A stretch of DNA of 64,000 nt, from the NCBI RefSeq assembly GCF_008039615.1, contig NZ_VDUZ01000015.1:62001-126000 (forward strand). Reading direction: 5' to 3'. A program made the position numbers and the translations under genes. Every line of letters begins with the position of its first letter. Position 1 is the first letter of the stretch. Below the pieces are notes generated by a model. That model was not told where the DNA came from. It ran no database searches and saw nothing but the letters and a program-made list of their open reading frames with translations. This document shows, piece by piece, positions 1 through 64,000 of the stretch. The stretch comes from Vineibacter terrae (lineage in GTDB: Bacteria; Pseudomonadota; Alphaproteobacteria; Reyranellales; Reyranellaceae).

Positions 1-2060
1 GTGGCCATGCCGGTCTCGTTGCGGATCCGGTCGGAAAAGGGTGTCTGGAACATGCGGCCGTAGACCGGCCGCGCCCGGATCGACGTCTGGCCGGCCGACA
101 CGTCGCAGATATCGACGCCGGCGGCCTGCAGCAGGCGCGCGATCTCGACCGCCTCGCCAGGGGTGACGCCTTCGCCGTCGACCCAGTCGGTGGCCGAGAT
201 GCGCATCGAGATCGGCTTGTGCGCCGGCCATGCGGCGCGCACGTCGTGGAAGACTTCGAGCGGATAGCGCAGGCGGTTCTCGAGCGTGCCGCCATAGGCA
301 TCAGTGCGCCGGTTGGTCAGCGGCGTGATGAAGGACGACAGCAGATAGCCGTGCGCCGCATGGATCTCGAGCATGTCGAAGCCGCAGCGCGCCGCCATCC
401 CGGCGGCGGCGACGAACTCTGCCCGCACGCGCGCCATGTCGGCGTGATCCATCGGCCGCGGCACCTGGTTGGCCGCCGACCACGGCACGTCCGATGCGGC
501 CATGACCGGCCAGTTGCCGCGCTCGAGCGGCGCATCCATCTCGTGCCAGCCGAGCTGGGTCGAGCCCTTCGGGCCGGAATGGCCGATCTGGGCGCAGATC
601 TTCGCGTCCGTCTCGCGGTGCACGAAGTCGACCAGCCGCCGCCACGCCGCCTCGTGCGCGGGCGCGTAGAGGCCCGTGCAGCCCGGCGTGATGCGGCCTT
701 CGGGGCTGACGCAGGTCATCTCGATGCAGACCATGCCGGCGCCGCCCTTGGCGCGCTCAGCGTAGTGCGCGAAATGCCAGTCCGTGGGGCAGCCCTCGAC
801 GGCCTTGTATTGCGCCATGGGCGACACGACCACGCGGTTCTTCACGGTCATGTCGCGCAGCCGCAACGGCGCGAACATCGGGGCGCGCCGCACGTTGTCG
901 CTGTTGCCGGCGCGGCGCTGGAACCATGCCTCGGCATCGCTCAACCAGCGCGGGTCGCGCAGCCGCAGGTTCTCGTGGCTGATGCGCTGCGAGCGCGTGA
1001 GCAGGGAGTAGTTGAGCTGCACCGGGTCGAGGTCGAGATAGCGCTCGACCTCCTCGAACCACTCCAGGGAGTTGCGCGCGGCCGATTGCAGCCGCAGCAC
1101 CTCGACGCGCCGCGCGCTTTCATACTTGGCGAAGGCCGCCTCCAGGTCGGGCTCGGCGTGGAGATAGTCGGCCAGCGCGATCGCGCTCTCCAGCGCCAGC
1201 TTGGTGCCCGAGCCGATGGAGAAATGGGCGCTGGCGGCTGAATCGCCCATCAGCACCAGGTTCTGGCACGACCAGCGGGCGCACAGCACGCGCGGGAAGT
1301 TGATCCAGGCCGAGCCGCGGAGGTGGCTCGCGTTCGACATCAGGCGGTGGCCGCCGAGATGTCTGGCGAAGATCCGCTCGCAGGCGGCGATGGACTCCTC
1401 GCGGCTCATGGCCTCGAAGCCGAAGCCGCGCCACGTCGCCTCGCTGCATTCGACGATGAAGGTCGCAGTTTCGGGCTCGAACTGGTAGGCGTGCGCCCAC
1501 ACCCAGCCATGCGCCGTCTTCTCGAAGATGAAGGTGAAGGCGTCGTCGAACTTCTGCTGCGTGCCCAGCCAGACGAACTTGCACTTGCGCACGTCGATGT
1601 CGGGCTTGAAGACGTCCGCGAAGGCGGCGCGGGCGCGCGAGTTCAGCCCGTCGGCGGCGACCACCAGGTCATGTGTCGCCATGTAGGGCTTGGGGTCGTC
1701 GATCTCGGTCTGGAACACCAGCTTGACGCCCAGCTCGCGGGCGCGGCGCTGCAGCAGCAGGAGCAGCCGCTTGCGGCCGATGCCGCAGAAGCCATGCCCG
1801 CTGGAGACCGTGCGCACGCCCTTGTGGAAGACGGCGATGTCGTCCCAGTACGCGAAGTGCTCCCGGATCCAGTCGGCGCTGACGGCGTCGTTGGCCGCGA
1901 GGTTGTCGAGCGTCTCGGCTGAAAGAACGACGCCCCATCCGAACGTGTCGTCGGGCCGGTTGCGTTCGAACACGGTGATGTCGTGGGCAGGATTCCTGCC
2001 CTTCATCGAGATCGCGAAGTAGAGGCCGGCGGGGCCGGCGCCAAGAACAGCAACCTTCAT
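1..2060 (-). CDS. bifunctional salicylyl-CoA 5-hydroxylase / Old Yellow Enzyme oxidoreductase (3' end outside window)
   Basis: Partial: 686 codons are visible and the C-terminus runs off the left edge. The N-terminal half is an FAD-dependent aromatic hydroxylase: a Rossmann motif [10 protein letters not shown] starts at about residue 7, and [18 protein letters not shown] matches the second FAD motif of this class. From about residue 390 a flavin TIM barrel of the Old Yellow Enzyme type follows ([32 protein letters not shown]). This fusion is typical of enzymes acting on 2-aminobenzoyl-CoA or salicylyl-CoA in aerobic aromatic-CoA degradation; which substrate applies here is inference. The start at 2060 begins [10 protein letters not shown], directly at the FAD fold. 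A 20-bp palindrome 60 bp upstream suggests a dedicated repressor. No other aromatic pathway gene is visible, so its partners may lie to the left of the window. Confidence 0.88.
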
Positions 2061-2119
2061 CCGAGGCATCCTCCGTCCCAGCGCACCCCGGAACACTGGC
2101 ACCACACCCGGATTGTTTC

Positions 2120-2139
2120 AAGCCTAAAATTTTAGGCTT
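2120..2139. promoter_or_regulatory. 20-bp perfect palindrome upstream of the aromatic-CoA hydroxylase, candidate operator
   Basis: The sequence AAGCCTAAAA followed by its exact reverse complement, centred between 2129 and 2130. It lies 60 bp before the start codon at 2060, in an A+T-rich patch between a high-GC gene and a repeat. Size and placement suit a dimeric repressor of the MarR, TetR or GntR type; MarR-family repressors are common for aromatic acyl-CoA pathways. TAAAAT inside it could serve as a -10 element on the minus strand, but no convincing -35 is seen. No regulator gene is present nearby. Confidence 0.5.
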
Positions 2140-2158
2140 AAAATATTTGAGGAAACCC

Positions 2159-2306
2159 TACCTTCCCCCGCTTGCGGGGGAAGGTGGCGCGAAGCGCCGG
2201 ATGGGGGACGCTTCAACGCAAATGGTGCATCCCATCGAGCATCCGCGCTGTTGCACCACCCCCCATCCGCCCTTCGGGCACCTTCCCCCGCAAGCGGGGG
2301 AAGGTA
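2159..2306. repeat. 148-bp TA-flanked inverted-repeat element, copy 1
   Basis: Both ends are self-complementary hairpins of the form TACCTTCCCCCGC/GCGGGGGAAGGTA, followed inward by a second GC-rich stem (GGCGCGAAGCGCC on the left, GCCCGAAGGGC on the right) and a run of G or C. The whole element is an imperfect inverted repeat with no coding capacity. Copies of exactly the same length lie at 17827-17974 and 27463-27610. The central part of this copy matches the reverse complement of the 27463 copy almost base for base, so it is inserted in the opposite orientation. It fills the gap between the hydroxylase promoter and the amidohydrolase stop codon and could act as a terminator for the latter. 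Confidence 0.8.
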
Positions 2307-2316
2307 AGAAGACATC

Positions 2317-4002
2317 TCAGCTCGAGAACCGGCGCAGCACCTCGCCCGGACGCGCCGCGGGATCGGCGCAGAGGCCCCGGGCGTCGGCCATCCTGGTGCC
2401 GTTCACCCACACGCCATGCAGGCCGACCGCCGAGGTCGTGAGGCGGGCGGCACCCGAGGGCAGGTCGTGGACGCGCCGCTTGGGGCCGCGCGCGACCGTG
2501 CCGGGGTCGAACAGCATCAGGTCGGCGGCATGGCCCTCGCGCAGCAGGCCGCGGTCCTGGAGCCCGAACAGCCGGGCCGGCTGGCCGGTGAGGCGATGCA
2601 CGGCCTGCGCCAGGTCCAGCACCCCCAGGTCGCGGCTCCAGTGGCCCATCAGGTGCAGGCCGAAGCCGGCGTCGCAGAAGAAGGTGAGATGCGCGCCGGC
2701 GTCGGACAGCGAGATGTGGGTGTCGGGATCGGCCAGGATCCTGCCCACCGCCGTCTCGTCGTTGTGCAGGAGCTGGGCGACGAACAGCGTGTCGAGATCC
2801 TCCGACAGCGCGAGGTCGAGAATGCAGTCGAGCGGATCCTTGCCGGCTTTCGCCGCCAGCGCCGCCAGCGTCATGCCCTCCAGCGCGCGGTTCTCGTCCT
2901 TGGCGGTCTCGACCACGAACAGTCTGTCCCATTCGCTGTTGAAGACCAGCCGCCCGCGCGCCGCCGCGAGCTCGCGGCGGACGGCGTCGCGCCAGGACGG
3001 GTCGCGATAGACGCGCTTCAGCGCCTCGCCATCATGCGCCGCCATGGCTGGCTTCCACGACTGCATGCTCTCGAACAGGTACGGGCTCCTGAAGGTGAAA
3101 TCCATGCTGAGCGGGCAGCATGAGGTCTGCGCCACCAGCGTGCGGCCGCGCGCCCGCGCCGCATTCACCTGCTCGAGCCAGGTGAAGGCGGCCGTCGGGT
3201 TGGTGTTGGAGTGGAAGAGGGCGGCGATCACCACCGGCCGCCGGGCTTCGACCGCCAGCTCCTCGAGATAGGGAATCGAGGTCTTGCTGCCCTTGGTCAG
3301 CATGTAGACGCCGACACCGCTGTCGCCCATCGCCCGCACCAGCGCGCGCAGCTCCTTGTCGTCAGCCAGCCGCGAGGGCATGGGCGTGCCACCTTCGCCG
3401 TTATGCGCCTCGGCCGTCGAGGTGGCGAAGCCGACCGCGCCGGCGGCCATGGCCTCGCGCACCAGCGCCGCCATGCGGGCGATCTCGCGGTCGGTGGCGG
3501 CGCGCTCGGTCGCATCGGCGCCCATGACGAAGGTGCGGATCGCCGAGTGGCCGGCGAAGCAGGCGACGTTGGGGCCGACGCCTTGGCGGGCCAGCATGTC
3601 GAGATATTGCGGGAAGCTCTCGAAGTCCCAGCGGATGCCGGCCCGCAGCGCGTCCAGCGACATGCCCTCGACATGGGTGAGGTGGCGCATGGTCAGGTCG
3701 CGGTCGGCGGGCTTGCAGGGCGCGATGGTGAAGCCGCAATTGCCCAGCACGGCCGTGGTCACGCCCAGCGCCGGCGAGGGATCGATGAAGGGATCCCAGG
3801 TGATCTGCGCGTCGTAGTGCGTATGGCCGTCGATGATGCCGGGCGCCAGTGCAAGGCCGTCGGCGTTCACCGTGTCGCGGGCGGGGCCGAGCTTGCCGCC
3901 GATCGCCGCGATTCTGCCGTCGGTGACGGCGAGATCACCGTGCCGCGGCGCGCCGCCCGTGCCGTCATAGATGACGCAATCCTTGATGACGAGGTCGAAC
4001 AT
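2317..4002 (-). CDS. N-acyl-D-amino-acid deacylase family amidohydrolase
   Basis: 561 residues, amidohydrolase superfamily, closest in layout to D-aminoacylases and related deacylases that cleave N-acyl or N-carbamoyl compounds with a mononuclear or binuclear zinc site. Seen: the metal-binding HxH at residues 60-62 in GIIDGHTHYDAQ, the GNCGFTIAPC loop with the Cys that is a metal ligand in this family, a C-terminal LSDAGAHLTFF Asp motif, and the flanking beta-sandwich segments at both ends. The start at 4002 is chosen because GGAGGAAG lies eight bases before it; an in-frame ATG 26 codons upstream has no ribosome site and adds a non-homologous leader. Substrate unknown. It may be co-transcribed with the small membrane gene upstream. 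Confidence 0.85.
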   Translation of the reverse strand: MFDLVIKDCVIYDGTGGAPRHGDLAVTDGRIAAIGGKLGPARDTVNADGLALAPGIIDGHTHYDAQITWDPFIDPSPALGVTTAVLGNCGFTIAPCKPADRDLTMRHLTHVEGMSLDALRAGIRWDFESFPQYLDMLARQGVGPNVACFAGHSAIRTFVMGADATERAATDREIARMAALVREAMAAGAVGFATSTAEAHNGEGGTPMPSRLADDKELRALVRAMGDSGVGVYMLTKGSKTSIPYLEELAVEARRPVVIAALFHSNTNPTAAFTWLEQVNAARARGRTLVAQTSCCPLSMDFTFRSPYLFESMQSWKPAMAAHDGEALKRVYRDPSWRDAVRRELAAARGRLVFNSEWDRLFVVETAKDENRALEGMTLAALAAKAGKDPLDCILDLALSEDLDTLFVAQLLHNDETAVGRILADPDTHISLSDAGAHLTFFCDAGFGLHLMGHWSRDLGVLDLAQAVHRLTGQPARLFGLQDRGLLREGHAADLMLFDPGTVARGPKRRVHDLPSGAARLTTSAVGLHGVWVNGTRMADARGLCADPAARPGEVLRRFSS

Positions 4003-4129
4003 CGCGCTTCTTCCTCCCGATAGCGATGGACAGTCTGCCTCCACGACCGCGCCGCATCCAGCATCTCGATGGCTGACCACCGGCCAAAAGCCATCGAGGC
4101 GCTGCGGGACGCGCAGCGTTCCTCGCCCG

Positions 4130-4369
4130 CTATGGCCGGGTTGCGTCCGTCGCTGGCCGCCGCACCCCCTCGATCGCGCGCCGCAGCAGCGCCAGCAGGC
4201 TGCTGCCGGTCGCCATGCCGAGCAGGTAGACGATGACGACCTGGAGCACCATCGGCACCGTCATGCTGAAGCCGAGAAACGACATGGTGACGATCTGGAA
4301 GTTCTCCACCGCCAGATCGACGATCAGCGCAACGAACAGCGCCACGACAGCCGTATGAACCCATCGCAT
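4130..4369 (-). CDS. small LapA-domain (DUF1049-like) membrane protein
   Basis: 79 residues with two hydrophobic helices, at about residues 6-24 and 38-60, and a short basic cytoplasmic tail. The pattern VENFQIVTMSFLGFSMTVP between the helices is typical of the LapA/DUF1049 family, whose E. coli member works in lipopolysaccharide assembly; many alphaproteobacterial members have no assigned role. GGAGGAGACGCC immediately before the ATG at 4369 supports this start over longer upstream readings. It lies between the ABC-linked operon and the amidohydrolase, on the same strand as both. Confidence 0.7.
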   Translation of the reverse strand: MRWVHTAVVALFVALIVDLAVENFQIVTMSFLGFSMTVPMVLQVVIVYLLGMATGSSLLALLRRAIEGVRRPATDATRP

Positions 4370-4446
4370 GGCGTCTCCTCCTGGACGATCTGCCCCATCA
4401 CAGTGGACGCATGACGGCGGGCCGCGCAAGTGACACGCGCGGACCG

Positions 4447-7107
4447 TCACCGATCTGCGGCGACAGAGATGGGAATGCGCCGGATCTCCGGATTCGTGAC
4501 GTTGCCGTTGACGGCGATGACGGCGAGCATCGTGTAGCGTCCGCCAGACAGGCGCCCGCCGACCTCGATGCGGAAGGTGGCGTCCTCGGCCAGCGGCGCG
4601 ACGCCGGCCAGCACGACACGACCCTGGTCGTCGACCACCGTGTAGCGGCACGACGGCGCGGCACGGCTGCGCACCACGGGCGCGATCGATGGCAGCGGCA
4701 TGCGCACCAGGCGATAACTTCGCTGGAACTTCTCGACGATCTCGATGTCGCCGGACAGCGTGACGCGCCGGCCGTCCCAGTCGGCCCGGGTGACATGGCC
4801 GTGCCGCGGGATTGCGTAGGCGTCGTACGTTCCCACGCCCAAGGGATAGGTCATGTCGCGGAACGCGCCTAGCGTGGCGCTGTCGGCTGACCATCGCGTC
4901 AGTTGATACGGCCCGTTGGTCACCAGGAAGTGGCCGTGGTCGCGGTAGAAGGCGGCGAGCGCCGACCAGCGCTGGCGCGCGGCATCGGCGCTCACCAGCG
5001 ATTGCAGCGCGTCCGGGCGGTATGCCGCGCGCTCGAAAGCCTCGACCAGCGCCAGGAGCTTGCGCTTGAGGGGCTCCAAGCGCACGAGGTCGAGCCAGTC
5101 GACGTCGCGACGCTGCGCTTCTGCCTGCGAGAACGCCGCCCAGCCGCGGCTCACGGCCTCCTCCATCAGCACCACCAGATGCCAGGGCAGGGTGCTCCAG
5201 GGCGGCGCCAGCACGGCGTTGTAGTCCGGATCGTCCGGTGCCGCGGCCGTCAGATAGACATCGACGATCAGCAGCTCGCGCACGAAGCTGATATCGCCGA
5301 CCCGGAAGGTCCTCGCCGTGGTGTCGCTGCCGACGGCACGCACGCCGGCCAGGGCCCGGCGCAGCACCGCCGTTGCGGCATCGATGGCGGGATCGTAGTG
5401 CGCCTCGTCGCCGGGACGGCGGACACCCCAGCGATAGGCGAACATGTAGGCGTAGAGCAGGTCGGCGATGGTCATGCGCGAGCCGTCATGGAAGAGCGAG
5501 CCCAGCACGCGGTAGGTCATTTTCGCTGCGGCGACCTTCTCGGCACCGACCGGTCGCAAGCGCCCGTCACCGGGTTCGGGCAGAACAGCATCGGCCGGCA
5601 CCGGGATCGCACCGGCCACGGCGGCGGGCGGCGCGGAGTCGCGCTGCGTCACGATGGGCTCTGCCGTGATGGACAGACCGATGAAGGTGTAGACGACCAT
5701 GAGCGCCGTCAGCGGAACCTGCGAGCGCATCGCGAGCCGGGTCCCTGGAAGGATCCGCATCGCGCGGGCGTGAGCAAGATAGACCGCCGCAACATGGCCG
5801 ATCACGATCGCGGCGAGGGCCGCGTACCAGGCGAAGCGCGCGCCGACGATCGCGATGTCGACGCGGTATGCGGCGGTGCCGAAGAGGTCCCAGCCGTAGC
5901 CGAACGGGTCGGACAGCAGCGGCACGATGTACTGGCCCTGGATCAGCAGGAACACCAGGTAATGCGCGACGTGGTAGCCGATCGCGATCGGCACGAGCGT
6001 GAGCGCAAAGCCGCGGCCGAACCTCAGGGCGGATTGACCCCCGCCCAGCAGGGCCGCCGCGGCGGCGCAGGCGGCGAGGTACGCACCCACGAACAGGAGC
6101 CAGAAGCCGACAAGGCCCGCCGTCCGGATCGTGACGGGATCGCCGGCAAGCATGGCTTCGGTACCCGACCAGGCGGGTGTGGCAATGAGCCCGTCATAGA
6201 GCACGCTCGACAGCAGCAGCAGGACCAGCGCCATCATCGACGTCGACACGGGCGCATCGTCGTGAAGCCCCGCCCCGAAGGGCCGCAGCATGCATTTCGG
6301 CGGTGCTCCAGCCGTGGCCCTGATCGGCGCGAAACGCGCGAACGTGCCGAAGACGATCGAGAACACCTCGCCGCGCTGCAGCCAGGCTTCGCGGCCGAAC
6401 ACGAACATCCCGGCCAGCGTGAGGATGGTATAGGCGGTGACGATGAGCGCCACATGAGCCGGCACGGCCGGGCTCGGATAGACCAGCTCGATCCATGCGA
6501 AGGCGAGGAGCAGCAGGCAGGCCGGCCAGACGCCCAGCGCCGGCGGGTACGGCAGACGCCGCGCAAGCTCGCCGCCGACGGCGAGCTGATAGAGCCGCTC
6601 GGCGCCCGCGAACAGCGTCCGCCACGGGTTGAGCAGGTCCCAGATGTTGCCGAGCAAGGCCGACGCATGGACCAGCCCGACCCAGAAGATGATCCATACC
6701 AGCGTCGGCGCGATGTTGCGGTAGGGGTTCTGGTCGCCGACGAAGCCGGCGACGATCGTGACGGTGAAGCCGCCGAGGGCGGCCAGCCTGATGGCCAGGG
6801 CGAGAGATCGCACCAGGCCCGACCGTGCGATCGCCGCGCCGGGCCCGGTGGCGAAGAGGTCGATATGCCGCGTGCGGCGCGTGGCGCGGTCGCGACGGGC
6901 GAACAGGCCGAACATCACGAACGACAGCGCCACCGCGGCGGCGGCCCCGAAGAGGTAGAGCGGCAGCGGCAATGGCAGGTCGTAGCGCTGGCCGAAGCCG
7001 TGGGCGCTGGCGGCCGTCGCGGCTGTGAGGGCGAGGCACATCACGGTGCTACCGCGGATAGACCTCGATGCGGACAAGCGGGGCATCCTCATGAGCGTGC
7101 GAGTCAT
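4447..7107 (-). CDS. polytopic membrane protein fused to C-terminal periplasmic module B
   Basis: 886 residues in two parts. Residues about 35-483 hold roughly ten membrane helices starting after an Ala-rich signal-like segment and the sequence AHGFGQRYDLPLPLPLYLFG; proteins like this are sometimes labelled fenitrothion hydrolase or hypothetical, and I do not trust a functional name. Residues about 508-886 are soluble and clearly homologous to the C-terminal half of the protein at 12118-14391 (shared LPEP..GRL, YRVL.S.F.DG, PPWS..PWHL, VTNGPYQL). The FHDG..MTIADLLYAY and GPYQL stretches faintly recall family 5 extracellular solute-binding proteins. Start uncertain: ATGs at 7107, 7092 and 7041 are all in frame and none has a good ribosome site; 7041 would follow the cupredoxin stop without overlap. 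Last gene of the ABC operon. Confidence 0.8.
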   Translation of the reverse strand: MTRTLMRMPRLSASRSIRGSTVMCLALTAATAASAHGFGQRYDLPLPLPLYLFGAAAAVALSFVMFGLFARRDRATRRTRHIDLFATGPGAAIARSGLVRSLALAIRLAALGGFTVTIVAGFVGDQNPYRNIAPTLVWIIFWVGLVHASALLGNIWDLLNPWRTLFAGAERLYQLAVGGELARRLPYPPALGVWPACLLLLAFAWIELVYPSPAVPAHVALIVTAYTILTLAGMFVFGREAWLQRGEVFSIVFGTFARFAPIRATAGAPPKCMLRPFGAGLHDDAPVSTSMMALVLLLLSSVLYDGLIATPAWSGTEAMLAGDPVTIRTAGLVGFWLLFVGAYLAACAAAAALLGGGQSALRFGRGFALTLVPIAIGYHVAHYLVFLLIQGQYIVPLLSDPFGYGWDLFGTAAYRVDIAIVGARFAWYAALAAIVIGHVAAVYLAHARAMRILPGTRLAMRSQVPLTALMVVYTFIGLSITAEPIVTQRDSAPPAAVAGAIPVPADAVLPEPGDGRLRPVGAEKVAAAKMTYRVLGSLFHDGSRMTIADLLYAYMFAYRWGVRRPGDEAHYDPAIDAATAVLRRALAGVRAVGSDTTARTFRVGDISFVRELLIVDVYLTAAAPDDPDYNAVLAPPWSTLPWHLVVLMEEAVSRGWAAFSQAEAQRRDVDWLDLVRLEPLKRKLLALVEAFERAAYRPDALQSLVSADAARQRWSALAAFYRDHGHFLVTNGPYQLTRWSADSATLGAFRDMTYPLGVGTYDAYAIPRHGHVTRADWDGRRVTLSGDIEIVEKFQRSYRLVRMPLPSIAPVVRSRAAPSCRYTVVDDQGRVVLAGVAPLAEDATFRIEVGGRLSGGRYTMLAVIAVNGNVTNPEIRRIPISVAADR

Positions 7108-7432
7108 GGCGATGGATGGGAAAGCGTCCGGTCACGCGGGCGGTGAATGTCATCTCCGCCACCGCGCCGGGCGCGACGGTCTGCTCGATGTCGTAGCCAT
7201 GCAGGTGCACGGTGAGCAGCCGGTCCGCTCTCCAGCGCAGCCTGACGATGTCGCCCTGCCGGACCCGGATCAGCCGCATGTCGGCCGGCACCTGGCCCTG
7301 CGTGACGGTGAGGTCGAAGGTCAGCTCGGCGCTCCAGGCACCGCCGGCCGGAGTGAGGGCGGCGACCATCGGTGCCAGCCGCAGCAGGCCTCGGCGCGCC
7401 AGCCGCGGCAGGGCTTTGCATTCCGGCGTCAT
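7049..7432 (-). CDS. cupredoxin-like exported protein
   Basis: 127 residues with an N-terminal signal (RRGLLRLAPMVAALTP, cleavage likely after AWSA) and a small beta-rich domain resembling cupredoxins. Candidate metal ligands are histidines in HLHGYD and in the C-terminal IHRHDSHAHED; the Cys of a classic type 1 copper site is absent, so a different copper site or a purely structural fold is possible. The ATG at 7432 overlaps the TGA of the upstream module A gene by four bases, which fixes the start and implies translational coupling. The downstream membrane/module B gene follows directly. Function unknown; a periplasmic metal-binding partner of the membrane protein is inference. Confidence 0.72.
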   Translation of the reverse strand: MTPECKALPRLARRGLLRLAPMVAALTPAGGAWSAELTFDLTVTQGQVPADMRLIRVRQGDIVRLRWRADRLLTVHLHGYDIEQTVAPGAVAEMTFTARVTGRFPIHRHDSHAHEDAPLVRIEVYPR

Positions 7433-8520
7433 CGCGCAAGCTCGACATCGGAGATGCGGTTGAGCGCCCAGCCGGCATCGTACGGGGACGGCAGCGCGGC
7501 CGGATCGCCGATCGCCGCCCATATCAGCCGGCCGAACGGATCGGTGAAGCCCGCGATCGGGTTCCACGCGGCCTTCGGCTGCGTGCCGATTCCCAACGCC
7601 AGCCAGCCGTTCCAGGGGAAGTCCTTCAGCTTCACCGTGCGAATGAAGATCGGCGCATTGAAGCCCTGGTGCATGTCGTAGGCGATGTTCTCGATTCCGG
7701 CCGAGAACTCGGTGCTGAAGTATTCACGCTTCACGGTGTAGCCGATGACGACCTTGCGGCAGCCGGCGACGAGGTCGGCCACGAGGTCGCGCTCCAGGTT
7801 GATCCGCTCGACGGCATCGGCCGCCTCGTCGTGCTGCAGCCGCCGCAGCCGGCTCTCGACCTGGTCCCTCGCCTCGCCATCGACGCCGTCCCCGAGGACG
7901 CGATAGGCCTGGTACCATCCGGCCTTCAGCCAGGGTGGTCCCAGCCAGCCGTTGATCGCTGTCATCGCCCCGCCCACGAGGTCCGATACGGCGATCTCCT
8001 CGATCGCGACGTCCCACGGATCCTGCGGTGCGGGCGTGCCCGCGGCCCGCAGCTTCAGGTCCGCGCCCGCGGCCTCGCCCTCGAGCATCCTTTTCGTGGC
8101 GGCCTCGGCACGGTCGGCATGGTGCAGGTAGTCGCCGTGAAACGGCGTGACCGGGTAGGGATGCAGGATCATCGGCCCGTTCACCGCGGTCCGGCGCGCG
8201 GCAGCACGCACGGCGGCGCAGGCGGCGGCGGTGTCGCGCGCATGCGGTGATGCCGGATTGACGCGGGCGGTCACGAACGAGCCCAGCGACTCGACGGCAC
8301 CGACCGTCTCCGGAACGGTGCCGGCAAAGTCCGGCGTCCCCCCGACATAGGCGTGCATCCTGCCGCTACGCAGCAGGTCCGCCGCCCGGTCGGGCGCCAC
8401 CGTCGTGACCTCGATCTCGTGCGGATAGTAGGACGGATAGACCGGCAGCTCGTGGCCGCCCTGTGCGGCGGTGACCAAGGCGGCGGTCACGACGATCGCG
8501 GCTATGGCGCGCCTGATCAT
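7429..8520 (-). CDS. exported module A protein of unknown function
   Basis: 363 residues with a signal peptide (MIRRAIAAIVVTAALVTAAQG). The mature protein is a stand-alone version of the N-terminal half of the 757-residue protein at 12118-14391. Conserved blocks include GHE..YPS.YP.EI, HAY.G..P.F, YP.TP.H.DYL.H, GPPW.K.GW.QAY, LERDLV, the pattern GFN.P...RT.KLKD.PWNGW, and AAWNPIAGFTD. I recognise no named family. The start lies four bases after the livF stop, and the stop overlaps the cupredoxin start, so it sits firmly inside the ABC operon. A periplasmic binding or sensing role next to the transporter is inferred from context only. Confidence 0.78.
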   Translation of the reverse strand: MIRRAIAAIVVTAALVTAAQGGHELPVYPSYYPHEIEVTTVAPDRAADLLRSGRMHAYVGGTPDFAGTVPETVGAVESLGSFVTARVNPASPHARDTAAACAAVRAAARRTAVNGPMILHPYPVTPFHGDYLHHADRAEAATKRMLEGEAAGADLKLRAAGTPAPQDPWDVAIEEIAVSDLVGGAMTAINGWLGPPWLKAGWYQAYRVLGDGVDGEARDQVESRLRRLQHDEAADAVERINLERDLVADLVAGCRKVVIGYTVKREYFSTEFSAGIENIAYDMHQGFNAPIFIRTVKLKDFPWNGWLALGIGTQPKAAWNPIAGFTDPFGRLIWAAIGDPAALPSPYDAGWALNRISDVELAR

Positions 8521-8524
8521 CGCG

Positions 8525-9244
8525 TTAGCCGCGCAGGGCCTTGACGACCTTCTCGTCGGCGAGCGCCGCCTGCGGCGGACCGTGGAAGATGATCTCGCCG
8601 CGGTCGATGGCATAGAGCCTGTCGCCGATGCGCGTCGCCGCGCCCAGATGCGATTCGGCCATGAGGATCGACACGCCCATGGCCTTGATCTTCATCACCG
8701 CCTCGGCGAAGCGGTTCACCACGACCGGCGCCAGGCCCTCGAAGGCTTCATCGAGCAGCAGCAGCGCCGGCGACAGCATGATGGCGCGCGCGATCGCGAC
8801 CATCTTGCGCTGGCCGCCGCTGAGGTGCAGCCCGCGGCGCTGCAGCAGGTTGCGCACCTCGGGGAACAGGCCGAATGCCTGGGCCTCGGCATCCGGACGC
8901 GGGCCGCCGTTGCGGCGCCGGGCGACCGTGTCGCCGAGCCAGCGGCTGATCATCAGGTTCTCCCCGACGGACAGATCCGGGAAGACGCCGCAATCCTCCG
9001 GCGAGTAGCCGATGCCGCGCTTCGCCCGCTCGTGCGGCGGCAGCGTGGTCATGTCCTCGTCGTGAAACAGGATCCGTCCGGACCGCACCGGCAGGAAGCC
9101 CATGATGCTTTCGATCGTGGTGGTCTTGCCGGCGCCGTTGCGGCCGACGAGGCAGACCACCTCCTGGCGGTCGACGTGCAGGGACACGCCGTTGAGGATG
9201 TGGGCGGGGCCACGGTAGGTGTCGATCCCCTCAACCGCGAGCAT
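8525..9244 (-). CDS. livF: branched-chain-type ABC transporter ATP-binding protein LivF
   Basis: 239 residues, one ABC ATPase domain of the LivF type. Walker A is GRNGAGKTT at about residue 35, the signature is LSGGQRKM, and Walker B is LLLLDEAFEGL, the DEAFEGLAP form typical of LivF. It should pair with LivG and drive import through LivH/LivM. It overlaps the end of livG by 14 bases and is followed four bases later by the module A gene. The true substrate of such transporters (amino acids, amides, urea, aromatic acids) cannot be read from the ATPase. Confidence 0.92.
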   Translation of the reverse strand: MLAVEGIDTYRGPAHILNGVSLHVDRQEVVCLVGRNGAGKTTTIESIMGFLPVRSGRILFHDEDMTTLPPHERAKRGIGYSPEDCGVFPDLSVGENLMISRWLGDTVARRRNGGPRPDAEAQAFGLFPEVRNLLQRRGLHLSGGQRKMVAIARAIMLSPALLLLDEAFEGLAPVVVNRFAEAVMKIKAMGVSILMAESHLGAATRIGDRLYAIDRGEIIFHGPPQAALADEKVVKALRG

Positions 9245-10019
9245 GGTCGCTCCTTTGCGTGAAGGCGTCAGGGCCGGCGGCGCCGATCAGCGTCATCGCC
9301 ACTTCCTCGTTGGTCCGGATCTCGTCGGGCGTGCCCTTGGCGAGGATGGCGCCCTGGTGCATCACGACGATGCGGTCGGAGTAGGTGAACACGACATCCA
9401 TGTCATGTTCGACCACCACCGCCGTGATCCCCTCGCCGCGCACGACACCGGCGATCGTGTCCATGATCTGGCCCTTGTCGCGCGTGCTGACCCCGCTCGT
9501 GGGCTCGTCGAGGAACAGCAGCTTGGGCCGCAGCGCATAGGCCAGCGCCACGTCCAGCAGCTTGCGCTCGCCCTGCGCCAGGCTGCGCGCCAGCTCGTTG
9601 CGCTTGCCGGCGAGCCCGAACTGGCCCAGCACCGCGTCGGCCTCGCCGGTCACGGCGCTGTCGCGGCGGGCAAGGGCTGCCATGCTGCGGGTCTTGCCCT
9701 CGCGCGAGAAGATCGCCAGCGCCACGTTGTCGAAGGCCGTGAGATCATCGAACAGGTTCACGAGCTGGAAGCTGCGGGCGATCCCTGCCTTGACGCGCGC
9801 CGTCACCGAGTCGCGCGTGACGTCGCGGCCCTTGAAGAGGATCGTGCCGGAATCGGCGGTGTAGTAGGCGCTGACGACATTGCAGAACGAGGTCTTGCCG
9901 GCGCCGTTGGGGCCCACCAGCGAGACGAGCTCGCCTTCCTTGATCACGAGGCTGACGTCGTCGACGGCATGCGTGTCGCCGAAATACTTCTTGAGGTGGA
10001 TCGTCTCCAGCAGGCTCAT
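9231..10019 (-). CDS. livG: branched-chain-type ABC transporter ATP-binding protein LivG
   Basis: 262 residues. Walker A GPNGAGKTS at about residue 37, signature region SLAQGERKLLDVALA, in which LAQGE replaces the usual LSGGQ as is common in LivG proteins, and Walker B LLFLDEPTSGV. The C-terminal extension after the H-loop (VVVEHDMDVVF) is typical of LivG. The gene begins four bases after the livM stop and overlaps livF, consistent with one transcript. Confidence 0.92.
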   Translation of the reverse strand: MSLLETIHLKKYFGDTHAVDDVSLVIKEGELVSLVGPNGAGKTSFCNVVSAYYTADSGTILFKGRDVTRDSVTARVKAGIARSFQLVNLFDDLTAFDNVALAIFSREGKTRSMAALARRDSAVTGEADAVLGQFGLAGKRNELARSLAQGERKLLDVALAYALRPKLLFLDEPTSGVSTRDKGQIMDTIAGVVRGEGITAVVVEHDMDVVFTYSDRIVVMHQGAILAKGTPDEIRTNEEVAMTLIGAAGPDAFTQRSDHARG

Positions 10020-10023
10020 GGCG

Positions 10024-11040
10024 TCACCGCGTCCACCGGCTGACCAGCCGCATGGCTGTTCCCACGATCCCGGACGGCAGGAGCAGGACCAGGGTCACCA
10101 GCACCACGCCCAGCAGCAGCTGCCAGTACTCCGTGCTCGCGACCGCGGCGGTCTTCAGGTAGTTGAAGGTCACCGCCCCGACGATCGGGCCGGCGAAGGT
10201 GCGGAAGCCGCCGAGCACGCTCATGAACACGATCTCGCCGGAGAACGGCCAGTACAGCACGTCCGGCGTGGTCAGGCCGTTGAGCGGCACCCAGAGGATG
10301 CCGGCAAGCCCGGTGAACGCGCCCGATATGACGAAGGCGATCCAGCGATGGCGCCGCACGGAGATGCCGACGAAGCTGGCGCGCGTCTCGTTGTCACGGA
10401 TCGCCTGCAGCGCCTTGCCGAACGGCGAGTGCACGATGACCCACATGACGACGGTGGCCAGCGTGAACAGGGCCAGCACGTAGTAATAGTAGGCGAAGAC
10501 GAAGCGCTGGAACGACCCCGGCCCGGCGAAGTCGACGAGGCCGCCCAGCAGCGTCAGCTTGGCGTATGCGACGCGGATGCCGTCGGTGCCGCCCGTCACC
10601 CAGAAGAACTTGAAGGCGAGGCTCCACAGCACCTGTGACAGGGCGAGCGTCAGGATGCCGAAGAAGATCCGTGTGTGGCGCACGCACACGAAGCCGAACA
10701 GGGCCGACACGAGCACCGTGCCTGCCAGCCCGCCGAGGATGCAGAGCTCCATCGAATGCGCGCCGAGATCGCGCACGATGAAGGCGACCGTATAGGCGCC
10801 GGTGCCGAAATAGGCGGAATGGCCGAACGACAGCAGGCCCGTGTAGCCCAGCAGCAGGTTGAAGCCGAGCGCCGCGATCGCCATGACCAGGCCATAGGTG
10901 AGGAGCACCGTCTGGTAGGGATCGACCACGGCCGGCAGCAGCGCCAGCCCGACCAGGATCGCGGTCGCCGCGATCAGCAGCCGCAGGAAGGCGGCGCCGC
11001 CCGTGTCGGCCGTGGCTGTCGTGGTCGTCATCGCGGTCAT
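10024..11040 (-). CDS. livM: branched-chain-type ABC transporter permease LivM
   Basis: 338 residues, LivM-type inner-membrane permease with about nine hydrophobic helices. The LLLGYTGLLSFGHSAYFGTGAY block is diagnostic for this subfamily. The start at 11040 (MTAMTTTT) lies two bases after the livH stop; a second in-frame ATG three codons in is equally possible. A longer open frame upstream runs through livH and is not credible. Confidence 0.9.
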   Translation of the reverse strand: MTAMTTTTATADTGGAAFLRLLIAATAILVGLALLPAVVDPYQTVLLTYGLVMAIAALGFNLLLGYTGLLSFGHSAYFGTGAYTVAFIVRDLGAHSMELCILGGLAGTVLVSALFGFVCVRHTRIFFGILTLALSQVLWSLAFKFFWVTGGTDGIRVAYAKLTLLGGLVDFAGPGSFQRFVFAYYYYVLALFTLATVVMWVIVHSPFGKALQAIRDNETRASFVGISVRRHRWIAFVISGAFTGLAGILWVPLNGLTTPDVLYWPFSGEIVFMSVLGGFRTFAGPIVGAVTFNYLKTAAVASTEYWQLLLGVVLVTLVLLLPSGIVGTAMRLVSRWTR

Positions 11041-11042
11041 CG

Positions 11043-11933
11043 TCACGCCCTCCCGAACAGCCCGGTCGGGCGGATCAGCAGGACCGCGGTCGCGATCAGG
11101 TAGAGAACGGCAAGCTCGATCTCGGGGAAGAACTGGATGCCGGCGGTGCGCACCAGGCTCACGATCAGCGCGCCGACCAGCGCGCCTTCGAGGCTGCCGA
11201 GCCCGCCGATCACCACGACGACGAACGCCAGCACGAGGGCCTCGACGCCCATGCCCAGCACGGCGGCCTGCGCCGGCACCACCACGGCACCGCCGAGCCC
11301 GGCCATGAAGCAGCCGATGGCGAAGGCCTGAACGTAGACGCGCCCGACATTGAGGCCCAGCGCCGCCGCCATGCGCCGGTCCTGCGACGTGGCACGCAGG
11401 ATGACCCCGAACCTGGTGCGGTAGATGAACCACCACAGGCCCAGCGCCGCGATCAGCCCGATGGCGACGACGACCAGGTTGTAGGTCGGGTACAGCAGCC
11501 GGCCGATCGGGATGCTGCCCATGCTGTCCATGATCGAGCCCGCCGACAGCGGCGTGCCGCCGAACAGGAGCTTCATGGCGTCCTCGAGGATCATCAGCAG
11601 CCCGAAGGTGATCAGCAGATGGTATTCCTCCGGGCGCCGGTAGAGCGGCCGCAGCAGGGTCGGCTCGATCAGCGCGCCGACGGCCGCGATGACGACGGCG
11701 CCGATGGGCAGCAGCAGGAGAGCACCGGCGAGGCCCAGAGCCCCGCTCATGGCATGGCCGACGGCGCCGCCGACGACCCAGGCCGAGACGTAGGCGCCCA
11801 GCGCATAGAGCGACCCGTGCGCGAGGTTGACGATGCGCATGACGCCGTAGATCAGGCTCAGGCCGGCCGCGATGAGGAACAGCACCGCGGCGTAGAACAG
11901 GGAATTGAGGATCTGGATGATGAAGATCGTCAC
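11043..11933 (-). CDS. livH: branched-chain-type ABC transporter permease LivH
   Basis: 296 residues, LivH-type permease with about eight membrane helices. It carries the family motif IYGVMRIVNLAHGSLYALGAY near the N-terminus and IGGLGSLEGALVGALIV, which forms the EAA-like loop contacting the ATPases. It partners LivM. It is the first transporter gene after a 184-base gap that contains a hairpin repeat, so its translation level may be set independently of the upstream module A/B gene. Confidence 0.92.
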   Translation of the reverse strand: MTIFIIQILNSLFYAAVLFLIAAGLSLIYGVMRIVNLAHGSLYALGAYVSAWVVGGAVGHAMSGALGLAGALLLLPIGAVVIAAVGALIEPTLLRPLYRRPEEYHLLITFGLLMILEDAMKLLFGGTPLSAGSIMDSMGSIPIGRLLYPTYNLVVVAIGLIAALGLWWFIYRTRFGVILRATSQDRRMAAALGLNVGRVYVQAFAIGCFMAGLGGAVVVPAQAAVLGMGVEALVLAFVVVVIGGLGSLEGALVGALIVSLVRTAGIQFFPEIELAVLYLIATAVLLIRPTGLFGRA

Positions 11934-11961
11934 CGTTTCCCCCGTAGAGGCTGAAAAACCA

Positions 11962-12068
11962 CTTCATGGTGAGCACAGGTGAATGCTTCGCATTCACCGG
12001 GTCGAACCATGAAGTGGTCCGCACCGCGATCGTGCGAAGCTTCATGGTTCGACAAGCTCACCATGAAG
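11962..12068. repeat. CTTCATGGTGAGC palindromic repeat, copy 1
   Basis: Outer arms CTTCATGGTGAGC and its exact complement GCTCACCATGAAG at the two ends, with inner copies of GTCGAACCATGAAG and CTTCATGGTTCGAC. It lies between two genes of the same operon (module A/B gene and livH), where the RNA would form a strong hairpin. A shorter relative with the same ends and different centre is at 23149-23231. The remaining bases of this intergenic gap hold nothing recognisable. Confidence 0.75.
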
Positions 12069-12117
12069 CTACTGGGAGACGCTGGAGTCCTACGCGACCT
12101 CCTGTTGCTCCGCCGTG

Positions 12118-14391
12118 TCACTCGCTTCGAAAGTCGAGGCGGCCGATGGCCGGATCGACCGTGTTGCCGTCGAGGAAGACGGCCATGAAGAACCGGTAGT
12201 CGCCGGCCGGCAGCGGTGCCAGCGACACCGCGAAGCGGCCATCCTCGTCGCGACGGGCGCCGCCGGCGGCGACCACGCGGCCGTCGGCGCCGACGACAAT
12301 GTAGCGGGGCACGGGCCGGATCGGCAGCGTCTCGCGCAAGGTGTCGGGCTTGAAGGCGATGCGCACGAGGCGGTGGTCGCGCTGCTGCTTGAGCGCGATC
12401 TCGGCCTCGGCCGTCGCCAGCATGCGCGGGCCGTCGCGCTCGATGCCTGTGACGAACGCCGTGGCCGGATAGGCGAAGAAGTCGAACGTGCCCAGCCCCA
12501 CCGGGTACGAGAACTCGCGGACGACATCGAACGTATAGACGTCGGGCGAGAAACGCCGAAGCTGATAGGGGCCGTTGGTCACGAGCAGATGGTCGTGGGC
12601 ATCGACGAAGCGTGCGAGCGCCTGCCAGCGCGCCGTGGCGGCCGCGGCGTCGACCAGGTCTTCGAGGGCCGGCGGACGATAGCCTGAGGCAGCGAACTCC
12701 GTGATCAGGGCACGCAGCGCGATGCGCTGGGCGGGATCACGCACCAGGTCGAGCCAGGGCAGGTTGCGCCGCCTCGCTTCGCTTTCCGAGAAGGCCGCCA
12801 GCCGGCGCGTGACGGCCGCATCCATCAGCGCCAGCAGGTGCCAGGGGATCGCGCTCCAGGGCGGCGCGACCAGCGCATTGCGATGGTCGTCGGCCACCGC
12901 CATGGCGTCGAGATAGACCTCCACGATCGGCGAGCGATACGTAAAGACCCGGTCGCCGATCGCGATCGCCGTCTCCTCGGCGCCGGTGATGCGCACGCCC
13001 TTGAACTGCTCCCGCATCGGGCGGGTCGCGGCGGCGATCTCGGCATCGGCGGTCGTGGCACCCCATTTGGCTGCAAAGGCATAGGGATACACGAGATCGG
13101 CCGCCTCCATCGCGGTGCCGTCCTGGAACGGTGAAGCCAGCACGCGGTAGACGATTTTGGTCATCGCGCCATGATCGGCACCGGCCGGCACCAGCCGACC
13201 ATTTTGCGGCTCAGGGATCAGCGCGTCGGGAGGAACCCGCAGGGACCGTCCCGCCGCCGGCGCTTCCACCGGCTTGATCCGGGTGCGGTTGGCGACCCAG
13301 AGGCTGTTGTAGGGGATCGGCAGGAAGGCATTGTCGCCGACGATCGACCACACCAGGCGACCGGCCGCATCCGTGAAGCCGGCGATGGGATTCCAGGCCG
13401 CGGCGGCCGGCGTGTCGATGCCCAGCCGCATCCAGCCGTTCCACGGCAGATCCTTCAGCTTCAACGTGCGCATGACGACGGGCGAGTTGAACCCCGACTG
13501 CGAATCGACCGCGATGTTCTCGATGCCGTTGCTGAAGTCGTCGCTGTAGGCCTCGCGCCGCAGCCGATAGCCGATCACGGCGCTGTCGCAGCCGCGCGTG
13601 AGGGCCGTGACCAGGTCACGCTCCAGGCCGATGCGCCGTGTGTCGTCGCGCGTGTCGCCGCCGGTCAGGAGGTCGTGGATCTCGTCCGCGCGCCTGGCGT
13701 CGATGGGGTCGCTGACCACGGGGCGCAGCAGGTGATAGGCCTGGAACCAGCCGTCCTTCGCCCAGGGCGGCCCCGGCCAGGTGTTGAACGAGACGCCGGC
13801 ATCGCGCGTCAGGGTATCGATCGTCACCTCGCGCACGTCGACGTCCCACGAGGCTCCGTCGGATCCGTCATTGCCGGCGAGCAGCCCGTCGCTGTCGGCA
13901 CGCACACGCGTCGTCGGCTCCGGCGCCGCCGGCGGGGCGTCGCGGTGGCGGTCCAGCACCCTGTCGATGTGATCGAGATAGTCGGCGTGGTAGGGGGTGA
14001 TCGGATAGGCATGCGCCACGACGTCGGGGCCTGTCGCCAACCGGGAAGCAGCCTCGACCAAGGCGCGGCAGCGCGCGTCACGGCCGGCGAGGCGCTGCGG
14101 GTTGATGCGCGCGACGATCAGGGAACGCAAGGAGACGGCTGACTTGAGATTCGCCGGGACATCGGCGGCAAAGCGCGGCGCCGTGCCGAGATAGGCATGC
14201 AGCGGGTCCTTCGCATTGCCGAACTCGCGCGCGGCGGCATCCGGATCGAGCGGCTCGATGCGGATCTCCTGCGGATAGAACGAAGGGTAATACGAGATCT
14301 CATGGCCGGCCCGCGCGACGGGCACGGCGGCTGCGCTCAGCATCGCCGCCGCCAACACACCCTGTCGCGTGAGGAGTCCCGGCGTGAACAT
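12118..14391 (-). CDS. exported two-module protein (A+B) of unknown function
   Basis: 757 residues. A signal peptide (about 1-28, ending PVARA) is followed by module A at about residues 29-371 and module B at about 385-757. Module A is homologous to the complete protein at 7429-8520, and module B to the C-terminal half of the membrane protein at 4447-7107, so this one protein matches the sum of two neighbours. Module B has patterns such as F.DG....ADLVYPY and VTNGPYQL that loosely resemble family 5 solute-binding proteins; this is weak. It sits between the ABC binding protein gene (87-base gap) and livH, all on one strand. No enzyme active site is recognised. Confidence 0.8.
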   Translation of the reverse strand: MFTPGLLTRQGVLAAAMLSAAAVPVARAGHEISYYPSFYPQEIRIEPLDPDAAAREFGNAKDPLHAYLGTAPRFAADVPANLKSAVSLRSLIVARINPQRLAGRDARCRALVEAASRLATGPDVVAHAYPITPYHADYLDHIDRVLDRHRDAPPAAPEPTTRVRADSDGLLAGNDGSDGASWDVDVREVTIDTLTRDAGVSFNTWPGPPWAKDGWFQAYHLLRPVVSDPIDARRADEIHDLLTGGDTRDDTRRIGLERDLVTALTRGCDSAVIGYRLRREAYSDDFSNGIENIAVDSQSGFNSPVVMRTLKLKDLPWNGWMRLGIDTPAAAAWNPIAGFTDAAGRLVWSIVGDNAFLPIPYNSLWVANRTRIKPVEAPAAGRSLRVPPDALIPEPQNGRLVPAGADHGAMTKIVYRVLASPFQDGTAMEAADLVYPYAFAAKWGATTADAEIAAATRPMREQFKGVRITGAEETAIAIGDRVFTYRSPIVEVYLDAMAVADDHRNALVAPPWSAIPWHLLALMDAAVTRRLAAFSESEARRRNLPWLDLVRDPAQRIALRALITEFAASGYRPPALEDLVDAAAATARWQALARFVDAHDHLLVTNGPYQLRRFSPDVYTFDVVREFSYPVGLGTFDFFAYPATAFVTGIERDGPRMLATAEAEIALKQQRDHRLVRIAFKPDTLRETLPIRPVPRYIVVGADGRVVAAGGARRDEDGRFAVSLAPLPAGDYRFFMAVFLDGNTVDPAIGRLDFRSE

Positions 14392-14478
14392 CCGCCCCCT
14401 CCGCCGTCATGGCCGCCGCATCGCGCATGACCTCTCCCCGGTGGGAAGAGGCCATGGAACGCTGGCCGCGAGCGCGCC

Positions 14479-15861
14479 TCAGGCCGCCACCTGCGGCCAG
14501 GTTTCCTTGATCCAGTTGTAGGTCGCGGTCGGGTCGTTGTGGCCGTTGCCGGGCTTGGGCCAGTGCGGCGGCGCCGTGATGTTGCGGATCGGGATGGTGA
14601 TCATCCGGGCGGGGTCGAGGGTCTGGAACTGGTATTCCGCCACGTTCTTCGAGAAGCCGGTCACCGCGTCCTTGTAGCCCTGGTGGTTGTCGGGCCGGAT
14701 GTAGAGGTAGCCGGCGGCGGTCTCGAAATACATGCCTTCGAGCTGGCTGATGACCGCTTCCTCGTCGGGCCAGCCGCCGACCAGCCGGTTCGCCTTTTCG
14801 ACCGCCGTCTTGTACATGTGGAGCGTATGGTAGGCGCCGTCCGACTGGAAGTTCGGATACTCGTTCCAGCGCTTGAAGTACTTCTCCACGAAAATCTTGT
14901 TGGCCGGCCAGCGGTTGCCCGGCGGGAAGGTGAAGTAGTAGTTGGAATGGACGCCGGCGATGACGCCTTCGGGATGGTCCTTGCCGATGGCGTGCGGTGC
15001 CACGCCGAAAGCGATCGTGCTTGCGAACTTGGCGTTGTTGAACATGCCGAAGCGCAGGGCCTGCTTGTAGAGCGCCACGTAGTCGCCGCCCCACACCGAG
15101 GACACGATCAGGTCGGGGTTCGACGAGATCGTCTTGGTGATGTGCGCCGTGAAGTCGGTCGTGCCGAGCTTCGGCCAGCCCTCCGAGACGACCTCGGCTC
15201 CCGGCACCATCTTCTTGTAGGCGATCATGAAGTGATCGAAGGCGTTGCGCCCGTAGCTGTAGTCGGGGTGGATGTGCGCGATCTTCTTGGCTGTCGGCCA
15301 GGTCTGGGCCGCCGCCACCGCACAGGTCACGCCGTCGGCCGACTGGATGTTGGTGATGCGGAACGTGTACTTCGGGTTCGGCACCGCCTTGTCCCACAGG
15401 AAATCGGTGCAGCCGTCGACGAAGATCGTGAGCACGCTGAGCTCCTCGGCCACCGGCCCCAGCGCCGGGGTGTTGCCGCTGGAGATGACGCCGGTGAACA
15501 TGTCGATCTTCTCGGAGAGCTTCATGCGGCGAAGCTCCTTCACATTGGCGTCGGTGCCGGCGTTTTCATCGGCCGTGATGGTCTCGATCTTGCGTTTGCC
15601 CAGGATGCCGCCCCGAGCGTTGATCTCCTCGGCCGCCAGCAGATGCCCCTTGAGCGACGGCTCGCCCAGCACCGCGCCGGGGCCGGTGAGGAACGTCATG
15701 TGGCCGAACTTGAGGGGGGTGGAGGGGATGCTGCCCTTGGGCGGCGGGCTGGTCTGCGCCGCGGCCGGCACGATCGGCGGCACCGCCGTGGCCGCGGCGG
15801 CAGCACCCATGGTGACTCCAAGCGTGTTCAGGAAACTTCTGCGGTCAAGCTGCACCGTCAT
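14479..15861 (-). CDS. branched-chain-type ABC transporter substrate-binding protein
   Basis: 460 residues, periplasmic type I binding protein of the LivK/Leu-Ile-Val-binding class, probably the operon's first gene. The N-terminus LDRRSFLNTLGVTMGAA is a Tat-type signal, so export of the folded protein is likely. The mature part has the family layout: LKFGHMTFLTGPGAVLGEP at the first strand, then the GGILGKRKIETITADENAGTD region and alternating lobes. It should deliver substrate to LivHM. The ligand is unknown; the branched-chain class also covers amides, urea and aromatic acids. Confidence 0.9.
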   Translation of the reverse strand: MTVQLDRRSFLNTLGVTMGAAAAATAVPPIVPAAAQTSPPPKGSIPSTPLKFGHMTFLTGPGAVLGEPSLKGHLLAAEEINARGGILGKRKIETITADENAGTDANVKELRRMKLSEKIDMFTGVISSGNTPALGPVAEELSVLTIFVDGCTDFLWDKAVPNPKYTFRITNIQSADGVTCAVAAAQTWPTAKKIAHIHPDYSYGRNAFDHFMIAYKKMVPGAEVVSEGWPKLGTTDFTAHITKTISSNPDLIVSSVWGGDYVALYKQALRFGMFNNAKFASTIAFGVAPHAIGKDHPEGVIAGVHSNYYFTFPPGNRWPANKIFVEKYFKRWNEYPNFQSDGAYHTLHMYKTAVEKANRLVGGWPDEEAVISQLEGMYFETAAGYLYIRPDNHQGYKDAVTGFSKNVAEYQFQTLDPARMITIPIRNITAPPHWPKPGNGHNDPTATYNWIKETWPQVAA

Positions 15862-15963
15862 GGTTCGTCCTCCCTGTCACGTGCACGTGGTCGAGGCGAA
15901 CGCTTGAACGACACGCGAAGCACACGCCTCCGGCCGTCAGTTCTTCTTGCTGTGATGCGATAC

Positions 15964-15991
15964 TTTATACCCGGGTGCGCCCCCAAGTAAA
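15964..15991 (-). promoter_or_regulatory. candidate promoter of the ABC/module operon
   Basis: On the minus strand TTTACT (15991-15986) is followed after 16 bases by TATAAA (15969-15964), about 100 bases before the first start codon of the operon at 15861. The hexamers are only moderate matches to sigma-70 consensus and the spacing is one short of optimal, so this is a weak call based on position and local A+T content. Confidence 0.25.
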
Positions 15992-16174
15992 TCGGCGTGA
16001 TGGCAGCTTCCAGGGTGGTCGGGTCGGATTTTCTCTCGGTCCTGAGGATCTTGCGGTGTCGATGGAGAACCGGCTGCGCCTGGTGACGGGTCGGACCGCG
16101 TCGCTCCAGCGACGCACCGGCGCGAAGCGCCGGCTCACGGCGATGAGCGCCGCTGGAGCGGCGCGGTCCCAGCC

Positions 16175-16265
16175 ACTGTCATCCCGAGCGCAGCGAGGGA
16201 TCTCCCGTGAACGACGCACTGCGCGTCTTCCGCAGGAGATCCCTCGCTGCGCTCGGGATGACAGT
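16175..16265. repeat. ACTGTCATCCCGAGCG palindromic repeat, copy 1
   Basis: A 91-base inverted repeat: outer arms ACTGTCATCCCGAGCG and its complement, with inner arms GCGAGGGATCTCCCG and CAGGAGATCCCTCGC around a variable centre. It lies just downstream of the selO stop codon and can serve as its terminator. Relatives are at 24204-24322 and 32505-32591. The rest of the 15862-16300 gap contains GC-rich small palindromes (for example GGCGCGAAGCGCCGG near 16118) but no gene. Confidence 0.8.
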
Positions 16266-16300
16266 GACACCGGCCCGCTCCGGTGGACGGAGCGGCCGCG

Positions 16301-17800
16301 TCACGTGCCGCAGAATGTCTGGTGCACGACCTCGTGCGGCTTGGGCGGGTCGGTGTAGCGCGCGAACCGGGGCTGGTCGTCGTAGGGCGCCGACAGGACC
16401 GCCAGCAGCTCGTCCAGCGGCGCGAAATCCGCCGACTCCTGCGCCGCCGCGATCACCGCCTCGACCCGATGGTTGCGCGGGATGAACGCGGGGTTTGCCG
16501 CCCGCATGGCGATCCGGCGCTCGGCCGCGGCGCCGCCCTCGGCGGCCAGCCGCTGCCGCCACGACACCGCCCAGGCATCGAACGCGGCGGGATCGTCGAA
16601 CAGGTCCCGCGCCGGGGTGTCGGTCTCGATGGCATCGGCCAGCCGCCGGAAGGTCAGCGTGAAGTCGGCGCTGTTCTCGGCCATGCGCTTGAGCAGGTCC
16701 TGGATCAGGGCCGCATCGTCGTCCCGGGCCTGCGCCAGCCCCAGCTTGCGCCGGAAGCCGGCCAGCCAGGCGGCCTCGAAGCGGGCCGGGAAGGCGTCGA
16801 TGGCGGCCTGTGCCGCGGCGATGGCGGCGGCCTCGTCGTCGCCCAGCAGCGGCAGCAGCGTCTCGGCGAAGCGCACCAGGTTCCAATGGGCGATACGCGG
16901 CTGGTTGCCGTAGGCGTAGCGCCCGCCTGAATCGATCGAGCTGTACACGGTGCCGGGATGGTACGTGTCCATGAAGGCGCAGGGGCCATAGTCGATGGTC
17001 TCGCCGGCGATCGACATGTTGTCGGTGTTCATCACGCCATGGATGAAGCCGACCTGCTGCCATCGCGCCACCAGCGCGGCGGTGCGTTCGATCACGGCGT
17101 CGAGCAGGGCGCGATAGGGCTGCGCCGCCGCGGCCGCCTCGGGATAGAGCCGCTCGATCACGTGGTCGGCCAGCAGGCGCACGCCCTCGAGGTCGCCACG
17201 CCGGGCGAAGAACTGGAACGTGCCAATGCGCACATGGCTGCGCGCCACCCGGGTGATGATGGCGCCGGGCAGCAGCGTCTGGCGCAGGATCTGCTCGCCG
17301 GTGGTGACGGCCGCCAGCGCCCGCGTGGTCGGGATGCCCAGCGCCGCCATGGCCTCGCTCACGATGTACTCGCGCAGCACCGGCCCCAGCACGGCCCGCC
17401 CGTCGCCCGACCGCGAGAACGGCGTGCGCCCGGCGCCCTTGAGCTGGATGTCGCGCCGCACGCCGTCGCGGTCGATGACCTCGCCCAGCAGCACCGCGCG
17501 CCCGTCGCCCAGCTGCGGCACCCAGTTGCCGAACTGGTGTCCGGCATAGGCCATCGCCAGCGGCTCGGCCCCGGCCGGCACGCGATTGCCGGCCAGGATC
17601 GCGACGCCCTCCGGTGCCGTGAGCCGTTGCGGGTCGATCCCCAGATGCCGCGCCAGCGCCTCATTCACGCGCACCAGACGCGGTTGCGGCACCGGTGTCG
17701 GGGCCAGCCGCGCGAAGAAGCGGTCGGGCAGCCGCGCATAGCTGTTGTCGAACGCGATCGGCGCTGCGGATTGGGGCATCTCTGCCGGCATGTCGGGCAT
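16301..17800 (-). CDS. selO: protein adenylyltransferase SelO (YdiU/UPF0061)
   Basis: 499 residues, the usual length for SelO, a pseudokinase that transfers AMP to Ser/Thr/Tyr residues of proteins and is linked to redox homeostasis. Seen: [16 protein letters not shown], the [20 protein letters not shown] block, [14 protein letters not shown] (catalytic loop) and [11 protein letters not shown] (metal-binding Asp in place of DFG). The C-terminus ends in the conserved QTFCGT, carrying the Cys found in bacterial members in place of selenocysteine. ATGs at 17800 and four codons later are both possible starts. Confidence 0.95.
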
Positions 17801-17826
17801 CAGATCACGTCCTTTGCTCTTTTTCC

Positions 17827-17974
17827 TACCTTCCCTCGCTTGCGGGGGAAGGTGCCCGAAGGGCGGATGGGGGTTGCATCAACAGTGTCGACGTTGATGG
17901 CGAGCATCATTCCTCTTTGAGGCACCCCCCATCCGGCGCTTCGCGCCACCTTCCCCCGCAAGCGGGGGAAGGTA
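17827..17974. repeat. 148-bp TA-flanked inverted-repeat element, copy 2
   Basis: Same end structure and exactly the same length as the copies at 2159 and 27463, with one base change in the left terminal hairpin (TTCCCTCGC). The centre differs substantially from the other two, so it is probably an older or separate lineage. It lies upstream of selO. A GC hairpin at about 17998-18030 next to it resembles the half-palindromes seen in the composite repeats at 27437-27641 and 32481-32615. Confidence 0.78.
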
Positions 17975-18038
17975 AGGAAACGTCGCCGCTCAGTGCCGCA
18001 TGCGAATACCCCGCCCCTGCGGGGAAGCACTGAACTAC

Positions 18039-18359
18039 CTAATACCGCGGCATGTCGGTTTCAACCAACCGCGCCCAGGCGTCGATGCCGCCGGCGAGGT
18101 TGGTGGCGTTGTCGAGGCCGTTGTGCCGCAGATAGGCCGTCACCCGGGCGCTGCGTACCCCGTGATGGCACAGCACGACCAGCGGCGCCTGCCGCGGCAG
18201 CTGGGCCAGCGCCTGCGGGATCTGCTGCATGGGGATGCACAGGCTGTCGGCGATGGCGCAGATCGCCACCTCCTGCGGCTCGCGCACATCCAGCACCGTG
18301 TGCGCGGCACCCTCGCGGCGCATGCGCGCCAGGGTGCCGACATCGATCTCGTCCATCAT
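18039..18359 (-). CDS. rhodanese-like sulfurtransferase domain protein
   Basis: 106 residues, a single rhodanese domain. The active-site loop is CHHGVRS, with Cys in VVLCHHGVR at about residue 72, and the VLDVREPQEV motif typical of single-domain GlpE-like proteins lies at about residues 23-32. It probably transfers sulfane sulfur or acts as a redox/stress protein in the cytoplasm. The ATG at 18359 overlaps the TGA of the RND pump gene by four bases, so the two are translationally coupled, an unusual partner for an efflux pump. Confidence 0.87.
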   Translation of the reverse strand: MMDEIDVGTLARMRREGAAHTVLDVREPQEVAICAIADSLCIPMQQIPQALAQLPRQAPLVVLCHHGVRSARVTAYLRHNGLDNATNLAGGIDAWARLVETDMPRY

Positions 18360-21300
18360 GCGCTGCCCTGTGTTGGTTCCGCCTCGGCCGGCGGTGGTGG
18401 TGGCTGCCGTCGGCGCGGCAGCCAGGCGACCAGCCCGCGCAGCGCGACGTAGAAGACCGGCGTGAACACCAGTCCGAAGATCGTCACGCCCAGCATGCCG
18501 AAAAAGACCGCGGTGCCCAGCGACTGGCGCATCTCGGCGCCGGCGCCGGTGGCGATGGCCAGCGGCACGACGCCCAGGATGAAGGCGAACGAGGTCATCA
18601 GGATGGGGCGCAGCCGTGTGCGCGCGGCATCGACCGCGGCCGTGAAGCGGTCCCTGCCCTCGGCTTCGGCCTGGCGCGCGAACTCGACGATCAGGATGGC
18701 GTTCTTGGCCGCCAGGCCCACCAGCACCACGAAGCCGACCTGGGCCAGGATGTTGACGTCCATGCCGCGCAGGAGGATGCCGCTGACCGCCGCCAGCAGG
18801 CACATCGGCACGATCAGGATCACCGCCAGCGGCAGGGACCAGCTTTCGTACTGCGCCGCCAGCAGCAGGAAGACGAAGATCGCGGCGGCGACGAAGACCA
18901 GCAGGCCCGAATTGCCGGCGAGCTTCTCCTGCAGGGCAAGCTCGGTCCACTCGAAGGAGAAGCCGTCCGGCAGCTCGGTGGCCGCCAGCCGCTCCATGGT
19001 GGCGAGCGACTGGCCGGTGGAGCGGCCGGGCGCGGCCGAGCCCTGCAGCTCGGCGGCCGGGTAGAGGTTGTAGCGCGGCACCCGGTAGGCGCCGGTCAGG
19101 TCGCGGAACGTGGCGATGGCGCCGATCGGTACCATCTCGCCGGCGTCGTTGCGCGTCTTGAGGTTGGCGATGGCGTGCAGGTCCTGCCGGAACTGGCCGT
19201 CGGCCTGCGCCGTCACGCGGTAGGTGCGGCCCAGCAGGTTGAACTCGTTGACGAAGGAGGAGCCGACATAGATCTCCAGCGCCTCGAACACGCGATTGGC
19301 CGGCACGCCCAGGATCTCGGACTGGACGCGGTCGATGTCGGCGTAGATCTTCGGTGTCCGCGTGTTGAAGAGCGAGAACAGCCCCGCCACGTCGCCGGAC
19401 TGCGCCGCCGCCTGGCTGAGGCTGGCCACGGCGGCGGCCAGCGCGTCGGGGCCGCGGCCGCGCTGGTCCTGGACCATCATCTTGAAGCCGCCGGCATTGC
19501 CGATGCCGCGCACCGGCGGCGGCTTGATGGTGATGATGAACGCTTCCTGGAAGGCGCCGAGGCGGCGCTGCAGCTCGGCCTGGATCTTGTCCTGCGTGAT
19601 GCCCGTCTTGGCCCGCTCCTCGAAGCTCTTCTCCACCACGAAGATCGCGCCGGCGTTGGAGGCGTTGGTGAAGGTGGCGCCGTCGAAGCCGGCGAAGGCG
19701 GCCAGCGACTCTACGCCTTCGATCTGCATGATCTCCTTGGCGGCGCGGCGCACCACCTCGTCGGTGCGCGCCAGCGAGGCGCCCGGCGGCAGCTGGATCA
19801 CGGTGATCAGGTAGCCCTGGTCCTGCTGCGGGATGAAGCCAGTGGGGGCGCGGCCGAACTGCCAGCCGGTCAGGACCAGCAGGCCGGCATAGACCGCGAG
19901 CACGACGGCGATCATCCGCACCAGTCGTGCCGTCATGCGGCCGTAGGATGCGGCAAGCCAATCGAAGCCGCGGTTGAAGCCGTCGAAGAAGGCGACGATC
20001 GGCCGCGTCAGCCGCGACGGCGTCGCATGCGCCTGGTGCGGCTTGAACAGGATGGCGCACAGCGCCGGGCTCAGGGTCAGCGACACGAAGCACGAGATCA
20101 GCGTCGCGGCCGCGATGGTGACGGCGAACTGGCGGAAGAACTGGCCGGAGATGCCGGGAATGAAGGCCGCCGGAATGAACACCGCTGACAGCACGATGGC
20201 GATGGCGACCAGCGCGCCGCCGACCTCGTCCATGGTCTCGTGCGCCGCGTCGCGCGGGCTCATGCCGTTGCGCAGGTTGCGCTCGACGTTCTCGACCACG
20301 ACGATGGCGTCGTCGACCACGATGCCGATCGCCAGCACCAGCCCGAACAGCGACAGGTTGTTGAGCGAATAGCCCATCGCCGCCAGCACCGCGAACGTGC
20401 CGACCAGCGAGATCGGGATGGCGATGATCGGGATCAGCGAGGCGCGCCAGGTCTGCAGGAACAGGATCACCACCAGCACGACCAGCACCACGGCCTCGAA
20501 GATGGTGTGCACCACGGCGTCGACCGATTGCTGGATGAACTCGGTCGGGTTGTACTTGATGTCGTAGTGCAGGCCGGGCGGGAACGACTTCGAGAGCTGC
20601 GCCATCGTGGCCTGCAGGCGGGCGGCGGTCTCGAGCGCGTTGGAGCCGGGGCGCTGGAAGATCAGCAGCGGCAGGGCCTCGCGCTGCTCCAGGTAGCCGT
20701 TGGTGGTGTAGTCCTGGGCGCCGAGCTCGACCCGCCCGATGTCGCGCACGCGGGTCACGCGGCCGTCCGGGTCGTTGCGCACGATGATGTTCTCGAACTG
20801 CCGCGGATCCTGCAGGCGGCCCAGGGCCTCGATGTTGTATTGGAACGCCGACGGGCGCGGTATGGGCGGCTGGTTCAGCACGCCGGCCGAGACCTGCACG
20901 TTCTGGGCCCGCAGCGCCGCCACCACGTCGCCGGCGGTGAGCCCGCGCGCGGCGATCCGGTCGGGGTCGAGCCAGACGCGCATGGCGTAGTCGCGGGCGC
21001 TGAACACGCGCACGTCGCCGACGCCGTCCAGCCGCGCCAGCACGTCGCGGATCTGCAGGGTGGCGTAGTTGGAGATGTAGAGCAGGTCGCGGCTGGCGTC
21101 GGGCGAGCTGAGATGGATCACCATCAGCAGGTCGGGCGAGCTCTTGCGCACCGTCACGCCGATGCGGCGCACCTCCTCGGGCAGGCGCGGCTCGGCAATG
21201 GCGACGCGGTTCTGCACCAGCACCTGCGCCGTATCGAGGTTGGTGCCCAGCGCGAAGGTGATCTGGATCACGAGCTGGCCGTCGCCCGTGGCCTGGCTCG

Positions 21301-21541
21301 AGACATAGAGCATGTTCTCGACGCCATTGATCTCCTGCTCGATCGGCGTCGCCACCGTGTCGCTGATCACCTGGGCCGAGGCGCCCGGATAGGAGGTGCG
21401 CACCTCGATGGTGGGCGGCGCGATGTCGGGGAACTGCGCCACCGGCAGGGTGAAATAGGCCGCCGTGCCGATGATGGTGATCAGGATCGAAAGGACGGAG
21501 GCGAAGATCGGATGGTCGATGAAGAAGTGCGTGAACCGCAT
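18356..21541 (-). CDS. AcrB/HAE1-type efflux RND transporter permease
   Basis: 1061 residues, the normal length of a hydrophobe/amphiphile RND pump subunit. N-terminus FFIDHPIFASVLSILITIIG begins the first helix; LPVAQFPDIAPPTIEVRTSYPGA and PIEQEINGVENMLY are hallmark HAE1 segments, and the proton-relay pair of Asp lies in GIVVDDAIVVVENVE in helix 4. It exports amphiphilic drugs or toxins using the proton gradient, with the adaptor encoded seven bases upstream. No TolC-type outer-membrane channel is encoded nearby, so an unlinked one is presumably used. Confidence 0.94.
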   Translation of the reverse strand: MRFTHFFIDHPIFASVLSILITIIGTAAYFTLPVAQFPDIAPPTIEVRTSYPGASAQVISDTVATPIEQEINGVENMLYVSSQATGDGQLVIQITFALGTNLDTAQVLVQNRVAIAEPRLPEEVRRIGVTVRKSSPDLLMVIHLSSPDASRDLLYISNYATLQIRDVLARLDGVGDVRVFSARDYAMRVWLDPDRIAARGLTAGDVVAALRAQNVQVSAGVLNQPPIPRPSAFQYNIEALGRLQDPRQFENIIVRNDPDGRVTRVRDIGRVELGAQDYTTNGYLEQREALPLLIFQRPGSNALETAARLQATMAQLSKSFPPGLHYDIKYNPTEFIQQSVDAVVHTIFEAVVLVVLVVILFLQTWRASLIPIIAIPISLVGTFAVLAAMGYSLNNLSLFGLVLAIGIVVDDAIVVVENVERNLRNGMSPRDAAHETMDEVGGALVAIAIVLSAVFIPAAFIPGISGQFFRQFAVTIAAATLISCFVSLTLSPALCAILFKPHQAHATPSRLTRPIVAFFDGFNRGFDWLAASYGRMTARLVRMIAVVLAVYAGLLVLTGWQFGRAPTGFIPQQDQGYLITVIQLPPGASLARTDEVVRRAAKEIMQIEGVESLAAFAGFDGATFTNASNAGAIFVVEKSFEERAKTGITQDKIQAELQRRLGAFQEAFIITIKPPPVRGIGNAGGFKMMVQDQRGRGPDALAAAVASLSQAAAQSGDVAGLFSLFNTRTPKIYADIDRVQSEILGVPANRVFEALEIYVGSSFVNEFNLLGRTYRVTAQADGQFRQDLHAIANLKTRNDAGEMVPIGAIATFRDLTGAYRVPRYNLYPAAELQGSAAPGRSTGQSLATMERLAATELPDGFSFEWTELALQEKLAGNSGLLVFVAAAIFVFLLLAAQYESWSLPLAVILIVPMCLLAAVSGILLRGMDVNILAQVGFVVLVGLAAKNAILIVEFARQAEAEGRDRFTAAVDAARTRLRPILMTSFAFILGVVPLAIATGAGAEMRQSLGTAVFFGMLGVTIFGLVFTPVFYVALRGLVAWLPRRRQPPPPPAEAEPTQGSA

Positions 21542-21548
21542 GACGTCG

Positions 21549-22778
21549 TCATCCCGGCCGACGTTCGCCGGCGCCCTTGATCTCGCCCGGCTGCGGCGTG
21601 ACCTTGGCGCCGGGCCGCGCCCGCACCAGGCCGTTGATGATCACGCGATCCTCGAGCGTGAGCCCGGAGCGGATGATGCGCAGGCCGTCGTAGATCGGGC
21701 CCGGCCGCACCATCTTCGGCGACACCACGCCCTCGGCATTCACCGTCATCACGATCTTCTGCGACTGGTCGGTGAGGATCGCGGCATCAGGGATCAGCAG
21801 CGCCTTGTAGGGCTCCGAGCCCGGCAGGCGGATGCGGCCGAACTGGCCGGGCGTGAGGAAGCCGTCCGGATTGGGGAACACGGCGCGGGCGCGGATCGTG
21901 CCGGCGCTGCGATTCACCTGGTTGTCGACGAAGTTCAGCTTGCCCTCGCGCGGCCAGTCGGGCTCGTCGCGCAGCCGGGCGAAGACGGTGATGGCATCGC
22001 GCGTCGACTGCAGCCTGCCCGATTGCACGGCGCGCTGATAGGCGATGAAATCGCCCTCGCTCATGTCGAACACGAAATAGATCGGATCGATCGACACGAT
22101 GGTGGTGAGCAGGGTGTTGCCGGCGCCCGAGCCGCCGCTCACCAGGTTGCCGTCGCTGACCTCGCGCCGGCCGATGCGGCCGCTGACCGGTGCCAGGATG
22201 CGCGCGAATTCCACATCGAGCTCGGCCGTGCGCACGGCCGACTTGGCGATCTCGACGGCGGCCGTCGCGACGCGCTGCTCCTGCAGCCGTTCGTCGTAGG
22301 TGCTGGCGGCGACGAAATCCCGGCCGCGCAGCTCGGCGGCGCGCGCCAGCTGCCGGTCGGCGAGCTCGACACGCGCCTGGGCCTGGCCGAGCTGGGCCTT
22401 GGCCGAGGCCAGCGCCGCCTCGAACGGCCGCGGATCGATCACGAACAGCAGGTCGCCCTTCTTGACGATCTGGCCTTCCTCGAAATGGTGCGACTGCAGG
22501 TAGCCGCTCACGCGCGCGCGCAGCTCGACGAACTCGACGGCGGCGAACTGGCCGGTGAACTCGTCGTACTCCACCACCTCGCGCTGCAGCGGCGCGGCCA
22601 CCGTGACCGCCGGCGGCGGTGCCTGGGCAGCGGCGGTCCCGCCCATCGCCAGTGCCAGCAGCAGATGGACTCCGCCGAGCACGGACCGCGCCGTGGCGCG
22701 ATGCGGTTGTGCCGGCCCCCCAGGCTCGCCTCGCGCCATCGAGATTGCCTCGAAGCTCAATGTCGATTGTCGCGGCAT
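21549..22778 (-). CDS. RND efflux periplasmic adaptor (membrane fusion protein)
   Basis: 409 residues from the chosen start at 22778, which has GGAGG four bases before it; an alternative ATG at 22739 also has a GAGG site. A hydrophobic signal-like segment (HLLLALAMGGTAAAQA) leads into the adaptor fold: the lipoyl half-motif GYLQSHHFEEGQIVKKGDLLFVIDPRPFE is split by a coiled-coil hairpin (LAQARVELADRQL region), and the beta-barrel domain includes DPIYFVFDMSE. It connects the AcrB-type pump to the outer membrane. It is directly followed by the pump gene, so the two form an operon with the rhodanese. Confidence 0.92.
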   Translation of the reverse strand: MPRQSTLSFEAISMARGEPGGPAQPHRATARSVLGGVHLLLALAMGGTAAAQAPPPAVTVAAPLQREVVEYDEFTGQFAAVEFVELRARVSGYLQSHHFEEGQIVKKGDLLFVIDPRPFEAALASAKAQLGQAQARVELADRQLARAAELRGRDFVAASTYDERLQEQRVATAAVEIAKSAVRTAELDVEFARILAPVSGRIGRREVSDGNLVSGGSGAGNTLLTTIVSIDPIYFVFDMSEGDFIAYQRAVQSGRLQSTRDAITVFARLRDEPDWPREGKLNFVDNQVNRSAGTIRARAVFPNPDGFLTPGQFGRIRLPGSEPYKALLIPDAAILTDQSQKIVMTVNAEGVVSPKMVRPGPIYDGLRIIRSGLTLEDRVIINGLVRARPGAKVTPQPGEIKGAGERRPG

Positions 22779-22988
22779 AACACCTCCGACTACCGCACGC
22801 AACAAAACGGCCGTGCCGCCCGGGCGGCGCTCAGGATGTCCCTTTTTCAGGCAGGGAGATCGTTGCCGGAAGCGTGTCGATCCGACCTGAAGGGCCGGGC
22901 CATGAACATAGGTGCGGATGCGCCTGTTGCAAGCAGGGTCCTGCACCGATCGCGAAGCGGCTCAGCTCCTCGCATTCCGGCGCGGCAT

Positions 22989-23123
22989 TCAGCCCTTGAC
23001 CGAGCCGGCCGTCAGTCCCGCGACGTAGTGCTCGACGAAGAACGAATAGATGATCGCCACGGGAATCGAGCCGAGCAATGCCGCTGCCATCAGCTGGCCC
23101 CAGTAGAAGACTCGCGCGGTGAC
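22989..23123 (-). pseudogene. C-terminal remnant of a MalG-type sugar ABC transporter permease
   Basis: About 45 codons ending at TGA (22991-22989). The translation ends AALLGSIPVAIIYSFFVEHY and then VAGLTAGSVKG, which is the standard C-terminus of carbohydrate ABC permeases of the MalG/UgpE class. Homology stops upstream at about 23123, shortly before the palindromic repeat at 23149-23231, and no other part of the gene or its operon is present. It is a decay product; the repeat may mark the deletion junction. Other bases between 22779 and 23268 contain no recognisable gene. Confidence 0.68.
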
Positions 23124-23148
23124 CTTGGAACTGGAAATAGGGAAAGCG

Positions 23149-23231
23149 CTTCATGGTGAGCTTGTCGAACCATGAAGCACCGCACCGCTGCCAGTGCGAT
23201 GCCTTCATGGTTCGACAAGCTCACCATGAAG
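23149..23231. repeat. CTTCATGGTGAGC palindromic repeat, copy 2
   Basis: Arms CTTCATGGTGAGCTTGTCGAA and their complement at the right end enclose a short centre (CACCGCACCG...CAGTGCGATGC). It shares terminal sequence with the repeat at 11962-12068 but is 24 bases shorter. It separates the sugar-permease remnant from the protease gene and could terminate the latter. Confidence 0.75.
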
Positions 23232-23268
23232 ACTACTGAGTACGGTGAGCCGGTCTTGTCGCTCAGAT

Positions 23269-24045
23269 TTATTTCCAGTCAGGCTCGTGGAACGACCCGG
23301 TGAACTCGAGCTCGATGGCGTTCTTCACGTTGTCGATCTTCCACCAGCTCAACCGCCGCAGGAAGCTTTGTCCCAGCAGAGCCCGGCTCCGCGGCGCGCC
23401 GACCGCGGCCAGGACATTCTCCATGGTCCTGCCGCCGATCTGCAAAGTCCTCAGCCGGAACACCCGCTGCTGCAGCCCGCTGCCGTCGGCCAGCAGGAAT
23501 CGCCGCTGGCCCAGGAAATCGGCGTCGGTGAGCGTGCCGTTGCGCTTCATTTCGTCGGCGACTTCCTGCGGGATCTGCACGTTGGCAGCACCGGAATCGA
23601 CGACGAAGTGGGCTTTGGCACTGCCATTGATCGCCGCCGACAGCACGAAAACGCCGCCCATCCTGTGAAAGCGGACTGTCGTGCGCGCCAGGGCGGAGGC
23701 CTGCGCGGCCTTGGCGGCGTCGCACGGGCTCCAGGTCGCCGGCCCAGCGTTGTCGGCCGGTCCGTAGCAATAGCTCATCTGGGCGAGAAGCTTGGAGAAG
23801 GTGTCGCGTTGCTCGCAGGCAGCAACCGCGGCGAGCGCCGGCACAGGCTGACCACGGCAGGTCGCGTTGCTGGCTTTCCATTGGACGATCGTCTGCTCGG
23901 CGTTCCCCGTGGGCGTTTCACTGGTCTGTGCCTGCGCCGGGCTGGCGATGCCGCAGAGCAACGCCGCAACGACAATTCCTACCCATTGTGGACTACCGCG
24001 TTCTGGCAAACCGGTGCGCACACCTTCCCTCCCGCACTTCCACAA
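23269..24045 (-). CDS. retropepsin-like (clan AA) aspartic protease family protein
   Basis: 258 residues. A signal or anchor segment at about residues 22-40 (GIVVAALLCGIASPAQAQ) is followed by a Cys-containing linker and a C-terminal retropepsin-like fold. The active-site motif reads FVVDSGAANVQIP (Asp at residue 150) with Ser in place of the usual Thr of DTG, which is tolerated in this clan. A second family feature, VGAPRSRALLGQSFLRRL, matches the conserved GxxxxxxLLGMSFL block of bacterial members. Probably periplasmic; physiological substrate unknown. The start at 24045 is the first ATG; a GTG nearer the signal segment (about 23982) is also possible. Confidence 0.8.
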   Translation of the reverse strand: MWKCGREGVRTGLPERGSPQWVGIVVAALLCGIASPAQAQTSETPTGNAEQTIVQWKASNATCRGQPVPALAAVAACEQRDTFSKLLAQMSYCYGPADNAGPATWSPCDAAKAAQASALARTTVRFHRMGGVFVLSAAINGSAKAHFVVDSGAANVQIPQEVADEMKRNGTLTDADFLGQRRFLLADGSGLQQRVFRLRTLQIGGRTMENVLAAVGAPRSRALLGQSFLRRLSWWKIDNVKNAIELEFTGSFHEPDWK

Positions 24046-24203
24046 ATCAGTGTACCATCATCACCGCCCGCTCACGGTCATTGAACCCCATAGGTTCGGT
24101 GCTCCTCGCCGGCCGGTGGCAACCCTGGACTCTGGGCCTTGGGCGGGCGCCGATCTTGGGCATCATCGCGATCACACGCTGGGGGCGCGCCACTCCGTGG
24201 CGC

Positions 24204-24322
24204 GTCGCGACTGTCATCCCGAGCGCAGCGAGGGATCTCCCGCGTGGGACGCACAGTGCGCTATTCGCAGGAGATCCCTCTCCTGAGCCTGTCGAAGGGG
24301 CGCTCGGGACGACAGTCGCGAC
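24204..24322. repeat. ACTGTCATCCCGAGCG palindromic repeat, copy 2
   Basis: Outer arms GTCGCGACTGTC...GACAGTCGCGAC extend the common ends. The right arm carries an extra stretch reading CTGAGCCTGTCGAAGGGG inside the otherwise matching inverted repeat, making this copy longer and asymmetric. It occupies the 24046-24477 gap between the protease and the toxin gene; nothing else recognisable is seen there. Confidence 0.75.
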
Positions 24323-24477
24323 TCACCTTCCACCGATGGTCGGTACCAGGTGCGCTGTCGATGCCGCTGCCGATCGCGTTGATGGTGCTTTGGTTGAGTC
24401 TGCAGATGCGATGCCTCGAACCATGAGGCCTCGACCGCGATTCTTGGGCAACTGGCTCAAGCCTCAGGCTTTGCTTT

Positions 24478-24810
24478 TCAGCGACACGGCCAGTCCCAGG
24501 ACACCAGGATGGCCCGGTTGAGCCGTAGAACGTCTTCGTCGTCCAGTCTTCCGAGATACGTGCCGACCTTGGTCTTCGGGACAGTGGTGATCTTGTCCAC
24601 CATCAGACGGCAAGCGGCGCGCAGTCCGTTGCGGTCGTTCGGCTCCACGAGCAGGCGAAACAGCGGAGCATCGGTCTCATCGGTGGTGAAGGCGCAGATT
24701 GTGATCGAGGCCGTCGCATCGAAACTGTCATCCTGCACGATGACCACAGGATGTGGCTTGCCGGCGTAATCCTGGCCGCCCGCGACAGTCCAAATGTCGC
24801 CCCGTCTCAT
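24478..24810 (-). CDS. MazF/PemK-family toxin (endoribonuclease)
   Basis: 110 residues, normal for the family. The N-terminus MRRGDIWTVAGG and HPVVIVQDDSFDAT are the conserved MazF/PemK strand and loop; RLMVDKITTVPKTKVG contains the Ser/Thr-rich catalytic region that usually reads D.i.t..r.r...G. It is expected to cleave single-stranded mRNA when free of its antitoxin. The ATG at 24810 overlaps the antitoxin stop by four bases, a typical toxin-antitoxin arrangement. Confidence 0.87.
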   Translation of the reverse strand: MRRGDIWTVAGGQDYAGKPHPVVIVQDDSFDATASITICAFTTDETDAPLFRLLVEPNDRNGLRAACRLMVDKITTVPKTKVGTYLGRLDDEDVLRLNRAILVSWDWPCR

Positions 24811-25031
24811 TCATCGCCTCGATCCGATACTGCGTCGATGAAGGCCTGATCCTCGCTCGCATGGGCGCTCGCTGCGACCGCGAGCGACTGGCGATGCGCT
24901 TCCGACCGGAACGACGGCGCGCGCACGTCAGGCACCCAGATCTGTATGGGGCGCAAGCCCTGCCGCCGCAGGCGCTCACGATGCTCCCGCACCTTCACGC
25001 GGGACGGCGCGGGCTTTGATGCCGAGGCCAT
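24807..25031 (-). CDS. MazE-family (DUF3018-like) antitoxin
   Basis: 74 residues, basic and predicted mostly helical after VREHRERLRRQGLRPIQIWVPDVR, the hallmark of DUF3018 antitoxins that pair with MazF toxins. The start at 25031 has GGAG eight bases upstream; longer in-frame readings extend into non-homologous sequence. It should bind the toxin through the acidic C-terminal tail (ASEDQAFIDAVSDRGDE) and bind DNA through the N-terminal half, probably at the palindrome 19 bases upstream. Confidence 0.82.
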   Translation of the reverse strand: MASASKPAPSRVKVREHRERLRRQGLRPIQIWVPDVRAPSFRSEAHRQSLAVAASAHASEDQAFIDAVSDRGDE

Positions 25032-25049
25032 GGGAGGCGCTCCGATCCT

Positions 25050-25063
25050 GGTTACATGTAACC
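25050..25063. promoter_or_regulatory. 14-bp palindrome, candidate toxin-antitoxin autoregulatory operator
   Basis: GGTTACATGTAACC is a perfect palindrome ending 19 bases upstream of the antitoxin start codon. Antitoxins of type II systems commonly repress their own operon at such sites. Position and symmetry are what is seen; binding is inference. Confidence 0.45.
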
Positions 25064-25670
25064 TGTCATGGGTGGGAGAATTCGACGAGTGTCCCTGGAC
25101 GGGACGGCAGAGTCGGGACCCGAAGACCGAAAATTCTTGTTCTCCAAAGAAGAATAGCGTATAGATGTGGCTGGAGTTAACCTGCCCGCCGCCGGGGCCA
25201 ACGGGCGCATTCGTGGGCCCCGCCGCAAGGGGCAAGGCCGCCGCCGGGTCGAGGCACGGGCGCTTGCGTCAGCTCCACGACACGGAGCCCGCCATCGTCG
25301 CGCTTGCTGGACAGGCTGGCGCCGGTGGCCGCTATCCGGCCCGACCTCTTCCATTCGTCATCGGGATCGACACATGAGCTTTGCTGCACCGGTCCAGAAC
25401 GTGCCCGGCATGTCGCCTTCGACCCTGGAGGCGCCCCACGCCGCTGACAGCGCAAATGGCGCAGGCGGATTGGCAACGCCGTGTCCCCAGTTGCAGGTGC
25501 CGATATCGAGGACGCTTGCCCTGCCGGCAGGCGCCATCGATCCCGGCACTACGGGCGCTGCTGTCAATGACGCGCGCCAGGCACCATCCGGCGCGGACCC
25601 GCTGCGCGCTCTTCGCGGCCTTCCCGCAGACGGAATCGCCGCAGCGTGTCCCCGATTCAGGGCAGCGATA
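25064..25670. other. intergenic region without a recognised gene
   Basis: Several open frames cross this stretch on both strands, but none shows a recognisable domain or a good start. The last part has a GTCCCCGATT...AATGGGGAC inverted repeat (25648-25657 and 25670-25678) directly at the start of the following HTH gene, and a related GTGTCCCCAG at about 25482. GTGTCCCC blocks of this kind often flank IS-derived genes, so part of the region may be insertion-sequence debris. Confidence 0.35.
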
Positions 25671-26066
25671 ATGGGGACGGTTTTTGAGGGCGATGCCGCG
25701 CCGACGGCAGCGCATTCGCTGTTGCTGAAGCTCGTGGTGGTGGCGCGGCTGGAGGCCGGTGAGCGGCTGGGCACTCTGGCGCGGCGGCTGAAGCTGCGGC
25801 GTCAGCTCCTCTACGATTGGCGAGATCGGTTCCGCCGTGGTGGCGCTGACGCGCTGCGCGGGCCGGGGCGGCCGCGCCTGCCGACGGTATCCGCAACGGG
25901 CGGACGCGATCTTGCGCGGGCCCGCCAGCGCATCGCGGTGCTGGAACGCGAGCTGATCGAGCGTCGGCTTGACTTGGTCCTGCTGCGCCAGGCGTTGCGG
26001 GCGCAACGCCTGGCGGACGACGCCGACCCGCCGCCGCGCCGCCTGCGGCCGCGAGGCCGGCCATGA
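25671..26066 (+). CDS. orphan transposase-helper-like helix-turn-helix protein
   Basis: 131 residues from the ATG at 25671 (MGTVFEGDAAP). The pattern VARLEAGERLGTLARRLKLR followed by QLLYDWRDRFRRGGADALRG is the helix-turn-helix of IS3/IS66-type OrfA transposase helpers, and the following ARQRIAVLERELIERRLDLVLLRQALR is a leucine-rich coiled coil usual in the same proteins. No catalytic OrfB lies next to it; the next gene is a convergent decarboxylase five bases away. It may be an IS remnant or a domesticated DNA-binding protein. An open frame continues upstream to 25167 but lacks homology. Confidence 0.6.
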   Translation: MGTVFEGDAAPTAAHSLLLKLVVVARLEAGERLGTLARRLKLRRQLLYDWRDRFRRGGADALRGPGRPRLPTVSATGGRDLARARQRIAVLERELIERRLDLVLLRQALRAQRLADDADPPPRRLRPRGRP

Positions 26067-26071
26067 CGGCC

Positions 26072-27301
26072 TCAGTAGGTCGCGGTGCGTGCGGTCCCCG
26101 CCGTCGTGCCGGCCGTCTCCATGGCCCAGGCGACATCGGCCAGATAGGCATCGACCACCGGCTCGTGGGTCAGGTTCAGCATCAGGTGGATGCCCATCGG
26201 CTCGGTCAGGTAGCCGACCAGCCAGCCTTTGCTGGCCAGCCGCTCGCCGATCGCCTGGATGTCGTGCCGCTCGCTGCCATAGGCGAGGATGCCCAGCTCC
26301 GGCCGGCCCCACACCTTGAGGCCCAGCCTGACCAGGCCGTCCTCGTAGGCACGCCGTGTGGCGAGGATGCGCTCGGTGACCCGCAGGTAGCCTGCCTCGC
26401 CGAGGTAGTTCATCACCGCCCAGGCGGCGGCGATGGCGCCGCCGGCGCGGGTGCCCACCAGCGTGTTGGTGAGGTAGCGGCCGCGCGGCCAGTTGTCGAA
26501 ATCGTAGGCCATGAAGCCGAAGGCGTCGGCGTCACGGAAGAACAAGGTCGAGGCGCCCTTGGCGGCATAGCCGTACTTGTGCAGGTCGGCCGATATCGAG
26601 GTGACACCCGGCACCGCGAAGTCGAAATCGGCGATCGGCGCGCCCAGCTTCCTGGCGAAGGGCGCGATATAGCCGCCGACACAGGCATCGACATGCATCC
26701 AGAGATTGGCCTCGGCGGCCAGCGCGGCCAGGTCCGTGATCGGGTCGACCACCCCGTGGGGATAGGCCGGCGCCGAGCCCACCACCATCACGGTCCGCGG
26801 CGTGACCGCCCGGCGCATGGCGGCCACGTCGGTGGTGAAGTCGGGGCCGACCGGCACGCGCACGGTGCCGAGGCCCAGGAAATGCGCGGCCTTGTCGAAG
26901 GCGGGATGCGCGGTGCGCGCCAGCAGGATCTCAGGCGTGCCGGCCACGGGCCGCGTGCGGTGCGCCCAGTCGCGCGCCGCCTTCACCGCCAGGAAGATGC
27001 TCTCCGTGCCGCCGGTCGTCATCGCGCCGCGGCCGTCATTGCCGCCGTTCAGCAGGCTGAGCCCCATGCCGACCACCTCGCGCTCGAAGGTGGCGAGGCT
27101 GTGGAAGGCGCGCAGCCCCAGGCCGTTTTCCGAGAAGAACATGAGGTAGGCCTTCTTCGCCACCTCCAGCACGTCCTCGCCGGCATAGTGGATGTAGACG
27201 GCGGCGCGGCCATGGACCCAGTCGACGTCCTGCGCCTTGGCAGCCTGCATCTGCCGCTCCAGCGCCTCCCAGGCGATGCCCTTCTCCGGCAAGCGATGCA
27301 T
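26072..27301 (-). CDS. PLP-dependent decarboxylase / sphingosine-phosphate-lyase-like enzyme
   Basis: 409 residues, group II decarboxylase fold (aspartate aminotransferase superfamily). Seen: MTTGGTESIFLAVKAAR (phosphate-binding loop), HVDACVGGYIAPF (the Asp that contacts the pyridine nitrogen) and SADLHKYGYAAKG with the PLP-binding Lys at residue 242. The order and the HKYGYAAKG motif fit the sphingosine-1-phosphate lyase/tyrosine decarboxylase-like subgroup more than glutamate decarboxylase. Substrate unknown. It is transcribed toward the HTH gene and stands alone as an operon. Confidence 0.85.
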   Translation of the reverse strand: MHRLPEKGIAWEALERQMQAAKAQDVDWVHGRAAVYIHYAGEDVLEVAKKAYLMFFSENGLGLRAFHSLATFEREVVGMGLSLLNGGNDGRGAMTTGGTESIFLAVKAARDWAHRTRPVAGTPEILLARTAHPAFDKAAHFLGLGTVRVPVGPDFTTDVAAMRRAVTPRTVMVVGSAPAYPHGVVDPITDLAALAAEANLWMHVDACVGGYIAPFARKLGAPIADFDFAVPGVTSISADLHKYGYAAKGASTLFFRDADAFGFMAYDFDNWPRGRYLTNTLVGTRAGGAIAAAWAVMNYLGEAGYLRVTERILATRRAYEDGLVRLGLKVWGRPELGILAYGSERHDIQAIGERLASKGWLVGYLTEPMGIHLMLNLTHEPVVDAYLADVAWAMETAGTTAGTARTATY

Positions 27302-27323
27302 CGTCGACCTTCCTCTCGGATCT

Positions 27324-27657
27324 TGCCTTCCCCCGGAGGGGGAAGGTGGCGCGAAGCGCCGGAAGGGGGATGTTGTAACGGATTCGATATTAGCCGCGCG
27401 ATCGAGTCAGTTCGACCATCCCCCTTCTGCCGGAGCAGGGCGATCGCATATGGGTTTTCGACTACCTTCCCCCGCTTGCGGGGGAAGGTGCCCGAAGGGC
27501 GGATGGGGGGTGTTGCAACGGCGCAGGTGCTCGATGAGATGCACCATTTGCGTTGAAGCGCCCCCCAACCGGCGCTTCGCGCCACCTTCCCCCGCAAGCG
27601 GGGGAAGGTAGTCGAAACTTCCGTTCATGTGCGATCGCCCTGCCCTCCGGGGGAAGG
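27324..27657. repeat. composite palindromic element with a nested 148-bp element
   Basis: The left part (27324-27432) is a hairpin CCTTCCCCCGGAGGGGGAAGG plus stems like those of the 148-bp family but with a different centre and no terminal TA. The outer palindrome has arms AGGGCGATCGCATATG (27437-27452) and CATGTGCGATCGCCCT (27626-27641), 15 of 16 complementary. Within it sits the 148-bp element at 27463-27610. The same outer arms recur around a different repeat at 32481-32615. The remaining 27658-28033 stretch before mdtA shows no gene or convincing promoter. Confidence 0.7.
27463..27610. repeat. 148-bp TA-flanked inverted-repeat element, copy 3 (nested)
   Basis: Perfect terminal hairpins, exactly 148 bases, central part nearly identical to the reverse complement of the copy at 2159. 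Its left neighbour is GTTTTCGAC and its right neighbour GTCGAAAC, so removing the element and one TA leaves TTCGACTAGTCGAA, a palindrome with TA at its centre. This is direct evidence of insertion at a TA dinucleotide in a pre-existing palindrome. Confidence 0.82.
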
Positions 27658-28033
27658 AATGGATCACATGCTCCGGGCGTCGCGGATACAGGGTTTCCGG
27701 TAATTTCCGGTAGTCGTCAGCGACCCTCCAAGTCTTTGCGACCGTTGCCGAATCGAATTGCCGGCATATCCGGCGCAGAAAAATTTCGTGCATGCCCGAA
27801 CAGCGCGTGCCGCATGTCCGGGGCAACCACGGGACCGGGGATGGATCGGACGGCCGCCGCGTATGGAGCCGTAGAGGCCATGTTGGGGGATCGCCTTGCG
27901 TATACCTGCGGTCACGATGCCGCCACCGTCCTTGCGGGCCGGTCCGTTGAAATCCTGGCACGCCTGCCCGTCGATTCTGGGCTATGAAAGGGGCCGATAC
28001 ATGCCTCGACGCGGTCAAGGGGAGGGGCGTTAG

Positions 28034-29335
28034 ATGCGCCTTGGGCCCATGATCAAGAAGCTGGTTCGGCCGCTGCTCCTGGTCACTGTCCTGGTCGTTG
28101 CCGCCGGCGCGGTCGCGATCGCCGTGATGCCGCGCTCGCAGCAGCAACAGCAGGGCCAGCGGCCCGCCGGCGGCCGTCCGGGCGCGCCCGCCGACCGGCC
28201 GGTGCCGGTGCTGGCCGCGGCGGCCAGCATCGCCGACGTGCCGGTCTACCTGAACGGCGTCGGCACCATCAAGGCGCTCAACACCGTGACCGTGCGGCCG
28301 CAGGTCGACGGCAAGCTCATCAAGATCTCGTTCAAGGAGGGCCAGGACGTCGAGCGCGGCTACGTGCTGGCCGAGATCGACCCCACCACCTACCAGGCCC
28401 AGCTCGACCAGGCGGTCGCGCTCAAGGCCCAGCACCAGGCCCAGCTCGCCAACGCCAGGATGGATGTCGACCGCTACACCCAGCTCGCGAAGCTGAACGC
28501 CGGCTCGCAGCAGCAGGCCGATGCGGCGCGGGCGCAGGCGGCCCAGCTCGAGGCCCAGATCAAGGCCGACGAAGCCGCCATCGAGAACGCGCGCGCCATC
28601 CTGGGCTACACCAAGGTCGTGGCCCCGATCAGCGGCCGCACCGGCATCCGCCAGATCGACGAAGGCAACATCGTGCATGCCTCCGACGCGACCGGCATCG
28701 TCGTGATCACCCAGATCCGGCCGATCTCGGTGCTGTTCAACCTGCCACAGCAGAACCTGGCCGAGGTCAACAAGGCCTTCGCGAAGGAGCCGCTGCGGGT
28801 CGAGGCCCTGGCTGCCGACGGGCGCACCGTGGCCGATCGCGGCATCCTGCAGGTGGTCGACAACCAGGTCGACCAGACCACCGGCACCGTGCGGCTGAAG
28901 GCCGAGTTCCCCAACGCAGATCTGCAGCTCTGGCCCGGCCAGTTCGTGGGCGTGCGGCTGCTGACCGCGACCCTGAAGCAGGTCGTGGTGGTGCCCGCCG
29001 CGGCCGTGCAGCGCGGCCCCAATGGCCCCTACGTGTTCGTGATCCAGCCCGACAGCACCATCGCGATGCGTCCCGTGACCATCACGCAGCAGGACGAGCG
29101 GCGGGCGGTGATCGCCACCGGCCTGGATGCCCAGGAGCAGGTGGTGACCAGCGGCTTCGCCCGCCTGGCCAACGGCACCCGCGTCGCCATCTCGCAGCCC
29201 GCCGGCGACACGGCGCGGCCGCCCGCGGGCAATCCACCCGACGGCGCCCGCCCGCCCGGCGCCCGTGCCGGTGGTGGCGGCGAGGGCCGTCACAAGGCGG
29301 GCAAGTCCGAAGGGAAGCCGGACGCCAAGCCATGA
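28034..29335 (+). CDS. mdtA: MdtA-type RND efflux periplasmic adaptor
   Basis: 433 residues. A basic N-terminus and one hydrophobic helix (about residues 13-31) anchor or export the protein; a Gln/Pro/Gly-rich linker follows. Then come LNGVGTIKALNTVTVRPQVDG and KISFKEGQDVERGYVLAEIDP (lipoyl half), an Ala/Gln-rich coiled-coil hairpin, and the second lipoyl half with VVAPISGRTGIRQIDEGNIV. These are characteristic of MdtA. GGGGAGGGG lies nine bases before the start. The stop overlaps the mdtB ATG by four bases. The tail after residue about 380 is a disordered Pro/Gly/Arg stretch. Confidence 0.92.
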   Translation: MRLGPMIKKLVRPLLLVTVLVVAAGAVAIAVMPRSQQQQQGQRPAGGRPGAPADRPVPVLAAAASIADVPVYLNGVGTIKALNTVTVRPQVDGKLIKISFKEGQDVERGYVLAEIDPTTYQAQLDQAVALKAQHQAQLANARMDVDRYTQLAKLNAGSQQQADAARAQAAQLEAQIKADEAAIENARAILGYTKVVAPISGRTGIRQIDEGNIVHASDATGIVVITQIRPISVLFNLPQQNLAEVNKAFAKEPLRVEALAADGRTVADRGILQVVDNQVDQTTGTVRLKAEFPNADLQLWPGQFVGVRLLTATLKQVVVVPAAAVQRGPNGPYVFVIQPDSTIAMRPVTITQQDERRAVIATGLDAQEQVVTSGFARLANGTRVAISQPAGDTARPPAGNPPDGARPPGARAGGGGEGRHKAGKSEGKPDAKP

Positions 29336-32300
29336 GCGTCTCGGCGCCCTTCATCCGCCGGCCCATCGCCACCACGCTGCTGGGCATCGCCATCATGCTG
29401 GGCGGCATGCTGGGCTACTGGTGGCTGCCGGTCTCGGCGCTGCCGCAGGTCGATTTCCCCACCATCCAGGTCACGACCCAGCTGCCGGGCGCCAATCCCG
29501 ACACCATGGCGGCGCTGGTGACGTCGCCGCTGGAGCGCCAGTTCGGCCAGATCTCGTCGCTCACGACCATGACGTCGTCGAGTTCCTACGGCGTCAGCCA
29601 GATCACGCTGCAGTTCGACCTCGGTCGCGACATCGACGCGGCGGCCCAGGACGTGCAGGCCGCCATCAACGCCGCCGGCTCGACCCTGCCGCGAAATCTT
29701 CCCTATCCGCCGGTCTACCTGAAGGTGAACCCGGCCGACACGCCGATCGTCACCCTGGCGCTGACCTCGGCGACGCTGCCGCTGCGGCAGCTGAGCGACA
29801 TCGCCGACACCATGATGGCGCAGCGCCTGAGCGAGGTCACCGGCGTGGGCAACGTGGCGGTGCAGGGCGGCGTGCGTCCGGCGGTGCGCATCCAGGCCGA
29901 CCTGGCGCGGCTGGCCGGCTACGGCCTGGACATGGAGGATCTGCGCACCGCCATCGCCGGCGCCAATGTCGCCGGCCCCAAGGGCCTGCTCGATGGCCCG
30001 CAGCAGGCCTACACCATCGCCGCCAACGACCAGATCGTGGCGGCGCAGGCCTACCGGTCGGTTGTCGTCGCCTACCGCAACGACGCGCCGGTGATGCTGA
30101 GCGACGTCGCCGACATCATCGACGGCCTGGAGAACGACAAGGTCGCGGGCTGGTACCAGGGCACGCCGGCTGTGGTGCTGGCCATCCAGCGCCAGCCCGG
30201 CGCCAACGTCATCGCCACGATCAAGGGCATCCATGAGGAGCTGCCGCGCCTGCAGCGCGCCATGCCCGCCGGCGTCAACCTCGCCATCGTCTATGACCGC
30301 ACCAACACCATCCGCGCCTCCGTGCACGACGTGCAGTTCACCCTGGCGCTCAGCACCGCGCTGGTGGTGCTGGTGGTGTTCATCTTCCTGCGCACGGTGC
30401 GCGCCACGATCATCGCCGGCGTCACCCTGCCGCTGTCGCTGGTGGCCACCTTCGGCGTCATGTGGTTCTGCGGCTTCAGCCTCGACAACCTGTCGCTGAT
30501 GGCGCTCACGATCGGCACCGGCTTCGTGGTCGACGACGCCATCGTGATGATCGAGAACATCGTGCGCCACATGGAGAAGGGCGAGTCGCCCTTCAACGCG
30601 GCGCTGCGCGGCGCCCGCGAGATCGGCTTCACCGTGATCTCGCTGACGGTGTCGCTGGTGGCGGTGTTCATCCCGCTGCTGTTCATGACCGGGCTGGTCG
30701 GGCGCATGTTCCGCGAGTTCGCCCTGACCCTGACCATCGCCGTGGTGGTGTCGGCCATCGTCTCGCTGACCCTGACGCCCATGATGTGCAGCCGGCTGCT
30801 GTCGGCCGGCCGCACCGGCCATCGATCGGAAGGCGAGGCGGCCAGCGGCCGCACGCTGGCCTTCTACCGCGTCACCCTGGAATGGGTGCTGCGGCATCGC
30901 ACGCTGACGCTGCTGGTCACGGCCGTCACCCTGGTGGCCACGGTCTGGCTCTATGTCGTGACGCCCAAGGGCTTCCTGCCGCAGCAGGACACCGGCCTGA
31001 TCACTGCCATCACCGAAGGCAACCCGCAGGCCTCGTTCGCCGAGATGCAGCGCCTGCAGGGTCAGATCGAGGCCGCGATCCGCAAGGACCCTGACGTGAC
31101 CGGCGTCGTGTCGGTGGTCGGCGTCAGCCCGGTCAACCCGGCGCCCAACACCGGCACGCTCAGCATCGCGCTGCGGCCGCGCGACGAGCGCCGCGCGGTC
31201 GCCAGCGAGATCGTCGAGCGGCTGCAGCATGTGGCGGCCGAGATCCCCGGGCTCACGGTCTACTTCCAGCCGGTCCAGGACATCCAGATCAGCACCCGTT
31301 CCGCCCGGGCCCAGTTCCAGTACACGCTGGTGTCGACCGACCGCAGCGAGGTCACGGCCTGGGCCCACAAGCTGGCCGATGCGCTGCGCGGCGCGCCGGT
31401 GCTGCGGGACGTGGCGCTGGAAGCGCAGGAGGACGGGCTGCGCGTGTTCGTCCAGGTCGACCGCGAGATGGCCGGCCGCCTGGGCGTGAGCATGCAGATG
31501 ATCGGCGACACGCTCTACGACGCCTTCGGCCAGCGCCAGGTCTCGACCATCTACGGCCAGGCCAACCAGTACCGCGTGGTGCTGGAGGCGATGCCGCGCT
31601 ACCAGCAGGATCCGGCAGCGTTCGCCAGCCTCTACGTCCAGTCCACCGCCGGCCCGCAGGTGCCGCTGGGCGCGTTTTCGCAGGTCCGGCGCATCACCGC
31701 GCCTTTGGTGATCGCGCACCAGGAGCAGTTCCCGTCGGTGACGCTGAGCTTCAATCCGGCGCCCGGCGCGTCGCTGGGCGATGCGGTGAAGGCCATCGCC
31801 GACGCCGAGCGCGCGATCGGCATGCCCGAGTCGGTGATCGGCAGCTTCTCGGGCGATGCCGCCGAGTTCGCCAAGTCGCTGGCCGGCGAGCCGTGGCTGA
31901 TCCTGGCCGCCGTGATCACGATCTACATCGTGCTGGGCTTCCTGTACGAAAGCTTCATCCATCCGCTCACCATCCTGTCGACCCTGCCGTCGGCCGGCGT
32001 CGGCGCGCTGCTGGCACTGATCGTGTGCCGGCAGGACCTGTCGGTGATCGCGCTGATCGGCATCGTGCTGCTGATGGGCATCGTGAAGAAGAACGCGATC
32101 ATGATGATCGACTTCGCGCTCGAGGCCGAGCGCAAGGAGCGCCTCTCGCCGCACGACGCCATCATGCAGGCCTGCCTGCTGCGCTTCCGGCCGATCATGA
32201 TGACCACCCTGGCGGCTTTGTTCGGCGCGCTGCCGATGGTGTTCGAGAACGGCACCGGCTCGGAGCTGCGCTTCCCGCTGGGCATCACCATCGTGGGCGG

Positions 32301-32433
32301 CCTGCTGCTGAGCCAGCTGCTGACGCTCTACACCACGCCGGTGGTGTATCTCGCCATGGAAGGCCTGCGCGTGCGCCTCGGCGGCCGCCCGCCCCTGGTG
32401 GCCCCGCGGCCCCAGGCGCAGGGCGCGGAGTAG
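29332..32433 (+). CDS. mdtB: MdtB-type multidrug RND transporter permease
   Basis: 1033 residues. The opening FIRRPIATTLLGIAIMLGG, PLERQFGQISSLTTMTS, NPPV-like PPVYLKVNPADTPI and LDGPQQAYTIAANDQI follow E. coli MdtB closely. The proton-relay Asp pair is in GTGFVVDDAIVMIENI. MdtB works as a heteromultimer with MdtC and exports bile-salt- or novobiocin-type compounds in enterobacteria; the substrate here is unknown. Translation is coupled to mdtA by an ATGA overlap. Confidence 0.93.
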   Translation: MSVSAPFIRRPIATTLLGIAIMLGGMLGYWWLPVSALPQVDFPTIQVTTQLPGANPDTMAALVTSPLERQFGQISSLTTMTSSSSYGVSQITLQFDLGRDIDAAAQDVQAAINAAGSTLPRNLPYPPVYLKVNPADTPIVTLALTSATLPLRQLSDIADTMMAQRLSEVTGVGNVAVQGGVRPAVRIQADLARLAGYGLDMEDLRTAIAGANVAGPKGLLDGPQQAYTIAANDQIVAAQAYRSVVVAYRNDAPVMLSDVADIIDGLENDKVAGWYQGTPAVVLAIQRQPGANVIATIKGIHEELPRLQRAMPAGVNLAIVYDRTNTIRASVHDVQFTLALSTALVVLVVFIFLRTVRATIIAGVTLPLSLVATFGVMWFCGFSLDNLSLMALTIGTGFVVDDAIVMIENIVRHMEKGESPFNAALRGAREIGFTVISLTVSLVAVFIPLLFMTGLVGRMFREFALTLTIAVVVSAIVSLTLTPMMCSRLLSAGRTGHRSEGEAASGRTLAFYRVTLEWVLRHRTLTLLVTAVTLVATVWLYVVTPKGFLPQQDTGLITAITEGNPQASFAEMQRLQGQIEAAIRKDPDVTGVVSVVGVSPVNPAPNTGTLSIALRPRDERRAVASEIVERLQHVAAEIPGLTVYFQPVQDIQISTRSARAQFQYTLVSTDRSEVTAWAHKLADALRGAPVLRDVALEAQEDGLRVFVQVDREMAGRLGVSMQMIGDTLYDAFGQRQVSTIYGQANQYRVVLEAMPRYQQDPAAFASLYVQSTAGPQVPLGAFSQVRRITAPLVIAHQEQFPSVTLSFNPAPGASLGDAVKAIADAERAIGMPESVIGSFSGDAAEFAKSLAGEPWLILAAVITIYIVLGFLYESFIHPLTILSTLPSAGVGALLALIVCRQDLSVIALIGIVLLMGIVKKNAIMMIDFALEAERKERLSPHDAIMQACLLRFRPIMMTTLAALFGALPMVFENGTGSELRFPLGITIVGGLLLSQLLTLYTTPVVYLAMEGLRVRLGGRPPLVAPRPQAQGAE

Positions 32434-32480
32434 GGGCGGTGTTCGGCGCGATGCATTCCTCCCTTCTCCCCGCGAAGGCC

Positions 32481-32615
32481 AGGGCGATCGCATATGCCCC
32501 TACCGTCATCCCGAGCGTAGCGAGGGATCTCCCGCGAATTGCGCACCGTGCGCCTTGCCGCAGGAGATCCCTCGCTGGCGCTCGGGATGACAGCGAGGTC
32601 ATATGCGAATGCCCT
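32481..32615. repeat. composite repeat inside the mdt operon (outer palindrome plus TGTCATCCCGAGCG-type core)
   Basis: Outer arms AGGGCGATCGCATATG (32481-32496) and CATATGCGAATGCCCT (32600-32615), 14 of 16 complementary, enclose an 87-base core at 32505-32591 of the GTCATCCCGAGCG family. The same outer arms surround a different element at 27437-27641. It lies between mdtB and mdtC, which are normally adjacent, so the mdtBC message must pass through two stacked hairpins. Confidence 0.75.
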
Positions 32616-32638
32616 GCCCTCCGGGGGAGGGGGATGCC

Positions 32639-35600
32639 ATGAACATCTCGCGCCCGTTCATCCGCCGGCCGGTCGGCACGACCTTGCTGGCGATCGGCCT
32701 GATCCTGATCGGGGCGGTGGCCTACCGCTTCCTGCCGGTGGCCAGCCTGCCCAGCATCGACCTGCCCACCATCCGGGTCAGCGCGTCGCAGCCGGGCGCC
32801 GATCCCGCCACCATGGCCGCGACCGTGGCCGCGCCGCTGGAGCGGCGGCTGGGCAAGATCGCGGGCGTCACCGAGCTCACCTCGACCACCACGCTGGGCT
32901 CGACCTCGATCGCGATCCAGTTCGACCTCAGCCGCAACGTCGACAAGGCGGCGCGCGACGTGCAGGCGGCGCTCAATGCGGCGGCCACGGACCTGCCGCT
33001 GGACCTGCCGTCGCTGCCCACCTTCCGCAAGGCCAATCCCAACGCCACGCCGATCATGATCCTGGCGCTGACGTCGGACACGGTGTCGGCCAGCGCGATC
33101 TACGACGCCGCCGATTCGGTGATCGCCCAGCGCCTGTCGCAGATCGACGGCGTGGCCGACGTCACGGTGAGTGGCGCCGACCAGCCGGCGGTGCGGGTGC
33201 GGCTCGACCCCGGCCGGCTGGCGGCCATGGGGCTGTCGGCCGAAACCGTGCGCACCGCGATCGCCAACGCCAATGCCGTCTCGCCGGTCGGCATCCTCGA
33301 CGGCACCGACCGCACCGCGACGCTGGCGCTGAACGACCAGCTGCGCTCGCCGGCCGCCTACGGCAACATCGTCGTGCGCGTGTCGGCCGACGGCGTCGTG
33401 GTGCGGCTGTCGGACATCGCCACCATCGAGCAGTCGACCCGCAACAGCCGTTCGGCGGCGTGGTTCAACCGCCAGCCCGCGATCCTGCTGAACATCACCA
33501 AGCAGGTCAACGCCAACGTCATCGAGACGGTCGACCGCATCCATGCCCTGCTGCCCGAGCTGCGGCGCTGGGTTCCGGCCGGCATCAACGTGTCGGTGCT
33601 GTCGGATCGCACCACCACCATCCGCGCCAGCGTCGACGACATGCAGCTCACCCTGATGGCGGCGGCCATCCTGGTGATGATGGTGGTGTTCCTGTTCCTG
33701 CGCCGCGGCGCCGCCACGGTGGCCGCCGGCGTGACGGTGCCGCTGTCGCTGGCCGGCACCCTGGCGGCGATGTGGCTGGCCGGGTTCTCGATCAACAACC
33801 TGTCGCTGATGGCGCTGGCCGTGTCGGTCGGCTTCGTGGTCGACGATGCCATCGTCATGATCGAGAACGTCTTCCGCAACCTGGAGAAGGGGCTCTCGCC
33901 GCTGCGGGCCGCCTTCGCCGGCGCGCAGCAGATCGGCTTCACGGTGGTGTCGATCAGCGTCTCGCTGGTCGCGGCCTTCATCCCGCTGCTGTTCATGGGC
34001 GGCATCCTGGGCGCGCTGCTGCGCGAGTTCTCGGTCACCCTGATCTTCGCCATCGCCATCTCGGCCGTGGTGTCGCTGTCGGTGACGCCCATGGTGTGCG
34101 CCCATTTCGTGCGCGCCGCGCCGAGCGCGACCGCAACCTGGCTCGACCGCGCCGTCGAGGCCGTGCAGTCGGCCATGGTCAACGTCTATGCGCGCAGCCT
34201 GCGGCTCTTCCTGCACATGCGGGTCGTGGCGCTGGTCGTGGTGTTCGCCACCCTGGCGCTCACCGTCGCGCTCTACATCAAGACGCCCAAGGGCTTCTTC
34301 CCGCAGGACGATACCGGCCTGCTGTTCGGCTTCACCGAGGCCTCGACCGACGTGTCGTTCCGCACCATGGTCGAGCTGCAGCGGCGCGTGGTCGAGGTCG
34401 TGACTTCCGATCCGGCGATCGCCGGCGTCGGCTCGTCGCTGGGCGCCTCGTTCTTCAGCACCACGGCCAACCAGGGGCGCCTGTTCATCAGCCTCAAGCC
34501 CCTGGCCGAGCGCGACGGGATCTCGCCGCAGCGCGTCATCGACCGGCTGCGGGTCCGGCTGGCCCGCATCGCCGGCATCAACACCTTCCTGGCGGCGATC
34601 CAGGACCTGCGTGCCGGCGCGCGCAGCTCCAAGTCGCAGTACCAGTTCACCCTGTGGAGCGACGATCTGGAGGAGCTGCAGCGCTGGGTGCCGCGCGTCG
34701 TCGACCGCCTGGGCCAGCTGCCCGGTATCACCGACATTACCACCGACCGCCAGCAGGCCGGCCTGCAGGCCAATGTCGTGATCGACCGCACCGCCGCCTC
34801 ACGCCTGGGCGTGCGCATCCAGGACATCGACAGCGCGCTGAACAACGCCTTCGCCCAGCGCCAGATCTCGCTGATCTACGGCCAGCGCAACCAGTACCGC
34901 GTGGTGATGGAGGTCGAGCCGCAGTTCCAGCGCGACCCATCCGATATCGGGCAGATCTATGTGCCGGCGGCCGGCGGCATCCTGGTGCCGCTGTCGGCGG
35001 TGGCCCGCATCGAGCGCGGCTCGGCGCCGATGGTCGTGAACCATCAGGGCCAGTACCCGTCGGTCACCGTCTCCTACAACCTGACCAGCGACACGGCGCT
35101 GGAGCAGGCCAGCGCCGACATCCAGAGGGCGGTGGCGGAACTGCACATGCCGGCCACGATCCGCACCGAGTTCGCGGGCGACGCCAAGACCTTCGCGTCC
35201 GGCGCCGGCACGCAGCCGCTCCTGATCCTGGCGGCGCTGATCGCCGTCTACATCGTGCTCGGCGTGCTCTATGAGAGCCTGGCGCATCCGCTGACCATCA
35301 TCTCGACCCTGCCGTCGGCGGGGCTGGGCGCGCTGCTGGCGCTGCAGGTGTCGGGCGCCGAGCTGACGGTGATCGCCGTCATCGGCATCATCCTGCTGAT
35401 CGGCATCGTGAAGAAGAACGGCATCATGCTGGTCGACTTCGCGCTCGAGGCCGAGCGCCGCCGCGGGCTCAGCGCCGAGGACGCGATCTTCCAGGCCTGC
35501 CTGGAGCGCTTCCGGCCCATCCTGATGACGACCCTGGCCTCGCTGCTGGGCGCGGTGCCGCTGCTGATCGCCAGCGGCCCGGGCTCGGAGCTGCGCCGGC

Positions 35601-35770
35601 CGCTGGGCCTGACCATCATCGGCGGGCTGATCCTGTCGCAGGCGCTGACGCTCTACACCACGCCCGTGATCTACCTCTGGCTCGACAAGCTGCACCGCCG
35701 CTGGTGGGGCGGCAGCAGCCCGTCGGCGACCCCGCGCGGCGGGCAATTGACATCGATCGGGTTGCGGTAA
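32639..35770 (+). CDS. mdtC: MdtC-type multidrug RND transporter permease
   Basis: 1043 residues from the ATG at 32639, which has GGGGGAGGGGG just upstream; an in-frame ATG twelve codons earlier starts inside the repeat and is less likely. MdtC hallmarks: FIRRPVGTTLLAIGLILIG, PLERRLGKIAGVTELTSTT, LNAAATDLPLDLPSLPTFRK, and the relay pair in VGFVVDDAIVMIENVF. It pairs with MdtB; two different RND subunits after one adaptor is the diagnostic MdtABC arrangement. No outer-membrane channel gene follows. Confidence 0.93.
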   Translation: MNISRPFIRRPVGTTLLAIGLILIGAVAYRFLPVASLPSIDLPTIRVSASQPGADPATMAATVAAPLERRLGKIAGVTELTSTTTLGSTSIAIQFDLSRNVDKAARDVQAALNAAATDLPLDLPSLPTFRKANPNATPIMILALTSDTVSASAIYDAADSVIAQRLSQIDGVADVTVSGADQPAVRVRLDPGRLAAMGLSAETVRTAIANANAVSPVGILDGTDRTATLALNDQLRSPAAYGNIVVRVSADGVVVRLSDIATIEQSTRNSRSAAWFNRQPAILLNITKQVNANVIETVDRIHALLPELRRWVPAGINVSVLSDRTTTIRASVDDMQLTLMAAAILVMMVVFLFLRRGAATVAAGVTVPLSLAGTLAAMWLAGFSINNLSLMALAVSVGFVVDDAIVMIENVFRNLEKGLSPLRAAFAGAQQIGFTVVSISVSLVAAFIPLLFMGGILGALLREFSVTLIFAIAISAVVSLSVTPMVCAHFVRAAPSATATWLDRAVEAVQSAMVNVYARSLRLFLHMRVVALVVVFATLALTVALYIKTPKGFFPQDDTGLLFGFTEASTDVSFRTMVELQRRVVEVVTSDPAIAGVGSSLGASFFSTTANQGRLFISLKPLAERDGISPQRVIDRLRVRLARIAGINTFLAAIQDLRAGARSSKSQYQFTLWSDDLEELQRWVPRVVDRLGQLPGITDITTDRQQAGLQANVVIDRTAASRLGVRIQDIDSALNNAFAQRQISLIYGQRNQYRVVMEVEPQFQRDPSDIGQIYVPAAGGILVPLSAVARIERGSAPMVVNHQGQYPSVTVSYNLTSDTALEQASADIQRAVAELHMPATIRTEFAGDAKTFASGAGTQPLLILAALIAVYIVLGVLYESLAHPLTIISTLPSAGLGALLALQVSGAELTVIAVIGIILLIGIVKKNGIMLVDFALEAERRRGLSAEDAIFQACLERFRPILMTTLASLLGAVPLLIASGPGSELRRPLGLTIIGGLILSQALTLYTTPVIYLWLDKLHRRWWGGSSPSATPRGGQLTSIGLR

Positions 35771-35804
35771 ACCATCCCCCGTCAAGCAAGAAGGGAGCGA
35801 AACG

Positions 35805-36833
35805 ATGTCTAGGACGGACGATGATCTCCCGACGACGCGGCGCGACTTCATGCAGGTCGCGGCCGCATCCGGCCTGGCGGCGGCATTGCTCGCCAGCGCC
35901 GGCATCAGCCCGGCGCTGGCGCAGGCCGTGATCGGCCGGTCGGAGAAGCCGCTGAAAGCCGCCTTCTCCAACGCCGGCCTGCAGGCGACATGGTGCGCGC
36001 AGGGCAAGCAGGCCGCCGAATGGTGGGGCAAGCTGTTCAACGTCGAGGTGACGTGGTTCGACGGCCAGCTCGATGCCGTCAAGCAGCGCTCGGCCATCGA
36101 CAACATGGCCTCGCAGAAATGGGACTTCGTCGCCATCCAGGCCTTCGGCATCGGCACGCTGACGCAGCCCGTGCAGAAGATGATCGACGCCGGGATCCCC
36201 GTGATCGACATGGACACGCTGATCGCCCCGCTGGAGCAGATCAACGTGCATTCCTTCCTGGCGCCGGACAACGAGTTCATGGGTGGCGCCGTCACGCAGG
36301 CCCTGGCCACGGCCATGGGCGGCAAGGGCAAGATCATCATGACCCAGGGCGCGCTGGGCCATACCGGCGCGCAGGGCCGGGCGCGCGGCTTTCAGTCGGT
36401 GATCAAGCAGTATCCCAACATCGAGGTGCTCGACACCCAGCCGGCCGACTGGGACGTGTCCAAGACGGCGCGGCTGTGGGAGACCTACCTGACCAAGTAC
36501 CCGCAGATCGACGCCGCCTTCTTCCACAACGACGACATGGCGCTGGCGGCCTACAACATCATGAAGGCGCGCAACCGCACCAACATCCTGATCGGCGGGG
36601 TCGATGCCATGCCGCCCGCCATCCAGGCGGTGAGCGACGGCCGCATGTTCGCGACCGTGCGCAATCCCTCCTGCCGCATCCATGGCGGGGCGATCGTGGC
36701 CGGCGTCGCGGCCGTGGCCGGCGGCGAGAAGACGGGCAAGGGGATCCCCAAGCACGTCATCACCGACGGGCCCGTCGTCACCAAGGCGAACGCAGCCGGC
36801 ATGCAGTGGATGCAGGATCACTTCCTGATCTGA
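35805..36833 (+). CDS. ribose-type sugar ABC transporter substrate-binding protein
   Basis: 342 residues, periplasmic binding protein of the RbsB-like type. The Tat signal TRRDFMQVAAASGLAA is followed by a mature domain with ATWCAQGKQAAEWWGKLFNVE, FLAPDNEFMGGAVTQALA, an RARGFQSVIK-like hinge segment and DAAFFHNDDMALAAYN, the pattern of RbsB/XylF/ChvE-like binders. It captures a sugar or polyol for the ATPase and permease encoded next. It starts the three-gene operon 34 bases after mdtC, close enough that read-through from mdt is possible. Confidence 0.9.
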   Translation: MSRTDDDLPTTRRDFMQVAAASGLAAALLASAGISPALAQAVIGRSEKPLKAAFSNAGLQATWCAQGKQAAEWWGKLFNVEVTWFDGQLDAVKQRSAIDNMASQKWDFVAIQAFGIGTLTQPVQKMIDAGIPVIDMDTLIAPLEQINVHSFLAPDNEFMGGAVTQALATAMGGKGKIIMTQGALGHTGAQGRARGFQSVIKQYPNIEVLDTQPADWDVSKTARLWETYLTKYPQIDAAFFHNDDMALAAYNIMKARNRTNILIGGVDAMPPAIQAVSDGRMFATVRNPSCRIHGGAIVAGVAAVAGGEKTGKGIPKHVITDGPVVTKANAAGMQWMQDHFLI

Positions 36834-36841
36834 GCCGGCTC

Positions 36842-38344
36842 GTGGCCGACGCACCGCCGCCGATCTTGTCGCTGGTCGGCGTCTCGAAGGCCTTCGGCGG
36901 CGTGCAGGCCCTGCAGGATGTCGACTTCACGCTGCGCGCCGGCGAGGTCCACGGCCTGGTCGGCGAGAACGGCGCCGGCAAGAGCACGATGATGAAGATC
37001 ATCGCCGGCGTTCACGCCGACTATGCCGGCCGCTTCCTGCTCGACGGCCGCGAGGTGCGCTTCCGCTCGACGCGCGACGCGCACGCGGCCGGCATCGCCA
37101 TGGTCCATCAGGAGCTCAGCATCGCCCCGGACCTCAGCGTCGCCGAGAACGTCTTCCTCGGCACCCAGATCACCAACCGGCTCGGCATGGTGCAATGGCG
37201 GCGCATGGCGCAGGAGGCCGAGTCGCTGCTGGCCAGGCTGGGCGTGCATGCCGACCCGCGGCAGCAGATGGGCGACCTGCCGATCGGCATGCAGCAGCTG
37301 GTCGAGATCGCGCGCGTGCTGTTCTCGGGCGCGCGGATCATCATCCTGGACGAGCCGACCTCGGCGCTGTCGCCGCCCGAGATCGCGCGTCTGTTCTCGG
37401 CGCTGCGTCACCTGCGGGCCGCCGGCCGCAGCATCGTGTTCATCTCGCATTTCATCGACGACATCCTCAGCATCGCCGACACCGTCACCGTGTTCCGCAA
37501 CGGCCGCAAGATCATGACGGTCCCGGCGGCCGACACGACCAAGGGCGGGCTGATCCAGAGCATGATCGGGCGTGGCCATGCCGAGCTCGAGGAGAGCTAC
37601 ACCAACGATATCCGTCTGGCCGCGCCGGCCGCCGGCCCGGTCGTGCTCGAGGCCGACGGCCTGTGCCTGGGACGCAGCCTGCGCGACGTCTCGCTGTCGG
37701 TCCGGGCCGGCGAGGTCGTGGGCATCTACGGCTTCATGGGCTGCGGCCAGGCGGAGCTGGCGCGCGTGCTGTTCGGCAAGATGACGCCCGAGCGCGGATC
37801 GATCCGCGTCGCGGGCCGGCGCTTGCGGCGCGGCGGGACGGCGGGCGCGCGGCGCGCCGGCGTCGCCTTTGTGCCCGACAGTCGCCGCGCGATGCTGTTC
37901 CACCAGGAGCCGGTCTACAAGAACACGTCGATCAGCATCCTGGGCCGCCTGTCGCGGCTGTTCCTGAAGCCGGCGCAGGAACGGGCACTGGCACAGCGCC
38001 AGATCGAGGCGCTGCGCATCCGGCCGCCGCGCGTCGATGCCCTGCTCGGCGCGCTGTCCGGCGGCAACCAGCAGAAGGTGGCGCTCGCCAAGTGGCTGAC
38101 CTATCCGCCCAAGGTGCTGGTGCTGAGCGAGCCGACCCGCGGCATGGACGTGGGCGCCAAGGACGAGGTGGTCAAGATCGTGCACGGCCTCAAGGCGCAG
38201 GGCCTGGCCGTCGTCATCGTGTCGAGCGAGCCGGAGACGGTGCTCTCGATGGCCGATCGTATCCTGGTCCTGCGCAAGGGTGAGCTGGTGCGCGAGTTCG
38301 CCGACGAGATCGTCAGCAAGGATCGGCTGCTGGAGGCGGCGTGA
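36842..38344 (+). CDS. ribose-type sugar ABC transporter ATP-binding protein (RbsA-like, two ABC domains)
   Basis: 500 residues from a GTG start nine bases after the binding-protein gene; this gives the usual RbsA length. The first ABC domain has Walker A GENGAGKST and Walker B IIILDEPTSAL; its signature is degenerate (LPIGMQQLVEIA). The second domain has a degenerate Walker A (GFMGCGQAELARVLFG, usual in RbsA) and a good signature LSGGNQQKVALAKW. Its Walker B reads VLVLSEPTRGMD, so the metal-binding Asp is replaced by Ser, which is unusual. ATP hydrolysis would then rest on composite sites with partial function. Confidence 0.88.
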   Translation: MADAPPPILSLVGVSKAFGGVQALQDVDFTLRAGEVHGLVGENGAGKSTMMKIIAGVHADYAGRFLLDGREVRFRSTRDAHAAGIAMVHQELSIAPDLSVAENVFLGTQITNRLGMVQWRRMAQEAESLLARLGVHADPRQQMGDLPIGMQQLVEIARVLFSGARIIILDEPTSALSPPEIARLFSALRHLRAAGRSIVFISHFIDDILSIADTVTVFRNGRKIMTVPAADTTKGGLIQSMIGRGHAELEESYTNDIRLAAPAAGPVVLEADGLCLGRSLRDVSLSVRAGEVVGIYGFMGCGQAELARVLFGKMTPERGSIRVAGRRLRRGGTAGARRAGVAFVPDSRRAMLFHQEPVYKNTSISILGRLSRLFLKPAQERALAQRQIEALRIRPPRVDALLGALSGGNQQKVALAKWLTYPPKVLVLSEPTRGMDVGAKDEVVKIVHGLKAQGLAVVIVSSEPETVLSMADRILVLRKGELVREFADEIVSKDRLLEAA

Positions 38345-38347
38345 GCG

Positions 38348-39385
38348 ATGAATGACGACATCACCAGCGCTTCCACGGCTCATCCGGCGCCGGCCCGGCG
38401 TGGCCTGGGCGCGATCGCGCGCAGCCAGATGCGCAACATCGCGCCGTTCCTGACGCTGATCGTGCTCATCGTGTTCTTCTCGGTCGTCAGCCCGTCGTTC
38501 GCGACGCTGGGCAATGTCGGCAACATCCTCACCCAGGTCTCGGTGACCGGCATCATCGCCGCCGGCCTGACCTTCGTGATCCTGTGCGCCGAGATCGACC
38601 TGTCGGTGGCCAGCATCGCCAACGCCACGGGCATCGCCGTCGCCTACTTCACGCTGCAGGACTCCTACGTCAACATCGCCAACGTCCCTGTCCCGGGATG
38701 GGTGGCGATCCTGCTGGCGCTGGTGGCCTGCAGCGCGCTGGGGGTGGTCAACGCTGCCGGATTGGTGGTGATCGGCATCCCGTCCTTCATCATGACCTTG
38801 GCCATGATGCAGATCGCCGCCGGCATCTCGGCGCTGCTGGTGCGCGGCCAGATCGCCTACAAGATTCCCGCCCTGATCTCGACCCTGGGCTCGGGCTCGG
38901 TCGGCGGCATCCCGTGCATCGTCCTGGTCGCCGCTTTCGTGCTGCTGTTGAGCCATCTCGTGCTCACCTACACGCGCTTCGGCCGCTACGTGTACCTGGT
39001 CGGCAGCAATCGCGAGGCGGCCGAGAATGCCGGCGTCAACGTCAAGCTGATCCTCGGGGCCGTGATGGTGATATCAGCGGTCTGCTCGGGCATTGCCGGC
39101 ATGCTGGGCGTGGCCCATTTCGGCAGCGCCCAGCAGAACGAGTTCGACACCTACCTGCTGGATTCGATCGCCGCCGTCGTGGTCGGCGGCACGAGCCTGT
39201 TCGGCGGCCGTGGCGGCATCGGCAACACCATCGTCGGATTGTTCGTGCTGGGCGTGCTGAACAACGGCCTCGACCACGTCAATATCGACAGCTTCCTGAA
39301 GATCCTGATCCGCGGCCTGATCCTGCTGCTGGCCCTGATCATCAACGTGTACGCCCAGCGCCTGCGCGAGACGTCAGCCGATTGA
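38348..39385 (+). CDS. ribose-type sugar ABC transporter permease (RbsC-like)
   Basis: 345 residues with about nine or ten membrane helices. Family motifs: LTFVILCAEIDLSVASIANATG (the GGIDLSVG-like helix), GRYVYLVGSNREAAENAGVNV and GIGNTIVGLFVLGVLNNGL. GGAGGCGG lies before the ATG, which is three bases after the ATPase stop. It ends eight bases from the convergent treY stop, so the two operons meet tail to tail with no room for a classical terminator. Confidence 0.91.
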   Translation: MNDDITSASTAHPAPARRGLGAIARSQMRNIAPFLTLIVLIVFFSVVSPSFATLGNVGNILTQVSVTGIIAAGLTFVILCAEIDLSVASIANATGIAVAYFTLQDSYVNIANVPVPGWVAILLALVACSALGVVNAAGLVVIGIPSFIMTLAMMQIAAGISALLVRGQIAYKIPALISTLGSGSVGGIPCIVLVAAFVLLLSHLVLTYTRFGRYVYLVGSNREAAENAGVNVKLILGAVMVISAVCSGIAGMLGVAHFGSAQQNEFDTYLLDSIAAVVVGGTSLFGGRGGIGNTIVGLFVLGVLNNGLDHVNIDSFLKILIRGLILLLALIINVYAQRLRETSAD

Positions 39386-39393
39386 GGCTGCCG

Positions 39394-42153
39394 CTACGCG
39401 ACGCGCTCCAGCAGCGTGACGGGCAGGGTGCCCAGAACATCGCGCGGCATCAGGCGCTCGCTGGCCGCAAACGGCGCCCTCTCGTTGAGGACGTCCTTCC
39501 ATGCCGCTTGCCGCAGCGATGGCGGCAGGACGACGGACGTGTCCTGCCACAGGTCCGGCCGAACCAGCGCCGCCTGCATGTCGGGATGCACGCGCAAGGG
39601 CAGGCGTGTCGCCACGACGACGACGGCGGCGTCTTCAAGCAGGCGTGCGAAGGCGATCACGCTGGCTCCATGGGGACCATCCGTCTGCAGGGGCAGGTAT
39701 TCTCCCCGTGCAAACAGGGTGGGGCGGCGCCGACGCAAGTCGAGGGTGCGGGCGACCACGTGCTGCTTGATCGTCCCGTCACGCCAGTTGGCGAGGAGCG
39801 ATGCGGCCGGCCCGGCGTGCTGCAGCAGCCGCTGGCGCAGCGCGAAGTCGACGGCCCGGCGGTTGTCAGGGTCGACCATGCTGAAATCCCACAGCTCCGT
39901 GCCCTGGTACAGGTCGGGCACCCCCGGCACCGTCATGCGGAGCAGGGCCTGTGTCAGGGCGTTCACCACGCCCGCGCGCTCGATCCGGCGCACGAGCTGG
40001 TGGACACTGTCGCGAAACGGCACATGCTCGCCAAGCGACCGCGTCAGGAACTGGCGGCAGGCATCCTCGTAGCGGACATCAGGCATCTGCCAGCTGGTGC
40101 GCCGCTTGGCTTCCCGCGTCGCCTTCTGCTGCCAGGCGGCGAGCCGCTCGATGTAGGCCGTGAGTCCCGCGCTGTCGCGGGGCTGCAGGTCCGGCGGCCA
40201 GGCGCCGACGATCATCTGGTAGAGCATCAGCTCGTCGGCGGGATCTGGGCCGGCGCCGACGTGCAGATGCCGGTTCATCGCCATCCAGCCACGCACGGCG
40301 TCGGCCCAGATCTGCGGCGTCTCGCTGAGGACGGCAAGGCGTGCGCGCGTGTCCTCGCCCCGCTTGTGGTCGTGGGTGGCGGTTGCGAGCAGCGCGTCGG
40401 GAAATGTCTCCAGGCGCTGCCGGCAGGCGGCGTCGAATGCCGCGGGCGAGAGCGCAAACTGCGAGGGTGACGCGCCGACCTCGTTGCGCGACAGCAGGCA
40501 TCCATAGCGATAGAACGCCGTGTCCTCGACGGCCTTGGCGGCCAGCGGCGCGGAGAGCTTCTGCAGCTGCAGCGCCAGATGGTGCTGCCGGTCCGGCGTC
40601 GCCAGGAATCCAGGCCGGCCGAGCGCGCGGGCAACGAGGCGCAATGCCGGCCGGTCCGGCGGGGCGATACGCCGCCACGCGCCACGCAGCGCCGTCGCCA
40701 GCACGGCGCGGTCATCCTTGTCCAGGGGCGGGCCACCATACAGCCGGTACACAGGCAGATGGACAAGCAGGGCGCCCAGGGCGCGCTGCACGGCGCTGGG
40801 CGACATATCCCGGGCCGTCGGATCCTGCGCCATGAAGCCGATCAGCTCGGCTGCGACCGCATCGAAGGCGCCGACAAAAGCCGTGCTCAGCTGCTCTCGC
40901 TTGGCGGCATGCGCTGCGTCCTCGAAGTCGCCGGACTGGTTCGCGATGTCGCGCCACAGGGCCGCGAGCGCGGCCTCGCCGTCCGGGTCGTGCTGCAGCG
41001 CCGAGACCTCGCTCATGAAGTCGTAGCCGGTCGTGCCGTCGGTCCGCCACGAGGCGCGCAGCTGCTCCCCGGGCGCCAGGATCTTCTCGACGACGACATA
41101 GGGTGTGCCGGCAGGCGCATCGCCGGTCCGCCGGCCGGCGAGCGCCTCGAGCCGCTCCCTCAGCCGGCGGCAATAGCCCTGCGGGTCGGCCACGCCGTCG
41201 ACGTGATCGACACGCACGCCGTCGATCAGCCCTTCACCGAAGAGCCGCAAGATCAAGGCGTGCGTTGCGTCGAATACGCGTGGCAGCTCGGCCCGCAGGG
41301 CCGCCAGGCCGTTGACGTCGAAAAAGCGGCGCCAGTTGATGCGGTCGGCCGCGAGGCGCCACCAGCAAAGGCGGTAGTGCTGCTGCTCCAGCAGCGCATG
41401 CAGCCGCTGCCGTCCCTCATGATGCCGGCCATCGAAGCCGGCCAGCAGCGTGTCCATCGCCGTGCCGCCGTCGCTGCCCGCAGCGCGTTCCTGCAGCAGA
41501 TGGCGCAGCTCGGCCATCGCGCGCCGCGTCGCACGACGATTGCGAGGGCCGGCGAGCGTCCGGGAGAAATAGCCCGCAAGCTCATGAAAGGCGGGGCTGC
41601 CTTCCAGGACGCCGGCGTAGGTCCGCGGCGCCAGGGGAAACCGATGATGGTAGTAGGCGGCGAACAGCCGCCCGTCCTGGGGATCAAATCGCAGCGCGAT
41701 CTCGCCGTCCCGCAGGCAATCGCCGTAGGGCCTGCCCAGGAACGGTGCGAGCACCTTGCCGTGCAGTGACGGATCGCGCGGCCGCCAGTCGATGTCGAAG
41801 AACGTCGCATGCAGGCTGTGGCGCCCCCACTCGAGGACGTCGAGCCACCAGGCATTGTCGTCGCCGCCGACAGCCATGTGGTTGGGCACGATGTCGAGGA
41901 TCAGCCCCATGCCGTGGGCACGCAGAGCGGTCACCAGGCGGTGCAGGGCGGTCTCGCCGCCCAGCTCCGGGTTGATGGCACCGTGGTCGATCGTATCGTA
42001 GCCGTGGTTCGAACCCTTACGTGCTGCCAGCAGCGGCGATGCGTAGACGTGGCTGATGCCCAAGGCCGCGAGATACGGCACATGCGCCGCGGCGTCGTCG
42101 AGCGTGAAGCCGCGATGGAACTGCAGCCGGATGGTTGCCCGTGGCGCGGTCAT
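39394..42153 (-). CDS. treY: maltooligosyl trehalose synthase TreY
   Basis: 919 residues, the usual length for TreY, a GH13 enzyme that isomerises the reducing-end alpha-1,4 bond of maltodextrins to an alpha-1,1 bond. Seen: LQFHRGFTLDDAAAHVPYL at the N-terminus, GLILDIVPNHMAVGG (region I), GVRVDHVDGVADPQGY with the nucleophile Asp (region II) and YVVVEKILAPGEQL with the acid/base Glu. TreZ, two genes upstream, then releases trehalose. Its ATG overlaps the malQ stop by four bases. It is the last gene of the operon. Confidence 0.96.
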   Translation of the reverse strand: MTAPRATIRLQFHRGFTLDDAAAHVPYLAALGISHVYASPLLAARKGSNHGYDTIDHGAINPELGGETALHRLVTALRAHGMGLILDIVPNHMAVGGDDNAWWLDVLEWGRHSLHATFFDIDWRPRDPSLHGKVLAPFLGRPYGDCLRDGEIALRFDPQDGRLFAAYYHHRFPLAPRTYAGVLEGSPAFHELAGYFSRTLAGPRNRRATRRAMAELRHLLQERAAGSDGGTAMDTLLAGFDGRHHEGRQRLHALLEQQHYRLCWWRLAADRINWRRFFDVNGLAALRAELPRVFDATHALILRLFGEGLIDGVRVDHVDGVADPQGYCRRLRERLEALAGRRTGDAPAGTPYVVVEKILAPGEQLRASWRTDGTTGYDFMSEVSALQHDPDGEAALAALWRDIANQSGDFEDAAHAAKREQLSTAFVGAFDAVAAELIGFMAQDPTARDMSPSAVQRALGALLVHLPVYRLYGGPPLDKDDRAVLATALRGAWRRIAPPDRPALRLVARALGRPGFLATPDRQHHLALQLQKLSAPLAAKAVEDTAFYRYGCLLSRNEVGASPSQFALSPAAFDAACRQRLETFPDALLATATHDHKRGEDTRARLAVLSETPQIWADAVRGWMAMNRHLHVGAGPDPADELMLYQMIVGAWPPDLQPRDSAGLTAYIERLAAWQQKATREAKRRTSWQMPDVRYEDACRQFLTRSLGEHVPFRDSVHQLVRRIERAGVVNALTQALLRMTVPGVPDLYQGTELWDFSMVDPDNRRAVDFALRQRLLQHAGPAASLLANWRDGTIKQHVVARTLDLRRRRPTLFARGEYLPLQTDGPHGASVIAFARLLEDAAVVVVATRLPLRVHPDMQAALVRPDLWQDTSVVLPPSLRQAAWKDVLNERAPFAASERLMPRDVLGTLPVTLLERVA

Positions 42154-44237
42154 TGGGCTCGCCGGCTGGACGACAGCGCGTCGAGCCGCAGTCGGACCGC
42201 GGGGTCCTGCATCAGGCGGTCGACCGCGAGCGGCAGCCGGCGCCGCCAGTTGGGATGGGTTTCGATGGTTCCCGGCAGGTTCGGTTGCTCGACCAGTCCC
42301 AGGATGTCTTCCAAGGGCAGCAGCGCCAGCGTGCAGGGCGTGCTGCCGACGAAAGCCGCGATGGCGCGCAGCACATCCTGGGGGGCGTCGCGCGCAGGCG
42401 GCTCACCCTGGGCAACGCCAGCCTTGCACAAGGTGCTCCACAACGCCTTGCGGTCGGCCTGCCGGTCCTCCTGCAAGCCTGCCGCCGTGTCGTCCGCACC
42501 CAGGAGGCCGAGGCGGTCGCGCCACTCGATGTCCCGCCCCGCCCACCAGCCGGCGATGGTCGGCAGATCATGCGTGGAGCTGGTGGCCACTGTCTCCGCG
42601 GGCCATCGTTGCGCTGGCACGAAGCCGGTGCTGCGGCGCTCGAACCACAGCACGCGCGTGCCCAGGATGCCGGCGTCGCGCAGCGTTGAGCGAAAGCCGT
42701 GCGGCACGGTGCCGAGGTCTTCGCCGATCACCAGCGCCCTGTGACGCCAGGATTCGAGCGCCACGAGACGCAGCAGATCATGCAAGGGATGGGTCAGATA
42801 GACTCCGTCGCGCGCCGATGCGCCGTGCGGGACCATCCATAGGCGCTTCAGGCCCAGCACATGGTCGATACGCACGCCGCCGGCGTGGCGCAGCACGGCC
42901 CGCAGCAGGTCGAGGAACGGCGCATAGCCCGTCTGCTGCAGCGCGTGCGGCGAGAACGTCGTCAATCCCCAGTCCTGCCCGAGCGGATTGAAGAGATCCG
43001 GCGGTGCGCCGACCGACAGCGTCGGCAGCATCTCCCGCTGATGGCCCCAGGCATGACTGCCGGCCGAATCGGTGCCCACCGCAAGATCGGCGATCAGGCC
43101 GAACCGCATGCCGCCGTCGATCGCCGAAGCCTGCGCCTTGGCCAAGCCCAGCGCCGCGCGCCACTGGAGGAAGGCGTGGAACGCGACATCGTCATTGCTG
43201 CCGCGCGCGAAGGCGGCGACGGCGTCGCTGCCGGGATCGCGAAATCCTTCAGGCCATGTCTGCCAGTGGAAGCGGCTCGTGTCCTCGCGCAGCACGCGGG
43301 CCTGCAACGCCTCGAACCGCGCGTGCCGCTCGAGCGCGACACCCTGCGCGTGCCTGAACGCGGCGAAATCACGCCCTAGGGGGGCATCGGGATACAGCAG
43401 GCCGCGTGCTGTCAGGGCATCGAATGCCTGGCGCATCAAGCTCAGCCGGGCGGCCGACACAGCCGGCCAATCGATCAGTTCAAGCGCCTCGCCATGCTGC
43501 ATCCGCGCCGCCGGCTCGGCGTCCGGATCAACACCAGCCAGCTTGCAAAGCTCGATTACGTCGACATGAAGGACGTTCAAGAACAGGCGGTTGGATGGTG
43601 CGTAGGGGCTGTATCGCGCTGGGGCGTTGGCGAACATGGCGTGCACCGGGCTGACCGCCAGCGCGTCGGCACCCTCCTTCGCCAGCGCACGGGCAAGCAC
43701 GGCCAGCGCGCCATAGCTGCCGATGCCGCCGTCGCCGGCCTGGCGCAGCGCATAGAGCTGAGCGGTCGCGCCCCAGGTGCGCGCGCGACCGGGGCTGTCG
43801 GCAATGCCGAAGCAGCGGTGCGGCGCAACCGCCAGCGTCGTCGCACCATGATCCAGGACCAGCCGGTGGTATCCGCTCGCTGCGACAGGCGGCAGGGTGA
43901 CCTTGCCGCCGGCGGCGACGGACGCCATGCCATCGATCTGCTGGCCATCCTCGCAGTCGATGCGGTACCGCGCCGGTGTCGCCGCTCCGGATGGCAGCAC
44001 GACGGCGTCTCCTGCGACGGCTGTCACCAGGGCGGGCAGGGCGGCCGCCTTGGCCGAGGCCTTCAGCGCCGCACGGCTTTCGCGGACCTGCCGATCCGTC
44101 GCCACGGGCAAGCCCAGTGCCGTCAGGACGGCGCGCAGTGATTCGGGGTTGGTGGCTTGCGGATTGCCGAACGCATCCTTCCAATGAACCAGGATACCCG
44201 CCGCCTTGGCGAGAGAGGCAAGCGTGGGATCGATCAT
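42150..44237 (-). CDS. malQ: 4-alpha-glucanotransferase MalQ (amylomaltase)
   Basis: 695 residues, GH77. The nucleophile Asp lies in GGVRIDHVLGLKRLW, the acid/base Glu in ALVIGEDLGTVPHGF, and the stabilising Asp in SSTHDLPTIAGWW. The N-terminal 140 residues form the extra beta domain seen in long (E. coli-like) MalQ proteins. It disproportionates maltodextrins, providing longer chains for TreY. The start at 44237 forms an ATGA overlap with treZ; the longer open frame upstream reads through treZ and is rejected. Confidence 0.95.
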   Translation of the reverse strand: MIDPTLASLAKAAGILVHWKDAFGNPQATNPESLRAVLTALGLPVATDRQVRESRAALKASAKAAALPALVTAVAGDAVVLPSGAATPARYRIDCEDGQQIDGMASVAAGGKVTLPPVAASGYHRLVLDHGATTLAVAPHRCFGIADSPGRARTWGATAQLYALRQAGDGGIGSYGALAVLARALAKEGADALAVSPVHAMFANAPARYSPYAPSNRLFLNVLHVDVIELCKLAGVDPDAEPAARMQHGEALELIDWPAVSAARLSLMRQAFDALTARGLLYPDAPLGRDFAAFRHAQGVALERHARFEALQARVLREDTSRFHWQTWPEGFRDPGSDAVAAFARGSNDDVAFHAFLQWRAALGLAKAQASAIDGGMRFGLIADLAVGTDSAGSHAWGHQREMLPTLSVGAPPDLFNPLGQDWGLTTFSPHALQQTGYAPFLDLLRAVLRHAGGVRIDHVLGLKRLWMVPHGASARDGVYLTHPLHDLLRLVALESWRHRALVIGEDLGTVPHGFRSTLRDAGILGTRVLWFERRSTGFVPAQRWPAETVATSSTHDLPTIAGWWAGRDIEWRDRLGLLGADDTAAGLQEDRQADRKALWSTLCKAGVAQGEPPARDAPQDVLRAIAAFVGSTPCTLALLPLEDILGLVEQPNLPGTIETHPNWRRRLPLAVDRLMQDPAVRLRLDALSSSRRAQ

Positions 44238-46015
44238 GAGCTCGGGGCGGCTAGCAGGGCGATCAGGCTGAAAGGTGGGAGCGTGCCGTGCGGGCCGAGA
44301 CGGCGCGCATCGTCGTCGGTGGCGAACACCACCTCTCCCTGGAGAGGTCCGCAGTTGGCAGGTCCCGCGGCCAGGTTGAAGGCGATCGTCAGTGCCGCGG
44401 CGTTGCCCAGCCGCCACGATGCGCGCACGGCAGCGTCGTCGACAGCCAGCGCCTCCAGGGCCTGGGCCCCGGGCAGGTGTGGCACGATCGCCTTGTGGCG
44501 GATCGCCAGGAGCCCGCGATACAGGGCGAGCCAGCCCTGATCGTGGCTCGATGCGGCCGACGGAGCCTGCGGATCGGAGGCGCGGTAGGTCGATGGCGCG
44601 TTGGGGTCGGGGATACGCGACCGCTCTTCAGGTGACTCGAACGCCGGGAAGCGCGCGAATTCCCGCCGCCGCCCTTCGCGGACAGCTTCCGCGAGCGCAT
44701 CGGTATAGCTGGTGAAATACAGGAAGGGCTTGGTGCAGCCCCATTCCTCGCCCATGAAGACCAGCGGGATCTGGGGCGACAGCAGAAGCAACGCCGTTGC
44801 CGCCCGCAACGCCTCCGGCCGGCATAGGGTTGTGAGGCGCTCGCCGAAAGCGCGGTTGCCGATCTGGTCGTGGTTCTGAAGGAAGAGCACGAAGGACGTC
44901 GGCGGCAGATGGGCGCTGGGCTCGCCGCGTGCTTCGCCGCCGCGATAGGCGGACGGTTCGCCCTGATACGAAAAGCCTTCCGCCAGGCAGCGCGCGACAT
45001 GCTTGGCGGGCGCATCGGCATAGTCGGCATAGTAGCCCCCGCGCTCCTGCGTCAGCAGGACGTGCAGGGCGTGGTGGCCGTCATCATTCCACTGTGCGTC
45101 GAAGCCGCGTGTGAGATGGCCGGCGGCATTGCCGTCATGCTCGAGGACAAGATGAATATGCCGGTGGGGCTCGATTGCGCCGCGAACCGAGCGCGCAAGC
45201 TCGTCCAGCCAATCGGGCTCGGCAATCATGTGGACGGCATCCAGCCGCAAGCCGTCGAAGCGATATTCCTGCAGCCAGTAGAGCGCGTTTTCGATGAAGA
45301 ACCACCGGACCTCCGGCAGGCGGAAATCGATGCCGGCGCCCCAGGGAGTCGGCTTGTCGGCGCTGAAGAAGCGCGATGCATAGGCGTTGAGGTAGTTTCC
45401 GTCGGGGCCGAAGTGGTTGTAGACGACGTCCAGGAACACCATGACGCCAAGGCCATGGGCGGTGTCGATCAATGCCTTCAGCTCATCGGGCGTGCCATAA
45501 GCAGCGTCGGGCGCGAATGGCAGCACGCCGTCGTAGCCCCAGTTCCGGTCACCCGGAAAGTCAGCGATGGGCATCAGCTCGACGGCCGTCACGCCCAGCG
45601 CCGCCAGGGCCGGCAGCCGCTTCGCCAAGCCTGTGAAGCCGCCCATCAGGCCGACATGCGTTTCGTAAAGGACCGTCTCGTGCCAGGGCCGGCCACACCA
45701 GTCGGCGTGCTGCCAGACATAGCCATGAGGATCGACGACGACGCTGGCGCCATGGACGTCATCTGCCTGGGCGCGCGCCGCCGGATCCGGCACGGCAAGG
45801 TCCGGCCGCACCCGATAACGATAGTGTGCAGACGCCGCGCAGGGGGCGACGATGCTGAACCACCCGCCGGCCTCGGGCTGCATCGCGATGGCAGGGAGGC
45901 CGTCAACCTCAAGCCCCACCGACTCGCAGTCCGGCGCCCATAGCCGAAAGCGCGTGCTGCCGTCCGGTTGGAGCGACGCGCCGAAGGGAAGTGCGTGCGA
46001 GAACCGATTGATCAC
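44234..46015 (-). CDS. treZ: malto-oligosyltrehalose trehalohydrolase TreZ
   Basis: 593 residues, GH13. An N-terminal CBM48-like domain (LPFGASLQPDGSTRFRLWAPDC) precedes the barrel; catalytic regions are VFLDVVYNHFGPDGNYL, GLRLDAVHMIAEPDW (nucleophile Asp), HLVLEHDGNA (Glu) and FLQNHDQIGNRAFG (Asp). It cleaves the trehalosyl end made by TreY, releasing trehalose. Coupled by four-base overlaps to glgX upstream and malQ downstream. Confidence 0.96.
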   Translation of the reverse strand: MINRFSHALPFGASLQPDGSTRFRLWAPDCESVGLEVDGLPAIAMQPEAGGWFSIVAPCAASAHYRYRVRPDLAVPDPAARAQADDVHGASVVVDPHGYVWQHADWCGRPWHETVLYETHVGLMGGFTGLAKRLPALAALGVTAVELMPIADFPGDRNWGYDGVLPFAPDAAYGTPDELKALIDTAHGLGVMVFLDVVYNHFGPDGNYLNAYASRFFSADKPTPWGAGIDFRLPEVRWFFIENALYWLQEYRFDGLRLDAVHMIAEPDWLDELARSVRGAIEPHRHIHLVLEHDGNAAGHLTRGFDAQWNDDGHHALHVLLTQERGGYYADYADAPAKHVARCLAEGFSYQGEPSAYRGGEARGEPSAHLPPTSFVLFLQNHDQIGNRAFGERLTTLCRPEALRAATALLLLSPQIPLVFMGEEWGCTKPFLYFTSYTDALAEAVREGRRREFARFPAFESPEERSRIPDPNAPSTYRASDPQAPSAASSHDQGWLALYRGLLAIRHKAIVPHLPGAQALEALAVDDAAVRASWRLGNAAALTIAFNLAAGPANCGPLQGEVVFATDDDARRLGPHGTLPPFSLIALLAAPSS

Positions 46016-48123
46016 AACGCCTTTCCATCGATATGCGCGGCGAGCAGGACGATGCTGCGTGCCTCGACCCTCACCACGTCATGAACGGCATCGCGGCTTG
46101 CGCGCTCGATCGCAGCCGAGTCCAGGAGCGTCACCCAGGGCAATGCCGGCGCTGGCAGCTTGAAGTTCTGCCTGGCGGCACCGGCGTTCAGCAGCAACAG
46201 GGTCGCGTCGATGCCACTTCGTGCCACTCGGCAGGCCCGTCGCAGTGCCAACGTGTGGTCTTGGGGTTGGTTCCAGGCTTCGTCCGGCATCGGTCCGCCA
46301 TCAACGTCGAACCAGCCGACATCCCGCAGCCCCGGCAGCAGCTCGACCCTGCCATGGAGGAAGCGATCGCTCCGCAGGCTCGGATGGCTGCGGCGCAGCT
46401 CGAGCAGTCGGGCCGTGAACCGCATCATTGCCTGGTTCCTGCGAAGCCGCGCGGCGTCCCAGTCGGTCCAGGTCGTCTCGTTGTCCTGGCAATAGGCGTT
46501 GTTGTTGCCGTGCTGGGTTCGCCCGATCTCATCGCCGGCCAGCAGCATCGGCGTGCCATGCGAGAAGAGAAGCGTCGCCAGCATCGCGCGCTTGATGCGT
46601 TCGCGCACATCGATGATCGCGGGATCGTCGCTTGGTCCTTCAACGCCCCAGTTGGCGCTGAAATTCTCATTCTGTCCGTCGCGACTATCCTCGGCATTGG
46701 CCTCGTTGTGCTTCTGGCTGTAGCTCACGGCGTCCTGCAGCGTGAATCCGTCATGCGCCGTGACGAAATTGATCGACGCCCAGGGCCGGCGTCCGTGATG
46801 CTCGAAGATGTCGCCGGATCCCAGCAACCGGGCCGCTAGCTCGGGCCGCTGCCCTTCGTCGCCGCGCCAGAAGCGCCGCACGCAGTCGCGGAACTTGTCG
46901 TTCCATTCGGCGAAGCCCGACGGATGGTTGCCGAGCTGATAGCCGCCGGGCCCCACGTCCCACGGCTCGGAGATCAGCTTGAGCCGGGACAGGACGGGAT
47001 CCTGCCGCAGGGCATCGAAGAATCCCGAGCCGGGATCGAAACCGGAGGCCTCTCGGCCCAGATTGGCGCCCAGATCGAAGCGAAACCCGTCGACATGGAA
47101 CATCGTGGCCCAGTAGCGCAGCGAGTCCATGACCATCTGCAGGACGCGCGGATGCGGCAGGTTCAGGGTGTTGCCGCAGCCGGTATCGTTGACCAGCTGC
47201 CGCGGATTATCCGGCTGCAGGCGATAGTAGCTGGCGTGATCCAGTCCACGCAGCGACAGCGTCGGACCAGCCTCGCCGGCCTCGCAGGTGTGATTGTAGA
47301 CGACATCGAGGATCACCTCGATGCCCGCTGCGTGCAGCCGCCGTATGGCGATCTGCAGGCTCATGAGCGACCCGTCGGCCAGGTAGCGGGGCTCGGGCGC
47401 GAAGAAGCACAGCGTGTTGTAGCCCCAGAAGTTGCGCAGCCCTTTTTCGGCAAGGAAGCGATCCTGGAGGAACGCCTGAACGGGCAGCAGCTCGACGGCC
47501 GTCACGCCCAGCGTGTGGAGATGGTCGATGAATCTCGGATCGGCCAGCGCCGAGAATGTTCCACGGTCGGGAACGACGATGTCGGGATGACGGATCGTGG
47601 CGCCCCGGACATGCATCTCATAGATGACGCTCTGCGCCCACGGGATGTCCGGCCGTTTGTCGTTCTCCCAGCTGAACATATCGTCGACGGTGACGATGGC
47701 CCGCGGCATGGCGGCGGCGCTGTCGCGCCGGTCGAACGACAGATCGCCGCGCGGGCTACCAACGCGGTAGCCGAAGAGGGCGTCGGTCCACCGCACCTCT
47801 CCGGCGATGCGCTTGGCGTACGGGTCCAGCAGCAGCTTGTGCGGGTTGAAACGATGGCCATGCCGGGGCTCGTAGGGGCCGTGAGCTCGGTAGCCGTACA
47901 TCAATCCGGGTCGTGCGTCGGGCAGATAGCCGTGCCACACTTCGTCGGTGCATTCCGGCAGCGCCAGCCGCGCCACTTCCTTGCGGCCGGAGGCGTCAAA
48001 GACGCACAACTCGATCTTGTGCGCGTGGGCGGAGAAGACCGCAAAGTTGACCCCCAGGCCGTCCCAGGTCGCGCCGAAGGGATAGGGCCGGCCCGCCAGC
48101 AGACGATCGGCAATGGGGACCAT
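46012..48123 (-). CDS. glgX: glycogen debranching enzyme GlgX
   Basis: 703 residues, GH13 isoamylase type. CBM48 at the N-terminus (PFGATWDGLGVNFAVFSAHA), then VILDVVYNHTCEAG, GFRFDLGANLGR (nucleophile), LISEPWDVGPGGYQLG (acid/base) and NFVTAHDGFTLQD. The PGGYQLG and FRDCVRRFWRGD signatures separate GlgX from plant-type isoamylases. It removes alpha-1,6 branches left after phosphorylase action, feeding linear dextrins to MalQ, TreY and TreZ. It begins three bases after glgB. Confidence 0.95.
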   Translation of the reverse strand: MVPIADRLLAGRPYPFGATWDGLGVNFAVFSAHAHKIELCVFDASGRKEVARLALPECTDEVWHGYLPDARPGLMYGYRAHGPYEPRHGHRFNPHKLLLDPYAKRIAGEVRWTDALFGYRVGSPRGDLSFDRRDSAAAMPRAIVTVDDMFSWENDKRPDIPWAQSVIYEMHVRGATIRHPDIVVPDRGTFSALADPRFIDHLHTLGVTAVELLPVQAFLQDRFLAEKGLRNFWGYNTLCFFAPEPRYLADGSLMSLQIAIRRLHAAGIEVILDVVYNHTCEAGEAGPTLSLRGLDHASYYRLQPDNPRQLVNDTGCGNTLNLPHPRVLQMVMDSLRYWATMFHVDGFRFDLGANLGREASGFDPGSGFFDALRQDPVLSRLKLISEPWDVGPGGYQLGNHPSGFAEWNDKFRDCVRRFWRGDEGQRPELAARLLGSGDIFEHHGRRPWASINFVTAHDGFTLQDAVSYSQKHNEANAEDSRDGQNENFSANWGVEGPSDDPAIIDVRERIKRAMLATLLFSHGTPMLLAGDEIGRTQHGNNNAYCQDNETTWTDWDAARLRRNQAMMRFTARLLELRRSHPSLRSDRFLHGRVELLPGLRDVGWFDVDGGPMPDEAWNQPQDHTLALRRACRVARSGIDATLLLLNAGAARQNFKLPAPALPWVTLLDSAAIERASRDAVHDVVRVEARSIVLLAAHIDGKAL

Positions 48124-48126
48124 CTA

Positions 48127-50317
48127 TCAGCCGCCCTGGCGCAGCAGGACGGTGGCCAGCGGCGGCAGGGTGAGCGTGAGCGATGCTGGAAGGCCGTGCG
48201 CTTCCACGTCCGTTGCCATGACGATTCCCCCATTGCCGACATTGGAGCCGCCGTAGACGGCCGCATCACTGTTCAGGAGCTCGTGCCACAGGCCAGCGGC
48301 CGGAACCCCCAGCCGATATCCGTGGCGCGGGACGGGCGTCATGTTGCAGACGCACAGGATGGTGCGGTCGCCGGCATGTCCGTATCGCAGGAAGGCGAAC
48401 ACGCTCTGGTCGCGATCGTCCACCACCACCCAGTGGAAGCTGCCGGGATCGCTGTCCAGGCGATGCAGGGCGCCTTCGACGCGGTAGATCCTGTTGAGGT
48501 CGCGCACCAGCATCTGCACGCCGCGATGCATGGGATCGTCAAGCAGATGCCAGTCGAGCTGGGCGTCGTGGTTCCATTCCCGCTCCTGCGCGAACTCGTC
48601 TCCCATGAACAGCAGCTTCTTGCCCGGATGGGCCCACATGAAGCCGTAATAGGCGCGCAGATTCGCGAAACGCTGCCAGTGGTCGCCTGGCATCCGTCCG
48701 ATGATCGATCGCTTTCCGTGCACCACCTCGTCGTGCGACAGCGGCAGCACGTAGCGCTCAGAAAAAGCGTAGACCGCGCTGAACGTGAACTCGTCATGGT
48801 GGTATCTGCGGTGGGTCGGATCGCGCCCGATGTACTGCAGCGAATCGTGCATCCAGCCCATATTCCACTTGAACGTGAAGCCGAGGCCGCCCTCGCCGAT
48901 CGGACGCGTCACGCCGGGCCATGCCGTCGATTCTTCGGCGATGGTCACGGCGCCGGGATAGCGCTGGGCGATCGTCTGATTGAGCTGGCGCAGGAACGCG
49001 ACGGCTTCCAGATTCTCGCGGCCGCCGTAGATGTTGGGAATCCATTCGCCGGCCGGCCGGCTGTAGTCGCGATAGAGCATCGAGGCCACGGCATCCACCC
49101 GCAGGCCATCGACGTGATAGTGCTCCAGCCAGTGCAGCGCGCTTGCGATCAGGAACGCGCGCACCTCGTGCCGTCCGTAGTTGTAGATCAGCGTGTTCCA
49201 GTCGCGATGGAAGCCCTCGCGCGGATCCTCGTGCTCGTACAGCGCCGTGCCGTCGAAGCGGACCAGGCCATGGGCATCGCTGGGGAAATGTCCTGGCACC
49301 CAGTCGAGCAGCACGCCGATACCGGCGCGATGGCAGCGATCGATCAGGCGCGCCAGGCCGACCGGCGGGCCCAGTCCGCCCAATGGCGAGAACATCCCGA
49401 TCGGCTGATAGCCCCAGGAGCCCGCGAACGGGTGGTTCATGACCGGCAGCAGCTCCAGGTGGGTGAAGCCCATGTCGGCCGCGTAGGGCACGAGCCGATC
49501 GGCCAGGCCGTCCCAATCCAGGGATCGGCCATCCGGCCGCATCCATGACAAGGCATGGACCTCGTATGCCGAGATCGGCGCGGTCGCGGACTGGCGGCTG
49601 GCGCGCTCGTGGCACCATGCCTGGTCGGTCCAATGGAAGGGGGCAGCATCGGCGACGACCGAGGCGGTCGCCGGCGGCGGCTCGCTGGCACGCGCGACGG
49701 GATCGGCCTTCAACGGCAGTGGCGTGCCCGAGGGGCCGATCAGCTCGTACTTGTAGGGCGCGCCCACGACGAGGCGGGGGATGAAGATCTCCCAGACGCC
49801 GGCCCCGTGGCGCCGTCGCATCGGATGCCGGCGCCCATCCCATTGATTGAAATCGCCGACCACGGAGACGCGGCGTGCGTTGGGGGCCCAGACCGCAAAG
49901 CGGACGCCCCGCACGCCCTCGACCGCCATGGGCACGGCGCCGAGGCAGGACGACAGGTCCTGATGCGTGCCCTCGGCGATCAGATGGAGGTCGAGCTCGC
50001 CGACCAAAGGACCAAACGAATAGGGATCCTCCGTCTCCTGCACGGCGCTGCCCCAATCGATGCGCAGCACGTAGGGTCGTCTGTTCTTGGCCGGTCCGCA
50101 GAACACGCCGCCGGGATGCACCTCCGTCAGCGTGCCCAGCGCCTCGCCGGTGTCCCGGGCCAGCACGTCGACCCGGCAGGCGCCCGGGAGGAAGGCGCGG
50201 ATGGTGTGGCCGCCAGGGCCGTCATGGGGCCCCAGCACGGCGAACGGGTCGCCGGCGTGCCCGCTGACCAGCGCATCGATGACGCCGGTGTCGATGGCTG
50301 CGTGCTGAACCATGGCC

Positions 50318-50325
<8 letters not shown>
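48127..50325 (-). CDS. glgB: 1,4-alpha-glucan branching enzyme GlgB
   Basis: 732 residues, GH13 with two N-terminal beta domains (the CBM48 part includes [20 protein letters not shown]). Catalytic regions: [33 protein letters not shown] (nucleophile Asp), [12 protein letters not shown] (Glu) and [12 protein letters not shown] (Asp). It introduces alpha-1,6 branches into the glucan made by GlgE. Its ATG at 50325 overlaps the treS stop by eight bases; an ATG four codons later (50313) would not overlap and is also possible. Confidence 0.96.
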
Positions 50326-53623
<3,298 letters not shown>

Positions 53624-53626
53624 GGA

Positions 53627-56600
53627 TCACGTGTTCTCCAGCGGTGCGACGCGCCAGATCGCGAAGGGGAGGTCCGCGGGATCGAGGCGCATGTGCTGGA
53701 CCTTGCCGGTCCATGTCGTGCGACCGCCGCGCATCAGGTCTTCTGCCCAGACAGTGCCGTGGTCCGGCAGGCTCCATTCCCAGAGCGGCACTTCGAAATC
53801 CGCCTCATGGGCGTGGTGCGGATCGAGGTTGACGGCGACCAGGACGGTATTGTCGCGGTTCGTCGTCGCCTTGCCGAAATAGAGGATGTTGTCGTTGAAG
53901 GCGTTGTAGAAGCGGATGCCGAGATGGCTCTGCAGCGCCGGATTGCGCCGCCTTATGTCGTTGAGCCGGGTGACCTCGGCGACGATGTTGCCCGGCCGGT
54001 CCCAGTCCCATGCGCGCAGCTCGTACTTCTCGGAGTTGGCATACTCCTCGCGGCCGGGCAGCGGCGTGCCCTCGCACAGCTCGAAGCCGTTGTAGAGGCC
54101 CCACAGGCCGGAGAGCATGGTGGCCAGGGCGGCGCGGATCAGGAAGCCGGGCCGGCCGGAGGTCTGCAGGAAGACGGGGTTGATGTCCGGCGTGTTGACG
54201 AAGAAGTGCGGCCGGAAGAAATCGCGCGGCGCCGTGGTGGTGAGCTCGGTCAGGTACTCCTGCAGCTCATGCTTGGTGTTGCGCCACGTGAAGTAAGTGT
54301 ACGACTGCGAGAAGCCGATCTTGGCCAGGCGATACATCATCTTCGGTCGTGTGAAGGCCTCGGACAGGAAGATCGCGTCGGGATAGCGGGCGCGGATATC
54401 GGCGATCAGCCACTCCCAGAAGGGCAGCGGCTTGGTATGGGGATTGTCGACACGGAACAGCCGGACGCCCTGGTCGGCCCAGAACAGCACCACGTCCCGC
54501 AGCGCGAGCCAGAGCCCCGGCTTCGCCCCCTGCGTGTAGAAGTCGACGTTGACGATATCCTCGTATTTCTTCGGTGGGTTTTCGGCATAGCGCAGCGAGC
54601 CGTCGGGGCGCCAGTCGAACCACCCGGGATGCTGCTTCAGCCAGGGATGGTCGGGCGCGCATTGGATGGCGAAGTCCAGCGCCAGCTCGAGCCCGTGCGC
54701 GGCGGCAGCCTCGCGCAGCCGCCGGAAATCGTCGATCGAGCCCAGCTCGGAATGGATGGCATCATGGCCGCCTTCAGAGGCGCCGATAGCGTAGGGGCTG
54801 CCGGGATCGGTGGGGCCGGCCTGCAGGCTGTTGTTGCGACCTTTGCGATTGGTGCGGCCGATGGGATGGATCGGCGGGAAATAAAGGACGTCGAACCCCA
54901 TCGCCCGTATGCGCGGCAGATTGCGGATGACGTCGTCGAAGGTGCCGTGCCGCGCCGGATCGCCGCTTTGCGAGCGTGGGAAGATCTCGTACCAGCTCGC
55001 GAATGCGGCGGCGCGGCGGTCGACTTCCACGGCCAGCGCCGGTTCATGCCGGTATTTGAAGGGCCGATCGTCGGCCTGCGCCATCAGGTCGGCCGTCGCT
55101 TCGGCGAGCAGGAGCGCGATCTGCTGCGCCGGCGCCTGTCCGGGGATCGCGGCGGCGATCTGTTCCAGGGCACCCGCGGCCTCGCCCGACATGCGCTGCG
55201 CCGCCTGGGCGATCAGCACGCGGCCTTCCTCGATCTCGAGGTCGACCGTCCGGCCGGCGGCGTATTTCTTGGTCAGCTCGTCGCGGTAGGTGGCGAACGC
55301 GTCGCACCAGGCTTCGATGGTGAACACGTAGCGGCCGAGCCGCTCGAGGGGAAACGCGGCGCGCCAACGATCATTGATCACCGGCTCCATGCGCTGCTCA
55401 CGCCAGTCGCTTTCATCGTCGTGGCGCCACCGCAGCACGGCGCGGAGGATGCCGTGCCCGTCGCTGAAGATGTCGGCCTCGACCGTCACCAGATCGCCGA
55501 TCAGGCGCTTGACCGGGAAGCGTCCGCCGTCGACAGCCGGGCTGATCTGCTCGAGGACGACGCGTGGCGCGCTGCAAGCCTTGTCGACCGCGGCCCTGCC
55601 GGACCGTCGCTTGGACAATAGAGCTGTGACCGTTTCCGCCGCGAGCAGCCGGACCTCGCCGGCTGCCAGGCTGGTCTCCTTGTCCGGCGACAGCGCCTCG
55701 CCCTGAGGCGGCAGCAGGCTGCGATAGCGCACGCCGTGGTCGGCGCTGCGCATCAGCAGCGACGCGGCGTCGATGCGGTTGGCCTGGCCGAGATCGGCAT
55801 TCGCCAGGATCAGGCGTGTCGATCCGGGATTGTCGGCGCGCGAGGACTGCAGCACGGCGGCGACGGCGGCACGTGGCGATGACACGAGCTGGCTGGCGGC
55901 GGGTGCCACGACCGGCGGTGTCGATGCGCTCAGCGTGTTGGCTGCCTTGATGTCGGCGGTGCAATCGAGAAGGGGTGCCTCGCGCAGCGCCTGGAAATCG
56001 TCAGCCTGGTCGTGGGTGCAGTCCAGGCGTCGTGGCGATGCGAACTCGATCCCCATCGGCGCGATCCAGCCGGTGCCGTAGGCGGCCGCGAACATGACGG
56101 CGCGCTTGTAGCGCCGGTGAAGGAGAACAGCATCGCTGCAGCCTTCGGCCAGCCGCGTGCCGAAGGGCGGCTCCGCCAGCCCTAGCGGTGGCGCGATGGA
56201 CCGCAAGGTCGCGTCCTCGTCCAGCAGCCACTCGGCGCGATAGTCCCACCATGCCGTCGACGCCACGGTGAGATCGAAGCCGCTTCCTGCAAGCGCCGCC
56301 TGGTCCTGTCGTGCCAGGCCCGGGGTCCATGCGATGAAGAGGGTTTGCTGCCGATGGTGGCGTGCCGCCGCAATGAGCGTTCGCAGGGCGTCCGCCGGCG
56401 CGCGATGCGGCGACTCGCAGCGAAAGCCCGTGGCTCCGGCGTCGATCCAGCGCCGCAGCCGGCCCTCCCACCATGTGCCCAGGGGGCCGCCGGGCGACCA
56501 GGCTTCGGCACGCGGATGGACGACGAACCGCTCCGCCTGCGGCAGGCGCGGATCCGGTGGCATCGCGTCCGGGTCGGCGGCGGTCGAGAACCAATCGGGA

Positions 56601-56920
56601 TGCGCCTGCACCAGGCCGGCGTCGTCCGCCAGCTTGTCGATCACCAGGTCGAGCAGGAGCGCCAGGCCGCGGTCCCGGCACATGGCGGCGATGGCCGCCA
56701 CGGCATCATCGGCGGCATCGCTCCATTTCAGCGCCGGATGGCACTTGTCGTGGTCGGCGGTCGCGAAAATGCTGCCGGATCGCCCGGGCAGGAAGATCGG
56801 CGCGACCAGGAGGTGGTCGAAGCCGAGCTGCGCGCAGCGATCGATATGCTGTGGCCAGCCCTGCAGGGGGCCGGCCAGCAGCGGATGCAGATAGTAGATG
56901 CGTGGCTTCAGTCCATGCAC
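53627..56920 (-). CDS. glgE: alpha-1,4-glucan:maltose-1-phosphate maltosyltransferase GlgE with an N-terminal pseudo-barrel
   Basis: 1097 residues from a GTG start at 56920 with AGGA eight bases upstream; an ATG at 57109 would add 63 non-homologous residues. GlgE proper covers about residues 452-1097: [35 protein letters not shown] (nucleophile Asp at about 825), [13 protein letters not shown] (Glu at about 854) and FVNTPDINP. Residues 1 to about 440 resemble a second GH13-type barrel in which the catalytic residues have changed: GFRCESPH stands where FRVDNPH is expected, and [10 protein letters not shown] has lost the Glu. The enzyme extends alpha-glucan with maltosyl units from maltose-1-phosphate. 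Typical GlgE proteins are about 650-700 residues. Confidence 0.92.
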
Positions 56921-57112
56921 GCCGATTGTCCTCTCCCATGGGGCGGCGTTGCTGGAGCGCAGGGGCAGATGTGATGCTGCCCGCTCGATTCGCCGGTCCC
57001 GAACCCTTTCGGGTCGTTGCCCTTCAACGCCGGGACCCCGCAACGGGTTCCATGAGCGGCACGTCGAGGATAACGCCGGGATGGGCTTCGGCCGGCCTGC
57101 CGCCGGCACGGA

Positions 57113-58834
57113 CTACTTCAGGCCGGCAGCGACGTAGGCATCAACGACATAGCGACGCATCATCCGCTGCGTGTTGAAATAGGTGGCGACCTTGCTGATG
57201 GATTGCTTCATCATCCAGATCCATCGCGCGCGATCGCGGTAGTAGAGCGGCAGGACCGTGGTGCCGAGCTTGTCGTACAAGGCGGCCGCGGTGGGCACGT
57301 GGTCGGCGTGGTCGTCGCCGATGGCCCAGCCCGTGACGCCCTCGATCCAGGCCTCGACCCACCAGCCATCCAGCACGCTGAGATTGAGCCCGCCATTGAG
57401 GGCGGCTTTCATGCCGCTGGTGCCGGATGCTTCCATGGGCGGAACCGGTGTGTTGAGCCACACATCGATGCCGGACACGAGCACCTTCGCCAGGTCCATG
57501 TTGTAGCCGGGCAGGAAGACGACGTTGATCCTGCCCTTGAGCTGCTCGATGGAGCGGTGGATGTCCTGGATGATCTGTCGTCCGGGGCCGTCGGCGGGAT
57601 GGGCCTTGCCGGCGAAGACGACCTGGAACGGGTGCTGCTCGCTGACGGATGCCAGCCGCGCCAGGTCGGAGAACAGCAGGTCCGGCCGCTTGTAGGATGT
57701 CATGCGGCGCGCGAAGCCCAGGATCGGCAGATCCGGCGACAGCTTGACGTGGGTTCGCGCCATCACCGTGGTGATCAGGTCTGATTTGGCGCTCTGGTGC
57801 GCCTGCCACACGTCCTCGTCGGGCAGCTGATCGGCCCGCACCATCATCTCCGGATCGAAGCCCCATGAGGGAAAGTGCCGGCTGAAGAGCTTGGCGAACG
57901 ACAGATGGGCCCAGGTCGGCAGATGGATGCCGTTGGTGATCGAGCGCACGCGGTAGCCGGGGAACATCCGCGTCGTCGTCTCGGCGTGCCGGTTCGCGAC
58001 GCCGTTGACGTAGCCGCTGAGCTTCAGCGCCACGTGCGTCATGTTCATATGGTCGGGGCCGGCCAGCAGCTTGAGCTGGTCGATGTCGATGTAGTCGCCC
58101 AGCAGCTTCGACACGAGATCATAGGAGAAGCGGTCATGGCCGGCCTCGACCGGCGTATGGGTGGTGAAGACGCAGCGGTCGCGCACCGGGCCGACCGCGT
58201 ATCTGAGGCCGCCGGCTTGCGTCTCGTCTGTCGGCAGCGCGTTCCGGCGCAGCAGGTCCAGCGACAGCAGGGCGGCATGCCCTTCGTTCATGTGATACGT
58301 CTGGATGGTGAAGCCCAGCGCCTGAAGGACGCGGATGCCGCCGATTCCGAGCACGATCTCCTGCTGCAGGCGGTAGGAGTCACCCTGGCCGTACAGATTG
58401 TCGGTGATGCTGCGGTCGGCGGGATCGTTCTCGGCAAGGTCGGTGTCGAGCAGCAGCACCGGCACGCGGTGCTGCAGCGCGCCATGCAGCTCGTAGAGCC
58501 ACGGCCGTATCCAGACTTCGCGGCCGCCGATCGGCAGCGCCACCTTGACGCGCAGCGGAACCGCGAACGCCGTCGGATCCCACGGGTCGTCGTGCGCGAT
58601 CTGCCGTCCGTCGCGCCCGATCTCCTGGCGCAGATAGCCGCGGCGGCTGATCAGCGTCACGAACACCATGGGCAGCTCGAGATCGGCAGCCGAACGCGCC
58701 GTGTCGCCGGCAAGCACCCCCAGGCCGCCGCTGTAGGTGTGCATCTCGGCGCGTAGCGCGATCTCCATGGAGAAGTAGGCGATGCGGGTGCGCACCAGAT
58801 AACGGCCGATCGTTGCGCCCTGCGGTGCTTTCAT
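57113..58834 (-). CDS. glgP: alpha-glucan phosphorylase (short GlgP type)
   Basis: 573 residues, shorter than classical glycogen phosphorylases (about 800) and starting directly with TRIAYFSMEIALRAEMHTYSGGLG, so the N-terminal extra domain is missing. GVLAGDTARSAADLELP, IGFARRMTSYKRP-like ILGFARRMTSYKRPDLL and SGTSGMKAALNGGLN (PLP-binding Lys) identify the family. It releases glucose-1-phosphate from glucan ends. It is probably the first gene of the eight-gene operon; the 192-base gap to glgE is the largest in the cluster and includes a GC-rich stretch but no clear promoter. Confidence 0.92.
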   Translation of the reverse strand: MKAPQGATIGRYLVRTRIAYFSMEIALRAEMHTYSGGLGVLAGDTARSAADLELPMVFVTLISRRGYLRQEIGRDGRQIAHDDPWDPTAFAVPLRVKVALPIGGREVWIRPWLYELHGALQHRVPVLLLDTDLAENDPADRSITDNLYGQGDSYRLQQEIVLGIGGIRVLQALGFTIQTYHMNEGHAALLSLDLLRRNALPTDETQAGGLRYAVGPVRDRCVFTTHTPVEAGHDRFSYDLVSKLLGDYIDIDQLKLLAGPDHMNMTHVALKLSGYVNGVANRHAETTTRMFPGYRVRSITNGIHLPTWAHLSFAKLFSRHFPSWGFDPEMMVRADQLPDEDVWQAHQSAKSDLITTVMARTHVKLSPDLPILGFARRMTSYKRPDLLFSDLARLASVSEQHPFQVVFAGKAHPADGPGRQIIQDIHRSIEQLKGRINVVFLPGYNMDLAKVLVSGIDVWLNTPVPPMEASGTSGMKAALNGGLNLSVLDGWWVEAWIEGVTGWAIGDDHADHVPTAAALYDKLGTTVLPLYYRDRARWIWMMKQSISKVATYFNTQRMMRRYVVDAYVAAGLK

Positions 58835-59005
58835 GCCAGGAGCCCCAATGATGATGGATGCTATGCGAAACCGATGATGAGCTTCATCCTCATCGCGACA
58901 ATGCAGCCGGATTGGAGCTCGGAAAGATGTAAACTCTGTGGCGGCGGCACGAAGCGCCGTGTTTCAGCACGTGCGCGCGCGAAATCCAGAAAGCAAAAAC
59001 CCGTC

Positions 59006-59458
59006 TCAGGCTCTGGCGCCGCTGCTCGTCGTCTGTTGCAGCAGCTGCATCACCAGCCACATGCCCAAGCCCCAGAAGCCATAGACCAGCGGCGCGAGCG
59101 CGACGCCGGGCATGTTGAAGCCGCCACCCATCGGCGCGCCCTTCAGCGGCAGCACGATGAACCAGTTGACCAGCGTCGGCACGATGGCGGCGAACAGGAT
59201 CCAGCCCCAGGGGCCACGCAGCGCGCCCGGCAGGCGGGGCACCACGAGCGCCGCCACGACGCCCCACAACCCGGTCCAGAACACATAGGAGATCACCGCC
59301 GGCACGCCCAGCGGCCTGGTCGTCGCCATCGACCAGGTGTTGGCTTTCAGGACGCCGGCCTGGGTCAATGCCCAGAACCCGCCCTGGTGAAAGACCAGGA
59401 ACCCGACGGCGCCGGCGATGAAGGCGAACAGCACCGTCCGCATGGAGGCGTTAGCCAT
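59006..59458 (-). CDS. small four-helix membrane protein of unknown function
   Basis: 150 residues with hydrophobic segments at about 8-26, 50-72, 85-103 and 122-142. Gly/Pro/Trp-rich loops (PLGVPAVISYVFWTGLWG, GGGFNMPGVALAPL) are seen in a family of uncharacterised proteobacterial membrane proteins; I can give no function. It lies 74 bases downstream of the carboxylase gene on the same strand and could share its transcript. A few further bases separate it from glgP, in which nothing is recognised. Confidence 0.65.
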   Translation of the reverse strand: MANASMRTVLFAFIAGAVGFLVFHQGGFWALTQAGVLKANTWSMATTRPLGVPAVISYVFWTGLWGVVAALVVPRLPGALRGPWGWILFAAIVPTLVNWFIVLPLKGAPMGGGFNMPGVALAPLVYGFWGLGMWLVMQLLQQTTSSGARA

Positions 59459-59532
59459 GTCGCTCCTCCCGTTGTCGGCATGATCATGGACCGACGACGG
59501 CGCCGCGCCAACGGCGAACCGTCATGACAACA

Positions 59533-61077
59533 TCACGGCCGCATCCAGAAGCTCGCCTTGCCCTGACGCACGGGAGCGGCGAGGTTGGCGAATTCGCACA
59601 GCAGCGTGCGGGTGTCGCGCGGATCGATGATCTCCTCGATCCAGAAGCTCTCGGCGCTGCGGAAGGGCGAGCGCAGCTTGTTGAGGCGGTCCTCGATCTC
59701 GGCCAGCTTGGCCTTGGGATCGGACGCGGCCTCGATGTCGGCGCGGTAGGCGGCCTCGATGCCGCCTTCCAGCGGCAGCGATCCCCAGCGGCCCGAAGGC
59801 CAGGCGTAGCGGAAGGCCATGCGGCCGGTGTTCCGGTGCGCGGCGCCGGCGACGCCGAAATTGTTGCGCACGATCATGGTGCACCAGGGGATCGTGATCT
59901 GGTGCATCGCCGCCATGGCGCGCACGCCCTGGCGGATGACGCCGCTCTTCTCGGCCTCCAGGCCGATGAGGAAGCCGGGGCAATCCTCGAGATAGACCAT
60001 GGGCAGGCGGAAGGTCTCGGCCAGGTCCATGAACCGTGTCACCTTCTGGCAGGTGTCCGATGTCCAGGCGCCGCCATAGTGCATCGGGTCGCTGGCCATG
60101 AAGGCGACCGGCCAGCCGTCGAGCCGTGCCAGGCCGGTGATCACGGCGCGGCCGTAGAGCTTGCCCATCTCGAAGAAGCTGCCCTTGTCGACCACCGCAT
60201 TCACGATCTGGCGCATGGCGTAGACCTTGCGCGTATCACGCGGGATCACCGACAGCAGCTTCTCCTCGCGCCGCTTGGGATCGTCCTGCTGCGGGCCGCG
60301 CGCCGCCAGCTCGAACGCCGATTGCGGCATGTACGACAGGAACTTTTTCGCGACGGCGAAAGCATCGTCCTCGCTGTCGACGGCCTCGTCGACGGCGCCG
60401 GCGCGCAGCTGGATCTCCCAGCCGCCCAGCTCCTCCTTGGAGAGCGTCTGGCCCAGCCGAGCCACGACCGGCGGCCCGGCCACGAACATCGCCGACAGGC
60501 CCTTGACCATCACCGAGTAGTGCGCCGCCGCCAGCCGCGCCGCGCCCAGGCCGGCCACCGAGCCCAGCCCCAGCGCGACGACGGGGATCGTGGCCATGTT
60601 GGCAGTCACGACATCGAAGCCGGCCACGCCCGGGACGTTGGCGCGGCCCTCGGTCTCGATGGTCTTCACGGAGCCGCCGCCGCCCGAGCCCTCGATCAAC
60701 CGGATGAGCGGTATCCGGTATTCGTTGGCCATCTGCTCGATCAGCAGGTTCTTCTCCTTGATGGTGGCGTCGGCCGAGCCGCCGCGCACCGTGAAGTCGT
60801 CGCCCGAGATCGCCACCGGGCGGCCGTCGATGGTGCCGCGGCCGGTCACCGAATTGGATGCCATGAGGTCGGTGAGATCGTTCTTGCCGTCATAGGCGGC
60901 CTTGCCGGCGATGCTGCCGAGCTCGCGGAACGATCCGGGATCGAGGAGCCGCTCGATGCGCTCGCGCACGGTCAGCCGGCCACCATCATGCTGGCGCTTC
61001 ACCTTGTCGGGCCCGCCCATGCGGGCCACCAGCGCCTGACGGCGCTTCAGCTCATCCAGTTCCGGCTGCCAGCTCAT
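59533..61077 (-). CDS. acyl-CoA carboxylase carboxyltransferase (beta) subunit
   Basis: 514 residues, biotin-dependent acyl-CoA carboxyltransferase of the PccB/MccB/AccD5 class. N-terminal acyl-CoA half: KRQHDGGRLTVRERIERLLDPGSF and RPVAISGDDFTVRGGSADA. C-terminal half: VAFMASDPMHYGGAWTSDTCQKV, LPMVYLEDCPGFLIGLEAEK and RNNFGVAGAAHRNTGRMAFRYAWPS. It would transfer a carboxyl group from biotin to an acyl-CoA, but no biotin carboxylase subunit is nearby. The start at 61077 has AGGA nine bases upstream and is preferred to an ATG eleven codons earlier. Substrate unknown. Confidence 0.92.
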   Translation of the reverse strand: MSWQPELDELKRRQALVARMGGPDKVKRQHDGGRLTVRERIERLLDPGSFRELGSIAGKAAYDGKNDLTDLMASNSVTGRGTIDGRPVAISGDDFTVRGGSADATIKEKNLLIEQMANEYRIPLIRLIEGSGGGGSVKTIETEGRANVPGVAGFDVVTANMATIPVVALGLGSVAGLGAARLAAAHYSVMVKGLSAMFVAGPPVVARLGQTLSKEELGGWEIQLRAGAVDEAVDSEDDAFAVAKKFLSYMPQSAFELAARGPQQDDPKRREEKLLSVIPRDTRKVYAMRQIVNAVVDKGSFFEMGKLYGRAVITGLARLDGWPVAFMASDPMHYGGAWTSDTCQKVTRFMDLAETFRLPMVYLEDCPGFLIGLEAEKSGVIRQGVRAMAAMHQITIPWCTMIVRNNFGVAGAAHRNTGRMAFRYAWPSGRWGSLPLEGGIEAAYRADIEAASDPKAKLAEIEDRLNKLRSPFRSAESFWIEEIIDPRDTRTLLCEFANLAAPVRQGKASFWMRP

Positions 61078-61454
61078 CGCGGTAGATCCTCGCTCGTTCC
61101 TGACGTCCACCTACCTATACTGTTTTCCGGAGCCTGACGAGCCGGTGCTCATTTGTATCCATTGCATCGCGGCTACGCGTTTCGCTCACGGGCGAGCGGC
61201 GAGGAGCACGCCCGAGGGAGCGCGGCATCGATGCATGCACCCGTAGCCGAAAGGCTTGCGACACACCGGCGGAGGGTTACGTTAGGAACATGAACGCGAA
61301 GCTTCTGGACGAATTGCCAAACGTCACGGCATCAAGCTGTGAGCTTTAGTGTCGTGTACTTTCCTGGGACGCTCGGTGATAGCGCGTGCCTTGTCGCGAC
61401 CGCGCTGACGGCGCCGCTGCGAATTCAGACTCGGCATAGGTCCCCCAGCGGCGA
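61078..61454. other. intergenic region without a recognised gene
   Basis: No convincing gene on either strand. A short ATG-initiated reading frame at about 61290 (MNAKLLDELPNVTASSCEL) follows a GGAGGG box but is too short to assign. The right end merges into the decayed oxygenase gene. Confidence 0.4.
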
Positions 61455-61831
61455 AGTCGATGGCCACGCCACGGCTGCGGCCGACTGCGGCGGCCTCGGC
61501 CTGGCCTGATGCAGGACCACACCGGCGGGCTGCAGGTGCTGAGCAAGGCGGGGCAGTGGATCGCCGCGCCGCCGGTGAAGGGCTCCTGCATCATCAACAT
61601 CGGCAACACGCTGCAGTTCTGGACCGGCGGCCGGCTCTCTCCTCGACCAACCATCGCGTCGCCAACCGTGGTGGCGTGCCGCGCTTCTCGATCCCGTTCT
61701 TCATGACGCCCAGCTACGACACCGTCGTGCGGCCGCTGGGATCCGAGAACGATCCGGCCGCGCCGACATTCCACGTCGGCAAGGAAATGGTCGCGACCTA
61801 CCGGCGCATCTGGCCGTCGGCGATAGTGTGA
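61455..61831 (+). pseudogene. C-terminal remnant of an isopenicillin N synthase-like 2OG-Fe(II) oxygenase
   Basis: Two overlapping frames together give the C-terminal half of this family: LMQDHTGGLQVLSKAGQWIA and CIINIGNTLQFWTGGRL in one frame, then NHRVANRGGVPRFSIPFF in another, ending at TGA 61829-61831. The break is at the CTCTCT tract 61635-61640, where the reading frame shifts by two bases. The region before about 61505 is also out of frame and the N-terminal half, including the first iron ligands, is absent. The HRV...RFSIPFF segment retains the His and the Arg-x-Ser 2-oxoglutarate motif. Confidence 0.72.
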
Positions 61832-62031
61832 ACCTCGGTGGTGTGGTGCCGCCGTTGATCCGCGGCGCCACTGCCTGTCCGTCTACAGCGGATGTAGCAT
61901 CATCGCGTTCGTCGATGAAATCGGTCCACGCCCGATGCTGCGACGCATTCCAAGCACACTTCACGAACGCAAAGAACGTCTGCCACGCTATTCACTCATC
62001 CAACTGAGTAAGCCCCGTCCGTTCAAGCTGT

Positions 62032-62217
62032 TCAATTAGCGCGCCGCCATTCATCGTCGGTGGGCGTTTGTGTAGATGAGGGCAGCTGCTCAAGGTCAGT
62101 TTTAGTCTTAAGGCGGACACCTGATTTCGCACTCTGCCCGCCTGAAATCGGGAGCATTAACGACAACTGCTCGTCCGAAGATCGAGGCGATCGCGACATC
62201 GGAGCACCTGCCTGCAA
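62032..62217 (-). CDS. small hypothetical protein in A+T-rich island
   Basis: 61 residues (or 55 from the second ATG), polar, no recognised domain. It begins 48 bases after the truncated deaminase-like gene on the same strand and shares its low GC and codon use, so it may belong to the same transferred segment. It may also be a decayed piece of a larger gene: another frame across its end reads ALIEQLERTGLTQLDE before a stop. The bases from 61832 to 62031 hold nothing recognisable. Confidence 0.35.
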   Translation of the reverse strand: MQAGAPMSRSPRSSDEQLSLMLPISGGQSAKSGVRLKTKTDLEQLPSSTQTPTDDEWRRAN

Positions 62218-62264
62218 AATCTCATGTAGGCATTGATCATACTAGCGTTGCAGCAGGCTTGTCA

Positions 62265-62714
62265 TCAGTAGAAGGCAACCCATCTCTTCGGGATAGCGAC
62301 TAAGGCGTCAGCTGCCCTTTGGTAGCCTCCAGCATTGTGTCGTTTCTTGGCGATCTCTTGCACGCATATCTTCATCAAGTAATCGGCTGATTTTAATTGG
62401 CGAAGCTTGTTGCCAATATTCTGGAGATTTTCGATCTTATCAGCCTTAGACCCGGTCGTGATCGATTTTTCGCCAACTGAATCTGCTACATTACGTAATA
62501 AGGTGCTTACCTTAATATGGTGAATCTCATATCCGAATTGCTCTTTTAATTCTGATGCGAACGCATTTGCGACCGGCGTTACGCCAGAACCAGCGGCACC
62601 GACAAATGCCATCACAAGCTCCGGAGTTCGCCTTGCCGTAACGTTGAGTTGGGCGTGCTTTCTCGTCGGCGATGCTGAAGGTTTTGTCGGCAAGCGCTTG
62701 ACCGTCCCCTTCAT
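62265..62714 (-). CDS. truncated N-terminal P-loop domain of an anti-phage dCTP deaminase-like protein
   Basis: 149 residues. ELVMAFVGAAGSGVTPVANAF followed by FGYEIHHIKVSTLLRNVA and, later, KIENLQNIGNKLRQLKSADY and QEIAKKRHNAGGY match the kinase-like N-terminal domain of defence dCTP deaminases (AvcD and relatives, about 500-550 residues). The P-loop lacks the canonical Lys, as in those proteins. The frame stops at AIPKRWVAFY, where full-length members continue into the rest of the P-loop domain and the deaminase. GGGGAGCGGGAAG precedes the ATG. GC content is far below that of the neighbouring genes. Assigned from memory of the family; it may be a pseudogene or a short independent protein. 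Confidence 0.55.
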   Translation of the reverse strand: MKGTVKRLPTKPSASPTRKHAQLNVTARRTPELVMAFVGAAGSGVTPVANAFASELKEQFGYEIHHIKVSTLLRNVADSVGEKSITTGSKADKIENLQNIGNKLRQLKSADYLMKICVQEIAKKRHNAGGYQRAADALVAIPKRWVAFY

Positions 62715-62796
62715 TTCTTCCCGCTCCCCAATAATCTTGTTGATTGTACGACCTTAAAGCAACTTTTGGTTTTGTCTGTGGATCAGTGCAGTCCTT

Positions 62797-63576
62797 TCAC
62801 TGCATCCGCTGCAGCTCCGGCAGCGACACGATGCGGATCTGGCTGGCCTGCAGGCCGTCGCGCACTGTGCGGGCGGTGGTCACGGCCGTCGGCTCGTCGC
62901 CGTGCACGCAGACGGAGTCGACCTGGCACGGGATCTTCTTGCCGCTGGTCGAGAAGATGGCCTGCTCCTCGATCATGCGCTTGACCGCGCGCAGCGATTC
63001 CTGCGCGTCATGGATCATGGCGTTGGGCTCCTTGCGCGGTGTCAGGATGCCCTTGTCGGTGTAGGTGCGGTCGGCGAACACCTCCTCGGCGGCGCGCAGG
63101 CCGACCTTGCGGGCCGCCGTCACCTGCGGCGTGACCGCCTGGGCGAGGAAGATCAGGCTCGGGTCGACCGCCTTGATGGCGCGCGCCATGGCCATCGCCA
63201 AGTCCTCGTCCTCGGCCGACATGTTGGCCATCATGCCGTGCGGCTTCACGTGCGTGACCTTGCCGCCGTTGGCGGCCGCGATCGCCATCAGGGCGCCCAC
63301 CTGGTAGGCGATGATCATCTCGATCTCGGCATTGGTGAAGCGCATCACCCGGCGGCCGAAGCCCTGCAGGTCGGGGAAGCCGGGATGGGCGCCGATGCTG
63401 ACGCCGTTCTCGACACTGAGCCTGACGGTCCTGGCCATCACCATGGGATCGCCGGCGTGGAAGCCGCAGGCGATGTTGGCGGAGCGCACGATCTTCAGCA
63501 CCTCGACGTCATTGCCCATGTTCCATGGCCCGAAGCTCTCGCCGAGGTCGGAGTTGATGTTGATTTCGGTGGCCAT
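62797..63576 (-). CDS. pxpA: 5-oxoprolinase subunit A PxpA (LamB/YcsF family)
   Basis: 259 residues, the usual length. Hallmarks: INSDLGESFGPWNMGND, ANIACGFHAGDPMVMARTVR, IGAHPGFPDLQGFGRR and KPHGMMANMSAEDEDLA, the metal- and substrate-binding segments of the family. With PxpB and PxpC it cleaves 5-oxoproline to glutamate using ATP; neither partner is present here, so it may work with unlinked ones or on another lactam. AAGGAGC before the ATG at 63576 fixes the start against an upstream reading. The next gene on the strand is a cupin. Confidence 0.9.
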   Translation of the reverse strand: MATEININSDLGESFGPWNMGNDVEVLKIVRSANIACGFHAGDPMVMARTVRLSVENGVSIGAHPGFPDLQGFGRRVMRFTNAEIEMIIAYQVGALMAIAAANGGKVTHVKPHGMMANMSAEDEDLAMAMARAIKAVDPSLIFLAQAVTPQVTAARKVGLRAAEEVFADRTYTDKGILTPRKEPNAMIHDAQESLRAVKRMIEEQAIFSTSGKKIPCQVDSVCVHGDEPTAVTTARTVRDGLQASQIRIVSLPELQRMQ

Positions 63577-63660
63577 GATCGTTGCTCCTTGTCGAACGCC
63601 GGGCACGCCGGCGCGAGGCCCGTGCGCCCGATGGCATGATCCCACCGGATCGCGATGCGC

Positions 63661-64000
63661 TCAATGCTGCTGCGCGCCCGCCGGCGGGCCGCCTTCGAGA
63701 TAGGTGGTGGCCTCGGCGATGGCACGGTTGCGCGGCATGAAGGTGAACATGCGCACGGGCGTCGGACCGACGGCGACGAAGGCGTGCGGCACGCCGGCGG
63801 GGATCGCGATGGTATGATCGGCGCTGACGCGCAGCTGCTGCTCGCCCAGCCGCAGATCGAGCGTGCCCTCCAGCACGATGAAGATCTCGTCGACGCCCTC
63901 ATGCACGTGCAGCGGTGCGCCGGCGCCGGGCTCGATCACGCTGTAGCCGGCGATGCATGCCAGGCCCTGCTCGCTGCCGGCGAGCACGAAATTGCGATAG
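63661..64000 (-). CDS. cupin-domain protein (5' end outside window)
   Basis: Partial: 112 codons plus stop are visible and the frame is open to the right edge, so the N-terminus lies outside. Single cupin fold with motif 1 HVHEGVDEIFIVLEGTLDLRLG (His, His and Glu ligands) and motif 2 AIPAGVPHAFVAVGPTPVRM (His). Small cupins of this sort bind a metal and act as dioxygenases, isomerases or ligand sensors; no specific function can be assigned. Same strand as pxpA with an 84-base gap, so they may be co-transcribed. Confidence 0.75.
   Translation of the reverse strand, partial: YRNFVLAGSEQGLACIAGYSVIEPGAGAPLHVHEGVDEIFIVLEGTLDLRLGEQQLRVSADHTIAIPAGVPHAFVAVGPTPVRMFTFMPRNRAIAEATTYLEGGPPAGAQQH

Follow-up and report, generated by a model that had tools for sequence, protein, structure and literature searches.

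A Liv/Urt-type ABC importer operon of Vineibacter terrae with candidate permuted and split oligopeptide-type binding proteins

In a 64,000-nucleotide stretch of the Vineibacter terrae genome (hereafter the window), a minus-strand operon (4447-15861) was found that appears to carry one receptor type in two rearranged forms, an arrangement of which no description was found. These receptors are built from two parts, A and B, which probably correspond to the halves of a single binding protein of the oligopeptide type (SBP_bac_5, OppA/DppA), a group also termed cluster C. Few periplasmic folds have been studied as thoroughly as those of substrate-binding proteins. The literature searched yielded no naturally permuted oligopeptide-type binding protein, and no naturally split binding protein or one with a half borne on a ten-helix protein. 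A permutant and a split pair in one operon, sharing a common cut site, would make the origin of the rearrangement and the cost of splitting at the hinge directly testable.

Table 1. Features of the operon in window coordinates
Feature	Coordinates	Strand	Basis
Substrate-binding protein, Peripla_BP_6 type, Tat-like signal (RRSFLN)	14479..15861	-	Pfam Peripla_BP_6 E=2.5e-56
A+B fusion, 757 aa, probable circularly permuted oligopeptide-type binding protein with C-terminal Ig-like sandwich	12118..14391	-	
A module within fusion, residues 1-372; residues 31-313 like second half of SBP_bac_5-type proteins	13276..14391	-	VIA-align
Fusion residues 319-634, first half of SBP_bac_5-type; begins in A, finishes in B	12490..13437	-	Profile and fold
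C-terminal Ig-like beta-sandwich of fusion, residues 641-757	12121..12471	-	Strands in predicted model; weak matches
LivH-type permease	11043..11933	-	BPD_transp_2 E=2.9e-38; nearest NCBIfam UrtB, below cut-off
LivM-type permease	10024..11046	-	BPD_transp_2 E=7.7e-39; nearest NCBIfam UrtC, below cut-off
LivG-type ATPase	9231..10019	-	ABC_tran; nearest NCBIfam UrtD, below cut-off
LivF-type ATPase	8525..9244	-	ABC_tran; nearest NCBIfam UrtE, below cut-off
A alone, 363 aa, signal-like N-terminus then GHELPVYPSYYPHEI	7429..8520	-	Homology to fusion; fold via fusion model
Cupredoxin-like exported protein, 127 aa, HLHGYD motif, mature part without Cys	7049..7432	-	Weak Pfam matches
Membrane-B protein, 886 aa	4447..7107	-	B homology, topology, predicted structure
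Ten-helix membrane part, residues 1-495; likely mature N-terminal His36; His382, His438 and His446 in helices 8 and 9	5623..7107	-	Conservation, topology
B module on membrane protein, residues 501-886, predicted periplasmic	4450..5607	-	7fi3_A profile match, Z=21.5, C-out topology

All nine frames of the operon are open at the coordinates in Table 1 with a single terminal stop each, and they are ordered as Tat-signal binding protein, A+B fusion, LivH, LivM, LivG, LivF, A alone, cupredoxin-like protein and ten-helix membrane protein with B (the membrane-B protein). The original prediction had described A alone in 363 residues, A plus B in 757, and a roughly ten-helix part plus B in 886, and frames and alignments confirmed this make-up. 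The overlaps and four-base gaps that it had claimed among the livG/F, A and cupredoxin genes follow from the coordinates: LivH and LivM overlap by 4 bases, LivG and LivF by 14, A and the cupredoxin gene by 4 (ATGA), and the cupredoxin and membrane-B genes by 59; 4-base gaps lie between LivM and LivG and between LivF and A, and longer gaps of 87 and then 184 bases are found at the start of the operon. The operon is not a chance assembly, because identical gene order recurs in other genomes.

A Liv/Urt importer set is present, with two BPD_transp_2 permeases, two ABC_tran ATPases and a Peripla_BP_6 receptor, and Pfam thus upheld the predicted interleaving with livFGMH and a binding-protein gene, whereas the cupredoxin-like call proved weak (Cupredoxin_1 E=0.18, Cu-oxidase_2 E=0.019, both below cut-off). 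The importer subunits scored below the NCBIfam equivalog cut-offs throughout, with 197.6 bits against 285.8 for UrtE, 179.9 against 304.1 for UrtD, 145.3 against 296.2 for UrtC, 168.3 against 250.3 for UrtB and 96 against 492.75 for UrtA. The operon resembles Liv and Urt ABC importers in its LivHMGF genes and Peripla_BP_6 protein, but differs in these sub-cut-off scores and in its extra receptors and membrane protein. Dpp/Opp permeases (BPD_transp_1), rather than those of Liv type, are the usual partners of oligopeptide-type binding proteins.

Solo A aligned with residues 23-369 of the fusion at 156 of 360 identical positions (43%, 280 bits, E=4e-92), and residues 503-878 of the 886-residue protein aligned with fusion residues 386-752 at 167 of 376 (44%, 272 bits, E=2e-83), as strong as the A and B matches first claimed. 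The joint of the fusion coincides with the split point of the A/membrane-B pair. Fusion rows formed one group in both trees (support 100/99 and 100/100); alignments A3 and A5 leave out the solo A of locus L015 and the incomplete B frames of loci L027 and L030. Pairwise distances of solo A were correlated with those of membrane-borne B (r=0.866; none of 2000 shuffles as high), which is no proof of contact because neighbouring genes are co-inherited anyway, and with those of the membrane part (r=0.768). No homologue of A or B outside the A/B gene set was seen in the searches made, including a comparison of the fusion with 72,556 plasmid records that returned no match. Nothing convincing for a catalytic family was found for A, B or the membrane part in Pfam, NCBIfam or PHROGs, leaving the suggested 'enzyme complex' without support from family searches. 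Matches to QhpE protease, the PBGD C-terminal domain, a helicase-associated domain and viral capsid proteins were short, weak and confined to few members, and were set aside as chance-level.

The relation to oligopeptide-type binding proteins was clearest for B. The A+B profile matched Thermococcus OppA (7fi3_A) with E=7.4e-23, positions 337-616 against chain residues 22-297, and the membrane-B profile matched the same chain inside B with E=3.5e-17 at positions 501-748, where the predicted fold gave Z=21.5. In the predicted model of the fusion (pLDDT 80.5, pTM 0.81), VIA-align placed residues 319-634 on residues 34-347 of 7fi3 (Z=24.6, rmsd 2.6, 290 aligned). Sequence and fold both identify B and the tail end of A as the first half of an SBP_bac_5-type fold plus an Ig-like sandwich, for which the matches, to CopC 5icu and to DUF3244 and GH2 Ig-like domains, were weak. 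Pfam itself detects the family faintly: none of the proteins encoded in the window matched PF00496 at E up to 1, and weak matches came from 11 of 50 relatives (best 1.2e-5) and from 8 of 68 membrane-family members, 20 of which carry B (best 8.8e-5), with 13.5 bits for one relative against a cut-off of 32.4. When compared by hhalign with 30 of the 62 SBP_bac_5 places in its own genome, B reached E=1.6e-4, over 20 columns only, and A reached a non-significant E=0.13; a search of the A profile against the PDB found no binding protein.

The rest of A resembles, in its predicted structure, the second half of the SBP_bac_5-type fold. Of the 50 VIA-align rows, 42, with several entries for a single protein among them, set fusion residues 30-317 against the second half of OppA/DppA/MppA/AccA-type proteins, with Z of 8.4-10.2 and rmsd of 3.6-6.9. 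AccA was covered twice in swapped order, by residues 32-313 on 224-521 (8c6r) and by residues 316-632 on 30-229 (6i7w). The 47 binding-protein rows of the fusion fold search were oligopeptide-type by title, and no type I row occurred among the matches listed. Since A gives no significant sequence match to SBP_bac_5, the permutation is read from predicted structure as far as the A half is concerned. These data qualify the initial description of two shared modules, in that the two homologous parts are real but are more plausibly the halves of a single fold with a common cut. They also support the proposal of a transporter-coupled periplasmic receptor, as A and B look like SBP_bac_5-type halves by profile and fold; the fold is a well-known one, though no assigned role was found for its rearranged form.

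Because A precedes B, the 757-residue chain would represent a naturally occurring circular permutant; the A/membrane-B pair would be a natural split version with the same joint. Given the fold reading of A, the usual order of SBP_bac_5 halves is not kept, as the halves are swapped in the fusion and on two chains in the pair. In the mechanism that we propose, A would contribute the second half of the fold and the opening segment of the first half, and B the remainder of the first half and the Ig-like sandwich. The permutant would fold as a single two-lobed receptor; in the pair, A would be exported and B would sit on the periplasmic end of the ten-helix protein, where A may dock on it to rebuild a receptor tethered to the membrane protein. 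Most likely, this tethered receptor would bind its ligand, possibly a peptide or a metal complex, and pass it either to the ten-helix protein or to the adjoining importer. The operon would then encode a Liv/Urt-type ABC importer with three periplasmic receptors, one an ordinary Peripla_BP_6 protein and two of rearranged oligopeptide type. We give about even chances to this explanation as a whole, in which the importer has a permuted and a split, tethered oligopeptide-type receptor and the membrane protein and cupredoxin form a metal-handling partner. A bolder and rather doubtful version is a Venus-flytrap receptor made of soluble A and the periplasmic domain of the ten-helix protein, which can close only once these two parts have come together. 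Capture of the ligand would thereby bring A to a metal-handling module in the membrane beside the ABC importer, and the fused permutant would be the free-floating version; if true, such a divided flytrap would be a new receptor-to-membrane hand-over.

Compared with SBP_bac_5 proteins (TkOppA 7fi3, DppA, MppA, AccA), the receptors of the operon are alike in the first half by sequence and fold and in the second by predicted fold, but their halves are swapped or on two polypeptides, an Ig-like sandwich is added, one half is borne by a ten-helix membrane protein, and the permeases are of Liv type. PMC4990184 describes TpMglB-2 (Tp0684) of Treponema, a periplasmic glucose-binding protein that is circularly permuted in nature, and its authors suggest a link to membrane tethering; TpMglB-2 differs in being one unsplit lipoprotein with a sugar-binding fold of another cluster (type I, cluster B).

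Among the best 80 of 214 confirmed loci, 22 encode membrane-B and 58 are membrane-only (G122 and G087 were taken as L022 and L026 and counted once). A adjoins membrane-B in all 19 membrane-B loci with upstream sequence, and Liv genes are present at 17 of these; both exceptions are Rokubacteria, with A and membrane-B but no Liv genes nearby. In the Rokubacteria locus L024, the pair comes after SBP_bac_5-DppB-DppC genes. A cupredoxin homologue lies within 1.8 kb upstream in 17 of the 22 membrane-B and 38 of the 58 membrane-only loci, and the membrane part-cupredoxin pair also occurs in other phyla at loci that lack both A and B, some of them close to copper genes. The original prediction would have been refuted by homologues widespread without a link to LivFGHM and the cupredoxin; the Liv link proved strong but not absolute, and the link between membrane part and cupredoxin wider than the Liv link. 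These distributions bear on the alternative that the two rearranged receptors work solely for the Liv/Urt-type importer, with an organic substrate such as an amide or short peptide, a membrane part that is a mere anchor and misleading metal hints. The 17 loci with receptor and Liv genes together, the Liv subunits nearest to urea-type models and the membrane homologues beside other SBP-LivHMGF sets (see below) are consistent with it. However, the two Rokubacteria retain A and membrane-B without Liv genes nearby, and the ten-helix part is conserved, often with the cupredoxin, at loci lacking A and B and is therefore more than an anchor, so that we consider this alternative improbable.

For the membrane part, a hydropathy and charge scan gave ten helices with N-out and C-out ends, and the predicted structure agreed with this count, as anticipated from the sequence; since the C-terminus is out, B is placed in the periplasm. 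His382 and His438 in helices 8 and 9 are kept in 68 of 68 rows of alignment A4, which holds 19 of the 22 membrane-B proteins (without L017, L027 and L030), the window's own and 48 of the 58 membrane-only proteins, and in 12 of 12 plasmid homologues inspected by eye. Because the locus-finding pattern H[GA]FG[QE]RYD includes His36, its invariance across the 68 rows is in part a product of the search; this His is kept in 9 of the 12 plasmid homologues retrieved with the full-length protein and absent in 3 (by eye). The Ala before it, which is not part of the pattern, is present in 53 of 55 rows with enough sequence. No Pfam family was assigned to the membrane part in the 68 members, and searches of the whole protein, in which B dominates the matches, gave no clear fold match for it. 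The HLHGYD motif of the cupredoxin-like protein is common to its relatives; no Cys was found among 14 aligned members listed or in the mature part of the window's protein, and neither a Pfam match above cut-off nor the His/Cys/His/Met ligand set of a cupredoxin was observed.

Because of the conserved histidines and some of the neighbours, we tentatively suggest that the membrane protein and its cupredoxin partner handle copper or another metal or redox centre, the copper link of the pair being circumstantial. In copper import by CopC/CopD and YcnJ/YcnI, an exported beta protein is combined with a polytopic membrane protein. The operon shares this combination and a likely mature N-terminal His, and the sandwich of the fusion is weakly CopC-like; unlike CopD and YcnJ, the 68 membrane members touch 7 Pfam families at E up to 0.1, none of them for copper transport. 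The ten-helix family and its cupredoxin-like partner, a possible metal or redox module, span several phyla, and the binding-protein half fused to the family offers a first handle on its substrate. The label 'fenitrothion hydrolase', considered for the membrane family, did not occur in the literature searched and was not used.

Alternatively, the membrane part could be a redox protein, e.g. a bis-His b-type cytochrome, that trades electrons with the cupredoxin-like protein, with A/B as a sensor or docking platform. The invariant His382 and His438 would suit such a role, as would the Mo-hydroxylases, COX1, copper monooxygenase subunits and multicopper oxidase that occur as neighbours at single loci; the absence of a clear fold match in the B-filled search results, of any further redox motif noticed and of the blue-copper Cys argues against it, and we regard it as unlikely. 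In the 58 membrane-only loci, no recurring neighbour of the cupredoxin-membrane pair was seen, as no family matched more than 5 of 100 frames (25 of 96 families listed; 253 candidate frames were reduced to 126 by length and to 100 by removal of most near-copies), and several plasmid contexts show no copper gene; both results weaken the copper reading of the pair, as does the lack of a Cys in the cupredoxin.

Plasmids of Sulfitobacter, Fuscovulum and Neorhizobium carry membrane homologues adjoining other SBP-LivHMGF sets, with Mo-hydroxylase, nicotinate or hydantoinase genes; nothing was found in the literature on nicotinate-type neighbours. Common Liv ancestry with these sets found no support, their binding proteins and that of the window being 25-28% identical over about 226-250 residues (43-49 bits). 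The best own-genome paralogue of the Peripla_BP_6 receptor is 33% identical (169 bits), and its operon orthologues are 64-92% identical. The window-type and plasmid-type Liv neighbourhoods of membrane homologues probably arose separately.

That A and B no longer bind ligand and are structural subunits of a periplasmic complex, as their low sequence similarity to ordinary SBP_bac_5 proteins and their weak or missing PF00496 matches might suggest, is very unlikely, as both halves contain long conserved blocks and split and fused copies are both retained in 9 loci besides the window.

The operon agreed with the original prediction in the points checked, comprising nine open frames of the expected lengths on the minus strand, which encode in order a Peripla_BP_6 protein, a 757-aa fusion of modules A and B, LivH, LivM, LivG, LivF, a 363-aa solo A, a cupredoxin-like protein and membrane-B, an 886-aa protein with a ten-helix membrane part followed by B. 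The claimed sharing of modules was also borne out, with 43% identity over 360 columns between solo A and the fusion, and 44% over 376 columns between the B of membrane-B and that of the fusion. From LivH on, every junction is an overlap (LivH/LivM, 4 bases; LivG/LivF, 14; A/cupredoxin-like gene, 4; cupredoxin-like gene/membrane-B, 59) or a four-base gap (LivM to LivG and LivF to A). The nearest named models for the Liv genes and the Peripla_BP_6 protein were Urt models, every one below cut-off. The window's A, fusion and membrane-B matched no model in Pfam (E up to 1) or PHROGs (E up to 0.01); in NCBIfam (E up to 0.1), the fusion and membrane-B had no match and A had one, scoring 16.9 bits where the cut-off is 165. 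The Vineibacter terrae genome is rich in importer receptors: it has 62 SBP_bac_5 places, with neither A nor B among them, and the Peripla_BP_6 protein of the operon has 49 matches there, counting the match to itself.

An alignment in which 10 fusions and 19 solo A proteins were combined with the B part of 21 membrane-B proteins was searched as a profile against the PDB, and one relevant match was found, the oligopeptide-binding protein of Thermococcus kodakarensis (7fi3_A, E=7.4e-23), whose residues 22-297 aligned with profile positions 337-616, a stretch that begins near the end of A and continues through B. The membrane-B alignment retrieved the same chain (E=3.5e-17) at positions 501-748, wholly inside B. 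Weak Pfam SBP_bac_5 matches were found in 11 of the 50 members of the A/B alignment (best 1.2e-5) and in 8 of 68 membrane-protein members, 20 of which contain B (best 8.8e-5). A fusion model built with the A/B alignment (pLDDT 80.5, pTM 0.81) again ranked 7fi3 first in Foldseek (E=1.6e-12), and five of 50 VIA-align rows placed the first half of oligopeptide-type proteins on a model range ending near residue 632 (7fi3, Z=24.6, rmsd 2.6, 290 residues). By hhalign against 30 of the genome's 62 SBP_bac_5 places, B reached E=1.6e-4 over 20 columns only. B is very probably the first half of an SBP_bac_5-type binding protein. Residues 641-757 of the fusion were modeled as an additional beta-sandwich, with weak Ig/CopC-like matches.

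For A, 42 of the 50 VIA-align rows, several of them entries of one protein, placed the second half of oligopeptide-type proteins on model residues 30-317 (Z 8.4-10.2, rmsd 3.6-6.9); the remaining three rows were unrelated proteins. AccA was found in both sets, with residues 224-521 (8c6r) on model 32-313 (Z=9.8) and residues 30-229 (6i7w) on model 316-632 (Z=8.7). Therefore, the two halves span a binding protein about once, in swapped order. The A profile found no binding protein in the PDB, and hhalign of A against the same 30 places gave E=0.13. Judged from the model, A is probably the second half, and the fusion would be a circular permutant.

Solo A ends a few residues past the A-to-B passage of the fusion, where the joint (357-371) is among four model stretches with pLDDT below 50, suggesting one fold that is either joined in swapped order or cut there into two chains. 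B follows helix 10 of the membrane protein, and hydropathy and positive charges agree with an N-out/C-out topology, so that B is predicted to be periplasmic. In maximum-likelihood trees, fusion rows form one group against solo and membrane rows (A, 100/99; B, 100/100), which points to a single event, either duplication and fusion or splitting, as the trees are unrooted. Distances of solo A correlate with those of membrane-borne B (r=0.866, 18 rows) and those of fused A with fused B (r=0.976, 10 rows), with r=0.483 (9 rows) for fused A versus membrane-borne B; shared neighbourhood alone could explain these values. We rather favour that A would assemble with membrane-borne B, and the operon would most likely provide a tethered two-piece receptor and a free permuted receptor beside a Liv/Urt-type importer. 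PMC4990184 describes TpMglB-2, a glucose-binding protein of the Type I/cluster B kind that is circularly permuted, and proposes tethering as a possible reason. Among the top-ranked matches in the open-access literature, a weak negative, no system of such make-up was found for permuted or split binding proteins or for Liv with a cupredoxin.

A two-pattern scan of 84,980 species genomes gave 214 confirmed relatives, a lower bound; among the best 80, membrane-B was found in 22 and a match over the membrane part only in 58. Three membrane-B loci (L013, L019, L027) start at a contig end. In all 19 others A adjoins membrane-B, and 17 have Liv genes, partial in L018, L023 and L028, where the contig starts. 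The fusion is present in nine loci and absent from five with a complete SBP-to-LivH stretch (L016, L017, L020, L029, L031). Around the 58 membrane-only loci, tblastn (E 1e-6) found neither A nor B. The fusion occurs in 3 of 385 sampled genomes of the class, Vineibacter terrae included, and A in Vineibacter terrae alone among 398 of the phylum and 75 of the family. The operon is rare, with a patchy distribution.

Dpp-type BPD_transp_1 permeases are the usual partners of SBP_bac_5-type binding proteins. The two loci without Liv genes are both Rokubacterial. In L024, where Liv genes were not seen, the A/membrane-B pair accompanies the permease type normal for SBP_bac_5-type proteins. In L025, the nearby frames tested encode an NDH2-type oxidoreductase, a DoxX-like protein and MreB, with no transporter among them. 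In L021, an SBP_bac_5 gene follows membrane-B, with OppDF- and DppBC-like genes alongside it (by eye). Conservation of the window's Amidohydro_3 gene beside the operon was not seen in other loci.

Coordinates of the operon, its neighbours and related loci
Feature	Sequence	Positions	Strand
Operon	window	4447-15861	-
Amidohydro_3 family amidohydrolase, possibly D-aminoacylase type, downstream of membrane-B	window	2317-4080	-
SelO-like protein (by eye)	window	16301-17800	-
Two-gene RND efflux pump (by eye)	window	18356-22946	-
Peptidase M55 (D-aminopeptidase), SBP_bac_5, two BPD_transp_1 (DppB/DppC type), A, membrane-B, one direction	L024	122-8920	
Extra permease between LivF and A (BPD_transp_2, LivM-like)	L029	7326-8249	
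Extra LivM-like permease between LivF and A	L023	1265-2188	
Extra LivM-like permease between LivF and A	L028	455-1330	

No Pfam family was found for the ten-helix membrane part. In 17 of 22 membrane-B loci and 38 of 58 membrane-only loci, the 1.8 kb upstream contain a cupredoxin-like gene, and HxHGxD is present in 46 of 55 aligned cupredoxin-like stretches. In 68 rows, His382 and His438 are invariant, His446 is kept in 67 and His379 in 57; among 12 homologues on plasmids, retrieved with the entire protein as query and read by eye, all 12 keep His382 and His438 and 11 keep His446. Probable cleavage immediately before His36, whose invariance is partly built into the search pattern H[GA]FG[QE]RYD, would make this His the first mature residue. 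Copper 'histidine brace' proteins have His as first residue, which the predicted mature N-terminus resembles.

Plasmid records with a match numbered 63, of which 14 regions (12 annotated, 2 unannotated) were viewed. Copper monooxygenase subunit genes lie ~1 kb from the membrane homologue in M. dioxanotrophicus and ~5 kb off in M. chubuense NBB4; PCu(A)C adjoins it in Sulfitobacter, a multicopper oxidase in M. gallinarum (with a P-type ATPase 2.6 kb off) and a P-type ATPase in Haloferax. A galactose-oxidase-like gene lies ~3 kb away in Pseudonocardia, and an 'iron transporter' is among the neighbours in Haladaptatus. Nothing clearly copper-related was found in the Variovorax, Rhodococcus ZPP and M. 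rufum regions. These neighbours hint at copper rather than prove it, and we propose only tentatively that the membrane part has a role involving copper or another metal.

Contigs with the ten-helix family are labelled SAR202/Chloroflexota, Nitrospinota, Rubrobacter and Proteobacteria (L032-L089, 58 loci), and the family also occurs on plasmids of mycobacteria and haloarchaea (L090-L103), at times near copper enzymes. On Alphaproteobacterial plasmids of Sulfitobacter, Fuscovulum and Neorhizobium (loci L092, L100 and L091), the homologue accompanies distantly related SBP-LivHMGF sets and genes for Mo-hydroxylase, 6-hydroxynicotinate reductase or nicotinate dehydrogenase, probably a separate pairing of the membrane family with Liv importers.
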